From positions 13,406,606-13,470,605 of the forward strand of contig OX940865.1 in assembly GCA_954871525.1 (NCBI GenBank): a stretch of DNA of 64,000 bases, read 5' to 3'. A program made the position numbers and the translations under genes. This DNA is from Parietaria judaica (lineage: Eukaryota > Streptophyta > Magnoliopsida > Rosales > Urticaceae). Below, piece by piece: positions 1 through 64,000 of this stretch (position 1 is its first letter; the number at the start of each line of letters is the position of its first letter). A model generated the notes under the pieces. The model was not told the origin of the DNA and searched no databases. It saw only the letters and a program-made list of their open reading frames with translations.

Positions 1-50
1 TCATTTTCCTTCTATTTCTTTTTAAATATATTCTCTCGAAAACCAACTCC

Positions 51-58
51 TATATAAA
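51..58 (+). promoter_or_regulatory. Probable TATA box of the cyclin-U2 gene
   Basis: The sequence tatataaa lies about 117 bases before the cyclin ATG and is followed by a CT-rich leader. Position and sequence fit a plant core promoter; the transcription start itself cannot be seen. Confidence 0.55.
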
Positions 59-174
59 CCCTCTTAATCAAAACCTAATGATCATATCCATACCTCACAA
101 ACCCTCTTTCCAATTCCACTCTACCCCATTCTCAAATTCGATCAACCCTTTTGCTTTTCTTTCTACACAACAAG

Positions 175-885
175 ATGAGCAATATGGCATTACCGAATTC
201 CGACTCGAACGATGTCGCGATATCGCCTAGGAGGCTCCGTTCCGACTTGTACTTCTACTCCTACGACGATGGCTCGAACATTCCGCTAGTGGTCAACGTC
301 CTGGCGTCGCTAATTGAGCGGAGCATGGCTCGGAACCAACGGCTCGTGAAGGGCGTCGGGGGTGACGGGAAGAAGTGGTTGTCTAAGGGAGTTAGGGCAA
401 GAATATTCGACTGCCATGAGACGCCGGACATGACGATTCAGTCGTACTTGGAGAGGATTTTCAGGTACACGAGAGCCGGATCTTCGGTCTACGTTGTCGC
501 CTATGTCTACATCGACCGGTTTTGCCAAACAAACCCGGAGTTTAGGATCGATGCGAGGAATGTTCATAGACTTCTCATCACGACCATCATGGTCGCTTCT
601 AAGTACGTTGAGGACAAGTAAGTGATCTTCATTGTTTTCTCCCTCTCTTAAAAATTTACAAGACTAAATCATGGTCATTGTATAAAAAAATAAAAAAATC
701 ATTTTTTTTTAGTATGGTGATTCTAAAACAAAAATAAATTTAATGAAGTAATCATTTTATGATAGAAGAATACCGTGCTAACAAAAAAAACTTAACTTAC
801 CGCTTGTATCAAAACCCCGAAGAGCATTGCACTATAATATTTTTTTGGTATATATGTGTCATTGATGGGTCACTGAATTTTAGAC

Positions 886-917
<32 letters not shown>

Positions 918-1400
918 ATTTTCCGAGATCAAATCCAACAATTAAAAAAGAACAATCTAAGCATATCTAACTTAAATAGTCCTTATATATATTGAATTCA
1001 AACCATGACGTTTCACTAGAGTTTGTAATCACTCAAATTTTCTTTCCGCACATTCATTCTCCAACACATCGGGCACCGTACATCGATTATCCGTTATTTA
1101 TTCGTTTTTCTCTCGAATTATTTGTGCAGGAATTACAGGAATTCCTACTTTGCTAGAGTTGGGGGATTAACCACCAATGAGTTGAACACATTGGAGCTTG
1201 AGTTTTTGTTCTTGATGAATTTCAAGTTGCATGTGAATGTGAGTGTTTTTGAGAGCTATTGTTGCCATTTGGAGAGAGAAGTTGCCTTTGGAGGAGGCTA
1301 CCAAATAGAGAGAACTTTGAGATGTGCAGAAGCAATCAAGTCAAGGCAAAGTGATGAGAAAGAAAGATACAATCAAATTATTTCAAGGGTTATGCTTTGA
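175..1400 (+). CDS. CYCU2: Cyclin-U2 (P-type cyclin), two exons
   Basis: Two exons, 175-617 and 1130-1400, join across a 512-base GT...AG intron (donor gtaagt, acceptor tgtgcag) to give 237 residues. The product opens with the family hallmark AISPRRLRSDLYFYSY and carries the short cyclin box of plant U/P-type cyclins: MTIQSYLERIFRYT, YVYIDRFCQ, HRLLITTIMVASKY, then NSYFARVGGL and LEFLFLMNFKLHV in exon 2, followed by ESYCCHLEREV. This agrees closely with Arabidopsis CYCU2;1 and CYCU2;2. By family knowledge such cyclins bind CDKA-type kinases and link cell division to nutrient or phosphate status; nothing here tests that. I chose the ATG at 175 rather than an in-frame TTG at 151. The C-terminus ends in a short MSRVML-like tail (ISRVML). 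Length and intron position are normal for the family. Confidence 0.93.
893..917. repeat. (TA)n microsatellite in the cyclin-U2 intron
   Basis: About 12 TA units inside the single intron of the cyclin gene. Confidence 0.85.
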
Positions 1401-2920
1401 TCACTTTTTTCTTTTTTCTTTTTGAGGGCCAAAGTTTTAATTTTTTTTTTTTGGGGTACGGAATTGTATTTTTGGGTGTGTATATAAAAAAAGATTTGTT
1501 TATATAGTTGAGGTTTGTAGTTAGGCTTCAAGGCTTTGTTTTGGCATAAATATGTTTGTGGGTTTTATCATATGTCCGATTAAATTGATGAAATATCGTC
1601 GTTTTCCGTAGAGGCTCAATTCTCAAGAGATCTTGGGAAAATAATTACGTGTTTGATGAAGCTGGATTATTGTTTAGTAAAAAAAAATTGATGAAGCTCT
1701 TGGATTATCACTCCAGTTAAAAAAAATAAAAATAGTGGAATTTGATACACAGTATTTACTGAGCCATTCAGAAGTTAAGAGAATGTACTAATATTGCGTA
1801 TTAGGTGTAGATTTACAATCATCTCTACTTGATAAATACTACTTTCACCATAATTTCACAAACTGATTTGCATTAACTTTCTTAGAAATTGTCCTATTGG
1901 ATATTTGTTACAAGAAGATCAAAATAAACGTACTTAGCGCCATTGAATTGTCTATAAATATTGTCAACTCGGAAGTTTGTTTCCGGTTTTTAAACTTTTT
2001 TTCAAAACTTGAATTTCGATTTAAATATACTCTTATGTTAATGTGATTTATCTGACTTTATATTTTATTTTATTGTTTCTTAAACTTTGAATCGAAGTTC
2101 TAACTATTTAAATCTAATAATAAATGATCTTACAATAATATTATAAAATTTTGAATTTTTGTGAGAAATAGTTTGTCATATTCTTGAACATCACATTAAC
2201 ATAAGTGTATATTTTATTTTATATAAAAAAATAATTCAATAATTGTATACAAGAAAAAAAAAAGTTGGGTGCATAAATTAAAGATAATAGTCTCCATAAA
2301 TATGTGAACTATGCATGCATTTTGTCCTCTTAAGTGGTTGCTAATAGTCTATTTAATGATTGAGAATTGAGATATCAAGACGACTAATCTCTGATTTAAT
2401 CATCAACATAATCTACAAAATTAAATTAATAAAATAAAAAGGCAAAAGCCAGGACAAAATGAAGGCCTAAAATCTGCAGAATTGATTGTGTCGTTTGCTC
2501 TGTTTTAATCATAAATTTTTCCACTTTAGAAAAATAAACAAACAAAAAGAATAATATAGAATAATATGGGACTCTGCATCAGTAATTAGGATAATAATAT
2601 TTTATTATAAAGTTTATCAAGTGCCATCTGTAAATTAATTGAGCCCATAATCAATGCATATAATGCTACATTTGACCTTCCTTTCATCAATTATATTTGT
2701 ACTCACACGAACCACTATTAAATTATATTTACGTACATACATTATTTTTATATATATGTCATAATTGCATTAGCAACAAACGACAAGTTTCAGAAGGTAA
2801 GATCAGAAGAAGATATCAATTGGGAATAGCAATAGGACAAATTAACAGGAAGCTAAAGGGAATCTTCTTATATTCAGAGAAAAAAGGTTACAATTTAATA
2901 CGACATTATAATAGTATTAA
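1401..2920. other. AT-rich intergenic DNA
   Basis: Contains the likely 3' untranslated region of the cyclin gene (roughly 1401-1600). Beyond that I see only AT-rich sequence with poly(A/T) runs and no coding pattern or recognisable repeat. Confidence 0.5.
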
Positions 2921-3389
2921 GGGTTAATGACGGTAAAAATACCTAAAGTTTGGTCAAAGAACCCCTCGGGTACCCAAAGTTTAAAAGTGGTGGCAAAAAT
3001 ACCCAAAGTCACATTTGGGGAGTTGACCACTTCATTTTTGTAACGCCATTAACTTACCCAATAACTCTGGCCACGTGGAAAAATCTTTTTCGTAAAGTGT
3101 AATCATTAGAGGTTCAATTAGTTGTATTAAATAGTAATACTTTGGGGTTTAATTCGTTGTTTTCTCGTAAACGAGGCTGATGTGGGCTTGTCAACGTGGA
3201 AATAATTGTTCTGTCGGCAACCCACGTTTGTCTGCGTGGTCAGAGTTAACATGTAAATTAACGGTGTTACGAGATTGGAGTGGTCAACTCCCCAAATATG
3301 ACTTTGGGTATTTTTACCACCACTTTTAAACTTTGGGTACCCGAGGGGTTCTTTGACCAAACTTTGGATATTTTTGCCATCATTAACCC
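2921..3389. mobile_element. MULE-type MITE (469 bp) with 9-bp target duplication
   Basis: The first ~110 bases, starting GGGTTAATGACGGTAAAAAT, are an inverted copy of the last ~110 bases, which end in GCCATCATTAACCC. It is bounded by a perfect 9-bp direct repeat, tagtattaa, at 2912-2920 and 3390-3398. Long TIRs with an 8-10 bp duplication are the signature of Mutator-like elements. The interior has no transposase. A diverged second copy lies at 29646-30164. Confidence 0.85.
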
Positions 3390-3774
3390 TAGTATTAATT
3401 TTGTTTTATGTCATAACTACATATCAATTATCATTTTCCAACATGTTGTCTTCATTGGCTAATTAATTTATTTCGTAATAATCATAGCTTGTAATGAACC
3501 CCGAGACACGCACCGAACTCTTAATTTGATCAAAGAAATTATAATAATGTAAAGGCAATTTAAGTTGGTGCTTAGTTCATTCATAAATAATGCCCGATTG
3601 GACAAATCTCTTAGGTATTTAGATATAAATATTGTATCGTCTTCGGGCTTCTACTATTATGGAAGAGTCTTACACGTACGACAGTTTAAAAAAGTTATGT
3701 GTAAGTTACAATAAAGGGATAATCGCGGTGCAAATATCAATAATTTTTTCAATCGTCATCGATAAATCTTATTC

Positions 3775-5275
3775 TTTTTTTTTTGTGGGTGGTAAAGTTC
3801 CTATTCTCTAAAATCGTAGGACATATTGATGCTGAAAACTAGATCACACACTATAGCGGCCCAATTGTTTGTGTTGGGCCAGGCCCAATGTCGTTTGTAG
3901 ACGTTGGGCATGGATTCCTCGCGCTTTGGGGCCAGATTGACCCTCCGCTTATCGTGGGCCTAGAACCGGGTCCTCCGCCACCTGTTACCGCAGAGCTACG
4001 AATGGACTAGGCCCGCTGAGAACTCGCCTCCACGCAGGGAAGGTCACAGACTGGCCTTCGGCGAATCCCGGTAGATCAGATCCTTTACCCATATCATCGG
4101 TCTTAGTCCGAGTCCCCCGGCTTATCACCACAGAGTCTGTATCTCTCGGATAAGATTTGGGGATCGAACGATAACCTCTTGGATCCAAAACCTCAAAACG
4201 GAAGGTCGTAAATCAGACCAGGATCTTTTCCAGGGCTCCTGCTCTCGTCAGATCCTACGTCTCCAAACTAGGGGAAAATAACACCTGAGGATAGGGAGAA
4301 CGGGGGGGTTGCCCCCGTATTCACCTCCGACGCTCAACGTTAGTATTTGAGAGAGCGGGAGTTTTAGAGGTGAAGAGATCGGTTATGAATGAGTTACAGT
4401 TTGAATGGATCAAATTTTTATTTATAGGAGGGTCCGAGGGTCTATATGCAATTAAATAATATTTCGCAAAGCCCCCGAGCAAATATTATATAGTTTTTTG
4501 AGTCCCTGCCTCATTCCGGACTTATAGGCGCAAGCCACGTGGCAAAAATATGTTTCACACGCCCTCACGCGCGGACAACGGAATGACGCGTGACCGGACC
4601 GTGCGCAAGGTGCGTGTGGGCTCGCCAAGGGCAGCGCACGCGCGGGGTAGCAGGCAGAGGCGCGCTGCTCCACGCGTGGGCATGCCCCTGACATGCCCAA
4701 GGCTTTTTGGGACCCCCGTTTCGCGTGCCAATCGAGCCGTTAGTCGTTTCTAATATTTTTCTATGTTTTGGGCTCTATAAATAAATTAAAAAATGGGTTA
4801 TCAATAACGCTTTTTTGGGTTAAAATTGATTTATTTAATAAAGAGAAAATTAGTTAAATAATCTCCCCTTTATAAAATAGTAGTGTTAAAAATACCCCAT
4901 AATATGACAGTTAGTCTTTCATCCATTATTTTCAAGTCAAATGCCACGTGACATCATAAATTTTTTTATTATTACAATACTGAACATTTGAGGGTGCGCT
5001 TTTTGCACCCGAGGTGCGTTTTGAAATATTATTAAATAATATTTACTCTGTCTTTTTGGGTATTTCATTTTTTGAAATGGGTCTCCAGGGGCATTTTTTC
5101 GCAGGAATTAGATTCAATTAAATTATTAATAAATCCACGTGGCATGCCACGATGCAGGTAAATGACATGGCATGCCATATGGCGGACCACATCGTACTTG
5201 ACTTGAAACTTATGGATAAAAAACTAAGTGCCCTACAATTTTGGAGAATATGAACTTTACCACCCACAAAAAAAA
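3775..5275. repeat. ~48-bp inverted repeats flanking a GC-rich insert
   Basis: The segment 3775-3822 (poly-T then gtgggtggtaaagttc, then attctc and aaatcgtagg) is an inverted copy of 5230-5275. The pair brackets about 1.4 kb that includes the GC-rich LTR-like block at about 3830-4760. This looks like an older TIR element later invaded by an LTR, but I see no clean target duplication. Confidence 0.55.
3830..4760. mobile_element. LTR-like, GC-rich retrotransposon remnant (probable solo LTR)
   Basis: This block is much richer in GC than its surroundings. It contains the string ctccgacgctcaacgttag near 4325, a motif that I know recurs in LTRs of plant Ty3/gypsy elements. It has no long open frame and no visible partner LTR. 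Ends are approximate because no TG...CA termini with a 5-bp duplication could be fixed. Short frames at 3985-4753 are not credible proteins. Confidence 0.4.
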
Positions 5276-5787
5276 GGGTTATTAAGGGCATAAGTACCCA
5301 AGTTTTTCATAAATAGGACGGCATAGAGCCAAGTTAAAAAATCTATGGCAAAAGTATCAAAGTTCACCTTTTTTGGTTAATATGTAGACCTCATCCATTT
5401 TTTCGTTAGTTTTTTTTTTTTTTACTATTTCCATCAATAATGACGTCAACAACGCATATTACAATGCTACCGATGAGATAAAATGGGAATTCTAGAGAGA
5501 AAATGAGAAAACAAAAATAAGAATTTGCGTTGTTGATGTTCAAAGAATTTGAGTTTACCTACAAGCTTAGTTTGATATTCGTTGGTTTTATCGTTTTGAG
5601 TTTATTTGCTTCATTTGTGTTGACGTCATCACTAACAAAAATAGTAAAAAAACTATCAAAAAAATGAATGAGGTCTACCAATTCACCAAAGAATGTGAAC
5701 TTGGATACTTTCGCCACAATTTTTTTAAAGTTGGCTCTATTTCGCCCTATTTCTTAATAACTTGGGTACTTTTGTCCCTAATAATCC
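5276..5787. mobile_element. MITE with long TIRs, MULE-like
   Basis: The left end (gggttattaagggcataag, then tacccaag) and right end (cttgggtacttttgtccc, then taataatcc) are inverted copies, with pairing extending to roughly 120 bases on each side. The proposed target duplication (caaaaaaaa and aaaaaataa) is weak because both flanks are A-rich. No coding capacity. Confidence 0.65.
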
Positions 5788-6389
5788 AAAAAATAATGAC
5801 AACTTATCGACGACGATAGAAACACTATTGGTACTTTCAGCGCTATTACATGACGTATTTTTACTTGTCTTGTAAAGTTTATACAATAGTTTAACTATGT
5901 CGTATACATTAGAGTATGTAATGGGAATTTTACGATCCACACCTGAGTATGCTATAAAATCAATTTTTATTTTGAAAATTTGTAAAATTACTTCTTTTTT
6001 TTTTTCCTGATATCAAGGTTAGTATCCTCAAATACGAATTTACTAGGGTTTACCGATTTAGTGTCTATTTAGTATCATTAATACTAAATAATTATAATCT
6101 ACGATCTTTACGTATTTACAAATTCACGTGAAAAGGACGTGGTGCTCTAAAAATTTCATTTCATTAAATTATACGCCAAGGGTACTTTGGTCAGATTATG
6201 AAAAAGGAGTATAGTTTTAAAATGTATCGTTTTTTGGGATATAAATCAAATTTTGGGTATATTTAAGTGTAGTTATTGAATTTTCCCTATATAATTTAAG
6301 AGATATTTTTAATATACTTACCGATTTTATATTTTGCAAAAATGTAGACACTTTCATATTTTGTAAAAAAAAATGCTCCATTCTGAAAA

Positions 6390-6934
6390 GGGTTAATTCC
6401 GGCAAAAAAACCAATACTTTCTAAAAGTGGACCAATAAATATCAATTCTTTTTATTGCCCGGACAAAGTTCCAGTTCTTTAGTTTTGTGTCCCTATTGGT
6501 ACCTCCGGAAAAAAAAAATCGTCCTCCAATATTACTCACGTCACCGTTACAAAATTTTATCCACATTTCCGGAGTAAATTAGCCATAGAAAAGTTGGACG
6601 ATCAAAGATAATCGTGGATATGTACTTAAAAGGGAGAAAAAATACTTTTTATTCAACACCGAAAACGGCATAATCCATGGTTTGAAATTTTCACGAAAGT
6701 GATATGAGGAGACAAAACAAGAGAATTGGAACTTTATTCGGATAGGAAAAGTACATTGGAATAAAAAACTAAAACTTTGACGTGGCGTGAGTAACATTGG
6801 AGGACATTTTTTTTTCCGGAGGTACCAATAGGGACACAAAACTAAAGAATTGAAACTTTGTCCTGGCAATAAAAAGAATTGGTATTTATTGGTCCACTTT
6901 TTAAAAGTATTGGTACTTTTGCCGAGATTAACCG
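6390..6934. mobile_element. MULE-type MITE (545 bp)
   Basis: Both ends are inverted copies of about 150 bases, starting GGGTTAATTCCGGCAAAA and ending TTTTGCCGAGATTAACCG. The flanks ttctgaaaa (6381-6389) and ttttgaaaa (6935-6943) form a 9-bp target duplication with one mismatch. There is no transposase; the short open frame inside it on the minus strand is not protein-like. Confidence 0.8.
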
Positions 6935-8040
6935 TTTTGAAAATAGCTAAATCTACCGTTGAACGTGTACTTAATATTGTTTCCACCAATTATTTTTAGA
7001 TTTAAGAAATTTAAAATTATCCCTTACTCATTATTTTTGAATTTTCTTTTATATATTATTTATTTTCATTTCTTACAAGAAGATGAAAACGAGTTGATTG
7101 AAAGACGAGGACAATTAGATGAGCCGACAATATTGGGCGTTGCAGACCTGAAAATATGAACCGCGACTTGGTGGTGATGACGACTAGCTAGTAGCAAACC
7201 TCATATTTGCCAATATAAATGTTTGCCTATTTCCACGCCAAATATATCGTATCTTTTTTTAGGTAGAACCGACGAACTTGGGGGAGAATAACAGTATGGA
7301 TTGGATATATGTATTTTAGTTTATAAAAATAGACGGTAACAGTGTCAAATAAAATCACATAATGACGGTATATTTTGATATTTTTTTTGGTAGATCCTAA
7401 ACCCTGAACCAAACAAGCCAAAGCTTGTTGAGCTATGGGATTTCAAAAGTGCATAAAAAATTTGCAATTTTAATACAAAAAATGTAAACTTAACTTACTA
7501 ACTGTCAAAGACTTTTTATTTTTTTTAACTCGTCATTATTAAGGTAGCATTAATACGTACAAAGAATATTGAGAACTAATTACTGAGAGCGGAAAACAAC
7601 GCGAGTTAACTACAAATCAAACCCAACTAACACAATTACTCACCTGATTAACATCAAAAGCAAAAACCTTGAATAGTAGAGACTTTAAAAAAAATCCCTA
7701 TAATTAATGACTTCTTTATTTATTTTTTCCTTTTTTGTTAACAACTTTTGTAAGTTATAACTGTTTATTGAGCTAGCCCAGGTGTAAATATGTTGGTCAT
7801 GATGCAAAAGTTAGTAATTACTACTAGAATTTTTCTGCTCTCATATCATGTTATGTCATTATTCCAATTAAAATGATATACATTTAAGTTTCCCACTACT
7901 AATTTGATCTTTAAGACCAATTTTATCACTAATGTTTACCAGAAGGGTGTTGTTTCTTGACTTATTTTTTAAAGAAAATTCACTTACTAGTCTACATATA
8001 ACTTATAACGAAAAGTGGCGTAAAAAAATTATTTTACAAA

Positions 8041-8322
8041 GGAAAATATTATAAAATAACCTTCAAAACACCATACATTTTTTATTACACTTCAAGTTTT
8101 CATAATTCTCAAAATAACTTTTTTAAATTTCATTTACCAAAATACCCCTGCAAATGTACATATCGCTTTCTGAAAAATGGACATATTGTGTCCGGAAAAA
8201 TGAACAAAATTAAGGGTATTTTGGTACATAAAATTTAAAAAAGTTGTTTTGAGAATTATGAAAATTTGAGTTGTAATAAAAAAAATATGTAGTGTTTTGA
8301 AGGTCATTTTATGAAGTTTCCC
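8041..8322. mobile_element. Short foldback MITE (~280 bp)
   Basis: The two halves are near-perfect inverted copies: ataaaataaccttcaaaaca on the left matches gttttgaaggtcattttat on the right, and pairing continues almost to the centre near 8180. No target duplication could be defined. Confidence 0.7.
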
Positions 8323-8661
8323 ACTCGTACCGTTTACTACAAAAATATTGTCATCCTCATTAAATCCATTTCATCTTTAATCGCAATTTTTTTTTTTATC
8401 TATTTTCTCTTTTATTTTCTACTACATTTTTTTTTCCATTTCTTCCTCGTATTTTTCTCCTTAAACCTCCCGCTCCCAATGATGATTTTAGCATGTCGTA
8501 GGAGAGCTTGAGAGAAGAGGAATGTCATGAGAGATGATTGTGAGGCAGTGAAATAGAAAATTACAAAATAAATATATGAACGTCGACAAAGATAACTTTT
8601 TCAAACATGATTAAATGTGCTTCAACCTCGCTTCAAAATATTTTTTTGTTTAAATTTAAAA

Positions 8662-9237
8662 GGGTAAATTGCGGCTAATGTACTCAATGTTTGATATTTT
8701 GCGAATTATGTACCCAATATTTATTTTTGGTGACTAATGTACCGAATGTTTGATCTGTTAGATATTTTCGTGTTTTCCGTTAGTTGACCGTTAGAGAGTT
8801 GTCCTCCTCTACATGCACACGTTTCGTATTTTTGATATAACTCCCTCATTTTTCGTCAAAATTTTATGCACGACCTATGGTTAGAAAGATAAGAGAAAGA
8901 TCTAGAACTTTTATGTTTTACGTTTTGTAAAATAAGTTTTGCCAAACATATGAAATATGTGATGTTAAATAATCTTTCATATTTTTTGCATAACTTACTC
9001 ATATTTTGTCCAAAATTTATAAATAAACATCCTCTGGAAAGATACAAAAAATGAGTGAGTTATGTCAAAAATACAAAAAGTGTGCATATAGAGGAGGATA
9101 ACTCTCTAGCAGTCAACTAACGGAAAATACGAAAATATCTAACAGATCAAACATTGAGTACATTATTCACTAAAAATAAACATTGGGTACATAATCCGTA
9201 GAAGATCAAACATTGGATACATTAACCGTAGTTTACC
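8662..9237. mobile_element. MULE-type MITE (576 bp)
   Basis: Left end GGGTAAATTGCGGCTAATGT and right end acattaaccgtagtttacc are inverted copies; matching continues for about 160 bases, past ccgttagttgaccgttagag. The 10-bp flanks aaatttaaaa (8652-8661) and taatataaaa (9238-9247) agree at 8 of 10 positions, suggesting a decayed target duplication. Confidence 0.7.
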
Positions 9238-9247
9238 TAATATAAAA

Positions 9248-10986
9248 CTACAAAGTTTTAGATCTTTCCATTAGCTTCAAAGACTAAAATTGAATCACAT
9301 AATTTAAACAAAAAATAACCGAGTTACAACAAAAATATAACCTTTGAACGGGTCTCTCAAAGAAAAACTAAAGAGGATTTACTATCATGTTGGCAAGGCC
9401 TAAGATTCAGGAGAAAAGACATGATTGGTCCCATACGCCATTTAATTTTGAGTTTTGACATGTTATTGGACCCGGTAAAGTTGGCCGTTTGATCTCTCAT
9501 CATCAAAGCTATTAAATAATGACCAAAAATAGTTAGTTAATTATTACTTCTGCTATCAGTAAGTTTTAAGGGAATGAGTAGAGTTATGAGACACTTCCTC
9601 ATACTTTTGCCCAAATATCCCTTTTTAGTTTTTATAATGCTCACAAATCTAAAATTGGTCATTTGTAAGTTGCTATGGCAATAGTGTATATTTCTTTTGT
9701 ATGATATTAATTTTTGTTTATCACTCATATTTATAGTATTTGTGTGTCCCTCTCACATAGACGTCAGAATCATATTGTTGATGTCAAAAATCTCCATCAA
9801 CCGTCGTGGATTAATTGTAATACGTTTTAGTGTAATGTGTGTGAACATTGCCATATGAATTCTGATATTTCGTCTTACTCGTCAAGATCACTCCAAATAT
9901 ACTATATAAATTGCGATGATATATACAATATAAAACGTAAAGGAAAATCACACCAAAGTTTTTTATTTATTTATAAAAATTCGTCCCACGAGGTAGTTGA
10001 CTAGTTTCTCTTTACTTTTCTTATTAAATCGAAGTGAATACAATATAAGGGAGAGATTTAGAAAAACTCACAAACGAGGTGAAAAAAATACGAGATGAAA
10101 AGACATGGTTAAAATACATCTCATATAATGAATAAGATGAAATATAAATCATATCTTCACATGTTTGTTGTAGTCTTCTTTCTCTCTAAACGAGTTCTTC
10201 TCTCCCAAGATCTTCCTTCGAATGCCTTTTCTTCATGCATTTATAATCCCTTTGTCTTGGATGTTGCAATTCCTAATTCTCTTGGAAGAGTGGGTAGTTT
10301 CTGTGACTACTTTAGGAGAAAATCATGAGATGTGACTTAGTTTTTTGTCTTCTCCACTTGATACGTGTAAAATGTCATGCTAATATGTAGCTTGACAATA
10401 TTCCCATTTCCCACGTACTATCCTCTAAGTGATGATTCCAAAAGAGTCCAAATAGCCCTTTCAATCCCTTGATTGGTGGAGAATATCAATTCTATTTATA
10501 GACGCAATATTCTACGCATACTGTGTATCAAAAATGAGGAACTTGAAACTTAATCCCTCAACTTTGCTCGTGGTGTTGACAAATAATAATTTGACACTAT
10601 AAAATTTATTTAATTAATACTTGTCATATCAATTAAATAAAGAGTTTTTGCTAACAGATTATTACTTTAGCCGCGATATCTTGTAGAGGAAAAATGTCGT
10701 GTCTTTTTCGTCAAGACATTAAGCTACATGTCGTATTTACCTGATAACAAACGATAAGTCGTTTTGTCCGGGGATGAAATCCATCATCGATATATACGAC
10801 GTCAATATTTTTGTTTAATTTAAAATAAAGAAGAAAAAACGCTCTTGAGTGGAGAACATGATTTTTTTGGGAAACTCATACTCTTTGGAGAAGAACATGA
10901 TTTAAATTAGTGAAAGATATAAGTGATATAGAGTCATTTGATTTTAATAAAAACTCACGAAATGCCAAAAATCACTTAAGGTTTAA
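9248..10986. other. AT-rich intergenic DNA
   Basis: No coding frame that resembles a protein family, no RNA gene and no clear element ends were seen. A 66-codon frame at 10128-10328 has a hydrophobic start but no recognisable features and no supporting context. Confidence 0.45.
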
Positions 10987-11212
10987 GGGAATTGCTCATA
11001 CTTTCAAACAATTCATTTATACCCATTTTAAAAATATATTGGACCATATTAACCCTGATTTAATTATATTTATTTATTTTCGTATTTAATTATTAATTAT
11101 ATATTTTATTTTCAAAATTAAATTAATTATCCTTAAATTTTGGTTGAAAACTTCCCCTATTAATTAGGTTATCATTTAATTTTGTTACTTTGAACCAAAA
11201 ATTAAAATTTCC

Positions 11213-11215
<3 letters not shown>

Positions 11216-11264
<49 letters not shown>
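11216..11264. repeat. (CT)n microsatellite
   Basis: About 24 uninterrupted CT units directly before the GC-rich block; such runs are common in plant 5' untranslated regions, so the GC-rich block may be a captured promoter and exon fragment. Confidence 0.9.
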
Positions 11265-11268
<4 letters not shown>

Positions 11269-11742
11269 GGATTGACCACCATCGCCGGATTCGGGCTGAG
11301 AGTGCGGCAACTTCGGGCGTGGCTTCGGCGACCGTGGTCGCGGTTGCCGAGGAGGCGACCGTGGCCTCCGTCGCGGTCGCCCTCCATCGCGCCTCCTTCC
11401 TTCGTCACCCTCCGTCGCGGTCGCCCTCCGTCGCACCTCCTTCCTCGGTTGCTCTCCGTCGCGGTCGCTCTCCGTAGCGGCGCGATCATCCTTTCCACTC
11501 GATCGTAACTGTAAATTTATTTACAGTTTTGTGTAAATATGTTTACAGTTTTAAGGTAATATATTTGATTTTTTTGTAAATGATTTTACAATATTTTGAA
11601 GTGATAATTTCTCTTGGAGGGGCAATATTTTTGTAAATGAATTTACACGCTTTTTTAAATGTTTTTACACTTTTTTGGAGTTATTTTACACGAATTTGCA
11701 TTTGTGGATATGTATATGAAATTTCAAATCTTGTCAACAGAT

Positions 11743-11965
11743 TTGTAGATAGATTTACATAAAATGAGGGAAAACGAAAACCAAGTTTCGTAAATAGATT
11801 TACACAAAATGAGGCAAAACAAAAATCAAATTTTGTAAACAGATTTACATAAAATGAGGAAAAATGAAAACCAAGTTTTGTAAACAGATTTACATAAAAT
11901 GAGGCATAACGAAAACCAAGTTTCGTAAATAGATTTACATAAAATTAAGCAAACGAAAATCAATT
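11743..11965. repeat. ~45-bp tandem repeat, about five copies
   Basis: Units run gtaaatagatttac, then ataaaatgaggcaaaacg, then aaaaccaagttt. Each unit starts with a short palindrome (gtaaat...atttac). Diverged monomers extend leftward to about 11505 as recurring tgtaaat and tttacag words. Confidence 0.8.
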
Positions 11966-12673
11966 TTCATAAATAAAAATTCAAAATAAATATAGATTAA
12001 TAGGAAAAATAAATTTAAGATTTTAATCGTTACAAAAATATTAAACGTGATTTGTTAGAGCTAATAGAAAATAATACTAATTAATAGGGGAGATTTGACT
12101 TTAATTTATTTAGTTTGCTACATTTGAGGAAATTTTTATTTTTTTTATTTTAATTAAAAAACGAATTATAATTAAATGTGATTTAAAAATTAGAAGGGCA
12201 ATTTAGTCCATATTTTAATTTGTTGGTGGTTATGATTTCCATAATTAAAAATGGGCATATTTTTAAAACCTTGAGCCACAAATGGGCATTTGCCTCATTT
12301 ATCCTTGATTTTATATACGTTCAACCGTCGGATTAGAAGCAACAGATGGTGCAAATTTAATTAGTCAATGGATAAGGGCCAAAACGACACGTTGTTTCTA
12401 TCAACAATGTTATTTAAACTCCTTTATGTCGTTTTTGGCTAATGCAATTTTTTATATACATGCTTACAATTTTAGTAAATGAACTTTAGTTTTATTTTGT
12501 GACAGCATATTCGTATAACTTACGCATGCACTAGTGATGTTTCTCTTTTCTGTCTTTGGTTATCAAATTGACCTAAATTAAACTTGGAATATAATATGTT
12601 AATAAGCAAGTTGGCTTAAATTTAATTAAACTAGATTAGTATTATCTTTCATAATATATTAATAAAATAGAGG

Positions 12674-12805
12674 TAATTAAGGATCAAAGGAATTTAAGGA
12701 ACATAAATTAGTATATGTCGTTTTTCATAAGTACCACTCGCATATTTAATAATTAAGGATCAAAGGAACATAAATTAGTAATTGTCGTTTTTCATAAGTA
12801 CCACT
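12674..12805. repeat. Tandem duplication of a ~60-bp segment
   Basis: 12674-12738 and 12750-12805 are near-identical; both begin taattaaggatcaaagga and end tgtcgtttttcataagtacc plus act. Copy 1 has a 9-bp insertion relative to copy 2. Confidence 0.8.
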
Positions 12806-13074
12806 AATTTCCCTGTCGTTTTAAGTATTTGTTTTGGCATTTAAGAAAGAAAGAAAGAAAAAGCTTTGTTTAACTTGAGCATGCTAAGTATCAGGGTTTC
12901 TAATGTTTTTGTTTTTGTTGGGTTATATGTCGTTTTTCCAGGTCAAATGTCGTTATACAACCTCATATGTCGTTTGTATATCATTTGCTTGGTCCTGACA
13001 TGTCGTTTTTACTTTGGTGTCCTCATTGAGTATAAATTAAAAGATAATACTTTTGATATATCAAAGTGACTTAG

Positions 13075-13500
13075 AAAACGACATGCCGTATTATGTTTAA
13101 TAGAATGATAGAGTTAGTTGTTTTTTTGTTTTTTTTTTGTTCTTGAGTCACGGGGAGTAAAAAGTTGCATTTTATGTATTTATTAAGTATTTTACTAATT
13201 ATATATGACATTTATGTTTTTAAATTATTAATTGTGTAGTTCAATTGATGAGTATAGAAAATTGTTAATAAATTTTAAATTTTATATAATATATAATTAA
13301 ACAAATCAAGTTAAATGAGTGTAAATTAATTAATTTATTATTTTAAAATATTTGAATTTGTTAATTGGATTAAACAAGTAGTCACATTAAAATTATTTAT
13401 TAAATGGGCGTGTCTGGGTGTCATCCTCTAGCATGATTTATTAACGAGGTGGGTCTACATGAAATTAGTGTAAAAAAAAGAAACACTCAAGACTCAAGAC
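13075..13500. repeat. Member of a dispersed AT-rich repeat family
   Basis: The order of words (tttatgtttt, ttcaattgat, aaatgagtgtaaatt, attttaaaatat, then ctctagcatgatttattaa) follows that at 58380-58660 and, more loosely, 42930-43350. The 58 kb copy ends in acacgaacacaacacga and aattgccaccc, the kind of terminus seen in small hAT elements. Boundaries are approximate. Confidence 0.45.
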
Positions 13501-13522
13501 TCTATACAAACATGACACGAAG

Positions 13523-13924
13523 TGTGACAGTCACTAATCCCGTGAGCCACGAGGGCAAGACCGGGTAAGCTGTGCAATCCCACATAGTCTGGGCAAGGGG
13601 ATGTGCTGATGGGACGTTCCCGAGACTGTGCAGGTATGGGGCCGCACGGTTATCGGAGATCATACAGGTATGGGACTGTGTGATCAAAGAGGCTTAAATG
13701 AATTGATTGGTACTACATATGTCAACAAGATGCATCTTCGTTTCGGTAGCTCGTTCATAGTAACTCCAAAGTTAAGCGCGCTTGACTTGGAGTAGTCCTA
13801 GGAATGGGTGACCTCATGGGAAGTTTCTCGGGAAGCGTGCGAGTGAGGACAAAGCACGCTGGAAAGACCCGTAGTTGGCCTGTGAGGACAGTCGTCGATT
13901 CGATTGAGCAGCCGAGACATTACA
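13523..13924 (+). mobile_element. Cassandra-type TRIM LTR with embedded 5S rRNA-like sequence (solo LTR)
   Basis: From about 13765 the sequence reads aactccaaagttaagcgcgc, then ttgacttggagtagtcctag, then gaatgggtgacctcatggga. This is the 5S rRNA internal promoter region carried by Cassandra terminal-repeat retrotransposons, followed by their typical tail (gcgtgcgagtgaggacaaag, cacgctggaaagac). The block begins tgtgacag and ends gacattaca, fitting TG...CA LTR ends. Only one LTR is visible, with no primer-binding site or partner in the next kilobases, so it is a solo LTR. It is not a functional 5S gene because the 5' third of 5S rRNA is absent or diverged. Confidence 0.85.
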
Positions 13925-14742
13925 CAAGATTTCTCATTGTGTGTTAAAATTATTCAATGCTTAATTTCTCTTTGGATCGATATTTCGATAACTCATTAAG
14001 TTGGTGTTTTGTTTGCAGTCGCATGTATTTGAATTCATATTTTCTTTATAAACAGGGTAACAAAGATAGAAAAGGAAGAATTAAGAAATAGGGTTTAGGC
14101 TATGTATCATGATGAATGTTAATTGAAACCTTATATTTTTGTTATAGCTAATTAGACTTAGATTAATTTGTAATTTGTAGCTCATAAAAAAATATTAGAT
14201 ATTATTTCCCCTAATTTGATCTTAGCTGACAATATGTCCTTGTTTGTTAACTATGGTGATAAGTTATGGAATAGTTTAAAATTATATGTATAAGATATAT
14301 CTTTATTCAAGTCACATTTAAGTTTTATTTTGTGAATACATCGTGAATATGATAACTAATTATCTATCAAATTGTCTTGGTAGTGTTACAGTTCAACATG
14401 ACGAAATCAATCGTGTGGCAGTATTGTGGTGATGTTAATAATTATACAGAGCAACTAAACTATGTCGTTCTACTTTTAAATTTCATATGATTTATGATTG
14501 TTAGGGTGATAAATATTATTTTAAACCAATATGCTATATATGATGATTTTAATATCAATAATTTATGGAAATGAATATGTAAATCAGAGCTTTTGCACAC
14601 CGAAAATCGAGTAAAGTAGACGCTTTCCACACGGATCGAATCGCCAACGACTTTAAGATAAGTAAAGATATATTTTTACTTACATTCTCAAGAATACACA
14701 AATAAGAAAAGTCATGTGTTATATAATAATTTTTTATTATAT

Positions 14743-15272
14743 CGTCCGAAAGGACCATGTGATGTCCGAAAGGACTATGTGTTTGTCCGAAAGGACCATG
14801 TGATGTCCGAAAGGACCATGTGTTGTCCGAAGGGACCATGTGATGTCCGAAGGGACTATGTGTTTGTCCGAACGGACCATGTGATGTTCGAAAGGACTAT
14901 GTGCTGTCCTAAAGGACCATGTGATGTCCGAAGGGACTATGTGTTTGTCCGAAAGGACCATGTGATGTCCGAAGGGAGGGACTATGTGTTGTCCGAAAGG
15001 ACCATGTGATGTCCGAAGGGACTATGTTTTTGTCCGAAAGGACCATGTGATGTCCGAAAGGACTATGTGATGTTCGAAGGGACTATGTGTCTGTCCGAAA
15101 GGACCATGTGATGTCAGAGGGGACCATGTGATGTCCGAATGGACTATGTGTTTTTCCGAAAGGACCATGTGATGTCCGAAAGGACCATGTGATATCCGAA
15201 ATGACTATGTGTTTGTCCAAAAGGACCATGTGATGTCCAAAAGAACTATGTTATGTCCATAAAGGACCATGT
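14743..15272. repeat. 20-21 bp minisatellite, about 26 copies
   Basis: The units alternate between forms of gtccgaaaggaccatgtgat and gtccgaaaggactatgtgtt. Each contains the short inverted repeat gtcc-gaaa-ggac. Long open frames across the array on both strands are only translations of the repeat. Confidence 0.95.
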
Positions 15273-15534
15273 GCTACATACATCAAACCATCTTTATTTA
15301 TTAAGCTTCCACTTATTGAGGTCTTCGTAATGCAGGTTATATGAACTCCGATAATAATAGCCAACGTTGATTGAGGATTCCGGGCTGATGATCAAGCGCA
15401 TATGGGGCAATGTTGACTGTGGGATAAGTTTCTTTTCAAACTTCTGTTTTTGGGCTTTCATCGCCGTTTTGCTCAGAAGAACATTGTATATATATTTTGT
15501 TTACCTTAAAACCCAGATATGTATATATATGTAT

Positions 15535-15570
15535 AGAAAGAGAAAGAGAAAGAGAAAGAGAAAGGGTGTG

Positions 15571-15611
<41 letters not shown>
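15535..15611. repeat. Compound (GAAAGA)n and (TA)n microsatellite
   Basis: About five agaaag units (15535-15564) are followed by about 20 TA units (15572-15611). Confidence 0.9.
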
Positions 15612-15614
<3 letters not shown>

Positions 15615-16384
15615 ATTCAAAATACTCTTTTTAGATATAAATATGAAAATAATAATAAGAAAAATAATGAAAAGAAAAATTATCCTTATTACGAAATGAA
15701 TATGAGGGCGTTACACGAAGCACGAATTGTCACCCCTAATTATGAAATATTTACGGTATCCTTATTGCACAAAAGAAAAAGAAGCTTACTAATAAGTAAT
15801 GGAAAATTCATTAATTACCTCTAAACTAAAAATAAATTAAAATTAAAAACTACCCTCAAAAAATCTATAAATTTGAAAAGTACTCTATAGCTTTGTTTTT
15901 TACTTTACCGATCAACATTTTCCCTCCTCTAATACCGATTTAGGGAACCTTTGTTGTCTCCGATTGGTGTTCGTCGCCGGTGTCATTCATGTTGCCAAAA
16001 TCCTAATAACGGTAAGTGTTGCCGGTCTTTGATTTTTGTATCTGAGGGGTAGTTATCAATTTTAGGGTTTACCCATTTAGATTAGTGTAAATTCAAGGTT
16101 TGGATATAATTTTGGGGTTCAATATAGGAATATGTTTGAAGGTGAAGAACTAAGTTTTAGACTATTGAAATCTGTGTTTGACCACCGATAAGTGGTAAGT
16201 AGCAATGAAGGACTCAAACCTTACATCTAATAAGTTCAAAATATTGAAACATTTAACTATGGAATATAGCCTAGTTACTATAAATAATACATTTTTTTTG
16301 TTCTACTTCATTATAGCCTGTCAAATTCAAGTGGACATTTCTCATCAAATGAAACATATTGGGGGAAATTAAAAAAAAAGTACA

Positions 16385-16560
16385 TTAATAGTTTAACTCT
16401 CAAACTCTAAAACGCTAAATCTTAAATCCCTAAACTCGACTTTAAATCGTAAACTCCTAAACCATAAATCCTACATCATAAACACTAAATCTTAAACCCA
16501 TAAATCCTACCTTAAATCTTAAACTCTAAACCATAAACCCTAAATCTTAACCCGCTAACC
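16385..16560. repeat. Degenerate telomere-like repeat
   Basis: The stretch is made of variants of aaaccctaaa, such as aaactctaaa, aatccctaaa, aaccataaatcct and ataaaccctaaatcttaa, about 20 in tandem. It resembles a mutated interstitial (CCCTAAA)n tract. No perfect array remains. Confidence 0.6.
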
Positions 16561-16896
16561 GCAAATGTTGCACTATCTTTAATTTTCTATCAGTGAAAAA
16601 TCTATCAAAATATAGCTAAATTGATAATCGGTAAAAATCTATATATATATAAAAGCACAGTTTTCCAACATTGAGGTGGCATGATTAAAAGGAGGAGAAT
16701 TGAGAATACTGATCAGGCAAGATAACAAAAAAATTCACTGCATTATTTAGCATGAATACGTGACTTTTCAAGTGCATATAATTTATGACATATGAATGTC
16801 ATAAACTTTATTGATACGTTTTTGTTTCTCCATATTCCTTCCTTTCCATTTCTATTATCTTTCTCTCCTCACTCCGTTCTCTTTGCCATATCTTCA

Positions 16897-17038
16897 GTTG
16901 AAGAGGAGGCGGTGGCTGTGACGTCACCAGCAAGATTATCTCCAAGGTCATCGAGTACTGCTAGAAGCACGTTGATGCTGCGATGACCGCAAGAGCTGGG
17001 ACGCCGACTTCGACAATTTCGACCAGGCCACGCTCTTC
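16897..17038 (+). pseudogene. SKP1-like (ASK) gene fragment, copy 1
   Basis: Reading in two frames gives VEEEAVA, then VTSKIISKVIEYC, a TAG stop (16962-16964), KHVDAA, and after another shift DDRKSWDADFDNFDQATLF. These are consecutive blocks of plant SKP1 proteins (VTSKI, KVIEYCKxHV, AWDAxFxxxDQATLF), with the ~30-residue segment between VEEAVA and VTSKI missing. The stop and frame breaks rule out function. SKP1 is the adaptor that ties F-box proteins to cullin-1; this is a captured relic inside a Helitron. Confidence 0.75.
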
Positions 17039-17221
17039 CCGGTCAGTCCCTCTTTATAGGGTTTCAGATTTTTTATTTCGTGAAATTATTTGGTTTTGGC
17101 TGACAAAGTTTTAATTTTTTTAGGTTAGTCTTGAAATGTTTCCCCAATCTCGATTTCGCTACTCTCTGTAGGTCCTGATTTTGATTAGCAGCTCCGGGAC
17201 CGCTCCGTCACTGCCGCCGGC

Positions 17222-17290
17222 GATGACCGCAAGAGCTGGGACGCTGACTTCATCAATTTCGATCAGGCCACGCTCTTCGATCTCATCCTG
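17222..17290 (+). pseudogene. SKP1-like gene fragment, copy 2 (tandem duplicate)
   Basis: This repeats the last part of copy 1 as DDRKSWDADFINFDQATLFDLIL, ending at a usable donor (ctg|gtcagt). The following ~130 bases of intron-like sequence (17291-17432) match those after copy 1 (17040-17175), so a unit of about 240 bases was duplicated inside the Helitron. Copy 2 keeps DLIL, which copy 1 has lost. Confidence 0.75.
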
Positions 17291-20200
17291 GTCAGTCCCT
17301 CTTCGGTAGAGTTTCAGATTTGAGAATACTGAAATTATTTGGTTTTGGCTTATAAAGTTTTATTTGTATTTAGGTTAGTCTTGAGATATTTCCCCAATCA
17401 ATCAATTTTGATTTCGCTACTCTCCGTAGGTCCATATTTTGATTAGTTGCTCCTATAGTCTCTCCTTGAAGCGAATGAGTAGACTGACTGTGCCGAGTTC
17501 TTAACCATGCTGAAGCTTCTCCAGCCACTCTGGCGACCGTTCGAGCGAAGCCGCAGGAATTCCTCTCACGTAAATGCTTCATATATAATCATCAAAGGTT
17601 ACATCCGAATGCAATCATTTCTTCGTTTAGCTCTGTTAAATTTTTAGGGATTTTCTTATTTGGTTAACCCTTGGTTCTCCAATGAGTTTATATTTTGATT
17701 TCTGTAATCTGATTTACTGATTTTTCATGGATTTTTGTGATTTCTTTCCGTCGCTTTTTTGGTTAGATTCTACTTTTCCGGAATGTTGGTTTCAGTTTCC
17801 TTTAAATAGTTGATTTTTTCTTGACTTTTTGTTTCAATTTGAAGTAACGTTAATTTCGCGCAACAATGCTCTCACCGATGCGGCGACTGCTCTCCTACAT
17901 CATAGCCATTATATGTCAGCAGAGAATCAAAGGTTAGAAATCTACAGTTCCAACATTTTTCGTCATAAAAAATCTGCAAGCATTCCAAATAAGCATTTAC
18001 GTTATGTTCCTTTTTCGATAATTTGTTTGAATTGCAATCCAGTGCTATATTTTAAAAAGTTAATAATTCTATATTTTTTATTTTTTATTATAAGCGCTTA
18101 CGTTCCATCACATAAATACCTTATAAATTACCCTAAAAAACGACCCACGAAACCTCACCACGCAACACTTCTTTCGGAACCAGAATGGACTCTGATGTCT
18201 CCCCGGAGCTTCGACGCTTTCTTCGAGCCGGCTTCAGGTCGACGCGTCGAACCCTAACATGCGTTTTGCCTCAAACAACCGCCTACATTGGCTGCGTTCA
18301 TCTCTCTCGATCGGAGGAAGCATTTCTCAGAAGGTATTTCGCTCTTCTCTCGGATGATCTCCAGTGGGATTTAGCCCAACTTAATCTCTTGATTTTGATT
18401 AGTCTTGATTTGAGTGTGATCAGTAGCTCCATAACCTCTTCTTGAATCAAAAGGCAAATCTTTGGTACCACATTTGTTTTAGATATTCTCTTTTCCTTTA
18501 CTATATTCAGAGACATTAAATATATTTCTATGATACATTCCAGGTGTAAGATGTTTTTAATTTTAAAAGGGAACTGTTTTCGCAATAGGAATTGAGCTTT
18601 GGGAGAATGATTGTGTTTTTTTAGAACTTGGATTTCTGTATTTAATATAAGAAATGTTGTAGTACTTGATTGATTATTTAGATTAATATATTTAATAATA
18701 ATTCAATTCAGATTTATTTGCTTTTACTGTTTTACATTGTAACAAAATTCAAATATTTGATTTCTGTATTTAGCTTGAGAAATGTTAATAGTATTTGCTC
18801 GATTATATAGATTAAATATATTTAATGATGACTTAACTTAAATATATTTACAAAAATTGCACATTAACATGGATGGATAATTTGCTGTAATTAATCAATC
18901 AGGATACATGGTCATTTGGTAACTTCTCCACTATAATGACTGATTTATAGGAAAGTGTTTTAAGATTTTATCGACAAGATAATAATTGTTAAAAAATATT
19001 GCACATTATTAGTATCAAGATTACTCAAAATATAAACAGACATTATGATTAAGATGTTTAAGATATAGACTATTGAGTCCCTTTTGTCATGTTTTTTAAA
19101 CATTGATTCATTTCATTGGATATAAACAGACTTTTGTCCTGTTTTTAATCCTTGCTTCATTTCATTGGATTTTTTTTGCAGGTACAACGAATGTTCCAGT
19201 TTAGGACGAAGCATATCGACTTGCGGACGTTCATAATTCATATCGAGACTCACACGCAATGGGAAAAGATTGGGACGAAGCATTTTGACTTGCGGACGTT
19301 CTCCGACACTGTTATATCTCTCTGCTCCCCATTTGAATTTTCGGCACTACAGTTGAATTCGGACCTGCGCAATTAAATGTTTTGGTCATCATTACTGCTC
19401 TAAGGTATTCCTCTAAGTTGATTAGTGTATTTGTCTTTCAATATTATACTGATGTAATAAAAGGAGAACGTTTTTAAAATTCAAGATTTAAAGAGTAAAT
19501 AGATGTATTATTTTCTGCACTAGGATTGTGCTATTGTTCTCTACACATGTCTAGATTTTTATTCAAATGTTTATATTAAATGAACAAAGCATGAAAGGTC
19601 TCAAAAGTTTAATCTCTCTGCGTAGTTTTTATGTTTAATTTTTGGACATTTCATTTAGATTCCATGTTTACCAGAGAAACCTTCCAGAACAAGAATCAAG
19701 GTGATACTTTTAATTTTAACACATTGAATATATAAAATACACAAAAGTTATGAAGATTCGTGAAAAGATGCGGTGAGGTCTGAGATTTGATTTAATTTGA
19801 TTATTTTGGTGGATTGGATTTGATTCCATTTTAGAATTTACTTTTGTTGGTTTCATTTGAGTTTGATTAGCTAGATTTGACTTATGTTGAAGTTCTATAC
19901 ATATTTTTTTTTATTTTTTTTAGTTTAGTTCGATTTTATTGGTTTAATATCAAGAAAATAAATATTAAGGATGCTGCAATATACACAATTTGTGTGTGAC
20001 ATTTCGGTCAAGTTATTTGATTTTTTTTCTTTCATTTAGAGGATTCGTATTATATGAATGCGAGACTATTATTGAAAATTATGATTGTGTTCATAAATTA
20101 AACATGAAGAGTCCCAAAATAAGAGGTTCGAAGTTTAATTTGCAAATAAGTTATTGATGCTATTGCTCCTTCTTCATGATTGATAGATGTTCGAATATCT

Positions 20201-20595
20201 TCCTGTTTCAAAAGTCTTTGAAAAGTGAAAATGACTTGAGAGTTTATGTACTTTACTACTTTGTATGTTTAACTTTTGTTATTTATACACAACCTGTTCA
20301 ATAATTTAGATTATTAAATTTGGGTGAACTCTTTCATTCATTTTAATGTAAGTTATACTGAAAATAATATTTTGGTTATTCATTTAATTATAATAAATCT
20401 ACAATAAATTTGCTCATATTTAATAAGCAATTGGTGATATTATTACCTGAATAAGTTAACGATTGAGATCTCCTTAGATATATTTGTTAGGAGTTAGGAC
20501 TACAGCAAATATTTTATAGAATATATTAATCCATATCTTATTTAAATAACGATAAATTTTCTCGCCACCGCGCTTCGCGCGGTGCTGTCCACTAG

Positions 20596-22380
20596 TATAA
20601 ATAACGATAAGCTGCTACTTTTTTTAGAAATATGCTTGTAATTTATCTATGACTTAATTTTTCATGCTTTTATTTTCTTTATAAAAAACAGCTATTTATA
20701 ATAATAATAAAAAAACCTCAACTAGGAAAAAAAATCAACGCTCCCACTTTACAAGCAAGCAACAATGAGTAGTTATAAGTGTTTTCCCACACCATAATTG
20801 CAATGAAAAACAACCTAAATTTTGACCAATTAAAAATATGTGTTTAAGTTTTTTTTGGCAAGAATGGTCCATACGTTACTTTTATGTGTAAAATGGTCAA
20901 TGACTGATAAATTGAACATAATCGTACTATATATATATATATTTATACAAGTAGTTATATATAAGATACTTGCAGCAATCAAGTATTCACATACATTGGG
21001 TGTGAGTTAGTTAAGGTCTCCATATGGTTTTTTTTTTTTTTTTTGAGCTTTTTGAACTTATCAGATTCTTCAGTGGTGTTCTTTATCTTATCAAGCGGAT
21101 TCCATCTTCGTTTGTGGCGTCACTATTTGAGTTCTGTTGAGTTCATTACAGCATTGGGTCGAAGGTTTTCATAACAATACATTCGGTTGGTGTTTGCTCG
21201 GGTTCAACAAATCCAGATTCATCATCCCCAATCTAATCGAAGTAAAGTCAATTCAACGTCATTTTGTCTTCAATCTCGTTATTTCTAACAGCGTTCGTAT
21301 CAACAAACATGATAGACTGATTATCTCAAAAAAAGATTAAAGTGAAAACTGGAAGCCAAAATCTTGCAAAGAAGAATGTGATATTGTGTTTAGTCTTTTT
21401 TTATCAAGTTAATTGAATTCCCTTTTACAATAATATGTGAAAATTTGTGTACTATTTTTGTTTACCAAGTTGTCCCTGAGTTGATCGATCGTATTTTATT
21501 AAGACCTTAAGCTAAGTAAAATTTCAAAATACTTATAATTATTATTTTTCTTCGTATTTAATCAAATATATATATATATATATATATATTTTAAATTAAG
21601 GCCCTTAAATTTAAGGGCCCGAGGCGCTGGACTTCTACACCTATAAACAGTGACGGACTTGATTGTTAAATATGAGATTATGAGCCAAAACTACTCTGAG
21701 TAATTAGATGAGCCGCTGGAACCAATAATGTACGAAATGCCAATTTTGTGTCAAACTTGTTTACAAACTACCTATTGTGTGTATTTTTTACTCTCACAAA
21801 TGGACATATCTTAAAAGTTTTCACACAAAAATGGACATTTCGTACGATTTCCAAAAACATTTATGCATGTTCAAACTTAAAAATTAAAATTCTTTAAAAA
21901 AAACTTAAAAATTAAAATAAAGTTAAAGAGTTGACATCCTCTAAAATAAATAAATAAATTAAAAATTTGTTTGGTCAAAGATACAGAAGGATTTTTTGTC
22001 TAGCAGGCGCCGAAAGATCTAATTATGCAACTCGACAAACTGAAAATTCGCTTTTTCCGTTTTCATTCTTTATATTGCATCACCATTTTAAATTTATTTC
22101 TTAGAATTTTCTGTTTCACAAAAATAAAATAATACAAACAACGTTATAACTTATAGTTATGTCTTAAATTAAAGAAAATATCTGATGTTGATTTCGCACG
22201 TGTGACCAAAATAATGTTATGATCGGCTTGGATATTGGATTCAAAGAATTATTAATCTTGGTCCTCTCTCGGTTAATTAAACATAACTACAAGGCCACGA
22301 CAAAATATTTGACAACTTAGATACAACGGAAAATAGCGGGAAAATATGATCAAATCTTGTGATGCAAGTAAATCCAAGTC
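20596..22380. other. Gene-free AT-rich DNA with a (TA)n tract
   Basis: A TA microsatellite lies at 21566-21589 and poly-T runs occur near 21029-21044. A 67-codon frame at 21137-21340 has no family resemblance. Sequence just before 22381 is the presumed 3' untranslated region of BRL2. Confidence 0.5.
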
Positions 22381-25300
22381 TCAAGTGTTGCTGTTTGAGC
22401 TCGGCGCTAGCTCCGTCAGCATCGCGGCCACCTGAAGCATGTTCGGCCTCTTCGATGGGAAGTCGTCGACACACTGAAGCGTGATCTCGAGGTACCTGAG
22501 CATCTCCTTGACCTCCTCGGCCCCGTCGATGCCTTGCGTCACAAGTAACAACTCAGGGTCGATCACCTCCATTTGCTTCCCTTCTCGCACTTTGATCTTC
22601 ACCCACCCGACGAGGTTGGTGTCACCAAAGTCCTCCTTGTCGGTGGGGCGTCGCCCGGTTAGAATCTCCATGAGAATGACGCCGAACGAATATACGTCGC
22701 CTCTCGCTGTGCAGCGAAAGCTCTGGTAGTACTCGGGCGGGACGTAGCCAGGAGTTCCAGCGAGCGTGCTCACACTGAGATGCGTGTCGAGTGCGCTGAT
22801 CAGCCTCGCCATTCCGAAATCGGACACGCGCGCTTCCATGTCACGGTCGAGCAGCACGTTGCTCGACTTCATGTCGCGGTGGATGATGTGAGGGATGCAA
22901 TTATGGTGAAGGAAGCATAGCCCTTTCGCAGCTCCGCGTGCGATCTTCTTCCGTTCGTCCCATGTCATCCTATGGTCTCGAGCTTTCCCTCGCCCGTGGA
23001 GCATCTCTTCGAGGCTTCCGTGGTCCATGAATTCGTACACGAGGAGTCTCTCCTCGCCGACTTTGCAGTACCCGAGGAGAGGCACGAGGTTTCGGTACTT
23101 GATCTTGCCCAAAGTCTCCATCTCCGCCATGAACTCGCGGTCGCCTTGGCAACTAAGCCTGATGAGCTTCTTGATTGCGACGCTTGATCCGTCTCGGAGT
23201 TTCGCCTTAAACACCTCCCCGAAGCCGCCACAGCCGATGAGGCTCTCCGCTGAGAATCCGTTGGTGGCTTCGATGAGCTGCGAGAATTTCAGCTTCCGAA
23301 GCTGGCGCTGGAACGTGGCAACGTTGATGCTGAGAGGCTCTTTCTCTTTCTCGATCTTCCATGTCGTCGTCGTGTGTGCAGCTTGCAAGCTGTTGAGCAT
23401 CTTCACCTCCTCAGCCTCCCTCCGCCGCGCACGCATAGCGATGGCCCACACGATGATGATGCATATGGACGCAACGGAGATGAGGATGCCCATCACAATG
23501 CTGTTAGCCCACGACGCCGCTGGCGACTTTCTCTGTCCACTTCCAGCGACATCCCCGCTGGAGGGCTGGTATTTTCCATATTGGCATTCGGGGAGTGGGA
23601 CGCCACAGAGGCCAGGATTGTCTGCATACTGGCTCGCCGGAAGTGTGCTAAGCTGGCCTCTAGTTGGGATTTGCCCCGTCAGCTCGTTGTCGGAGAGGTC
23701 TATCTCCACCAAAAAGGACAAATTGGAGAAGGAATCGGGTATTTGGCCTTGTAGTCTGTTGTGCGAGGCATCAAAGACGCCTAAGTTCTTTAGCTTGCCG
23801 AGCGAGAAAGGAATCTCACCAGAGAGCTGATTATGAGCTAATTCGAGCACTTGCAAGGCGATCATGTCGCCGAATTCGTCCGGTATTTTTCCACGGAGCT
23901 GGTTGTAGGAGAGATCGAGGTACTCCAAGGTTTGGTACTGAGTAAACATGCTTAAGACGGCACCGGAGTAGAGCCTCGTGAATTGACAGCTCTTGAGTGT
24001 GGGCACAAGCAAGAGGCGATCAGGTCGGATTCCGGCAAATTCAAGCAGACCACCTGCTCCCCTGCAAGAGCTTCCCACATTGCGCACAAAAACGAGTGTG
24101 TTGCCAGAGAGAATCCCCGTCAGCGCCCGAGCCCCTGGCTGTCTCCCGAGATGAGCTGGGATTTCACCCGTCAGCTTGTTGCTATTCAGATCCAGCCAAA
24201 CTAAACTAGTGCAGTTTGCCAGCTCTCCCGGAATCTGTCCGCTGAAGCTGTTGTTTCCCAGCTGAAGCACTGCGAGCCTCGTCAAGAGCCCAAACTCCCT
24301 CGGGATTTCACCGCTGAGCTTGTTGCTTGTGAGAGAAATCCACTCGAGATTATTGCATTTGAACAGCTCGCTTGGGATTTCGCCGGTCAGCCCGTTGTTG
24401 TTGAGGATAAGGTCTTTAAGATTGCTGCATTTCCCCAACTCCGGTGGAATTCGACCCTCTAATCCGTTGAACCAAGCTATCAACTTCTCTAGATTCTCGA
24501 GCTCCCCAAGCTCAGCCGGGATTGAGCCATTCAGGTAATTCAAACTCAAATCAATTCTTTTGAGTTGACCACACTTGGATAGCTCTGCCGGGATAGCTCC
24601 AGTTATGAGATTGTCGGGCATTCGCAGCTCCTCAAGCAACGCAGCTCCGGGGCACAAGTCTCTTGGGACAGTTCCGGAGATCCGATTAGAGCTCAAGTCT
24701 ATGACCCTTATCTTCTTGCAAGAGGACATCGAAGAAGGGAATGGTCCAGAGATGATGTTGTTGCTGAGAAGCAGGGTCTCCAACGAGCCGAGATTCCGAA
24801 ACAGAGAATCCGGAAGCGGGCCCGATATGTTGTTGTTGGAAAGATCGAGCACTTGCAACCAAGAACATGACGAGAGCGACTCAGGAATCAGCCCCGCTAT
24901 GTTGTTGTTCGCCAGCTTGAGCTCCTGAAGCGAATTGCAGGCTCCTGAGAATGCGTCCGGGATCCAACCCGTGATCTGATTCTGCGAGAGATCCAACCGC
25001 TGAAGACTCTTGAGCCCTCCCAAGGCCTTGGGGATTTCCTCTGTGAGAGCGTTGATCGAAACATCGATGGATTGCAGGCTCGAGCAGTTGGAAAACCCCG
25101 CGGGGACCGAGCCCGTGAGGCGGTTCGAGGCGAGGTTGATGGTCAGCAAGGACTTGCAAGAACTCTCCATGATGTTCAAGGCGGAGATGGAGCCGGTGAT
25201 GTTGTTGTAAGAGAGGTCCAAAGACTGAAGCTTCGTGGCGCTCAACAAGAAATTCTTAGGGAAAACGCCGGTGACGTTGTTGAGAGCGAGGTTGACGAAA

Positions 25301-25719
25301 GCGAGTTCGGGGCAGTTCGAGAAGAGAGTGTCGGGCAGAGGACCGACGAGGCCTGCGAGAGAGAGGTCAAGCTGAGTGAGGGAAGAAGGAAGGTGGAGCA
25401 AAGAGGAGGAGTTTATAGAGAACGAATTGGAGGCCAGTCTCAGAAGGGACAACATGCTCAGAGAAGCCAAAGGCTGCAAAGACACGGCTCCTCCCAGGGC
25501 CGAGCCGCTGAGATCGAGCTCAGTCACTCTGCCGCCCGAAGAGCACGCAACGCCCTTCCAGCGGCACACGCTCTTCCCCGCTTGCCAGCTCGACAGAGCC
25601 CCGTTCGGGTCGCTTCCGACCGTCTTCTTGAAGGCGAGAAGGGCCTGCGCGTCTTGCTGGGCAGCCGAAAGCGGTATCGTTGAGAGCAACACAAGTGTTA
25701 AAGAGAGGATTCTCTCCAT
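22381..25719 (-). CDS. BRL2: BRI1-like 2 leucine-rich-repeat receptor kinase
   Basis: A single intronless frame of 1112 residues. In order: signal peptide (about 1-21); LRR N-cap with paired Cys ([12 protein letters not shown]); some 20 plant-type LRRs (LxGxIPxxLxx); the ~70-residue island domain (about 525-594, with [16 protein letters not shown] and LKSCQFTR), which marks the BRI1/BRL clade; four more LRRs; membrane span about 738-762; and a kinase with glycine loop GCGGFGEV (829-836), Lys850, HRD (947-949), DFG (967-969) and PEYYQSF. AtBRL2/VH1 is 1143 residues and also intronless. Family knowledge: BRL2 acts in provascular cells in vein patterning, and unlike BRI1, BRL1 and BRL3 it is thought not to bind brassinolide. 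The start follows a TATA-like box and is the only Met before the signal peptide. All catalytic residues are present; KYRNLV replaces the usual KHRNLV. BRI1 is a less likely identity. Confidence 0.95.
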
Positions 25720-25825
25720 TTTTTGTTCATGAACAACGAGAGAAAGAAATATGATTCCAAGACTAGCTAATTAGTAGTGCATGTAATATTAGTTTTAATG
25801 AAGTGAACGGACCCTACTCCTCCTA

Positions 25826-25833
25826 CTTTATAT
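25826..25833 (-). promoter_or_regulatory. Probable TATA box of BRL2
   Basis: On the minus strand this reads tatataaa, about 107 bases upstream of the ATG. A second tatataaa-like site lies near 25841-25848. Confidence 0.45.
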
Positions 25834-26279
25834 ACTTTACTTTATATACGCATCATGATTAAGCGTGGTCGTAATAATCAGTCCGTAACATAGGGCACTC
25901 ACCAAATATTCTATTACTCACTGCACGCTTCCTAATCTTATATTTATTTTTTAAATCAACTCATAATCATTTTTTATATGTAGGTGGTGGTGGTAGTGTT
26001 GATTAAAGTGTCTTTATTGGGTGGAAATTGGAAAAAGAATAATAATAATCATAATCATATTCACCCATTCCATTTCCATGTCACATGCGCTTGAATTTGA
26101 AACTCAATCTTTGTAGAGAAACCCTGCTTTGCTTTGCTGAGTTAAATAAGAGTACACTATTAAGCAATCTCTGTCCCGGAATTTCTTCAATCGTTTTAAT
26201 ATTGACACTCCATGACTAAATGTAATGTATCATCTTTAATTGAGTTTTAAATGACCAAGCTTTTCCTTCATTTTATCAA

Positions 26280-26602
26280 GGGTTATTGGCGGCACAAGTA
26301 TCTAAACTTTAAACAACTGAAGCGACATGGGTCCAAAGCAAAAAAATATCGGTAAATAATAAGAGTATATTTCCGCCCACTTTTTTTTAGGGATGTTGGT
26401 CAAATGTCATGTGATATGACGGAAATTGAAAAAAAAATTAAGGCAGCACATATTTTGGTCAGCTTGATGCCGCGTAGTATTTGACCAAATGTCCGTAAAA
26501 TTAACGGACGAAGAATATGGGTCGCCTCAATTTTTATTGACGTCACCTCAAACTCGTGTTGCTTCACTGGTCAAATATTGGTACTTATACCGCCAAGATC
26601 CC
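26280..26602. mobile_element. MULE-type MITE (323 bp) with perfect 9-bp duplication
   Basis: Starts GGGTTATTGGCGGCACAAGT and ends with its inverted partner acttataccgccaagatccc. It is bounded by a perfect direct repeat ttttatcaa at 26271-26279 and 26603-26611. The interior is non-coding. Confidence 0.85.
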
Positions 26603-26611
26603 TTTTATCAA

Positions 26612-28251
26612 TTGACAAATCACCTAATTAATGTTGAGTCACTTACTAGTGACTAGCTAATTAAGTACTTTTGGTAGACCGCAAATATTAGTGATGATAA
26701 TTACAAGTATAAGCAAATCATTGAAGCCACAACCTTGAGTTGATCCAGAACGACATGATCACTTTCACATTGCTTATGGGGATGGATGGTTAATTTTAGT
26801 GTGTTGTGGGGTCCAAAAATGCTGAGATTTTGAAAGATAATTATGAACGGTATAATATAAAGTCCAACTTGAGATTAAATAAATAAAGTAGAGGGCCCAC
26901 AAACGGGATAAAAACATCAATTACATTATGTCTCAGTGGCATGGGAGTTGATGATTCCTCCTTTTGGGCATTCTTTTTTACCAAAACCCTACTAATTCTT
27001 TAACCCTCCATGTATGTACGTAGTATACACTTAATATATGTCTTTATTTACAATCTTTAATGTTTTATATACCTGGTTTTGAGGAGGACTAGCTTTTGCT
27101 ATGAGTTTCATTGGGGCAAGATTAGTTATTTATGTGTCACAGATCTTATAGAAAAGGACTAGCTAGCTAGCCTGCAATTATGTGTCTCGCTAAACAAATT
27201 TACTTATTTTAATTTGTGTCATAAACTTGTGTATTAATTAATTTTATTCTAACAGGTTGATCGAAATCACTAATTCCAAGCCAACGAGAAATTGAGAGAA
27301 TGACAGCTCAAGCGATCGATATTGATATTTTTCAATGTTATTGTTTTCGATAAAGTTAAATGTTATTTTCACAGTGAGTTTAATTTGACAGCAAAAATAT
27401 TATAAATTTCGACATTGGAAAAAAAAAAAAAAAAACATAGTGGAATATGAAACAAAATGACACGATGCATGAACGCCCAAGTCAATCAAAAAACAAAATG
27501 ACAAGACAAAATGTAGTACGTTACGTCCACACTAAAGACATGCATGACCATGAAGTCAACACACTCATTCATTTTTATTTATTTTTTCAAACAGTTGTCG
27601 TGCATTAATCCCACAATTCTATATGCAATAAATAAATAAATAAAAGAGTTGGCGCTTGATGAATGATGTGTAACATTGGTTTAATTTTACACTCTCTAAT
27701 CTCTTCCAATCTAAAAAATTCCCTCTAATTTCAGTTTCTTATAAAATTATATATTTTACTCTATAAAACTTGTGTGAATATCCTCTGCTTTTTATAAATT
27801 TCGTAGATCTTACGTAAAATAAAAATACAGATATAGAAAGTTAATAACTTTTTTTTTTCTAATCCAAAAGTTAATAACTATTAAATAAGGATAGTTTATG
27901 TTTTTTTTTTTTTTGCAGAGAAAGGATAGTTTATTATGTCTCTCGAGTCAAGGTTAAACCGTTAAAGCAGACAATAATTAAGGGTGTGATTTTAGGGCTT
28001 TTTAGAGATATAATTTAGATATAATTTTACAAGAGATATTTGCGATATAAGTACTACAAAATACTCTGTAACATCATATTACAAATTTTATTTTGTTGTG
28101 GCAAAAGATCAATAGACTAGAGAATATTTTTGTAGTAAGAAAGTTGGAACTCGAGATAGTACATATTTTTTATTTTTTAGGACTTTTGCCGCAAATATTC
28201 TTTTGTGAAATTGAAAGTGAAAATATATAAATAGAAAAATAAAAGAAAAAA
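26612..28251. other. Intergenic DNA between BRL2 and RPL29
   Basis: AT-rich with poly(A) and poly(T) runs near 27419-27436 and 27900-27915. No coding or RNA feature recognised; the last few hundred bases presumably hold the RPL29 promoter. Confidence 0.45.
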
Positions 28252-28285
28252 ATGCAGAGAAGCTTATCTGAAACTGAAAGGGAAG

Positions 28286-28831
28286 ATGTTGAACGCCATC
28301 AGCTTCGCCGGCTCATCTTCTGCATTCGCAGGGAGATCCTTCAATGGCCGGACTCTAGGGTTTCTCTTTCCCCTTTCCATCTCCGAAAAGCCGGAGAGCC
28401 GCTCGTCGGTGGTGACGATGGCGAAGAAGGAGGAGGAGCTGCGAGAGATCCGAGCCAAATCCACGGAGCGAATCAACGAAGAGATCGTCGACCTCAAAGG
28501 AGACCTCCTCATGCTTCGCCTCCAGAAATCGAACCGCAACGACTTCAAGCCCAGCGAATTCCGCCGCATGCGCAAACGGGTTCCCAAATTGAATTTTGAA
28601 TCTGTTTGGAAAGCTTGGCAAGCAACTGAAATGGTGTTGGTTACTGTGACATAGGTTGCTCGAATGCTTACTGTTAGACGAGAGAGAGAGGTCGAGGAGG
28701 GAATCAAGAAGAGACTCTCCAGAAAGCTGGACCGCGAATGGAAGAGAAGCATCATCGTCAGACCACCTCCTTCCTTGCAGAGGATCCGAGAGGAAGCCGA
28801 AGCTCAAAACAAAGTCGAACAATCCACCTAG
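28286..28831 (+). CDS. RPL29: Large ribosomal subunit protein L29, chloroplastic
   Basis: Exons 28286-28579 and 28655-28831 join across a 75-base intron (donor cgg|gttccc, acceptor catag) to give 156 residues. Residues 1 to about 60 are rich in Ser, Arg and hydroxylated residues and form a chloroplast transit peptide (MLNAISFAGSSSAFAGRSF...). The mature part begins near MAKKEEELREIRAKST and contains the uL29 core: EEIVDLKGDLLMLRLQK, FRRMRKRVARMLTV, then the plant-plastid extension RLSRKLDREWKRSI and RPPPSLQ. By family it binds 23S rRNA at the peptide exit tunnel of the plastid ribosome. The frame running through the intron stops early, so splicing is required. An upstream ATG at 28252 is in another frame and leads nowhere. 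Confidence 0.93.
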
Positions 28832-29645
28832 TAATTTCCTTAATCTCCTCTTTTGATCGCGAATGTAGTAGCAATTTTGTAACAGTGAATTGAATTGAAT
28901 ATCATGGAGTGTTTGATATCAAGAAAGGAACAATGTCAATGGAAATGTTGAGTCGGAATCGGACGATCTGGAGCTGTCCGAGCCATTACCCGACTCCGAC
29001 GCTGGGTTCTCCTGTTGCGTGATTAGCCGTGGCATGTTGTTCAAATATTTTCGCGAGTTCTATGTGATTCCACTGATCGGGGTGAAGAGGTTGATGGAAA
29101 ACTGTGTTGTGGGATCACGCAACCGCGGATTCCGAGATGCTCCGACATATCCTAGAAGATATAAAGAATGATAGTCGAACCATTGGACATTTTCAGGGGG
29201 AAAATAGCACCAATGAATAAAATTAAGGGCAATTGCTGTTCTTAAGAATCCGGGATCGGATGCATACTACGGATAATGAAGTAGCATATATTATATAGAG
29301 CTTGCGGGGTTCAAAATCCTGACAAGCATCACCGGAAAATAAAATTTTGAGACACGATGAGTTACTTATGTTTTTTTTTTTTTTTTTTTGAATGGGATAA
29401 CTTACTTATGTTCAAACAGAATAAATTGTCTTTACTTCATGTTTTTGGAGAAAATTCAATTTTTAATCAAATTAATTAGAGATTGCAAAATTTACAATAT
29501 CTTTAAATTTTCTTTCTCGCTTGATTTTCTCTCAATTTATTTGTTTTTGTTTTTTTCGTCTCACTCTTATTAGAAAGACAAGGGCCCTACAAGTGGAACG
29601 TCAATTATTCTAAAGCCTCATGCTCGGACGTGTCAATTAGAATAA
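28832..29645. other. RPL29 3' region and intergenic DNA
   Basis: A moderately GC-rich patch (about 28950-29130) with short exon-like frames looks like a decayed gene piece but matches nothing I recognise. A poly-T run sits at 29372-29389. Confidence 0.4.
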
Positions 29646-30164
29646 GGGTTAATGACGGTAAAAATACTCAAAGTTTGGTCAAAGATCCTCTCGTGTGCTT
29701 AACGTTTAAAAATAATGGCAGAAATACTTAAAGTCGCATTTTTGGGGAGTTGATCACTCCATTCTTCTAACACAATTAACTTAGGGGTTAATTAGTTGTA
29801 TTAACTCCTAAGTTAACTGCGTTACGAGAAAATTTTTTTCTCCATTCTTGTCACGTAGACAATTTTTTTTGTTAAATGTAATTATTAGGGTTTAATTAGT
29901 TGTATTAAATAGTATTAATTAGGGGTTTAATTCGTTTGTTTTTCGTAAATGAGGCTGATGTGTGTTCATCTATGTGGCAAAAATTGTTATGTCAGCAACC
30001 CACGTTTGTCCACGTGGACAGAGTTAACGGTTAAGTTAATGGCGTTTCGAAAATAGAGTAGTCAACTCCTCAAATGTGTCTTTAGGTATTTTTGTCACTA
30101 TTTTAACTTTAAATACACGAGGAGTTCTTAACTAAACTTTGAGTATTTTCGCCATCATTAACCC
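29646..30164. mobile_element. MULE-type MITE (519 bp), second copy of the 2921 family
   Basis: Starts GGGTTAATGACGGTAAAAAT, identical to the element at 2921 for its first 20 bases, and ends in cgccatcattaaccc. The 10-bp direct repeat attagaataa flanks it exactly (29636-29645 and 30165-30174). The arms have diverged from each other and from copy 1. Confidence 0.85.
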
Positions 30165-31480
30165 ATTAGAATAATGGTTACATGAGTTTGAGTTTTCAAC
30201 TTTAATAAGTGGAACAATAAGTCAATTGGCTAAATTAGCATAGAACTAAAAATGACCGTAAAATAAGTTCAGTCTAGTTTACCTGTTTAACTAAGCGCGA
30301 TAACTTGATGATTACTTGACGATTTATCGTTTTTTTGAACTTCTCGATAAGTTTTCGTTGATAATTGTTATTGTTTAATACATTATTGTTTTTATATATA
30401 TCGTTTATCGAAAAAACGACAAGTGTGCTTATTGACAATATTTTAACTTTTCCTTGTAACTTTCAGTCTTTTTATTTTCTTCTTCGAAAACACTCCAACG
30501 TCTCTTTTCTCTACAAAATTGACTATTTCTTTCATAAATTTACAACATCATTCATAATTTTACAACATCATCGGTTCACAATTGATTTATCACCTTTTTT
30601 CAACAAAAAGTAGTTTTTTTTCTTTCTTTAAATTCATTGACCATACCACACTATGCCGCATCAAACCTTGCTTGGCCAGACAGCGGCAACATGCGACCAC
30701 ATGGTACAGGGCCGGGCCTGACTATAGGCGAGCAAAGCTGGCACCTCGAACTTCCAAATTTTTGGGGCTCTATTTTTATTAGATATTTTGTTAGGGAAAC
30801 TTCAGTTTGTATTCCCGGTATAGCATGTGTTTGCGGAAAAGTACCCGAGTTAATGATATTACAAAAATATGCCCCAGGTGAGTTAACTTAACCCATTGTA
30901 AAAAAAAAAAAAAAAAAATCGAAAAAAACCCTTATTCACTCTCTCTCTCTCTCTGATTTTGAAGAAAAGCTCCCGACCCCTGGTTTAGGGTTTCACGACG
31001 AAGCCAAGCTCCACCCTTTGCTCAGTTCCCCATTCCCATTCCCGCGACCAAGGCGTCCCCACCTCTGCCTCACCTACGCACGCTCTCTCTCGCTCTCCTC
31101 TCGCCGACCACGGCGCTGTCCGTCGCGCCGACCACGGAGCTGTCCCTTGCGCCGACCACTCTCTCTCTCGCTCCTTCTCGCCGACGAAACCCACGAGATA
31201 CCTCGTTGAAACAGGGGTGAACCGAGACGAGCGTGAAACTTTCCCTTTCTCGCTGCAATGAAAGACCTAAGGTATGTTCTTTTTTGGTTGATTTTCGCTC
31301 AGATTCGGTTCAGATATTTTGTTCCTAGGGTTTGATTTTAGGTTAGAAATTATGGTTTGATGTTATGGGTTAGTTCGGCATGATATTCGGGTTGATGTTT
31401 GGGCGATTTCTCTGTATTTTTCTGATTGAATTTGTATAGCGATATGTGGCTGACCATACTTGCTGCAATGTGTGGTACAG

Positions 31481-32094
31481 GCAGGAACGACGGACGAAAC
31501 TTGGTTCGATTCGATTCCCACGTTTGATTCTGATTGCGACGATGATTATCAAAGTGTTGCAGACGGTATTGTTTTCTTTTCCGCGTTAGATCTCGTTCAT
31601 GTTATCTTTTTCGGTTTGGCTTGTGATTGATTTTGAGCTTCCGTTGTCCACAGATGCTGCGTCTCTCCATGATTCTGAATGTACGTCGGTGTCAGGTAAT
31701 TCCGGACGCAACTCTGTTAGCGATGCTCTACCGAAATCCGATGGGTCTTTGATGAACGAAGCGAACAAGCCTGTGCTCTTAGACGAGATCTCTGTGGACG
31801 AGAACTCTGGAAAAGAGGAAGGGATTTTGGATAACTGTGGGATGATTCCAATGAACTGTTTGCCTTGTGAAATTTGTATTTGTGACATTTGTATTTGTGA
31901 TTTCAGTTTCCTCCAAGAGTCTTTTGCATCATCCATTAGCTGGTCGATACTGTTTGGACAATTTTGCAGCTCCATTGACAGAGATGTTCCGTAAAACCGC
32001 TTCTCTGATCGATACTGATGTTGCTTCGGGCGGTGCAACGGCGATGAATATGAGACCTTTGTTTGAGTCCCCGAGGCTGTGTTGTAGGGTTTAG
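31481..32094 (+). pseudogene. Captured fragment of a DUF1336 (EDR2-like family) gene
   Basis: Exon-like pieces 31481-31565 (AGTTDETWFDSIPTFDSD, then CDDDYQSVAD) and 31654-31872 (DDAASLHDSECTSVSG ... DENSGKEEGILDNCGMIP, then MNCLPC) join in frame across GT...AG borders. The blocks ETWFDSI, FDSDCDDDYQSV and LDNCGxxPxNCLPC are typical of the N-terminal part of plant DUF1336 proteins. A further piece (31900-32094) continues less clearly, and the C-terminal DUF1336 domain is absent. A GC-rich leader with CT repeats and a possible first exon lie at 30960-31272. It may still be transcribed from the TIR; I expect no function. Confidence 0.55.
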
Positions 32095-32399
32095 CATGAT
32101 TTCTGGTTTAGATAGTTCATTTTAGAGTTTATGTTTTATTGAGTGTATTAGTTTTTGAATGCTCACAAAGTGTTTGTTTATATGTCTTAATTAAATTCTG
32201 GTTTTTCTTGTATTTGTTTATGGACTTATGCTTGGACATATTTTCATTTTTTTTTTACTCAAGGACTAAACCATTTGTCTTCATTGATATTTTGTTTGTT
32301 TTTTAGACTTCAAGAAAATATATGGGTGATACGAAATTTAGTATGACATGATTTTTGAGAGTATTTTTTAGACTTTGAAAAAATATTAAGAATTTAAAT

Positions 32400-35310
32400 C
32401 ATGTGGTCTCATGGGTGAAACATTTTTTGCCTAAACATAAACAGTTTTGTTCTTCATTCCATAGGTTTTTTAGAACCGAAAATAAAATAAATTAACATAA
32501 ACATTTTTTGCCTAAACATAAAGAGTTTTTGCTAAACCGGAAATAAAATAAATCAACATAAACATTTTTTGCCTAAACATAAACTCTTTTTGTCTAAACA
32601 TAAACAATTTTTGCTAAACCGAAAATCAACATAAATACTTTTTGCCTAAACATAAACACTTTTTCCCTAACAATTTTTAAAACCGAAAATAAAATAAATC
32701 AACATAAACATTTTTTTGCCTAAACATAAACAATTTTTGCCTAAACATAAATAGTTTTTGCTAAACCGAAAATAAAATAAATCAACATAAACACTTTTTT
32801 CCTAAACATAAACAATTTTAGCTTAAACATAAACAGTTTTTGCTAAACCGAAAATCAACATAAATACTTTTTGCCAAAACATAAAACACTTTTTGCGTAA
32901 ACATAAACACTTTTTTAAACAGTTTTTTTAAACCGAAAATAAAATAAATCAACATAAAAACTTTTTGCCAAAACATAAACAATTTTTGCCTAAACATAAA
33001 TAGTTTTTGCTAAACCGAAAATAAAATAAATCAATATGAACACCTTTTGCCTAAACATAAACAGTTTTTGCCTAAACATAAACAATTTTTTTAAACAGTT
33101 TTTTAAAACCGAAAATAAAATAAATCAACATAAACAGTTTTTGCCTAAACATAAACAATTTTTGCAACAGTTTTTTTAAACCAAAAAATAAAATAAATCA
33201 ACATAAACATTTTTTGCCTAAACATATACACTTTTTTAAACAATTTTTTTAATCCAAAAATAAAATAAATCAACATAAACACTTTTTTGCCTAAACATAA
33301 ACAGTTTTTGCCTAAACATAAGCACTTTTTGCTATAGTTTTTTTTAAACCGAAAATAAAATAAATCCAATGAAACAAGTATGATAAACTTTTCTTGCAAA
33401 AAGTGTTTATGTTGATTTATTTTATTTTCGGTTTAGCAAAAAGTGTTTATTTTTAGGCAAAAACTGTTTATGTTTAAGCAAAAAGTGTTTATGTTGATTT
33501 ATTTTATTCTCGATATAGCAAAAACTATTTATGTTTAGGCAAAAATTGTTTATGTTTAGGAAAAAAAATGTTTATGTTCATTTATTTTATTTTCGGTTTA
33601 AAAAAACTGTTTAAAAAAGTGTTTATGTTTAGGCAAAAAGTGTTTATGTTAATTTATTTTATTTTTCGATTTTGGCAAAAACTGTTTATGTTTAGGCATA
33701 AAGTGTTTATGTTTAGGCATAAAGTGTTTATGTTTAGGCAAAAACTATTTATGTTCAGGCAAAAACTGTTTATGTTCTGGCAAAAACTGTTTATGTTTAG
33801 GCATAAAGTGTTTATGTTTAGGCATAAAGTGTTTATGTTTAGGCAAAAACTATTTATGTTTAGGCAAAAAGTGTTTATGTGGATTTATTTTATTTTCGGT
33901 TTAGCAAAAAGTATTTATGTTTAGGCAAAAATTGTTTATGTTTAGGCATAAAGTGTTTATGTTGATTTATTTTATTTTCGATTTAAAAAAAATGTTTGTG
34001 TTTAGGCAAAAACTGTTTATGTTTAGGCAAAAAGTGTTTATGATGATTTATTTTATTTTTGGTTTATCAAAAAGTATTTATGTTTAGGCAAAAAGTGTTT
34101 ATGTTTAGGCAAAAAGTGTTTATGTTCATTTATTTTATTTTCAGTTTTTTAAAAACTGTATAAAAAAGTGTTTATGTTTAGGCAAAATTTGTTTATCTTT
34201 AGACAACAAGTGTTTATGTTAATTTATTTTATTTTCGGATTAAAAAATTGTTTAAAAAAGTATTTAAGTTTAGGCAAAAACTGTTTAAAAAAGTATTTAT
34301 GTTTAGGCAAAAACTGTTTATGTTTAGGAAAAAAAGTGTTTATGTTGATTTATTTTATTTTTGGTTTAGCAAAAAGTATTTATGTTTAGGCAAAAACTGT
34401 TTATGTTGATTTATTTTATTTTTGGTTTAAAAAACTGTTTAAAAAGTGTTTATGTTTAGGCAAAAACTGTTTATGTTGATTTATTTTATATTCGGTTTAG
34501 CAACAATTATCTATGTTTAGGCAAAAACTGTTTATGTTTAGGCATAAAGTATTTATGTTGATTTATTTTATTTTCGGTTTAAAAAAACTGTTTAAAAAAG
34601 TGTTTATGTTTAGGCAAAAACTATTTATGTTTAGGCAAAAAAGTGTTTATGTTAATTTATTTTATTTTCAGATTAAAAAATTGTTTAAAAAAGTATTTAA
34701 GTTTAGGCAAAAACTGTTTAAAAAAGTATTTATGTTTAGGCAAAAACTGTTTAAGTTTAGGCAAAAAAGTGTTTATGTTGATTTATTTTATTTTTGGTTT
34801 AGCAAAAAGTATTTATGTTTAGGCAAAAACTGTTTATGTTGATTTATTTTATTTTTGGTTTAAAAAAACATTTTAAAAAGTGTTTATGTTTAGGCAAAAA
34901 CTGTTTATGTTGATTTATTTTTTATTCGGTTTAGCAACAATTATTTATGTTTGGGCAAAAACTGTTTATGTTTAGGCATAAAGTATTTATGTTGATTTAT
35001 TTTATTTTCGGTTTAAAAAAACTGTTTAAAAAAGTGTTTATGTTTAGGCAAAAACTATTTATGTTTAGGCAAAAAAGTGTTTATGTTTATTTATTTTATT
35101 TTCGGTTTAGCAAAAAGTATTTATATTTAGGCAAAAACTGTTTATGTTTAAGCAAAAAGTATTTATGTTGATTTATTTTATTTTCGGTTTAAAAAAGTTG
35201 AGTGTTTATGTTTAGGCAAAAACTGTTTATGTTTAGGCAAAAAGTGTTTATGTTGATTTAATTTATATTCGGTTTAGCAAAAAGTATTAATGTTTAGGCA
35301 AAATCAAAGA
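32400..35310. repeat. Large inverted minisatellite array (~2.9 kb)
   Basis: Left of about 33,390 the unit reads tttttgcctaaacataaaca with a recurring spacer aaaccgaaaataaaataaat; right of it the same unit reads in reverse, tgtttatgtttaggcaaaaa, with spacer atttattttattttcggttt. The array is therefore a giant imperfect palindrome with its centre near 33,370-33,400 and a longer right arm. Open frames through it (for example 33568-33924) are repeat translations rich in Phe, Lys and Met, not genes. Confidence 0.95.
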
Positions 35311-35710
35311 TAAAATAAATCAACATAATAAAAAAAATTATCAGGTTCACTAATGTACTTACAACAAAAACCAAAATGTAAAACACAAACACGAAAAGTG
35401 GTGATTAAAATCCATGAAGAGAGTGCGTCTTTTCATTAGGAAATTCTACACAAAATAAACAAACCTCTTTACTTACAACAAAAACCAAGGAGAGTTTGTT
35501 ACACAACCAAATGATAATTTAACCATTGCATAATATTAAGGAAAAGCAATTCAGTGGGATTATGATTACAATTCAGTGGGATTATGATTACAAGATATAA
35601 GTTGAGAAATTGAATAGGAAACTTTGTAGAAGAAGTCATTTCCAAGATAACACATGAACATTCCTTCATCCTAGGAAAGATGAACCTTAAAAAAATTCAT
35701 GGATTGGATG

Positions 35711-36263
35711 TTAGTTCTCGTCTTCTTCTTCTTCTTCGCCGTTCTTCTCCTTTTCTTGTTTGACTAAGCCGAGATCGCCCTCATTCCTTTGGTCAAGGAG
35801 ACATCTTCCTCGTCTTCTTCCTCGTCTTCTCCCACTTCCTCCGAGAAAGCATACCTGCATCTTGATAGCAACTAACACTAATGATTCAAACAAGATTCAA
35901 CAATATTAATCTCCCTTAATCTCCATCACCATAGCAAGATTCAAACAATGCCTATCTCTTTGAATTTTCTAACATTTCAAAATATACGTTTAAAGCTAAG
36001 CACTAACCAAAGTGAGTGTGATCAGTCACGACACAGCGTCCTTCCCAGTCGATGCTCCGTAGCTCGTCGACCTCGAACTCCTGAAGCCCTGCGGCAAAAC
36101 AGTTGAATCCATCCAAAACAAAATAAACAAAAAAATCCTCAGTCTCTCTCTGGTTAAGGCATTTGGTCGAGCAGTAGGGCTCCGTGACATACCGGAATAA
36201 CCAGAGCGACCTCTCTCGGAGGTGCGAGTGCAGGAGAAGAAAGACTCGTAACCCTCCGCCATG
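35711..36263 (-). pseudogene. Captured fragment of AP endonuclease 2 (APE2)
   Basis: Minus-strand exons 36263-36193 ([20 protein letters not shown] then GYSG) and 36088-36008 ([20 protein letters not shown] then VTDHTHF) join in frame across an intron with GT...AG borders. They match consecutive N-terminal blocks of plant APE2: [22 protein letters not shown] and GLEEFxxDELLxxDxEGRCVITDHGHF. The segment normally between them (VATFCRVKSA and following) is missing, and everything after HTHF is replaced by an unrelated acidic piece (about 35711-35855, YAFSEEVGEDEEEDEEDV). Intact APE2 repairs abasic sites; this relic lacks most of the catalytic domain. Confidence 0.7.
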
Positions 36264-36632
36264 GCCAGATCGGAGGTCAACTCAAATAAAACTCTAATCC
36301 CAAACAAATCTCAATGAACCAATATACAAAACCTAATCTCAAATCAATCCAACAAAAAATCTCATAATCAAACAAAAATAGACCTTAAATCGAACCCTAA
36401 TCTCAACAAACAAACCTGGGTTTGAACTTGGGTCGTTAGCGTTCATCGCTCACTACTTCGTTCCTCAGCCAACCAGCGAATTTCCGAGAAGGTTGCTGGG
36501 TCGACGAGCTTCACGTTGGCTGGAGACGAGCTTCGCCTGGGTCGCGTGGGTCCGACGAGCTTCGTCGTGCGAGGGCGTGGCCGTGTGGGGTTTCGTCGGA
36601 AGCTAGGAGTGAATGGGTCGCCGTGGGTCGGG

Positions 36633-36636
<4 letters not shown>

Positions 36637-36665
<29 letters not shown>
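36637..36665. repeat. (GA)n microsatellite
   Basis: About 14 GA units. On the minus strand this is a CT run about 370 bases upstream of the APE2 fragment, like the CT runs in plant leader sequences. Confidence 0.85.
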
Positions 36666-36667
<2 letters not shown>

Positions 36668-37488
36668 GAGGGAGAAGGGGGAAGGAACCCTAAAGCTGAG
36701 AAAGGGCTGATGTGAAAGAGAGGGCTGGATTTTGTTAACTCAAGCCTTGGGTTAAAATTGAGTTTGTGGCATATTTTTGTAATATCATTAACTCGGGTAT
36801 TTTTCCGCAAACACATGCTAAACCGGGAATACAAACTGAAGTTTCCCTTTTGTTATATACTTAATTTAAAATAAACAAATTTATTTTTGAAATATTTTAA
36901 AAGCCTCAGAATTTTACTTAGCCTATAACCCCGACTAAAAACGACAATGCTCAAAGGCCGGCCCTGGCATGGTGATAGTGTGGTGAAGGTGGCTTTGGGT
37001 GAGTCCTCTCTCCTCCCCTTGTCGATAAACCGGTTTATCCATCGGTAATCGTCGATAGCAACGATAAACCAAGTTTCTATAGTTTAATTCATAATCTCAC
37101 TACCAAATGACAGTTAACCGGCATAATGATAAGTTAAACATTGCCGGAAAGCAAGGGCGCGGACCTGCTGCACCTCAGTCTTTTTTTAATTAATTCCATT
37201 TCCAGCGAGAGAGACTCTCGCCCTTTCACTTCTCACCCTCACCCACTCCTGGACGCCTGTCTCTCCCTCCGCGACCTCGACCTCGTCGAAGCTAATCGAC
37301 GCGCCTCCGCAGCTCCTCCGTCGGATTCTGGGTCTGGGTATGACCTAAATGTCTGATCTTGATGTCGTTTTCTTCTCACTCAGACGCATGTCGTTGAAAA
37401 TATGATAACGTGGGCTCTTTCTTTGATTCAGTGTTCTTCCTCAGAACTTGCATCTCCTTCGGAATCGGAATCTCAGCGTGCAGGAGCC

Positions 37489-39739
<2,251 letters not shown>

Positions 39740-40614
39740 GAATTTATGCCGAAAGGTATTCAAGAGTGTGAATTACAAGCGGAATACCCGAGATTATTTT
39801 GTTTTTCCTGTAGAATTGTTAAGCAAGTTTGGGATGAGATCAAGTGAAGCAAGTTATGGAACACGTTAGCTTGTTCGTCCTATGATATATTGATGACCAA
39901 ATTTATAAATAAACTTGCTATCTCAACCTCAATCTCGTTTCTTTTCTGTTCTTACATTTCTTGTTTCCTTTTGATGTCAGCTTTCTTCTGTTGGCATTTT
40001 ATGTCGTTTATTTGTGTATCTTTTCATGTCGTTTTTATCAGGAGTCACGCAAATGGTTGTGCGTTGAAGAGAAAATGATAAAAATGGTTTTACTATTATG
40101 ATTTTTTTGTACATTAGCCAATATTAATTTAGATCGTAAAGTGGATGAATTTGAATATATATATGTCTGTTCGTTGGTTATGCTCTACGTGCAATGAAAA
40201 CCATCATCTTTCGAATGTTTAAAAGGACAACTAAAGAAAAACACAATAAGAAAATATTTTTTTTTAATGTATATATTAAAATAGTTAATCATATCTGGGT
40301 TCGTTGGTTATGCATTATGTGCAAAAAGATTTCGTATGGTGAAATATACAAAGTTATATGCACTTAAAAATAAAACAAAAGGCAAAAGACAAACATTCTA
40401 GTCACGTATGACGATGCACATTTATTATCCATTGTGAACTGGAATGCAAGTCAAAGTCAAAGTCAAACTACACCACTTTGGCGTCGTAAGTAGATATAAT
40501 TTGACACGTGGAGCGATGAGATTAGCAGTATTGAATGAAGAAAACGTGATTAAATTGAATTAGGAGGATAAGCATAATAAGGCGACGCTGCTAACTTTCC
40601 TTGGGCAGACGGAG
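39740..40614. other. Intergenic region between CDKD and the BCDH E1-beta gene
   Basis: Holds the CDKD 3' untranslated region and the next promoter. A ~25-bp word, gttcgttggttatgc followed by a few mismatches and gtgcaa, occurs twice (40172 and 40299) in direct orientation. No gene seen. Confidence 0.5.
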
Positions 40615-42710
40615 ATGGCAACACTCGTACGCCATGCGAGGAGGCGCTTCTCAAGCTCTGCAAAATCCACCAATCTCTACTCCGCCATCAACCAGGCTCT
40701 CCACATCGCCTTGGACTCCGATCCGCGGTATCAACTAACTGAGACATCTCATGCAAAAACCATCTCTCATCGGAATTAACGTACGTCTTGAATATTCAGT
40801 GCTTACGTGTTCGGAGAAGACGTCGGATTCGGCGGGGTTTTCCGATGCACCACTGGATTAGCCGATCGCTTTGGTGAAACCAGGGTCTTCAACACACCTC
40901 TTTGTGAACAGGGAATCGTAGGCTTCGGCATCGGTCTCGCGGCAACGGTAAGCTTCCTTCAAACTTACAGAGCTACAAGTTTAGTTGATAATAATACAGG
41001 CGATGATCACCGCAAAAGTACCTGAATTTATGGCCCTCTGAGACGGCCGCGTCCAAAGTGAAAAAAATAACGGCAAAAGGACGTAAATTTAACGATTGTG
41101 ACGCGATGCATTGTTCCGTCCAATTTTCTTGACACGGTGCTATTAGATCACACTTAAGAATAAGATATATATTTATAGATAGTGTCTTCTCTCATTTGAA
41201 TTCGATCGAGAAAAAAAAAATAGAAGAAAATGTGTCGCCTCGTATTTGTTTGTTTTGGATACTTTTGCCGCATTTTTTTTGTCACTTTGGACCCCTTTCG
41301 TCTATGTTGGTCAAAGTTTGAGTACTTTTTCTGCGATTATTCCATAGAACTATACATTGACGGTGATGGTGACAGGGTAACCGAGCTATAGCGGAAATTC
41401 AGTTCGCCGACTACATCTATCCAGCGTTTGATCAGGCATGCATTTCTCTGATCTCTACTCTACACGAACTTAGCTAGCTTCATGATCAATAAACTGATGG
41501 AAATGTCGTTGTAGATCGTTAACGAAGCCGCCAAGTTCCGGTACAGGAGCGGAAACCAGTTCAACTGCGGTGGTCTGACGATACGAGCCCCGTACGGAGC
41601 GGTGGGTCACGGTGGACATTACCACTCTCAGTCCCCTGAAGCTTTCTTCTGCCATGTTCCTGGACTTAAGGTACTTACTTCACTTGCTAAATTTGGCCAA
41701 ATGCATTATATAGACTTGTTCATGAAGTAATGAATAGGTGGTGATCCCTCGGAGTCCGAAACAAGCGAAAGGGTTATTGCTGTCTAGTATACGCGATCCT
41801 AACCCGGTCATCTTCTTTGAGCCCAAGGTGACTACCATTTTTCCAGAGACTCACTAGCTTCAATGGAACTGTGAATTGATTTTGAATTGCCGTGTCCAGT
41901 GGCTGTATCGTCTGTCCGTAGAAGAGGTCCCGGAGCACGACTATATGCTGCCTTTATCTGAAGCTGAGGTACATTCTCTGTTTATATCGACTGAAAAACA
42001 TGTTGAAAATAAATTGAAATTGCGGTGTTCAGGTGATTCGCGAGGGGTCCGACATCACACTCGTCGGCTGGGGAGCTCAGTTATCCGTTATGGAGAAAGC
42101 CTGTGTCGATGCTGAAAAGGTCGCTAATTTCTTTTTGTGGCTCTGCATCAAAATTACCATTTTTTTCTCATGTAATTATTACTTTGATTTCAGGAAGGTA
42201 TTTCTTGCGAGTTGATAGACCTTCAAACTCTGATACCTTGGGACAAAGAAACAGTGGAGGCCTCGGTGAGAAAGACGGGCAGGCTGCTAGTGAGTGATCT
42301 CCGAGTTCCAAGCTAAATCAAATGCTGTTTGTTGTTAGACACAACTAAAGACGACAATTTGGTATGCAGATTAGTCACGAGGCTCCGGTAACTGGGGGCT
42401 TCGGTGCCGAAATAGCAGCTTCAATGGTTGAGCGTTGCTTCTTAAGGGTAAGCTACGTGCCGGGTTAATGCAATTATATGTATACTGAAATATAATGTTG
42501 AGGGAATGTGACAGTTAGAAGCACCGGTGGCGAGGATATGCGGGCTGGACACTCCGTTTCCGCTTGTATTCGAGCCATTCTATCTCCCTACCAAAAATAA
42601 GGTAAGCTCACCGGCGAGGAAACGGGTGGTTAGGTTATAAAGTAACTGATTCTGATGAGTCACTGTGTATGCAGATCTTGGACGCCATCAAATCAACTGT
42701 CAAATACTAG
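40615..42710 (+). CDS. BCDH-BETA: Branched-chain 2-oxoacid dehydrogenase E1 component, beta subunit (mitochondrial)
   Basis: Eleven exons (40615-40727, 40800-40947, 41376-41435, 41515-41670, 41738-41827, 41900-41968, 42033-42119, 42194-42289, 42370-42447, 42515-42601, 42675-42710) give 339 residues. All introns after the first two are phase 0. Blocks [76 protein letters not shown] and [15 protein letters not shown] identify the E1-beta subunit (transketolase-like pyrimidine-binding and C-terminal domains). With E1-alpha it decarboxylates the keto acids of Leu, Ile and Val using thiamine diphosphate. The N-terminus [18 protein letters not shown] is a short Arg/Ser-rich mitochondrial presequence. 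Arabidopsis DIN4 is about 358 residues, so the presequence is shorter or starts upstream. Intron 3 has a GC donor (cag|gcatgc), and intron 2 holds a decayed MITE. Confidence 0.95.
40999..41343. mobile_element. Decayed TIR element (345 bp) in intron 2 of the E1-beta gene
   Basis: The left arm (gatgatcaccgcaaaagtac, gtccaaagtgaaaaaaat) pairs with the right arm (tgtcactttggac, gtactttttctgcgattat). It has the CGCAAAAGTAC core shared by the MULE-type MITEs elsewhere in the window. No clear target duplication. It roughly quadruples the size of this intron compared with its neighbours. Confidence 0.55.
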
Positions 42711-44093
42711 TAGTAGTAGTACCCTTTCTCGTGAAAATACTCCATGCATGTATGGTCAGGGCTATTTGTATATGTAAACGATGCTCTGTGTTGTGAACAA
42801 ATTTGGTCATGCTATGCATTGTAAGAAGTGGTAATTAACCAGAATGCTCTCTCAACTTGTGTAACTTTTGCAAATTATGGATATAGTAAACACACATTCG
42901 GCTGGCAATTTGCGGCTGCTGATGAAACACGACACGGTATGGGTTTAGGTCGACCTTGAATGAATCTAAGTCTAGCCGTATTGAATACAATTCACAAAAT
43001 TAAATAACAAGTGAGCACAACACGAAGACAACATAACGAGACCGGATTGAAAAAAAAAAGAAGAAGTAATGAATTTTAAATATGTTATTACGTGCTTACT
43101 GAGTGACTATATGTCCTTTTTTTTTAATACTAATTCGTTGTTCAAAATTGATGAATATTCAAAATTGTTATAAGTTCTAAAATTTTAGATTATAACTCCG
43201 TCTAAATGAATTTAGTTGTCATCTAATAATAGAAGAATCAATTATATGAGCTAAATGAGTAGGCAGGATAAAAAGGGATTAATAAATAAGGCGGATATGA
43301 GTTTATTCAAAATTAACAAAGAATGATTAAAGCATGACACAAACACAAATTTACAGAAAGAAAGAAGAAAAGAAAAGGGTAAACTCATCATTCCAAACAA
43401 AGCTCAACTAGAGATGGAAATTACACGCTTCCTATTTTTCTGCCTAACTTTATGTCGTTTGTTTGTTTTTTTTTTTTTATATGTTTCTTAGTGTCGTGTT
43501 TGCTATTTTTGTCGTTTATAAGCATCCAAGTGACGATTGATACAACCGATAAAACTGAAATTATTAATCAAATACATATAGATATATTTTATTAATCAAT
43601 TGGGATAAATAATCATCGTCCTCTGCAATTTATTTATCGTTTTCTAGATAAAAAATGCGAAAAAGCAAGAGGGTTTCCTAAACGACATGTCGTTTCGGAA
43701 ATCCCGAAGGTGTTTCTTCTATGATCAGAAATCCCCAATCTCCTCCGACTCTCAGCTTCACGGAGCCCTCTTCCAGTTACGCCTTTGATTCTCAATTCTT
43801 GTTCATTGTCCAGTAAGTAATGTACCATTGATTCTTAAAATTGAATTCTTTGAAGCTCGGATTCCGATTTCTCTTCCCCAATTCTTCGATTTCAATACTC
43901 AATTGCAGATATCATCAGTTGGTCTGTTATACTGTTTGGTTGCGTTTTAGAATTTTCTGCACCTTTTTGGAGGTATAGTTTTGGTACTTTTGCCGCACAG
44001 TTTCAACCCGTTTCCTATCATATACCAACTGTATGCTAAAATGCTTGGTTGAAATCAAGTTTGTTTGTGTGTGGAATTCAACAGAGAGAGTCC
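42711..44093. other. Intergenic DNA; dispersed repeat copy at about 42930-43350
   Basis: Part of this stretch (ctaaatgagtaggcagga, ggattaataaataag, and acacgaagacaacataacga) resembles the repeats at 13075-13500 and 58270-58735. The segment 43650-44093 is the leader of the CIR1-like gene; a donor-like site at 43813 (cag|taagt context) hints at a 5' untranslated exon. Confidence 0.4.
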
Positions 44094-45403
44094 ATGGAAG
44101 AAGGGGGCATTGGGCGGAGCAAGAAGAAAGCTGACGGGGAAGTCGACTACAAGAATAAATCCGGGACGGCGTGGAGCCACTCCTACCTCAACCAGAAGCC
44201 GTGGCATCCCCTCTCGTACCCGAACCAGCGGCGCAAGTGGATCGCCGAGCAGACCCACGCCACCCACGAGCGCCGCGCCGAGGAGGTCGCGCGCGAATAC
44301 GCTCAGGAGCAGGAGTTCTTCCGCCAGACGGCCCTCATCTCCAACAAGGACAAGGAGAAGCTCGAGATGATGCGGGCCGTCAGCTTCATGTACGTGCGTC
44401 CGCCCGGCTACGACGCCCGCCAGCCCGAGGTCGCCGAACCCAAACCCGCTCCCAAGGACGTCTTCGGCCGCTCCTTGCCCTCTGAACAAGACTTCGACGT
44501 CTTGAAAAACGCTCCGAGGTTCCCGTTCTTGATCCTCGCTCTTCTAAATGACACCCTTGAGATCATCCTCGCTAATTGTTTTCGACATCGTTCGCACCAG
44601 ATTAGAGACGGGCGTTGCTGGAAGGGCGAAACCTTTCGGAGTCGAAGTTAGAAACGTCAAGTGCCTTAGATGCGGAGCTCACGGCCACCAGAGTGGGGAT
44701 CGTGAATGTCCGTTGAAAGATGCTTTAATGCCTAACGAGAAGACCCGGCTCGAAAGAGACGACCCCTTAAAGGCCATCCTTCTTCATACGGATCCTTCTG
44801 AGGTGAATCTCGTTTTGATGCTACTATTGATAGATTCAGTTCAGTTTCTGATTTTGATTATTTGCAGCCTCTAAAATGGGAGTTGAAGCAAAAGCCGGGA
44901 ATGAGTCCTCCTCGGGGAGGCTTTAAACCTGACGATCCCAATCAGCAAATAGTTGCCGAGGAAATATTCGACGAGTACGGAGGTGATCTGATCTTTTGCT
45001 CCTCGCTCATTTCATCAACGACGTGTATGAAACTTGTTCATTGACATGGGAATGCGCGTGTACAGGTTTCCTGGGCGGGGGTGACATCCCTGAGCTGCTG
45101 CTGAGCAATTTCTCAAGCAAGCCGAAGAAGAAGAAGTCGTCGAAGAAGAGGAATGAAGAGAAAAGGAAGAAAAAGCAGAAGCGCGGTTCTTCAAGCTCGT
45201 CAGATGATTCGGAGGCTCGGCCTCGCAGGGAGAGAAGGAGGAGCAGACACGAAGACAGAGGCAGACGAAAAAAGTCATATTCGCCAGAAGAAGACGATAC
45301 ACACGGGCACGGTAGGTGGATGCAGTCGTCGCCGCCCCCGGAGAAGCATCGGCTTAAGAGAAAGCAGCAGCATAATAGTCCAAATCACAGAAGCCATAGA
45401 TAA
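44094..45403 (+). CDS. CIR1-like zinc-knuckle protein (CBF1-interacting corepressor N-terminal domain)
   Basis: Four exons (44094-44518, 44601-44802, 44868-44982, 45066-45403) give 359 residues. In order: a CIR N-terminal domain (about 36-80, KPWHPLSYPNQRRKWIAEQT with a Glu/Arg-rich coiled helix), SFMYVRPPGY, FGVEVRNVKCLRCG with a zinc knuckle C-x2-C-x4-H-x6-C (CLRCGAHGHQSGDREC), and a block HTDPSEPLKWELKQKPG then SPPRGGFKPDDPNQQIV, ending in IFDEYGGFL. The tail is very Lys/Arg/Ser-rich (KKKKSSKKRNEEKRKKK), as in splicing-associated proteins. It corresponds to Arabidopsis At3g62330 and resembles human CIR1, a corepressor and spliceosome-linked protein. A nuclear RNA-processing role is inferred, not shown. 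Antisense and +1 frames here are shadows caused by high GC. Confidence 0.88.
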
Positions 45404-46084
45404 AATAGTACGACTGAGACAGTTTGGTGTCTTATTTTGGTTTCTCGAAGCCTTAGATGAGCTAGTGTCACACATTCAAGTTTCAACAACATGTAATTCA
45501 CATCGACGACAAGTTTCTCGATCCTCAACCTCAGCAATACCAAACTTGTCGTATCTTAGTATTCACAAATTTGACACAATATCAATCTTGTCGTTTAAAA
45601 GACCTCTATTCAAACTCAAAGAAGAAAATATTTAAATCCAACAAATGAAAATATTTTATCAAGGATTTATTTTTATTGAAGTAAGGGATATTTTGTGGCC
45701 AAATACCCATATGTTACAAAATGTGTGACTTATATTTTTAATAATCTTATTTTTTGGTGGTAAAAATTCTCGATGATGTAAAAAAATGACATAAGTATTT
45801 AAGATTCTGTGAAGTTTAAAGTGGGCAACGTATGATTGTTCGTGTATTTGTCTCTTTTCACCACATATGAACTACAAGAACTTCAAAGAATTAACAATGA
45901 ACACTAAATTCTCGCGTAGTAGCCAAAACGTAGCATCGTCAATATGAGCAAAACACACTTTAAGGTAGAGAGAACAAAAAAACTTAATAACTTATGTCAA
46001 ATTTTTTGGCCTCATTGAAAGAAAGAAAGAAAAAAATCACGAAAAAATAAGATTGAAAACATAATCTATACAATTTGCAACATA
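45404..46084. other. Intergenic DNA
   Basis: Includes the 3' region of the CIR1-like gene. No other coding, RNA or repeat feature recognised apart from short A-rich runs. Confidence 0.45.
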
Positions 46085-46453
46085 TAAATATTAGGGCTTA
46101 TTAGCAAAATACTCAATTATGGTCAAACTATTTTAAAAAATACTCAAAAGTTTGATATAATTAAAGATATACTCATTTAATTTTTTATGTACAACTATAC
46201 CCTCATCATCCTCATGCTCACTGTAGATCGCTCAACACGTCAAACAAATATACCATCGACTCCTTCCATTGTTGCTCAACCATGCCTTCGATCAATTCTA
46301 CAGATTTTGATTTTGATTTTGATTTCGATTCGATTTCGATCCCTCGCTTCTCCTTGTTCGATTGTTCTATCTCCGGTTTTCGGACGAGCATTTGATTCGA
46401 TACAACATAGGTTCGTCAATTTCGAATTCTCGCAACAGTCCGATCGATCGACT

Positions 46454-46959
46454 ATGGCGGAGACAGAGACAGGGACGAGTCTCGGAAACCCTAGCGATGT
46501 CGGAGGTAGGAAGCCGAAGGTGGTAGTGATAATGGGACCCGCGGGCTCGGGGAAGTCGAAGCTGGCCATTGATCTGGCTTCTCACTTCGCCGTGGAGGTC
46601 ATCAACGCCGACTCCATGCAGGTCTACAGAGGCCTCGGTCTCATCACAAATCCCTCGCTTCGTCTTCTTACATCGTCTCAATCTCAACTTCTCAGTCTGG
46701 AAGTTTTTCTTCTTTCAGGAGTTCCTCATCATCTTCTGGGGACTGTGAATCCCAACGTTGATTTCATGGCCAAGGAGTTCCGAGATTCCGCCATTCCTAT
46801 TCGTTTTTGGATTTTCGCTCTGCAATTTTCAATATGATTTTAGCATTTCATTCTCTGATTATTAGCGAATTGAATTTTCAGCTGATTGAGGATATCTTGT
46901 CTCGTGATTGCTTGTCAGTCATTGTTGGGGGTACACACTACTATATTCATGAAGGTTGA
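46454..46959 (+). pseudogene. 5' fragment of a tRNA dimethylallyltransferase (IPT2-like) gene
   Basis: Three exon remnants: about 46454-46651 (KPKVVVIMGPAGSGKSKLAI, HFAVEVINADSMQVYRGL, LITN), 46719-46798 (GVPHHLLGTVNPNVDF, AKEFRDSAIP) and 46882-46956 (LIEDILSRDCLSVIVGGTHY then YI). These are the ATP-binding P-loop (GPAGSGKS) and following blocks of IPT2-type enzymes, which add isopentenyl to A37 of tRNA. The first exon has lost the usual block before GVPHH together with its donor; the donor after SAIP reads AT instead of GT; and a TGA (46957-46959) closes the third piece. About two thirds of the protein, including the zinc-finger tail, is absent. Confidence 0.78.
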
Positions 46960-47349
46960 AACAGAGTTTGAATTTGTCTCTGTTTTGTTCTCTGTTTCGG
47001 TTTCTTACGCATAACACCGGGAAGACGCGCTGTCGTTCTCCGGTCACCGGAAATTCAACTGCAAAACTATAAACCAAAGTCAACATAGGAATTTTCTACC
47101 AAACTATAAACCAAACTCATTCTCACTGCTTATGCGTTAGTATTCTAATGTGCAATTCATGAATATTGCCATTGTTTATCTTTCAGTTTGGATTGTGTTT
47201 ATATGGACTTTTTTGTAAAATTATGTGTATTAATTCATTGCATGATCTTTCTTATCGTAGATATATATTGATTGATAGGCTGATATGAAGTGTGGATCTG
47301 CTGTGATTGGACTTTGTTTTCATTTGAATATGTGAGAATTCGAAACGAG

Positions 47350-49410
47350 CGCCGAATCAGAGTTACACAACGTAACTGGAGTTACACTTTTGTAACTGGA
47401 GTTACACTTTCGTGAACATTTTATACGAAAAATTCAAAAATCCAAAAACTTCCTTGAAAAATATGTATGAATTTATTAAGAATTCATGTTTTTACAAAAT
47501 TAAAAATATGTGTTTACAAGTGATTAAAATTACTTATTATATTTTTAATATGATTAAATCTCATAAATGTAAATAAAATAACACAATTGTAATCTGACAA
47601 ATGTGTATGAATTTATTAAGAATTCATGTTTTTACACAATTGTGAAAACTATAGTTACACTAATGTAACTCTCGTTACATAAATGTAACTACAGTTACAC
47701 TTGTGTCACAGGAGGTAAATAAATGTAACTACAATTACACTTGTGTAAGTGGAGTTACATAAGTGTAACTAAAGTTATTATTTCAAAATTGATATTTATA
47801 TAATAATTTTGAAAATTACAATTGTTACATGGTAATTTGGTAGTTACGAATCATATGTGTTTACAAGTGATTAAAATTACTTACTATACGCTTAATATGA
47901 TTAAATCTCGTAAATGTAAATATAAAAACACAATTGTAATCTGACAAATGTGTATGAATTTATTAAGAATTCATGTTTTTACACAATTGTGAAAACTATA
48001 GTCACACTTGTGTAACTTTCGTTACATAAATGTAACTACACTCACACTTGTGTAACTGGAGGTACATAAATGTAACTACAGTTACACTTGTGTAACTGGA
48101 GTTACATAAGTGTAACTATAGTTACACTTACGTAACTCTCGTTACATAAATGTAACTACAGTTACACTTGTGAAACAGGAGGTAAATAAATGTAACTACA
48201 GTTACACCTGTGTAACTGGAGTTACGTAAGTGTAACTGGAGTTACATAAGTGTAATTATAGTTACACTAATGTAACTCTCGTTACATAAATGTAAATACA
48301 GTTACACTTGTGTAACACGAGGTAAATAAATGTAACTACAATTACACTTGTGTAAGTGGAGTTACATAAGTGTAACTGGAGTTACATAAGTGTAACTATA
48401 GTTACACTAATGTCACTTTCGTTACATAAATGTAACTACAGTTACACTTGTGTAACAAGAGGTAAATAATGTATTTGAACGTGTCGGTTTCGTATTTGAA
48501 TATGAAGCCTAGTGACCCGGTTCTCTCCGTGCCGCTCGATCTCGAAGAGTACGTCGCCGATTTTATGTTCGTCGAATTCTCCGGCTTGACGCAAGGGAGC
48601 ACGGAGAGTACATTGGGTAACTGGGGTTACACTTATGTAACTAAAGTTACATTTGGGTAACTACAGTTACACTTATGTAACTAAAGTTACATTGTGGTAA
48701 CTACAGTTACACTTGGGTAACTGCAGTTACACTTATGTAACTAAAGTTACTAAAGTTAAATTTGGGTAACTACAGTTACACTTGGGTAACAAGAGTTACA
48801 CTTATGTAACTAAAGTTACATTTGGGTAAGTATAGTTACACTTGGGTAAATTCAGTTACACTTGTGTAACTAAAGTTACTAAAATTACATTTGGGTAACT
48901 ACAGTTACACTTATGTAACTGGAGTTACACTTATGTAACTGGAGTTACACTTATGTAACTAAAGTTACTAAAATTACATTTGGGTAACTACAATTACACT
49001 TGGGTAACTGCAGTTACGCTTATGTAACTAAAGTTACATTTGGGTAACCAAGTTACACTTGGGTAACAAGAGTTACACTTATGTAACTAAAGTTACAAAA
49101 ATTACATTTGGGTAACTACAGTTACACTTGGGTAACTGCTGTTACACTTACGTAACTAAAGTCACTAAAATTATATTTGGGTAACTGCAGTTACACTTAT
49201 GTAACTGGAGTTACACTTATGTAACTAAAGTTACACTTGGGTAACTGGAATTACATTTATATAACTGGAGTTACACTTATGTAACTAAAGTTACATTTGG
49301 GTAACAAGAGTTACACTTGGGTAACAAGAGTTACACTTATGTAACTAAAGTTACATTTGGGTAAGTACATTTACACTAATGTAACTTATGTAACTTTAGT
49401 TACATTAACG
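47350..49410. repeat. GTTAC/GTAAC minisatellite (~2 kb)
   Basis: Tandem variants of gttacacttgtgtaactgg and agttacataagtgtaact, with unit length near 18-20 bases. Because GTTAC and GTAAC alternate, most units are themselves near-palindromes. Monomer types change along the array: acttgtgtaac dominates before 48,470 and acttgggtaac or acttatgtaac after 48,610. It is interrupted by a unique GC-rich piece at 48469-48610. Confidence 0.95.
48469..48612 (+). other. Unidentified gene-like fragment inside the GTTAC array
   Basis: A GC-richer island with non-repeat codons reads YLNVSVSYLNMKPSDPVLSV then PLDLEEYVADFMFVEFSGL then TQGSTEST on the plus strand, with no stop. Base composition and third-position bias look like coding sequence, in contrast to the AT-rich repeats on both sides. 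I do not recognise the family. It may be a further captured exon. Confidence 0.45.
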
Positions 49411-49975
49411 TATTTTATGCATGTTACACCTTTTAGCCTGATTAGAAGAGGCTTGACAAGATAGGAAAATAATGTAATTTCAACCATTTACTCCATCATA
49501 AAGCAGTAACTTAATTATAAGGGTTATAATAAATAAGTCAGTAATGACAATTTAAAGAGTACATAATGTTGTTTCAGGTAAAAAAAAAAAGCATTCTTTA
49601 TGCCTTAGTTATAACGATCCTTATATATTTGGTTTTCTATAGTGTGTTAATAACACTACACCACTTGATGAGTCATTTAAACGGCCGTTGATGGAAAGAA
49701 AAGAACGACATATTATAGCATGTCATAAAGTAGCACAGCCAATTCATCGCAAGCAAGCTATAAAGACAATATCAAGCCATAAACATAAGGGAAAAAAATG
49801 GAGTTTTGACACAATTTCATCTGTAGAATAAAATCAATGCACATTGAAGTGGAAATCTTAAAATGGGAAGGATAATGATAATAGTGAAGAATAAGAATAT
49901 TGAAAAATAAAATAAAATAAATAAAATGTATTGAGTGATCATGGGAGCCATGAACTGAACCACCTGGGCTCCTCT

Positions 49976-50803
49976 TTAGCTCGCCACCATGACCGTCAAG
50001 TCAACATCGGCAGTCATTCTGTGCGGACCACGTGAAAGCGGCACGTGCACCACGAACTCCCGCTCGCTCTCGTTCCGCTCCTTCAGTTCCCGCTCTCGCC
50101 GCTCCTCCTCCACCACCTCCTCCTTTTCCTCATCGAACAGAACCTCCCGCGCCATGGCCGCCACTTCCCCGCTCTTCACCGCCCGCCTTGCCTCCACCCG
50201 AATCTCCTCCATCCTCTGCCACTCTCCTGCGGCCCTCATTCGCTCCTCCGCCGGCGCCTCCACGCGGTCCAGGACCCCGTCCTCGTCGTCGCGGTACCCG
50301 TAGTAGCTCGCGTCGATCCGCTTGTAGATGTCGTAGCGCGTGCGCCGCTTCCGCAACTCCAGCGGCTTCTCGAAGAGCTCGTGCACGCCGGGGAGCTTCT
50401 TCACCGCGCCAAAGTATCGGTAGCCCGCACCGCGGCCGCCTGGGTTGGGGACGTCGACGATGTTGCCGTCGAGGTCGGTCATCTTGGAGGAGTACTTGGC
50501 GTAGTTGGCGCCGCCGAGCTCGACGATGCGGCGCTCCCAGTGGGCCTTCTCGCGGATGAGCTTGTTGATCTCGTCGTTGAGGTCACAGAGGCAGTGCTCG
50601 CCGAGGCCCTCGTTCTGGATCTCGGCGACTTTGCGGCCGATCTCGCGGAGGATCTGCTGGCGCCACTTGTCGGCGTCGGTGAGGTCGCGGCACTCGGAGG
50701 CCAGGAAGGGGCGGCGCTCCTTGGGCTTCTTCTCCTCCTCCTCCTCCTTCATGGTGATGAAGCGGTTGAGCATGGACTGTACTTTCTCCTCGTTACGAGC
50801 CAT
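49976..50803 (-). CDS. ISY1: Pre-mRNA-splicing factor ISY1 homolog
   Basis: An intronless frame of 275 residues. It opens with the invariant MARNEEKVQSMLNRFITMKE, followed by KPKERRPFLASECRDLTDAD, KWRQQILREIGRKVAEIQNE, GLGEHCLCDLNDEINKLIRE, WERRIVELGG, PNPGGRGAGYRYFGAVKKLP and a Glu/Arg-rich coiled helix near 200-245. This is the ISY1 family (human 285, Arabidopsis about 300 residues). ISY1 belongs to the Prp19/NineTeen complex and helps remodel the catalytic spliceosome between the two splicing steps. The tail is slightly shorter than usual, but no block is missing and there is no frame break. It is far more GC-rich than its surroundings, which produces long antisense frames. It lies inside the TIR-bounded unit at 46094-51020, so it is either a captured full gene or a copy driven from the TIR. 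Confidence 0.92.
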   Translation of the reverse strand: MARNEEKVQSMLNRFITMKEEEEEKKPKERRPFLASECRDLTDADKWRQQILREIGRKVAEIQNEGLGEHCLCDLNDEINKLIREKAHWERRIVELGGANYAKYSSKMTDLDGNIVDVPNPGGRGAGYRYFGAVKKLPGVHELFEKPLELRKRRTRYDIYKRIDASYYGYRDDEDGVLDRVEAPAEERMRAAGEWQRMEEIRVEARRAVKSGEVAAMAREVLFDEEKEEVVEEERRERELKERNESEREFVVHVPLSRGPHRMTADVDLTVMVAS

Positions 50804-51213
50804 GGTCGCCGGACTGGTCGGAACTCCGGCGAAGGTTCTGGTTCGAAACCCTAACTAGGGAATGGGGGAGAGATTGGCGAAGAAGACGACTCTGTGAGTG
50901 GGCTTTTTGTGGGGGTATTTTTGGAAAATAAACTTTAAAATGAGTATGATTTGGATTAATTAAACCTTGAGTATTTTTTGAAATAGTTTGACTCTAATTG
51001 AGTATTTTGCTAATAAGCCCTAAATATTTTTGCCGTAGACTATCTTTTCTTCAAAACTACGTGTCGTTTCCTTTTAAAAAAACTATGTGTCGTTTTGATT
51101 TGCTCGATCCGACCGGCCAGACCCGGATCTATCCGACCCGGTTAGCGACGGGAAGCAAGGAGGAATTGTGCAGTTCGAGATTTGGGCAATATTTTTTTTC
51201 TGGTGCAAAAAAA

Positions 51214-51566
51214 ATGGCGGAGTTGGACGAGGAAGACCAGGATTTGGCTCGGTTCCTGGAATCGGAGGTCCTCTCGCATGTCTCCGACGAGGAGGACGAC
51301 GAAGGCAGAGCCAAGAGACGCCGACGAGCCTCTGCCTCTGCCTCTCATCGCATCGATTCCGGCGTCTTCACCATCGTCCCTCCCGAGCTCTTCCCTCACA
51401 TCCTCAAGTTCCTCTCTTCCGAGGTACTCTCTCCTCTTCTCTTCTCCTCTCGTTTCCTTTCGCATTTCTGATCCTTGGTCTCTGTCAGTGCAGGATCTCG
51501 TATCGTGCTCTCTCGTCTGCAAATTTCTCAACTTTGCAGCCTCCGATGAATCCTTATGGCGTCGCT

Positions 51567-51606
<40 letters not shown>

Positions 51607-52816
51607 GTCTTCTGTGCGTAACCGAAGCTTTGCTTGCTAATCTTTTGCTTCTTCCTTCCCAGGTACTGCATGCGTTGGGGTCTTTTGCCGCCTTCGAACA
51701 AGCCTCGTCAGTGTCCTTGGAAGACGCTCTACATTCAGGTCCTTCATTGTTTCAACTCGTTTATTCTTAATGCGAGCTTATTGTTAGGATAATTCATGAA
51801 CTTAATCTCTTTCAAAAGAGCAGATTGGGTTTGTGAGTGTCGGCCAAATTTCCCGTTCGAAGTTCGTCGATTACGATCTTGGTCCGTAACTGGTTTTTAG
51901 TGTAATCTTTCGTCCACGTTGAACCCTTAATGTTGCCTGCAGCGTGATGAAGACGACATGGGAGAGTTTGTTAGGAGCTGTCCCGCTGAGTTTAAGGAGT
52001 ATTACATCCAGATGCAAGCTGCCAAGCGAAGCCAAGCGCCTCTTCCTTCTCAGGTTTCTTCTTCACTCACTCCGGCCTCGGCTATTCTTAGACACAAACA
52101 ACTTCCGATTATGTGGAAAGAGATGATCATAATCGTAGCGTTGATGTATTGAAGGTTATGGACGACCGCATGATCCTTGACAAGACCGTGGCGGATCAAG
52201 TGTCTTTGTGGAAAAGCAGTAGAGGGCTGACCGAAGAGGTGGTGATGGGGCATGCTTGTTCCGGAGTCACTTGCTCGTACAATCAAATTGGAGACGTGTT
52301 TGTCTGCGAGAAAACTGGGCATGTTCATGGTATATCTATCACACTGATATACAATTCCGTGTTGATATTCAATTTATGCCCTCAATTGACCGAGTTATAT
52401 GTATGTTGGGTGTTTCCAGTGTGCGATGATACGTGCAGAGATGCCGTTATGGATCCGACCAATGAGCTTCTGGTGTGCACAATATCGGGTCGCTGCTTTG
52501 ATAGGTTACTATCTCCAGCTGAAATGGAGCAAGACATAGTGAGTCAGTCAGCACTTGATTTTGTTGTGTTAATGTCTGGCCCATTGCTTATGGCAGCTCG
52601 AAATCTGCAGGAACAGCAACAGGGCGGAGCCGTGGACGAAGCAGAACCGTTCATGGGATCCGGTCGATTCGGTAAGAGACAAGTGATTGTGTGCTTGTGT
52701 TTGACGGATCTCGTCGGTTAATTGAAATATTGTTGTTGTTGGCAGCAAGAGCCTACTTGTTGGGGTACAATTGTGCGGATGAGAAGGAACTCAAAGCTGC
52801 GTTGAGGTTTTGCTGA
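51214..52816 (+). CDS. SKIP31: F-box protein SKIP31
   Basis: Eight exons (51214-51423, 51494-51567, 51663-51738, 51943-52053, 52155-52329, 52420-52538, 52611-52671, 52746-52816) give 298 residues. Features: an acidic N-terminus ([25 protein letters not shown]), a basic patch KRRRR, the F-box (about 54-95: [40 protein letters not shown]), then [26 protein letters not shown], a Cys/His-rich block ([37 protein letters not shown]) and the C-terminus [17 protein letters not shown] with [11 protein letters not shown]. The order agrees with Arabidopsis SKIP31, an SCF ubiquitin-ligase subunit linked to stress and jasmonate signalling. The start codon lies just outside the MULE-like unit, so its promoter probably includes the right TIR. 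Confidence 0.93.
51569..51602. repeat. (CT)n microsatellite abutting the intron 2 donor of SKIP31
   Basis: About 16 CT units begin right at the donor tt|gtctctct, so the conserved +3 to +6 donor bases are replaced by repeat sequence. Phase and homology (SLWRRL|YCMRWG) fix the junction at 51567/51568. Confidence 0.85.
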
Positions 52817-53882
52817 ACTCTGAAGACGCTAAATAATGTACTCAATAGTGTTGTATTAACGTCACGTATTGAAGTTGTTTATATATTTAGCTAGTAGCTA
52901 CATATGAAAAGTGTTTTAGGGCCTTCAAATACAGACCACTCGACGCGATAATTACATAAAAATATTTCATCGACTTCTCGAAGAACTTGCATAGGAAATG
53001 ACGGTTTTTGGAGAATGACTTGGCACAACCAAATACAAAGAATAAAGAATTCCAATTTTACTAGGTCTTGTAATTATTTTTTCTCGGTGTAATTGCGACA
53101 TTTGATATTTGTTGTTTCTCGATCGTCGTTTGAATGCTGCAACGTTTGGCTGTAAGTTGAAGCGCTATGACCAAACTCTACTCGTATAATTTTATTCACA
53201 ATTGTGAACTTTTTCTCTCTCGTCTGTAACGCTCGATCTCTCACTTTCTCGTGGATGCCTCCCCTCCATTTCGGAGTTTGTCGGCCCTCTGTGGCTCACC
53301 CTTTCCCTAGGATTGTATAGAAAAAACAGTTAGGCAACTCCTATTTTAAGGTTTGATTGCTCAATTCGTTTAATCTGTTCAGGTTATTAAAGAGAAAAGA
53401 GATGAAAAACGTATCTGGGCACTTATGTTTTTCCGAAACGGATTTTCCGACTTCTGGCTTTCGAGCTTTTGCAACCCCGGAAATGTTTTTTCTATTTAAT
53501 CTCATTTGCAATTCTAGAATACGTCCTTTGCCACCTACAAAAAGAGTTTTTGTAGAAAGTGGATTAGAAAAGTTGTGATTTTCATTCATGAATTGAGTAT
53601 TTACCACTCTAATTACAATAAAAATAAATTGTGGTAAAAATATCAAAACTATAAAACACTCACTAAGCTATACAATATTCAACAGTTTTTGACCTTCTAC
53701 AAATTACAAAGTAAAATTCGAATAAGTATTCTCGAGAACTGAAAATATTTATCAAGATTTCTTTAAAAAAAAATTGAGTGTAAAATATAAATTCACATTT
53801 TCTGAAAAGAAAACCGTAAATTCAATTTAATTATCCTAAATCGTCATCGTTCTCTCTAAGCTATAAACTCATTTTCTCACTT

Positions 53883-53885
<3 letters not shown>
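52817..53885. other. Intergenic DNA between SKIP31 and PHF5A
   Basis: SKIP31 3' untranslated region, then AT-rich sequence with no recognisable gene. Confidence 0.45.

Positions 53886-53914
<29 letters not shown>
53886..53914. repeat. (CT)n microsatellite in the presumed PHF5A leader
   Basis: About 14 CT units just before a probable 5' untranslated exon (about 53915-53983, ending tttcaag|gtatgc). Confidence 0.8.
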
Positions 53915-53916
<2 letters not shown>

Positions 53917-55100
53917 AGCTCAGTGCTCGACTGAAACCTTCACAAGGCGAGTCACGACTAAGGTGCAGCACTGCGTTTCAAGGTATGCAACAAATTCCAA
54001 CTCTCATGAATCCCGAGTTTGTGGATCCGTGGCTTCTTGTCTTTCTCGTAGTCTCAGATTTTTGGTTAGAAGAGCTTGTCTTCCTCGGCGAATCGAACGC
54101 AGAGCCATAACTAAGCAATATAAACATATGCGGTTTCATAGTCATTTCTGTTTGAAGCCATGGACACCAACTGTTTGACATAATTTCTGATTGTGTGTAG
54201 AACTGAAGAGTATTGTGTGAATATAGAAAGAAACTAAGTTTGATTGTGTAAACAGACTTCTTGGGATCCTATTACTTGGCTTGGATTACATCTTAGTGAA
54301 CAAATCTTATGTGTGTAAATTTAAGCTATTGTAAAGGCTTATTTTAGGCGGACGTCTTGTGGCGTTTGAGGCTTAAGCCTTCATAGAAAAAATATGAATT
54401 GTTTTAAAATAATATATAGAATAAGTATTAAATAATAGCATACTTTTCAATCTTAATAAGTCTCAAAAATAGCACCTGGCTAAAACACACATAAACACTC
54501 AATAACTGTTCAACTAGGAAAACAGTAATAATAGCTCAAAAAGGTTTGCAAAGAGAGATTTCGATCATTGGCGAACACATGCCTTGTTTTTTTAATTTTT
54601 TTTATGGTAAGTATATTTCGGTTGTTTTGTACATCGTAGAGCTCGAACCCTGCACCTCGAGAATACAAACTCAAATATTGAACCAATGTTATACTTGTCC
54701 ATCATCATTACTTGGTTTCTGCTTATTTCGCCATAGCTCATGTTCATGTAGTTCTTATGGTAAATATTTAATAAGTTTTTAGCTTTAATCTGCTAACCAT
54801 CGTGCATGGAAAGTTGACGATATGGGCTGGAAACAGCTCAAACAATCGAACTAGAATATCTCGCGAAAACTTTTGGGTAATTGGTCCAAAATCTAAACCC
54901 AAAACTAACCAAAGCCTTACATAGTTAAATAACTCAATTACTATAATAAAACATAATTGAAAGACATCAATTAAACATAGATAAGTCACAGAACTTGACA
55001 ATAACATGTAATTTCTCTTATGATTGTCATTTGTTAAATAACGTGATCCATCTCCTTCTTGTCTCCGCAGATAGATCGTTGACATATTCAGAGTGTCAAC

Positions 55101-55500
55101 ATGGCTAAGCATCATCCCGATCTGATCATGTGCCGGAAGCAGCCGGGAATCGCCATTGGGCGGCTCTGCGAAAAGTGCGATGGAAAATGTGTGGTCTGTG
55201 ACTCCTATGTGCGTCCCTGCACCCTTGTGCGCGTCTGCGACGAATGCAACTATGGATCCTTTCAGGTACATCTTTCACCTTGGCCCCACAATATTCAAAA
55301 TATATAAATCCTCTTCCGCCACTGCTTTTCAGGGACGTTGCGTCATCTGCGGAGGAGTTGGGATCTCCGACGCATACTACTGTAAGGAGTGCACGCAGCA
55401 GGAGAAGGACCGCGACGGATGCCCCAAGATTGTCAACTTGGGAAGCGCCAAGACGGATTTGTTCTACGAACGCAAGAAATATGGTTTCAAGAAACGCTGA
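55101..55500 (+). CDS. PHF5A: PHD finger-like domain protein 5A (SF3b subunit)
   Basis: Exons 55101-55265 and 55333-55500 join across a 67-base intron to give exactly 110 residues, the universal length of this family. Thirteen cysteines (11, 23, 26, 30, 33, 40, 46, 49, 58, 61, 72, 75, 85) form the three-zinc knot: [46 protein letters not shown]. The protein (yeast Rds3, also SF3b14b) sits in the SF3b part of U2 snRNP, where it helps form the branch-point adenosine pocket. A probable 5' untranslated exon ends at about 53983 and its long intron closes with ctccgcag at about 55070, 31 bases before the ATG. The sequence is essentially invariant across eukaryotes, so the identification is firm. 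Confidence 0.97.
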
Positions 55501-56127
55501 TAAATGTTGTTTGCTCAACTCCGATGGTATGAAAAAATGTAGTTCTGGTATAAGATAGCTCAAGTGAGAAAGGGTCTTATTACGTTGCGTCCGGTACTCT
55601 TGGTCGATTAAACTGGTTTTGTTCAATCTCTAAAATGTATCAGTTGTGTGTTGAAACCGTGTAAACATTTGCAAATCTATTATTATATGGTATCATCATT
55701 TCTTTAGAAATGGTGCTATCACTTAAAGCCCTAATTGAACCCAAAGCTTCGAATAATCGATCTAAATGAAATGTCCGGTCACATCCGCTTTGGAGCGCAA
55801 GTGAGAGTTTGTCGGGCACGTGCATGTTGAGTCATCTCTTTTATCTTCTTACTTTGCACCAGCTCAATTTTTTTAACCTAATAAGTAAAATAAAACTATT
55901 ATGTTGGATAATCTCAATCATATTATTAAAAATTCGATCGGATGTTTTCATAGTTCATCAAAATTAAAGTTTTTACTTTTTGCAGATAAAATTGATTGTG
56001 TTGTGTTGTGTTTGTGTGTGAGGATGAGGAAACTTTTAATCACTAATTTGACGAAATGAAGGACTTGATCCGATCCCAAAAGGCAATATCTTGAAACTGG
56101 AGGGCAGAAGTGGTAATTGACCGAGTC
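55501..56127. other. PHF5A 3' region and intergenic DNA
   Basis: AT-rich, nothing recognised apart from the promoter of the next gene. Confidence 0.45.
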
Positions 56128-56133
56128 CACGTG
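56128..56133. promoter_or_regulatory. G-box (CACGTG) upstream of the glycine-rich protein gene
   Basis: The core CACGTG sits in gtccacgtggcgtg, about 85 bases before a TATA-like element. G-boxes bind plant bZIP and bHLH factors, often in stress or light response. Functional use is inferred. Confidence 0.5.
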
Positions 56134-56211
56134 GCGTGCGGGCGGCTGATGGGATTGGTGAACGCGCTCTTCACGCGTTATTTCAGATTCACGTCTCTCT
56201 CTCTCCCTCTG

Positions 56212-56219
56212 TATATAAT
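56212..56219 (+). promoter_or_regulatory. TATA-like box of the glycine-rich protein gene
   Basis: The sequence tatataat follows a CT-rich stretch, about 290 bases before the ATG; a 5' untranslated intron may account for the long leader (donor-like site near 56270, taaag|gtatcg). Confidence 0.5.
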
Positions 56220-56506
56220 ATCTACAATACTCGCTTCTCTCTGTAACGACGACCGACTTCGCTTGCTAAAGGTATCGCTTTCTTCTTCTCGATCTCTTCG
56301 TCTCTCTCATTCCATTCCAGCTTTCCTTCGATTTCTTTGTCTCTGCAAATTCGTTTGGATCTTGCGAGTTCTGTGTTTGTATTTAGGCTTTCTGTTAGCC
56401 TTGCAACTGCGAACGATTTGATCAGAAATAATTGAATAATCGAGTTAGAGAATTGGCGGCGGTGATCCCTGATCCGAGTGATTCTCCAGTTTTGCAGTAC
56501 AAGAAA

Positions 56507-57152
56507 ATGGGAGGAGGAAAGGACCATCACGATGAGGAGCGCGAGAGAGGGCTTCTCGGCAACCTCGCACAAGGGTTTGTTCAGGGACAAGGACACGGCC
56601 ATGGCTACGGCCACGCACCCGCGCCGTACCCCCCACCTCCGCAAGGCTACGGTCCCCCGCCGCCTCACGGCTACGCTCCCCCGGCGCCGCACGGTTACGC
56701 CCCGCCTCAAGGGTTCCCTCCCGCGGGATACCCGCCTCCCGGTTACGGTGCACCGCCGCCTTCGTCTTCTCATCACTCCGGTATGATATGTTCTCTCACC
56801 GGAGCTTGAATAGCCGACATTATCCCGATATCCTGATCGATGACCGTTGTGTGTCTGTTTTTTTGCAGGGCACGGAGGAGGCATGGGAGCAATTCTAGCG
56901 GGAGGTGCTGCTGCTGCGGCCGCCGCCTACGGGGCCAACCATCTCATGCACGGCAGTCACGCCAGCCACGGCGGTCACGGAGGCTACGGTATGCCTGCTC
57001 CGTTCGGGTCCCACATGCCTCACCACGGCGGGGGAAAGTTCAAGCACCACGGCGGCGGGAAATTCAAGCACCACGGGGGCAAGTTCAAGCACGGGAAGCA
57101 CGGCAAGTTCGGGAAGCACGGTGGCGGCGGGATGTTCAAGAAGTGGAAGTGA
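56507..57152 (+). CDS. Glycine-rich protein A3-like
   Basis: Exons 56507-56780 and 56869-57152 give 185 residues. The N-terminal MGGGKDHHDEERERGLLGNL then AQGFV is followed by a Pro/Gly/Tyr region (about 30-88) of repeated YPPPPQGYGPPPPHGYAPPA type, then ILAGGAAAAAAAYGANHLMH, an alanine-rich hydrophobic stretch, and a His/Gly/Lys repeat tail (HHGGGKFKHHGGGKFKHHGG). This matches plant glycine-rich protein A3 (XYPPX-repeat proteins), whose function is poorly known; roles at membranes and in stress are proposed. No signal peptide is evident. High GC creates many long shadow frames. The frame starting at 56432 is open upstream of this ATG, but the MGGGKD start is the family's. Confidence 0.88.
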
Positions 57153-59071
57153 TTGACCACGGAGTTTGACTAACAATAAACGAGGAGTGCTTAGGCTTTG
57201 TTCAGCACTCTCGTATTAAGCTTTTTTTGCGTACTTGCTTTCTGGATTGTTTATATTTCTGTAAGTGTGTTTACTTTTTGGAACTTTATTATCGATAACT
57301 ATACGTCATTTTGTCTAATGTATTTCATCGCATAACAAGTATAATATCTTCAACTAGTGCTCATTAAAGTTGTAAATACTGTCAATGGATTGTTGTTTTT
57401 GTTTTTGTTTTTTTATGAAAATGGAATACTTGATTTCGACCAATATTAAGATTCCCTGAAGGGTTTTATTCGATTGATAGTATGGCTTAGAATCGTTGAG
57501 ATGTTGCGTTCCATTCTTAGTAAAAGGAGAAAGCTTTTAACTTTAAGCAAAGAGATTGGAATCTTTGATTGAGACTTGAATAAACAACTCAATCCACTCT
57601 CGATCAATCTATTGAAGTGTCAAATTCAGACGCGTTTAGCTTCAATCTCATTTACTTTTAACGCAGAGAACTTTGGGTTTAATTCGATCATTTGTAAAAA
57701 AAAATACATCCAAGTAAGTTGAAAATACATTGTTTTACACTCTACATTCATGTGCAAAGATGACCCCCATGAGGTGCCAATTCTGTAAGGATATTTCTGG
57801 CTCGGCCGGCTCATGACGTGGGGCATCGGAAAGCGGATGATCCTCCTCGGGCGCAATAAAATGTCTTTTTATGCGCTATTTGAATAAAATAAAAAACGAT
57901 AATAGTATTATGGATGAAGATTAAATCTCTTTAAGATATTTTTTTTGTACCGTAAACAAAGAGTCCAACTAGGTCCAAAATCAAATTTAGGTCTTAAACA
58001 GAGTTTTTTTTAACAAGCGGTTCTTGATCAAATAATAGGGTCTAAGTCATTTTAAGAGTAAAACTAATACCAAAAACCCTATTAAACACCCCTCACAAGA
58101 ACGAAAGGAAGGAAGGATCTACCATTTATCGATATAACTATTGACTTGACTAGTTAATAACAACACACACTACTACTATTTAACTATAATACTATATATA
58201 TAAATAACTGTTGGCTGTATCATTAAACTCCTATAGTGTATATCTTCCTCAACTGTGTTTCCAATCGTGTTGACTGCATAATGGGTGAACACGACACGAA
58301 CACAATAACACGGTGGGACCGAATTAAACACGAATGACGAGTTAAAAATTGCATACTATGCATTTAATATTGTTTAGTTTAAGTGTTTTAATACTTGTTT
58401 ATATGAAATTTATGTTTTATATTTTATTAATTACGATGTTCAATTGATTAAGAAAATTATTATTAAATTATAAAATCTTAGATTGTATAATTATATAAAT
58501 TAATTTAAATGAGTGTAAATTGAATTAATTTCTATTTTAAAATAGTTGAGTCTGTAAAATAAGCTAAACGAGTACACATGATAAACACAGTTAATAAATG
58601 AGAAGGTTTTGGGTCTCATCTTCTAACATGATTAATAAATGTGGCAAGTCTGAGTGTACATAAAATAATAATAAAAAACGTCTAAGACCCGACACGAACA
58701 CAACACGAGATACGAATTGCCACCCGTAATCAAAATAAATGTAATTTCTAATTGTAAGTGATTTGGTATAGCAATTAATGTGTGTCGTTTCCTCTAAAAA
58801 AAGGAAGGGAAAAAAAGTGTCGTTTAAGTGATAAACTCATATGTAGTATTACGATTCCAGGCCCAGCCCAATTATAACATCATATTCTCTGGCTTTCCTA
58901 CACAAACATGTGTCTTGGACTCATAAATATTATACATACACAAACAAAATTCATATTTTATTTATTTATTTATCCAAAATTCAAATGTTATATTTGAATT
59001 ACAAAGAAAGCAACAACATTTAGATCGTTTTTATATTAGATATATTATCACAAGGAGTTTATTCGGATATG
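57153..59071. other. Intergenic DNA with a dispersed repeat at about 58270-58735
   Basis: The repeat begins near gaacacgacacgaacaca and ends acacgaacacaacacga with gaattgccaccc; its AT-rich body follows that at 13075-13500. A terminus reading cacccnta next to tandem cacgacacgaacac words is usual for small plant hAT elements. No gene seen. Confidence 0.45.
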
Positions 59072-59080
59072 TAATTAAAT

Positions 59081-60583
59081 GGGAGCTTAAGATAATTAGC
59101 CATCTTAATGTTTTGAAATTGTTAAAATAGCCGTTGTTTAGTTAATTTTGTGACATAGCCAATAAACCACATTAACTAATATAAAATGACTAATCTACCC
59201 TTATTATTAATAATAATTAATATTAAAACTTAAATTATAAAATTTATTTTAATAATTAATAATTATTACGAATTTATTTTATTTTTTTTAAAAAATAATA
59301 AAATAATAAATTAGGAATATTTGAATTCCAAATTTAAAAATAAAGTTCAAATTTCAAATTTAAATATAAAAAACGTTTTTCACTTTTTAAAATAAAAATT
59401 CAAATTTCTTAACAAAAAATAATTTCAATAAACCATATTAATATTTTAAAATAATTTAAATTAAAAAAACATTAACCAAATTAACAATTCTATTTAACAA
59501 ATAAACCAATAAACCTACCTTTACAATTCGAATTAACATACATTTTCAAGAATAAACCAATAAACCTACATTTATCTTTCGAATTACATATATTTACAAG
59601 TCGAATTAACACACATATACACGACTTAACATACATATTAACACAAAATTAACAATGACAAATACAAAATTAACACGAATAAACAAAACAAAACAAAAAA
59701 AACTCCGTCCCTTGGAGTAGCCCAACCGTCCCCGTCATGTACGGTTTTCTTCGACTCGCCGCTATAGTCGGTGACGTCCTTAATCACACTCCAAGAAATA
59801 AACTCGATATCGAAAACAAGCGTCGAGTTTGGCGGGACCAAATGAGGAAATCCCGTGAAATTGAAGCTTACCGGAAATCGGATCATGAAATTAATTGAGG
59901 GGTTTTAATCTCTTTGGCAAGGGCTTCAAAACTCCCAATCTAATTTCATGATCGGAGACGAACTCCGGCGACCAGAGGCGGTGGACGACGGCGGTGATGG
60001 CGCGGAACACCTCCACCGAACACTAGAAGGCCTCCCGAACATGAATCCGGTGTTAGTTTTTCCAAAATCAAACTCTTTCGGGATAAATCTTAAATCGTGC
60101 AACCGGAACTTACCGTGATTATTCTGATCAAAACCTGCAACTTATGGTCACAATTCACCTATCAATAGCTTCGTCACGTCAAGACCTTTCCAACGGGACC
60201 AAATTTGAGTAAATCGGAGTTTCAGAGAGGGAGTTATGAGTGTTTGAAGTTCTTGATGAGAGAGAAAACGGGAGAAAGAGAGTTGCGAAAATGGAGGAGA
60301 GAGAAAGATGATTTGATTGATATATGAGAGAGGAGATAATTTTGGGTATAGCTTTTCAAATTTGTTACAAAATTATTCCTAAAATCATGCATAATTAATA
60401 AAAAATAAAAAAGTAATTATTTTAAAAATAAAAAACGAATTTTTATAGGTAGGGGCAATTTTGGTACGGAGAAATTAGTTTTCAATGCCACATCACCTTG
60501 ATTGGCTATTTTAATAATTAAAACCACACGTTTGATAAATGTAAATTTAAATGTTAAAAGATGGTTATCTACTACTATTTCTC
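59081..60583. mobile_element. MULE-like element (1,503 bp) with captured FKBP fragment
   Basis: A perfect 9-bp direct repeat taattaaat flanks it (59072-59080 and 60584-60592). The TIRs are diverged: left gggagcttaagataattagc, catctt, gttaaaatagcc; right ggctattttaataatt, aaagatggttatcta, ctatttctc. AT-rich arms (59090-59640 and 60340-60583) enclose a GC-richer core (59700-60330) with an exon fragment on the minus strand. No transposase. Confidence 0.75.
59703..59865 (-). pseudogene. Captured FKBP62/65-like (ROF) exon fragment
   Basis: The minus strand reads LVPPNSTLVFDIEFISWSVI, KDVT, SKKTVHDGDGWATPRDG. This resembles the end of one FKBP domain and the linker into the next in plant multi-FKBP peptidyl-prolyl isomerases (VPPNATLxFDVELLSWxxVKD, then KKILKEGEGWxxPxD). 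The downstream block EVLVKYEARL is replaced by FFVLFC and the AT-rich arm. Only about 55 residues remain, so it is not functional. Confidence 0.6.
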
Positions 60584-60694
60584 TAATTAAATTTAGATTA
60601 GTTACGCTATTATTTCCTCTTTCGGTAAGTGAAACTAATTATACCAAACTCAGTTCGTTATGTCTCGAAACTATGTTTTAGTGTACTTTTTTTT

Positions 60695-60697
<3 letters not shown>

Positions 60698-60732
<35 letters not shown>
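60698..60732. repeat. (TA)n microsatellite at the 3' end of the LINE remnant
   Basis: About 17 TA units directly follow the 3' end of the minus-strand LINE piece, where a poly(A) or simple-repeat tail is expected. Confidence 0.85.
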
Positions 60733-60736
<4 letters not shown>

Positions 60737-60744
60737 AAACAGAA

Positions 60745-61915
60745 TACTTCTCATTAAGCCAAAATGAGGGATAAATTCCTTTGAAAGACGTGTACAAGCC
60801 ACCCCGGGCATTCTCTCGACCACATGTCGGGGATTGAATCCGCTAGGCGGATTTTAGCTATCCTATTGGCAATTTCGTTGCACTCCCTCGGAATCCAACG
60901 ACATCCATCACTAAGAGCTTCTTCCGCCAACAAGATACCGATCTCCGCGATTATCGAGCTTGGAGGCTACTCCGCTTCCTCCCATGACGAGATGGAAAGC
61001 TTTGAGACAATCGGTTTCCACCCCGGCTACCCTCCACCTTTGGTCCCGAGCAAACTTAAGGCCATGCAGGATAGCTTGACATTCCGCCGTCACCGAAGAG
61101 TCGACATTCAACGAAAGTCGCGCCGTAAAGCCAACAAGTTCACCTCGATGGTTTCTCACAATACCACCGAACGCCGCTCTCCCCGAAGTCTTCTCCCATG
61201 CTGCATCCACGGAAAGGATGAGATCCCCAAACGCCGGAGCCACCCACGCCGTTTGCCTAACCGGTTTGCTCCCCGATACATCCTCCGAGATATGGTTACT
61301 CTCCTTGAAGCTAGCAAACCAACATGCCACTTTCTCAACCCATTCCGACGGCTTATGATCTTTATGTTCAAAGAGGCTTGAGTTGCGGTTGGACCATTCC
61401 GCCCACAAGAGACCACAAAAGAGCTCAAGGTCCGTCGGTGCGAGTGTGTCGAGCGCTCGCAAACAAATCTCCTTTAGAGGAGATGGTCCCGTCTTCTCCA
61501 CCCACCTATGCAAGGACGAGGAAGCCCATATCGCATGGGCACTTTCACATCCCCACACCGTGTGGAGTGCATCCTCTGGAAAGGCTCCACAAAGCTTGCA
61601 AAAGGGAGGCAAGGAATCCCTCTCCCTCTAAGCGCCCCAAAGGTCGAGAGAGAATCAAACCAAGCACGCCAAACAAGGTGTTTGACTTTGGGGGTATATG
61701 GAGCCCCCACAAATTCTTCCACCACTTTGGAACCCGACCACACGACCTCGATGGTCCGCTCACATTGGCTGCCATCGCAAGGCGATATCCCGAGCGCACC
61801 GAGTAAATCCCATCCTCCTCAAAGTGCCAAACCCACCGGTCAACAAGGTTTGAGGAGCCGAGGGGAATTTTGAGGACGGCTTGCGCATCGAAGAGGGTCA
61901 AAAGCTCCGAAACAA
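60745..61915 (-). mobile_element. 5'-truncated, frameshifted LINE (non-LTR retrotransposon) end
   Basis: Reading the minus strand across several frames gives the C-terminal part of plant LINE ORF2: LKIPLGSSNLVDRWVWHFEE then DGIYSVRSGYRLA; the zf-RVT region with KVKHLVWRAWFDSLSTFGAL, CKLCG and EDALHTVWGCESAHAIW; and an RNase H domain (LSVDAAWEKTSGRAAFGGIV then RNHRGELVGF, SSVTAECQAILHGLKFA, ETDCLKAFHLV). After another shift it ends with WIPRECNEIANRIAKIRL. At least three frame changes break it. The reverse-transcriptase core is missing, as is usual for 5'-truncated insertions. Confidence 0.85.
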
Positions 61916-62746
61916 GATCATGATTTTATTGATACTATTTAAAGTTTAAACCATACAAATGAAAGCTATTCATTTCTTTTAGCAGGCATTTGGATATCAT
62001 AGGATTATGGACTGAACTTCCTCGTGGGATTACCACCAAGCTACTTGGTGTCTTACGGACGGTACCTATTAGACCCGTGAATTATGTGGGCAGCCAGCGG
62101 GTAATTCGGTTTTGGTGGGACTGCGCGGGTATTCGTCGCACTCGCACCAAAGGAAACCATTTTTCTTGAATTGTATATAGTCTTCAAATTCTATTTTTGA
62201 CAAAAAATTCTTTACTTTTTTTTTTTTCAATTTATTCGTATTAAATCATTCTTAAAAACCCTCAAAAACATCATCCTTGGGAGAAATTTGATATTTTGTT
62301 TTTTAGTGATATCTAATTTATTTATTTTACAAAAAAAAGTCTATCGTGTACTCATTGTTTTTTCTTTATGTTTTTAAAATTAATTTGAGATAATCGTTGA
62401 TTTTAAAAATCTTATGAAAATTCTATCAGTTTGCTTGTACCGTTCTCGATATGTTTGTAACCTTAACTTGTGATTGGTTTGCGGTTTGCGGTTTGCGGCG
62501 GAGCCACGTTGATATATATGGTGCCTACGCTGCAGCTCAGTGTATTTTAAATAAATTTGATATGAAATAGTTTGTAGCCTAATTGGCATACGCCACATTA
62601 GGTCATAAGTCTCAACAGACAAAAAATTAATTTCATTTGTGTTTTTTTTTTTAAATACTAATGCGTTTCATATTTGCAATTTCGAATACTTTTACGATTA
62701 TTTTCATTTCTGTTCATGTCGCCTTAATCAATCAAAATTTTAATAC

Positions 62747-62750
<4 letters not shown>
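61916..62750. other. Intergenic DNA
   Basis: A GC-richer patch at 62040-62160 (tgggattaccaccaagctac and surroundings) has no reading frame I recognise. The rest is AT-rich. Confidence 0.4.

Positions 62751-62801
<51 letters not shown>
62751..62801. repeat. (TA)n microsatellite
   Basis: About 25 TA units immediately left of the hAT-like element. A second TA tract (63545-63571) lies immediately right of it, suggesting insertion into a TA repeat or slippage of TA-rich target copies. Confidence 0.9.
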
Positions 62802-62804
<3 letters not shown>

Positions 62805-63544
62805 GCGGAGGTATTCAGGGGCAAGGGGGGACAGTTGCCCCCACTTGGAACCCAAAACCTCACTTGGCCGGTGTATTTTGCCCCCACTCTTTTCTTTTTT
62901 TACCTCAGATGGTTCGATTCCTCAGTCAGAGTGTTTTTTCCAATTGTTCGTTTGATTTCTCTCGCTCGAACTTCTTCACTTAGCTCGACTCCTCTTCATT
63001 ACTCCCGATCCTTCCGCCTTTTCCATCCTTCCACTCGACTCCACCGGTGCAGACCGTCACGCTAGAAGCTCAACCAGTGCAGGCCCCGCGCTTGCAGCCA
63101 GACCATCATTCGTTGCTCATTGCTCACCGATCCATTTACGGTTAAAGCTTCGTTCTCTTTTGTCGTTCATATTATTTTACTCCACTCAAATCGCTGTACG
63201 AAAATCGTATATTCTTGGTTTTGGACTTGTTTTCCTTTGCTCTGGATTGTTTCATAATTTTTTTACTGGATTTTAGCTACGATTCTTGCACACTATATGT
63301 TTGTAAAAATATCTAAGTCAGGGTTTAAATAGAAATATATCTGGATAGTTATTGACTAGTCATAATTTGCTTTCAAATTGTCATTTTTATGGTTTGTTTT
63401 TTTCGTGATTTCAATGATATTTTTTGTTGACAGGGCATATGGCATCCAATTTATCATAAATACATAGATATTTCAAGAAAAAGGAGAAGTTAATTCCCGG
63501 TGTATTAATTTTTGTCCCCCCTTAATGAATTCCTGGCTCCGCCC
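62802..63544. mobile_element. hAT-like non-autonomous element (~743 bp)
   Basis: Left end ggggcggag...aaggggggacagttgccc pairs with right end tttgtccccccttaat...ctccgccc in inverted orientation, as imperfect ~37-bp TIRs. GGGGCGGAG plus a poly-G box near the ends is usual for plant hAT elements related to zinc-finger MYM-type transposases. The interior resembles a leader and first intron (exon-like 62900-63140) but encodes no transposase. Confidence 0.65.
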
Positions 63545-63571
63545 ATATATATATATATATATATATATATA

Positions 63572-64000
63572 ACCTTGGGAGCTTCACCTCATTGCCAATC
63601 TTGGCTCCTACATTTATGTTTCATTAACAAAATAAAACGTTAGAGGTATTGTTTTAATTTCTACTTGTATTCTCTCTCGAATCCTTCGTTCAAGAATCTT
63701 TACATGAATTGAAAATTATAAGTATGATTTTTGAAATGCAAAATACAGTTGATTTGTAACACATAAATATTTCGAAAAAGCATATAATATATATTTCAGT
63801 TTTTTTTTTGGGTGCGGACATGATAGATATAAATATAAATTTACTTTGACCGAAGAAAGGATCAACTGATTTTTGTAGTAATTATTTGAGATAGATGGAA
63901 AATTATTATCCATTGTAATTTACATATTAGTTGACTGAAATAATATAATACATTACTGGTTTTGGCTTCATATCGCATTTAAGTGATTAAAAATAAGATG
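63572..64000. other. AT-rich intergenic DNA at window end
   Basis: No gene or repeat recognised. Confidence 0.45.

What the first reader, a model, noticed from the sequence alone, without database searches (positions are those of the whole stretch)
46094..51020. An apparently intact ISY1 gene enclosed in a Pack-MULE-like unit
Inverted repeats of ~90-110 bp (first 26 bases identical) and a 9-bp flanking repeat with one mismatch bracket 4.9 kb containing a broken IPT gene, a GTTAC array and a full ISY1 frame. Pack-MULEs usually carry gene fragments; a complete, conserved spliceosome gene inside one would be either transposon-mediated duplication of an essential gene or a co-opted element. Both genes start near a TIR and read inward, so TIR sequences may supply the promoters.
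Basis: partly seen in the sequence, partly recalled or inferred. Interest (0 to 1): 0.88.

Follow-up and report, generated by a model that had tools for sequence, protein, structure and literature searches.

The report
Transposon carrying a truncated ISY1 copy
This is a mobile DNA element that carries broken copies of several plant genes, including a splicing-factor gene that looks whole but lacks its last part; the plant keeps two normal copies of that gene elsewhere, and the element belongs to a family that mixes and matches gene pieces.

Summary
The element at 46094-51020 is real: terminal inverted repeats (TIRs), a 9-bp target repeat with one mismatch, and a duplicate of the flanking locus on contig C6 with the empty site and a single TAAATATTT. 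Its ISY1 gene is not intact. Two native 301-aa ISY1 genes (C5, C10) give exact capture limits, window 50037-50886: 83 bp of leader plus codons to HVPL, with the conserved last 42 residues replaced by unrelated sequence. The IPT piece is also a 5' fragment, without its first splice donor; a lectin-domain scrap is a third fragment. ISY1 pieces were found at 32 places (lower bound): 2 native, 29 beside a TIR of this family, 1 without; none of the 29 shows the whole coding sequence. The 16 put in a tree form one clade, so one capture is simplest. dN/dS is raised against the native pair. Verdict: ordinary Pack-MULE cargo in an unusual family. All 16 whole elements carry a GTTAC/GTAAC array, gene-bearing ends come in different pairings, and one pair has exchanged target duplications by an inversion.

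The parts
46085..46093 (.). left target-site duplication, TAAATATTA
   Evidence: the empty site on C6 reads TAAATATTT
46094..46205 (+). left terminal inverted repeat (IPT end)
   Evidence: 80.5% to the right TIR over 113 aligned bases; 100% to sister element L013 over 127
46421..46949 (+). captured 5' part of an isopentenyltransferase (IPT) gene with intron-like stretches, ending in an exon; a 43-bp deletion near 46636 removes the end of exon 1 and its splice donor
   Evidence: 86.7% to candidate native locus L048 649-1220, in whose 2.0 kb no TIR was found; deletion read from the two sequences; PF01745 above and PF01715 below cut-off; exon reading is inference
47360..48473 (.). left GTTAC/GTAAC array; the IPT-type end is colinear with the C7:32.79M element as far as 47335
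48474..48615 (+). fragment of a legume-lectin-domain gene between the two arrays
   Evidence: PF00139 E 1.6e-5, 25.0 bits, cut-off 26.3; 98.6% to L017
48616..49410 (.). right GTTAC/GTAAC array, about 20-bp palindromic units
   Evidence: with the lectin piece colinear with L017, 92% over 935
49415..50036 (-). filler of unknown origin joined to the ISY1 break, shared with L011, L012, L013 and L016; supplies the last 19 codons of the 275-aa frame
   Evidence: 97.1-99.4% in these four
50037..50886 (-). captured ISY1: 83 bp of leader plus codons to HVPL (native residue 259); the last 42 native residues are missing
   Evidence: 93.2% and 92.5% to native L009 and L010, homology ends here
49976..50803 (-). 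275-aa open frame (256 ISY1 residues plus 19 foreign codons)
50890..51020 (-). right terminal inverted repeat with sub-TIR (ISY1 end)
   Evidence: 97.7-98.5% in L011, L012, L013, L016, L017
51021..51029 (.). right target-site duplication, TAAATATTT

Best explanation
This is a non-autonomous Mutator-like (Pack-MULE type) element, 4927 bp, that inserted between two genes and made a 9-bp target duplication. Between its TIRs it carries partial copies of at least three host genes: the 5' part of an isopentenyltransferase gene, a scrap of a lectin-domain gene, and the leader plus most codons of ISY1 without its last 42. The parts are separated by arrays of ~20-bp GTTAC...GTAAC units. ISY1 DNA was most simply captured once, next to a TIR, in an ancestor of the family, and then spread, truncated and recombined to the 29 places seen. 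The ISY1 frame here is cargo, not a working second ISY1. Shown: TIRs, target duplication, empty site, capture limits, truncation, family copies. Inferred: a Mutator-type transposase acting in trans, capture by template switching during gap repair, and any transcription from the TIR.
For: Empty site on C6. Perfect 9-bp target duplications in 9 of 16 whole elements, 1 mismatch in 2 of 16 (window, L013), and in 2 of 16 (L011, L012) perfect once an inversion is undone. Native ISY1 at 2 places with no TIR in the 9.9 kb fetched around each; homology begins and ends sharply. A sister copy on C9 is 99.7% and 99.3% identical over the left 1257 and right 1607 bp, with a different target. The 16 element pieces put in a tree form one clade, UFBoot 97; the other 13 share the TIR-ISY1 junction. 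Omega 0.46-1.06 between the three lineages of truncated copies, against 0.12 for the native pair.
Against: No transposase with this TIR was identified: the genome-wide TIR search did not complete, so the link to Mutator rests on TIR length, 9-bp duplications and gene cargo. 3 of 16 elements (L020, L022, L027) have no good target duplication. The truncated frame is open in 5 of 5 copies with this 3' end. Omega stays below 1 in nearly all pairs: 0.34-0.66 with C8 or C19, 0.43 (window-C9) and 0.19 (C5a-C5b) in sister pairs, 0.19-0.43 natC5 against element copies. Native pair against window-C5a is only p 0.045 by Fisher, uncorrected, on pairs that share lineages.
Confidence: 0.94

Rival explanations
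1. A truncated but functional ISY1-like protein is made here from the TIR promoter, keeping the N-terminal part, and is kept by selection (co-option).
For: Frame open over 275 codons, and open in the C9, two C5 and C3 copies with the same 3' end; at columns fully conserved in the other sequences it changes only 2, no more than several intact genes; omega below 1.
Against: Lacks the conserved last 42 residues. It has the lowest median identity of 120 sequences and changes 8 of 160 columns conserved at >=95%, the most for any other of 119 being 6. Omega between lineages of truncated copies is above the native pair.
Confidence: 0.05
2. ISY1 stood here first and the two TIRs are independent MITE insertions around it.
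For: The TIRs are only 80.5% alike.
Against: The C6 copy of the locus lacks the whole 4.9 kb including ISY1 and reads through with a single target sequence. A sister on C9 carries the same unit between the same TIRs with another target duplication. Native ISY1 lies on C5 and C10 without TIRs.
Confidence: 0.01
3. A retrocopied (cDNA) ISY1 later enclosed by a transposon.
For: The ISY1 reading frame is uninterrupted, but so are both native genes.
Against: Native ISY1 is itself uninterrupted, so absence of introns says nothing. The piece is cut sharply at a TIR and the IPT piece keeps intron-like stretches, which speaks for capture at DNA level.
Confidence: 0.02

Closest known systems
Pack-MULEs (rice, tomato, Arabidopsis; passages of PMC8903248, abstract and passages of PMC3310237 read)
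   Same: Long TIRs, 9-bp target duplication, host-gene fragments, no transposase domain found; one captured fragment amplified in many copies, as for the tomato PM-ZIBP family (13 copies with tandem TIRs plus 1, PMC3310237). A preference for 5' gene ends is recalled.
   Different: All 16 whole elements share a large array of GTTAC/GTAAC units, and the gene-bearing ends occur in different pairings.
MULEs with multiple or tandem TIRs (PMC3310237, abstract and passages read)
   Same: L014 has an internal TIR copy and L029 a tandem TIR.
   Different: The window element has a single TIR at each end.
Foldback-like Mutator elements, Tm1 of root-knot nematodes (PMC3169594, abstract and passages read)
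   Same: Mutator-related, 9-bp target duplications, variable numbers of short tandem repeats in the element.
   Different: In Tm1 the repeats are part of the TIRs; here they are internal, away from the TIRs, and the elements carry plant gene pieces.
[quoted passage not shown]
   Same: Repetitive element sequence proposed as the place where template switching makes chimeric elements; microhomology at breakpoints.
   Different: That work is on animals; here something similar is inferred for a plant MULE family with an internal array.

Membership tests
Pack-MULE | long terminal inverted repeats at both ends | tested here: met
   (window); both TIRs found in 16 of 16 whole elements, which were chosen because both ends lay in the fetched DNA
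Pack-MULE | about 9-bp target-site duplication | tested here: met
   9 of 16 perfect, 2 of 16 one mismatch (window, L013), 2 of 16 exchanged by an inversion, 3 of 16 none; empty site
Pack-MULE | captured fragments of host genes | tested here: met
   ISY1 and IPT limits against native loci; lectin fragment by Pfam just under its cut-off
Pack-MULE | no transposase gene inside | tested here: met
   19 stop-to-stop frames of the element and its right edge against Pfam: no transposase; the remaining, mostly shorter frames were not scanned
Pack-MULE | TIR homologous to an autonomous Mutator-like element | not tested
   the genome-wide TIR search was sent 16 times and never answered
functional ISY1 gene | full coding sequence with conserved C-terminus | tested here: not met
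   last 42 of 301 native residues missing
functional ISY1 gene | purifying selection as in native copies | tested here: inconclusive
   omega 0.12 native pair; 0.46-1.06 between lineages of truncated copies, other element pairs 0.19-0.66; CpG bias and shared ancestry not modelled

The most novel reading that the evidence does not exclude
The internal GTTAC/GTAAC palindromic arrays act as exchange joints. They stall or break replication, and recombination or template switching through them lets members of this Pack-MULE family swap whole gene-carrying ends, so that a small set of captured 5' gene pieces (ISY1, IPT, lectin, BAHD acyltransferase and others) is recombined into new pairings and even into chimeric frames that then amplify. 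That would be a combinatorial exon-shuffling device built around a minisatellite.
Probability: 0.35. Interest if true: 0.72.

Novelty: new variant of a known kind. Interest (0 to 1): 0.45.

Why it matters
It corrects a tempting reading: a gene finder could call this an intact duplicate of an essential splicing factor. It also gives a well-resolved case, with native sources, an empty site, a sister copy and 29 ISY1-bearing places in one assembly, in which steps of gene capture, truncation, end-swapping and chimera formation by a MULE family can be read from sequence. How Pack-MULEs acquire genes is described as unsettled in PMC3310237 and PMC8277862 (passages and abstract start seen), and the shared internal arrays offer a testable place for the exchanges.

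Tried and rejected
Intact ISY1: rejected by the native genes and by tblastn of four plant C-terminal tails against the window. A spliced downstream last exon: no convincing tail match in the window. Two independent MITEs: rejected by the empty site and the C9 sister. Several independent ISY1 captures: the BAHD-ISY1 chimeras looked separate, but the tree puts the 16 element pieces used in one clade beside the native pair (UFBoot 97; other nodes 56-100; unrooted, only the two natives outside; the C3b row, L017, dropped), so one capture is simpler. The dN/dS comparison used 7 of the 20 copies with the shared 5' junction plus the 9 chimeras; L015's locus entered as C19 (L008), and L017, L028 and L029-L039 were left out; codons with gaps or stops were skipped. 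In the chimeras natC5-to-chimera omega is 0.10-0.22, as low as between natives, and chimera pairs range from 0.19 to 2.39 with 0 to 10 changes of each kind: this does not show relaxed constraint for them. Dating by dS was not attempted: the native pair (0.074) and element copies overlap and CpG decay is likely. Species: the neighbouring BRL2-like kinase is 81-83% to Parasponia and Morus, so Rosales, perhaps Urticaceae (inference); no closer name was found. Solved-structure search of the lectin piece gave only two unrelated weak hits (E 0.16-0.17). For the IPT piece the best solved hit is an adenylate IPT (3a8t, 1.9e-13), ahead of tRNA IPTs; that it is the tRNA type (plant IPT2-like) is recalled, not shown. 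Pfam on three frames of the second window element gave nothing.

Unanswered: the genome search replied 'busy' at 30 calls: 5, 6, 12, 20, 37, 38, 42, 44, 47, 49, 51, 54, 60, 62, 65, 69, 70, 75, 77, 80, 83, 89, 91, 93, 95, 97, 98, 103, 105, 107, and answered at 33, 58 and 85. The TIR copy number in the genome and the ISY1 DNA search were never obtained.

Full report
1. What is there. Inverted repeats 46094-46205 and 50910-51020 are 80.5% alike over 113 aligned bases (E 1.7e-22) and bracket 4927 bp. The flanks are TAAATATTA and TAAATATTT, a 9-bp repeat with one mismatch, or an 8-bp perfect repeat with one extra A at the left; the sister element L013 shows the same form with another target, ATTATTTTA / ATTATTTTT. 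Among 16 elements with both ends in the fetched DNA, 9 have a perfect 9-bp repeat, 2 have one mismatch (window, L013), 2 have repeats that match only crosswise and 3 have none (L020, L022, L027). Perfect 9-mers at other offsets between left and right 60-bp flanks occurred at 9 of 43248 positions.

2. The insertion. A second copy of the flanking locus lies on contig C6 (largest left piece 94% over 1.6 kb with smaller pieces at 84-96%, right pieces 84% and 95%). There the two flanks are contiguous...CAACATATAAATATTTTTACCG..., with one TAAATATTT and no element. It shows insertion after that duplication; precise excision from C6 is formally possible but not needed. The gene to the right looks like an F-box gene by eye; Pfam did not support a name for its first frame.

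3. ISY1 is not intact. PF06246 is matched to position 231 of 253. Against plant ISY1 proteins the frame stops matching after HVPL, and the end that closes with MLNI is absent. The genome was searched with PF06246: 37 matches, which I group into 32 places (counts are lower bounds by the tool's own note). Two are full-length and uninterrupted, C5:23895681 and C10:18856117, each 301 aa. DNA comparison with these two natives gives sharp limits: homology covers window 50037-50886 only, 93.2% and 92.5%, and no TIR was found in the 9.9 kb around either native gene. Thus 83 bp of leader plus codons to HVPL (native residue 259) were captured; the next 622 bp are of unknown origin and supply the last 19 codons and the stop. 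Third-position GC is 0.92-0.93 in the window copy and both natives, a GC-rich gene.

4. The other gene pieces. IPT: 46421-46949 is 86.7% to a candidate native locus on C4 (L048, 1 of 3 such places; no TIR in its 2.0 kb). The window copy keeps intron-like stretches and lacks 43 bp that include the end of exon 1 and its splice donor. So this capture was of DNA, not of cDNA. Lectin: 48474-48615 matches PF00139 at E 1.6e-5, 25.0 bits, just under the cut-off of 26.3. No transposase was seen in the 19 frames scanned.

5. The family. Of the 32 ISY1 places, 2 are native, 29 lie beside a TIR of this family and 1 (L018, C10:18.87M) has no TIR in the 9.9 kb fetched. In 20 of the 29 the ISY1 leader starts at the same junction within 3 bp, 83-86 bp before the ATG (window, L011-L017, L028-L039). 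Their 3' ends differ: codon ~258 in window, C9, two C5 copies and C3; codon ~293 of 301 in C8 and C19; codon ~118 in L017; shorter or internally deleted in L028-L039. None of the 29 shows the whole coding sequence (for L029-L039 only 2.4 kb each was fetched). The other 9 (L019-L027) carry a chimeric frame, 283-406 codons from stop to stop, that joins the start of a BAHD acyltransferase (PF02458, E 6e-17, scanned in L021) to ISY1 codons 113-283. A tree of the two natives and 16 of the 29 element pieces puts the element pieces in one clade (UFBoot 97); the 13 not in the tree share the TIR-ISY1 junction. One capture, then truncation and reuse, is the simplest history. The root is not fixed, since only the two natives stand outside.

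6. How it changes. All 16 whole elements have a GTTAC/GTAAC array (18-75 palindromic units). In the 11 elements mapped, TIRs and array are constant while the ends vary: ISY1 with lectin and IPT (window, L013); ISY1 with lectin and another 5' piece (L011, L012, L016, L017; it resembles tubulin-folding cofactor D, recalled, no call); ISY1 with a flavodoxin-like 5' piece (L014; FQR1/WrbA-like, recalled, no call); the BAHD-ISY1 chimera with a related far end, 92% to that of L014 over 322 bp (L019, L020, L021, L026). The ISY1 end of the window is 99% to L017 over 576 bp, but their far ends share only the TIR. The lectin and right array of the window are colinear with L017 (92% over 935 bp), while its IPT end is colinear with the C7:32.79M element (89% over 1299 bp) as far as 47335, where the left array begins. 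The window element is thus best read as a recombinant of two family members with the joint at or in the left array (inference). In L017 ISY1 passes straight into the array, with a shared CCCAA at the junction. On C5, L011 and L012 are inverted to each other 8 kb apart and their flanking 9-mers match only crosswise: the left flank of one is the reverse complement of the left flank of the other, and likewise the right flanks; no other pair among the 16 does so. An inversion by recombination inside the two elements explains this exactly.

7. Selection. Nonsynonymous/synonymous counts: native pair 6/14 (omega 0.12); window-C5a 20/12 (0.46); window-C3 14/5 (0.79); C5b-C3 15/4 (1.06); C8-C19 22/9 (0.66). 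Fisher tests against the native pair give p 0.045, 0.010, 0.004 and 0.009, uncorrected, on four pairs that I chose and that share lineages. Lower values also occur: 0.34-0.66 in pairs with C8 or C19, 0.43 for window-C9, 0.19 for C5a-C5b, 0.19-0.43 for natC5 against element copies, and 0.10-0.22 for natC5 against the chimeras. Against 119 homologues (P0001 dropped because it is a repeat-containing partial record) the window frame has the lowest median identity, 81.9%, and departs at 8 of 160 columns conserved at >=95%, where the most for any other is 6; at columns fully conserved among the others it departs at 2, no more than several others. The picture is relaxed constraint on fairly young copies; weak constraint is not excluded.

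8. Mechanism and place among known things. It meets the structural definition of a Pack-MULE: TIRs, 9-bp duplications, host-gene fragments, no transposase found. The untested feature is the link to an autonomous element, because the TIR search never ran. TIR promoters driving Pack-MULE cargo are described in PMC3310237 (passages read), so inward transcription is plausible here but was not tested. Template switching at fragile repetitive element sequence is proposed for animal Pack-TIRs in PMC8277862 (passages read); the arrays here would be a plant counterpart if the exchange-joint idea holds. In seven literature searches on Pack-MULEs and on MULEs with tandem repeats I saw no description of this array-bearing family (listings of open-licence papers only).

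Noticed in passing
window 30794-36847: A second TIR-bounded unit: 84-bp inverted repeats 96% alike, 8-bp flanking repeat TTTTGTTA, enclosing 21-bp arrays that switch strand at about 33.4 kb (19 forward motifs, then 39 reverse); same general plan as the ISY1 element, different TIR and array. Three of its frames had no Pfam match.
   Followed up: partly
window 14744-15273: Array of 20-bp units GTCCGAAAGGACCATGTGAT, most a small perfect hairpin; 19 GTCC-GGAC units.
   Followed up: no
window 11265-11975: GC-rich coding-like stretch followed by an array with 8 GTAAA...TTTAC units; by eye weak inverted flanks near 10985 and 12250, perhaps a third, decayed unit of the same plan.
   Followed up: no
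L019-L027 (9 loci): Chimeric frame BAHD acyltransferase N-terminus plus ISY1 codons 113-283, 283-406 codons stop to stop; omega against natC5 0.10-0.22, chimera pairs 0.19-2.39 on few changes.
   Followed up: partly
L011 and L012 (C5:8572984-8576630 and 8584658-8588479): Two inverted elements with exchanged target duplications, a clean footprint of an inversion.
   Followed up: yes
L018 (C10:18868534): ISY1 fragment about 12 kb from the native C10 gene, with no TIR found in 9.9 kb; perhaps a local duplication or a decayed element.
   Followed up: no
L014 7277; L029 1533-1595: An internal TIR copy in L014 and a tandem TIR in L029, like the multiple-TIR MULEs of tomato.
   Followed up: no
window 2918-3389 and 29643-30164: Two copies (73%) of a palindromic MITE-like repeat; further foldback-like repeats at 8041-8321, 8663-9237 and 6380-6944.
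   Followed up: no
window 22381-25719: Open frame of 1112 aa for a BRI1-like-2 receptor kinase, 81-83% to Parasponia and Morus; places the genome in Rosales.
   Followed up: partly
window 46210-46450: The leader between left TIR and IPT piece has relatives at 74-91% at 21 other listed places that lack the IPT part; perhaps a sub-terminal part of a larger MULE group.
   Followed up: no
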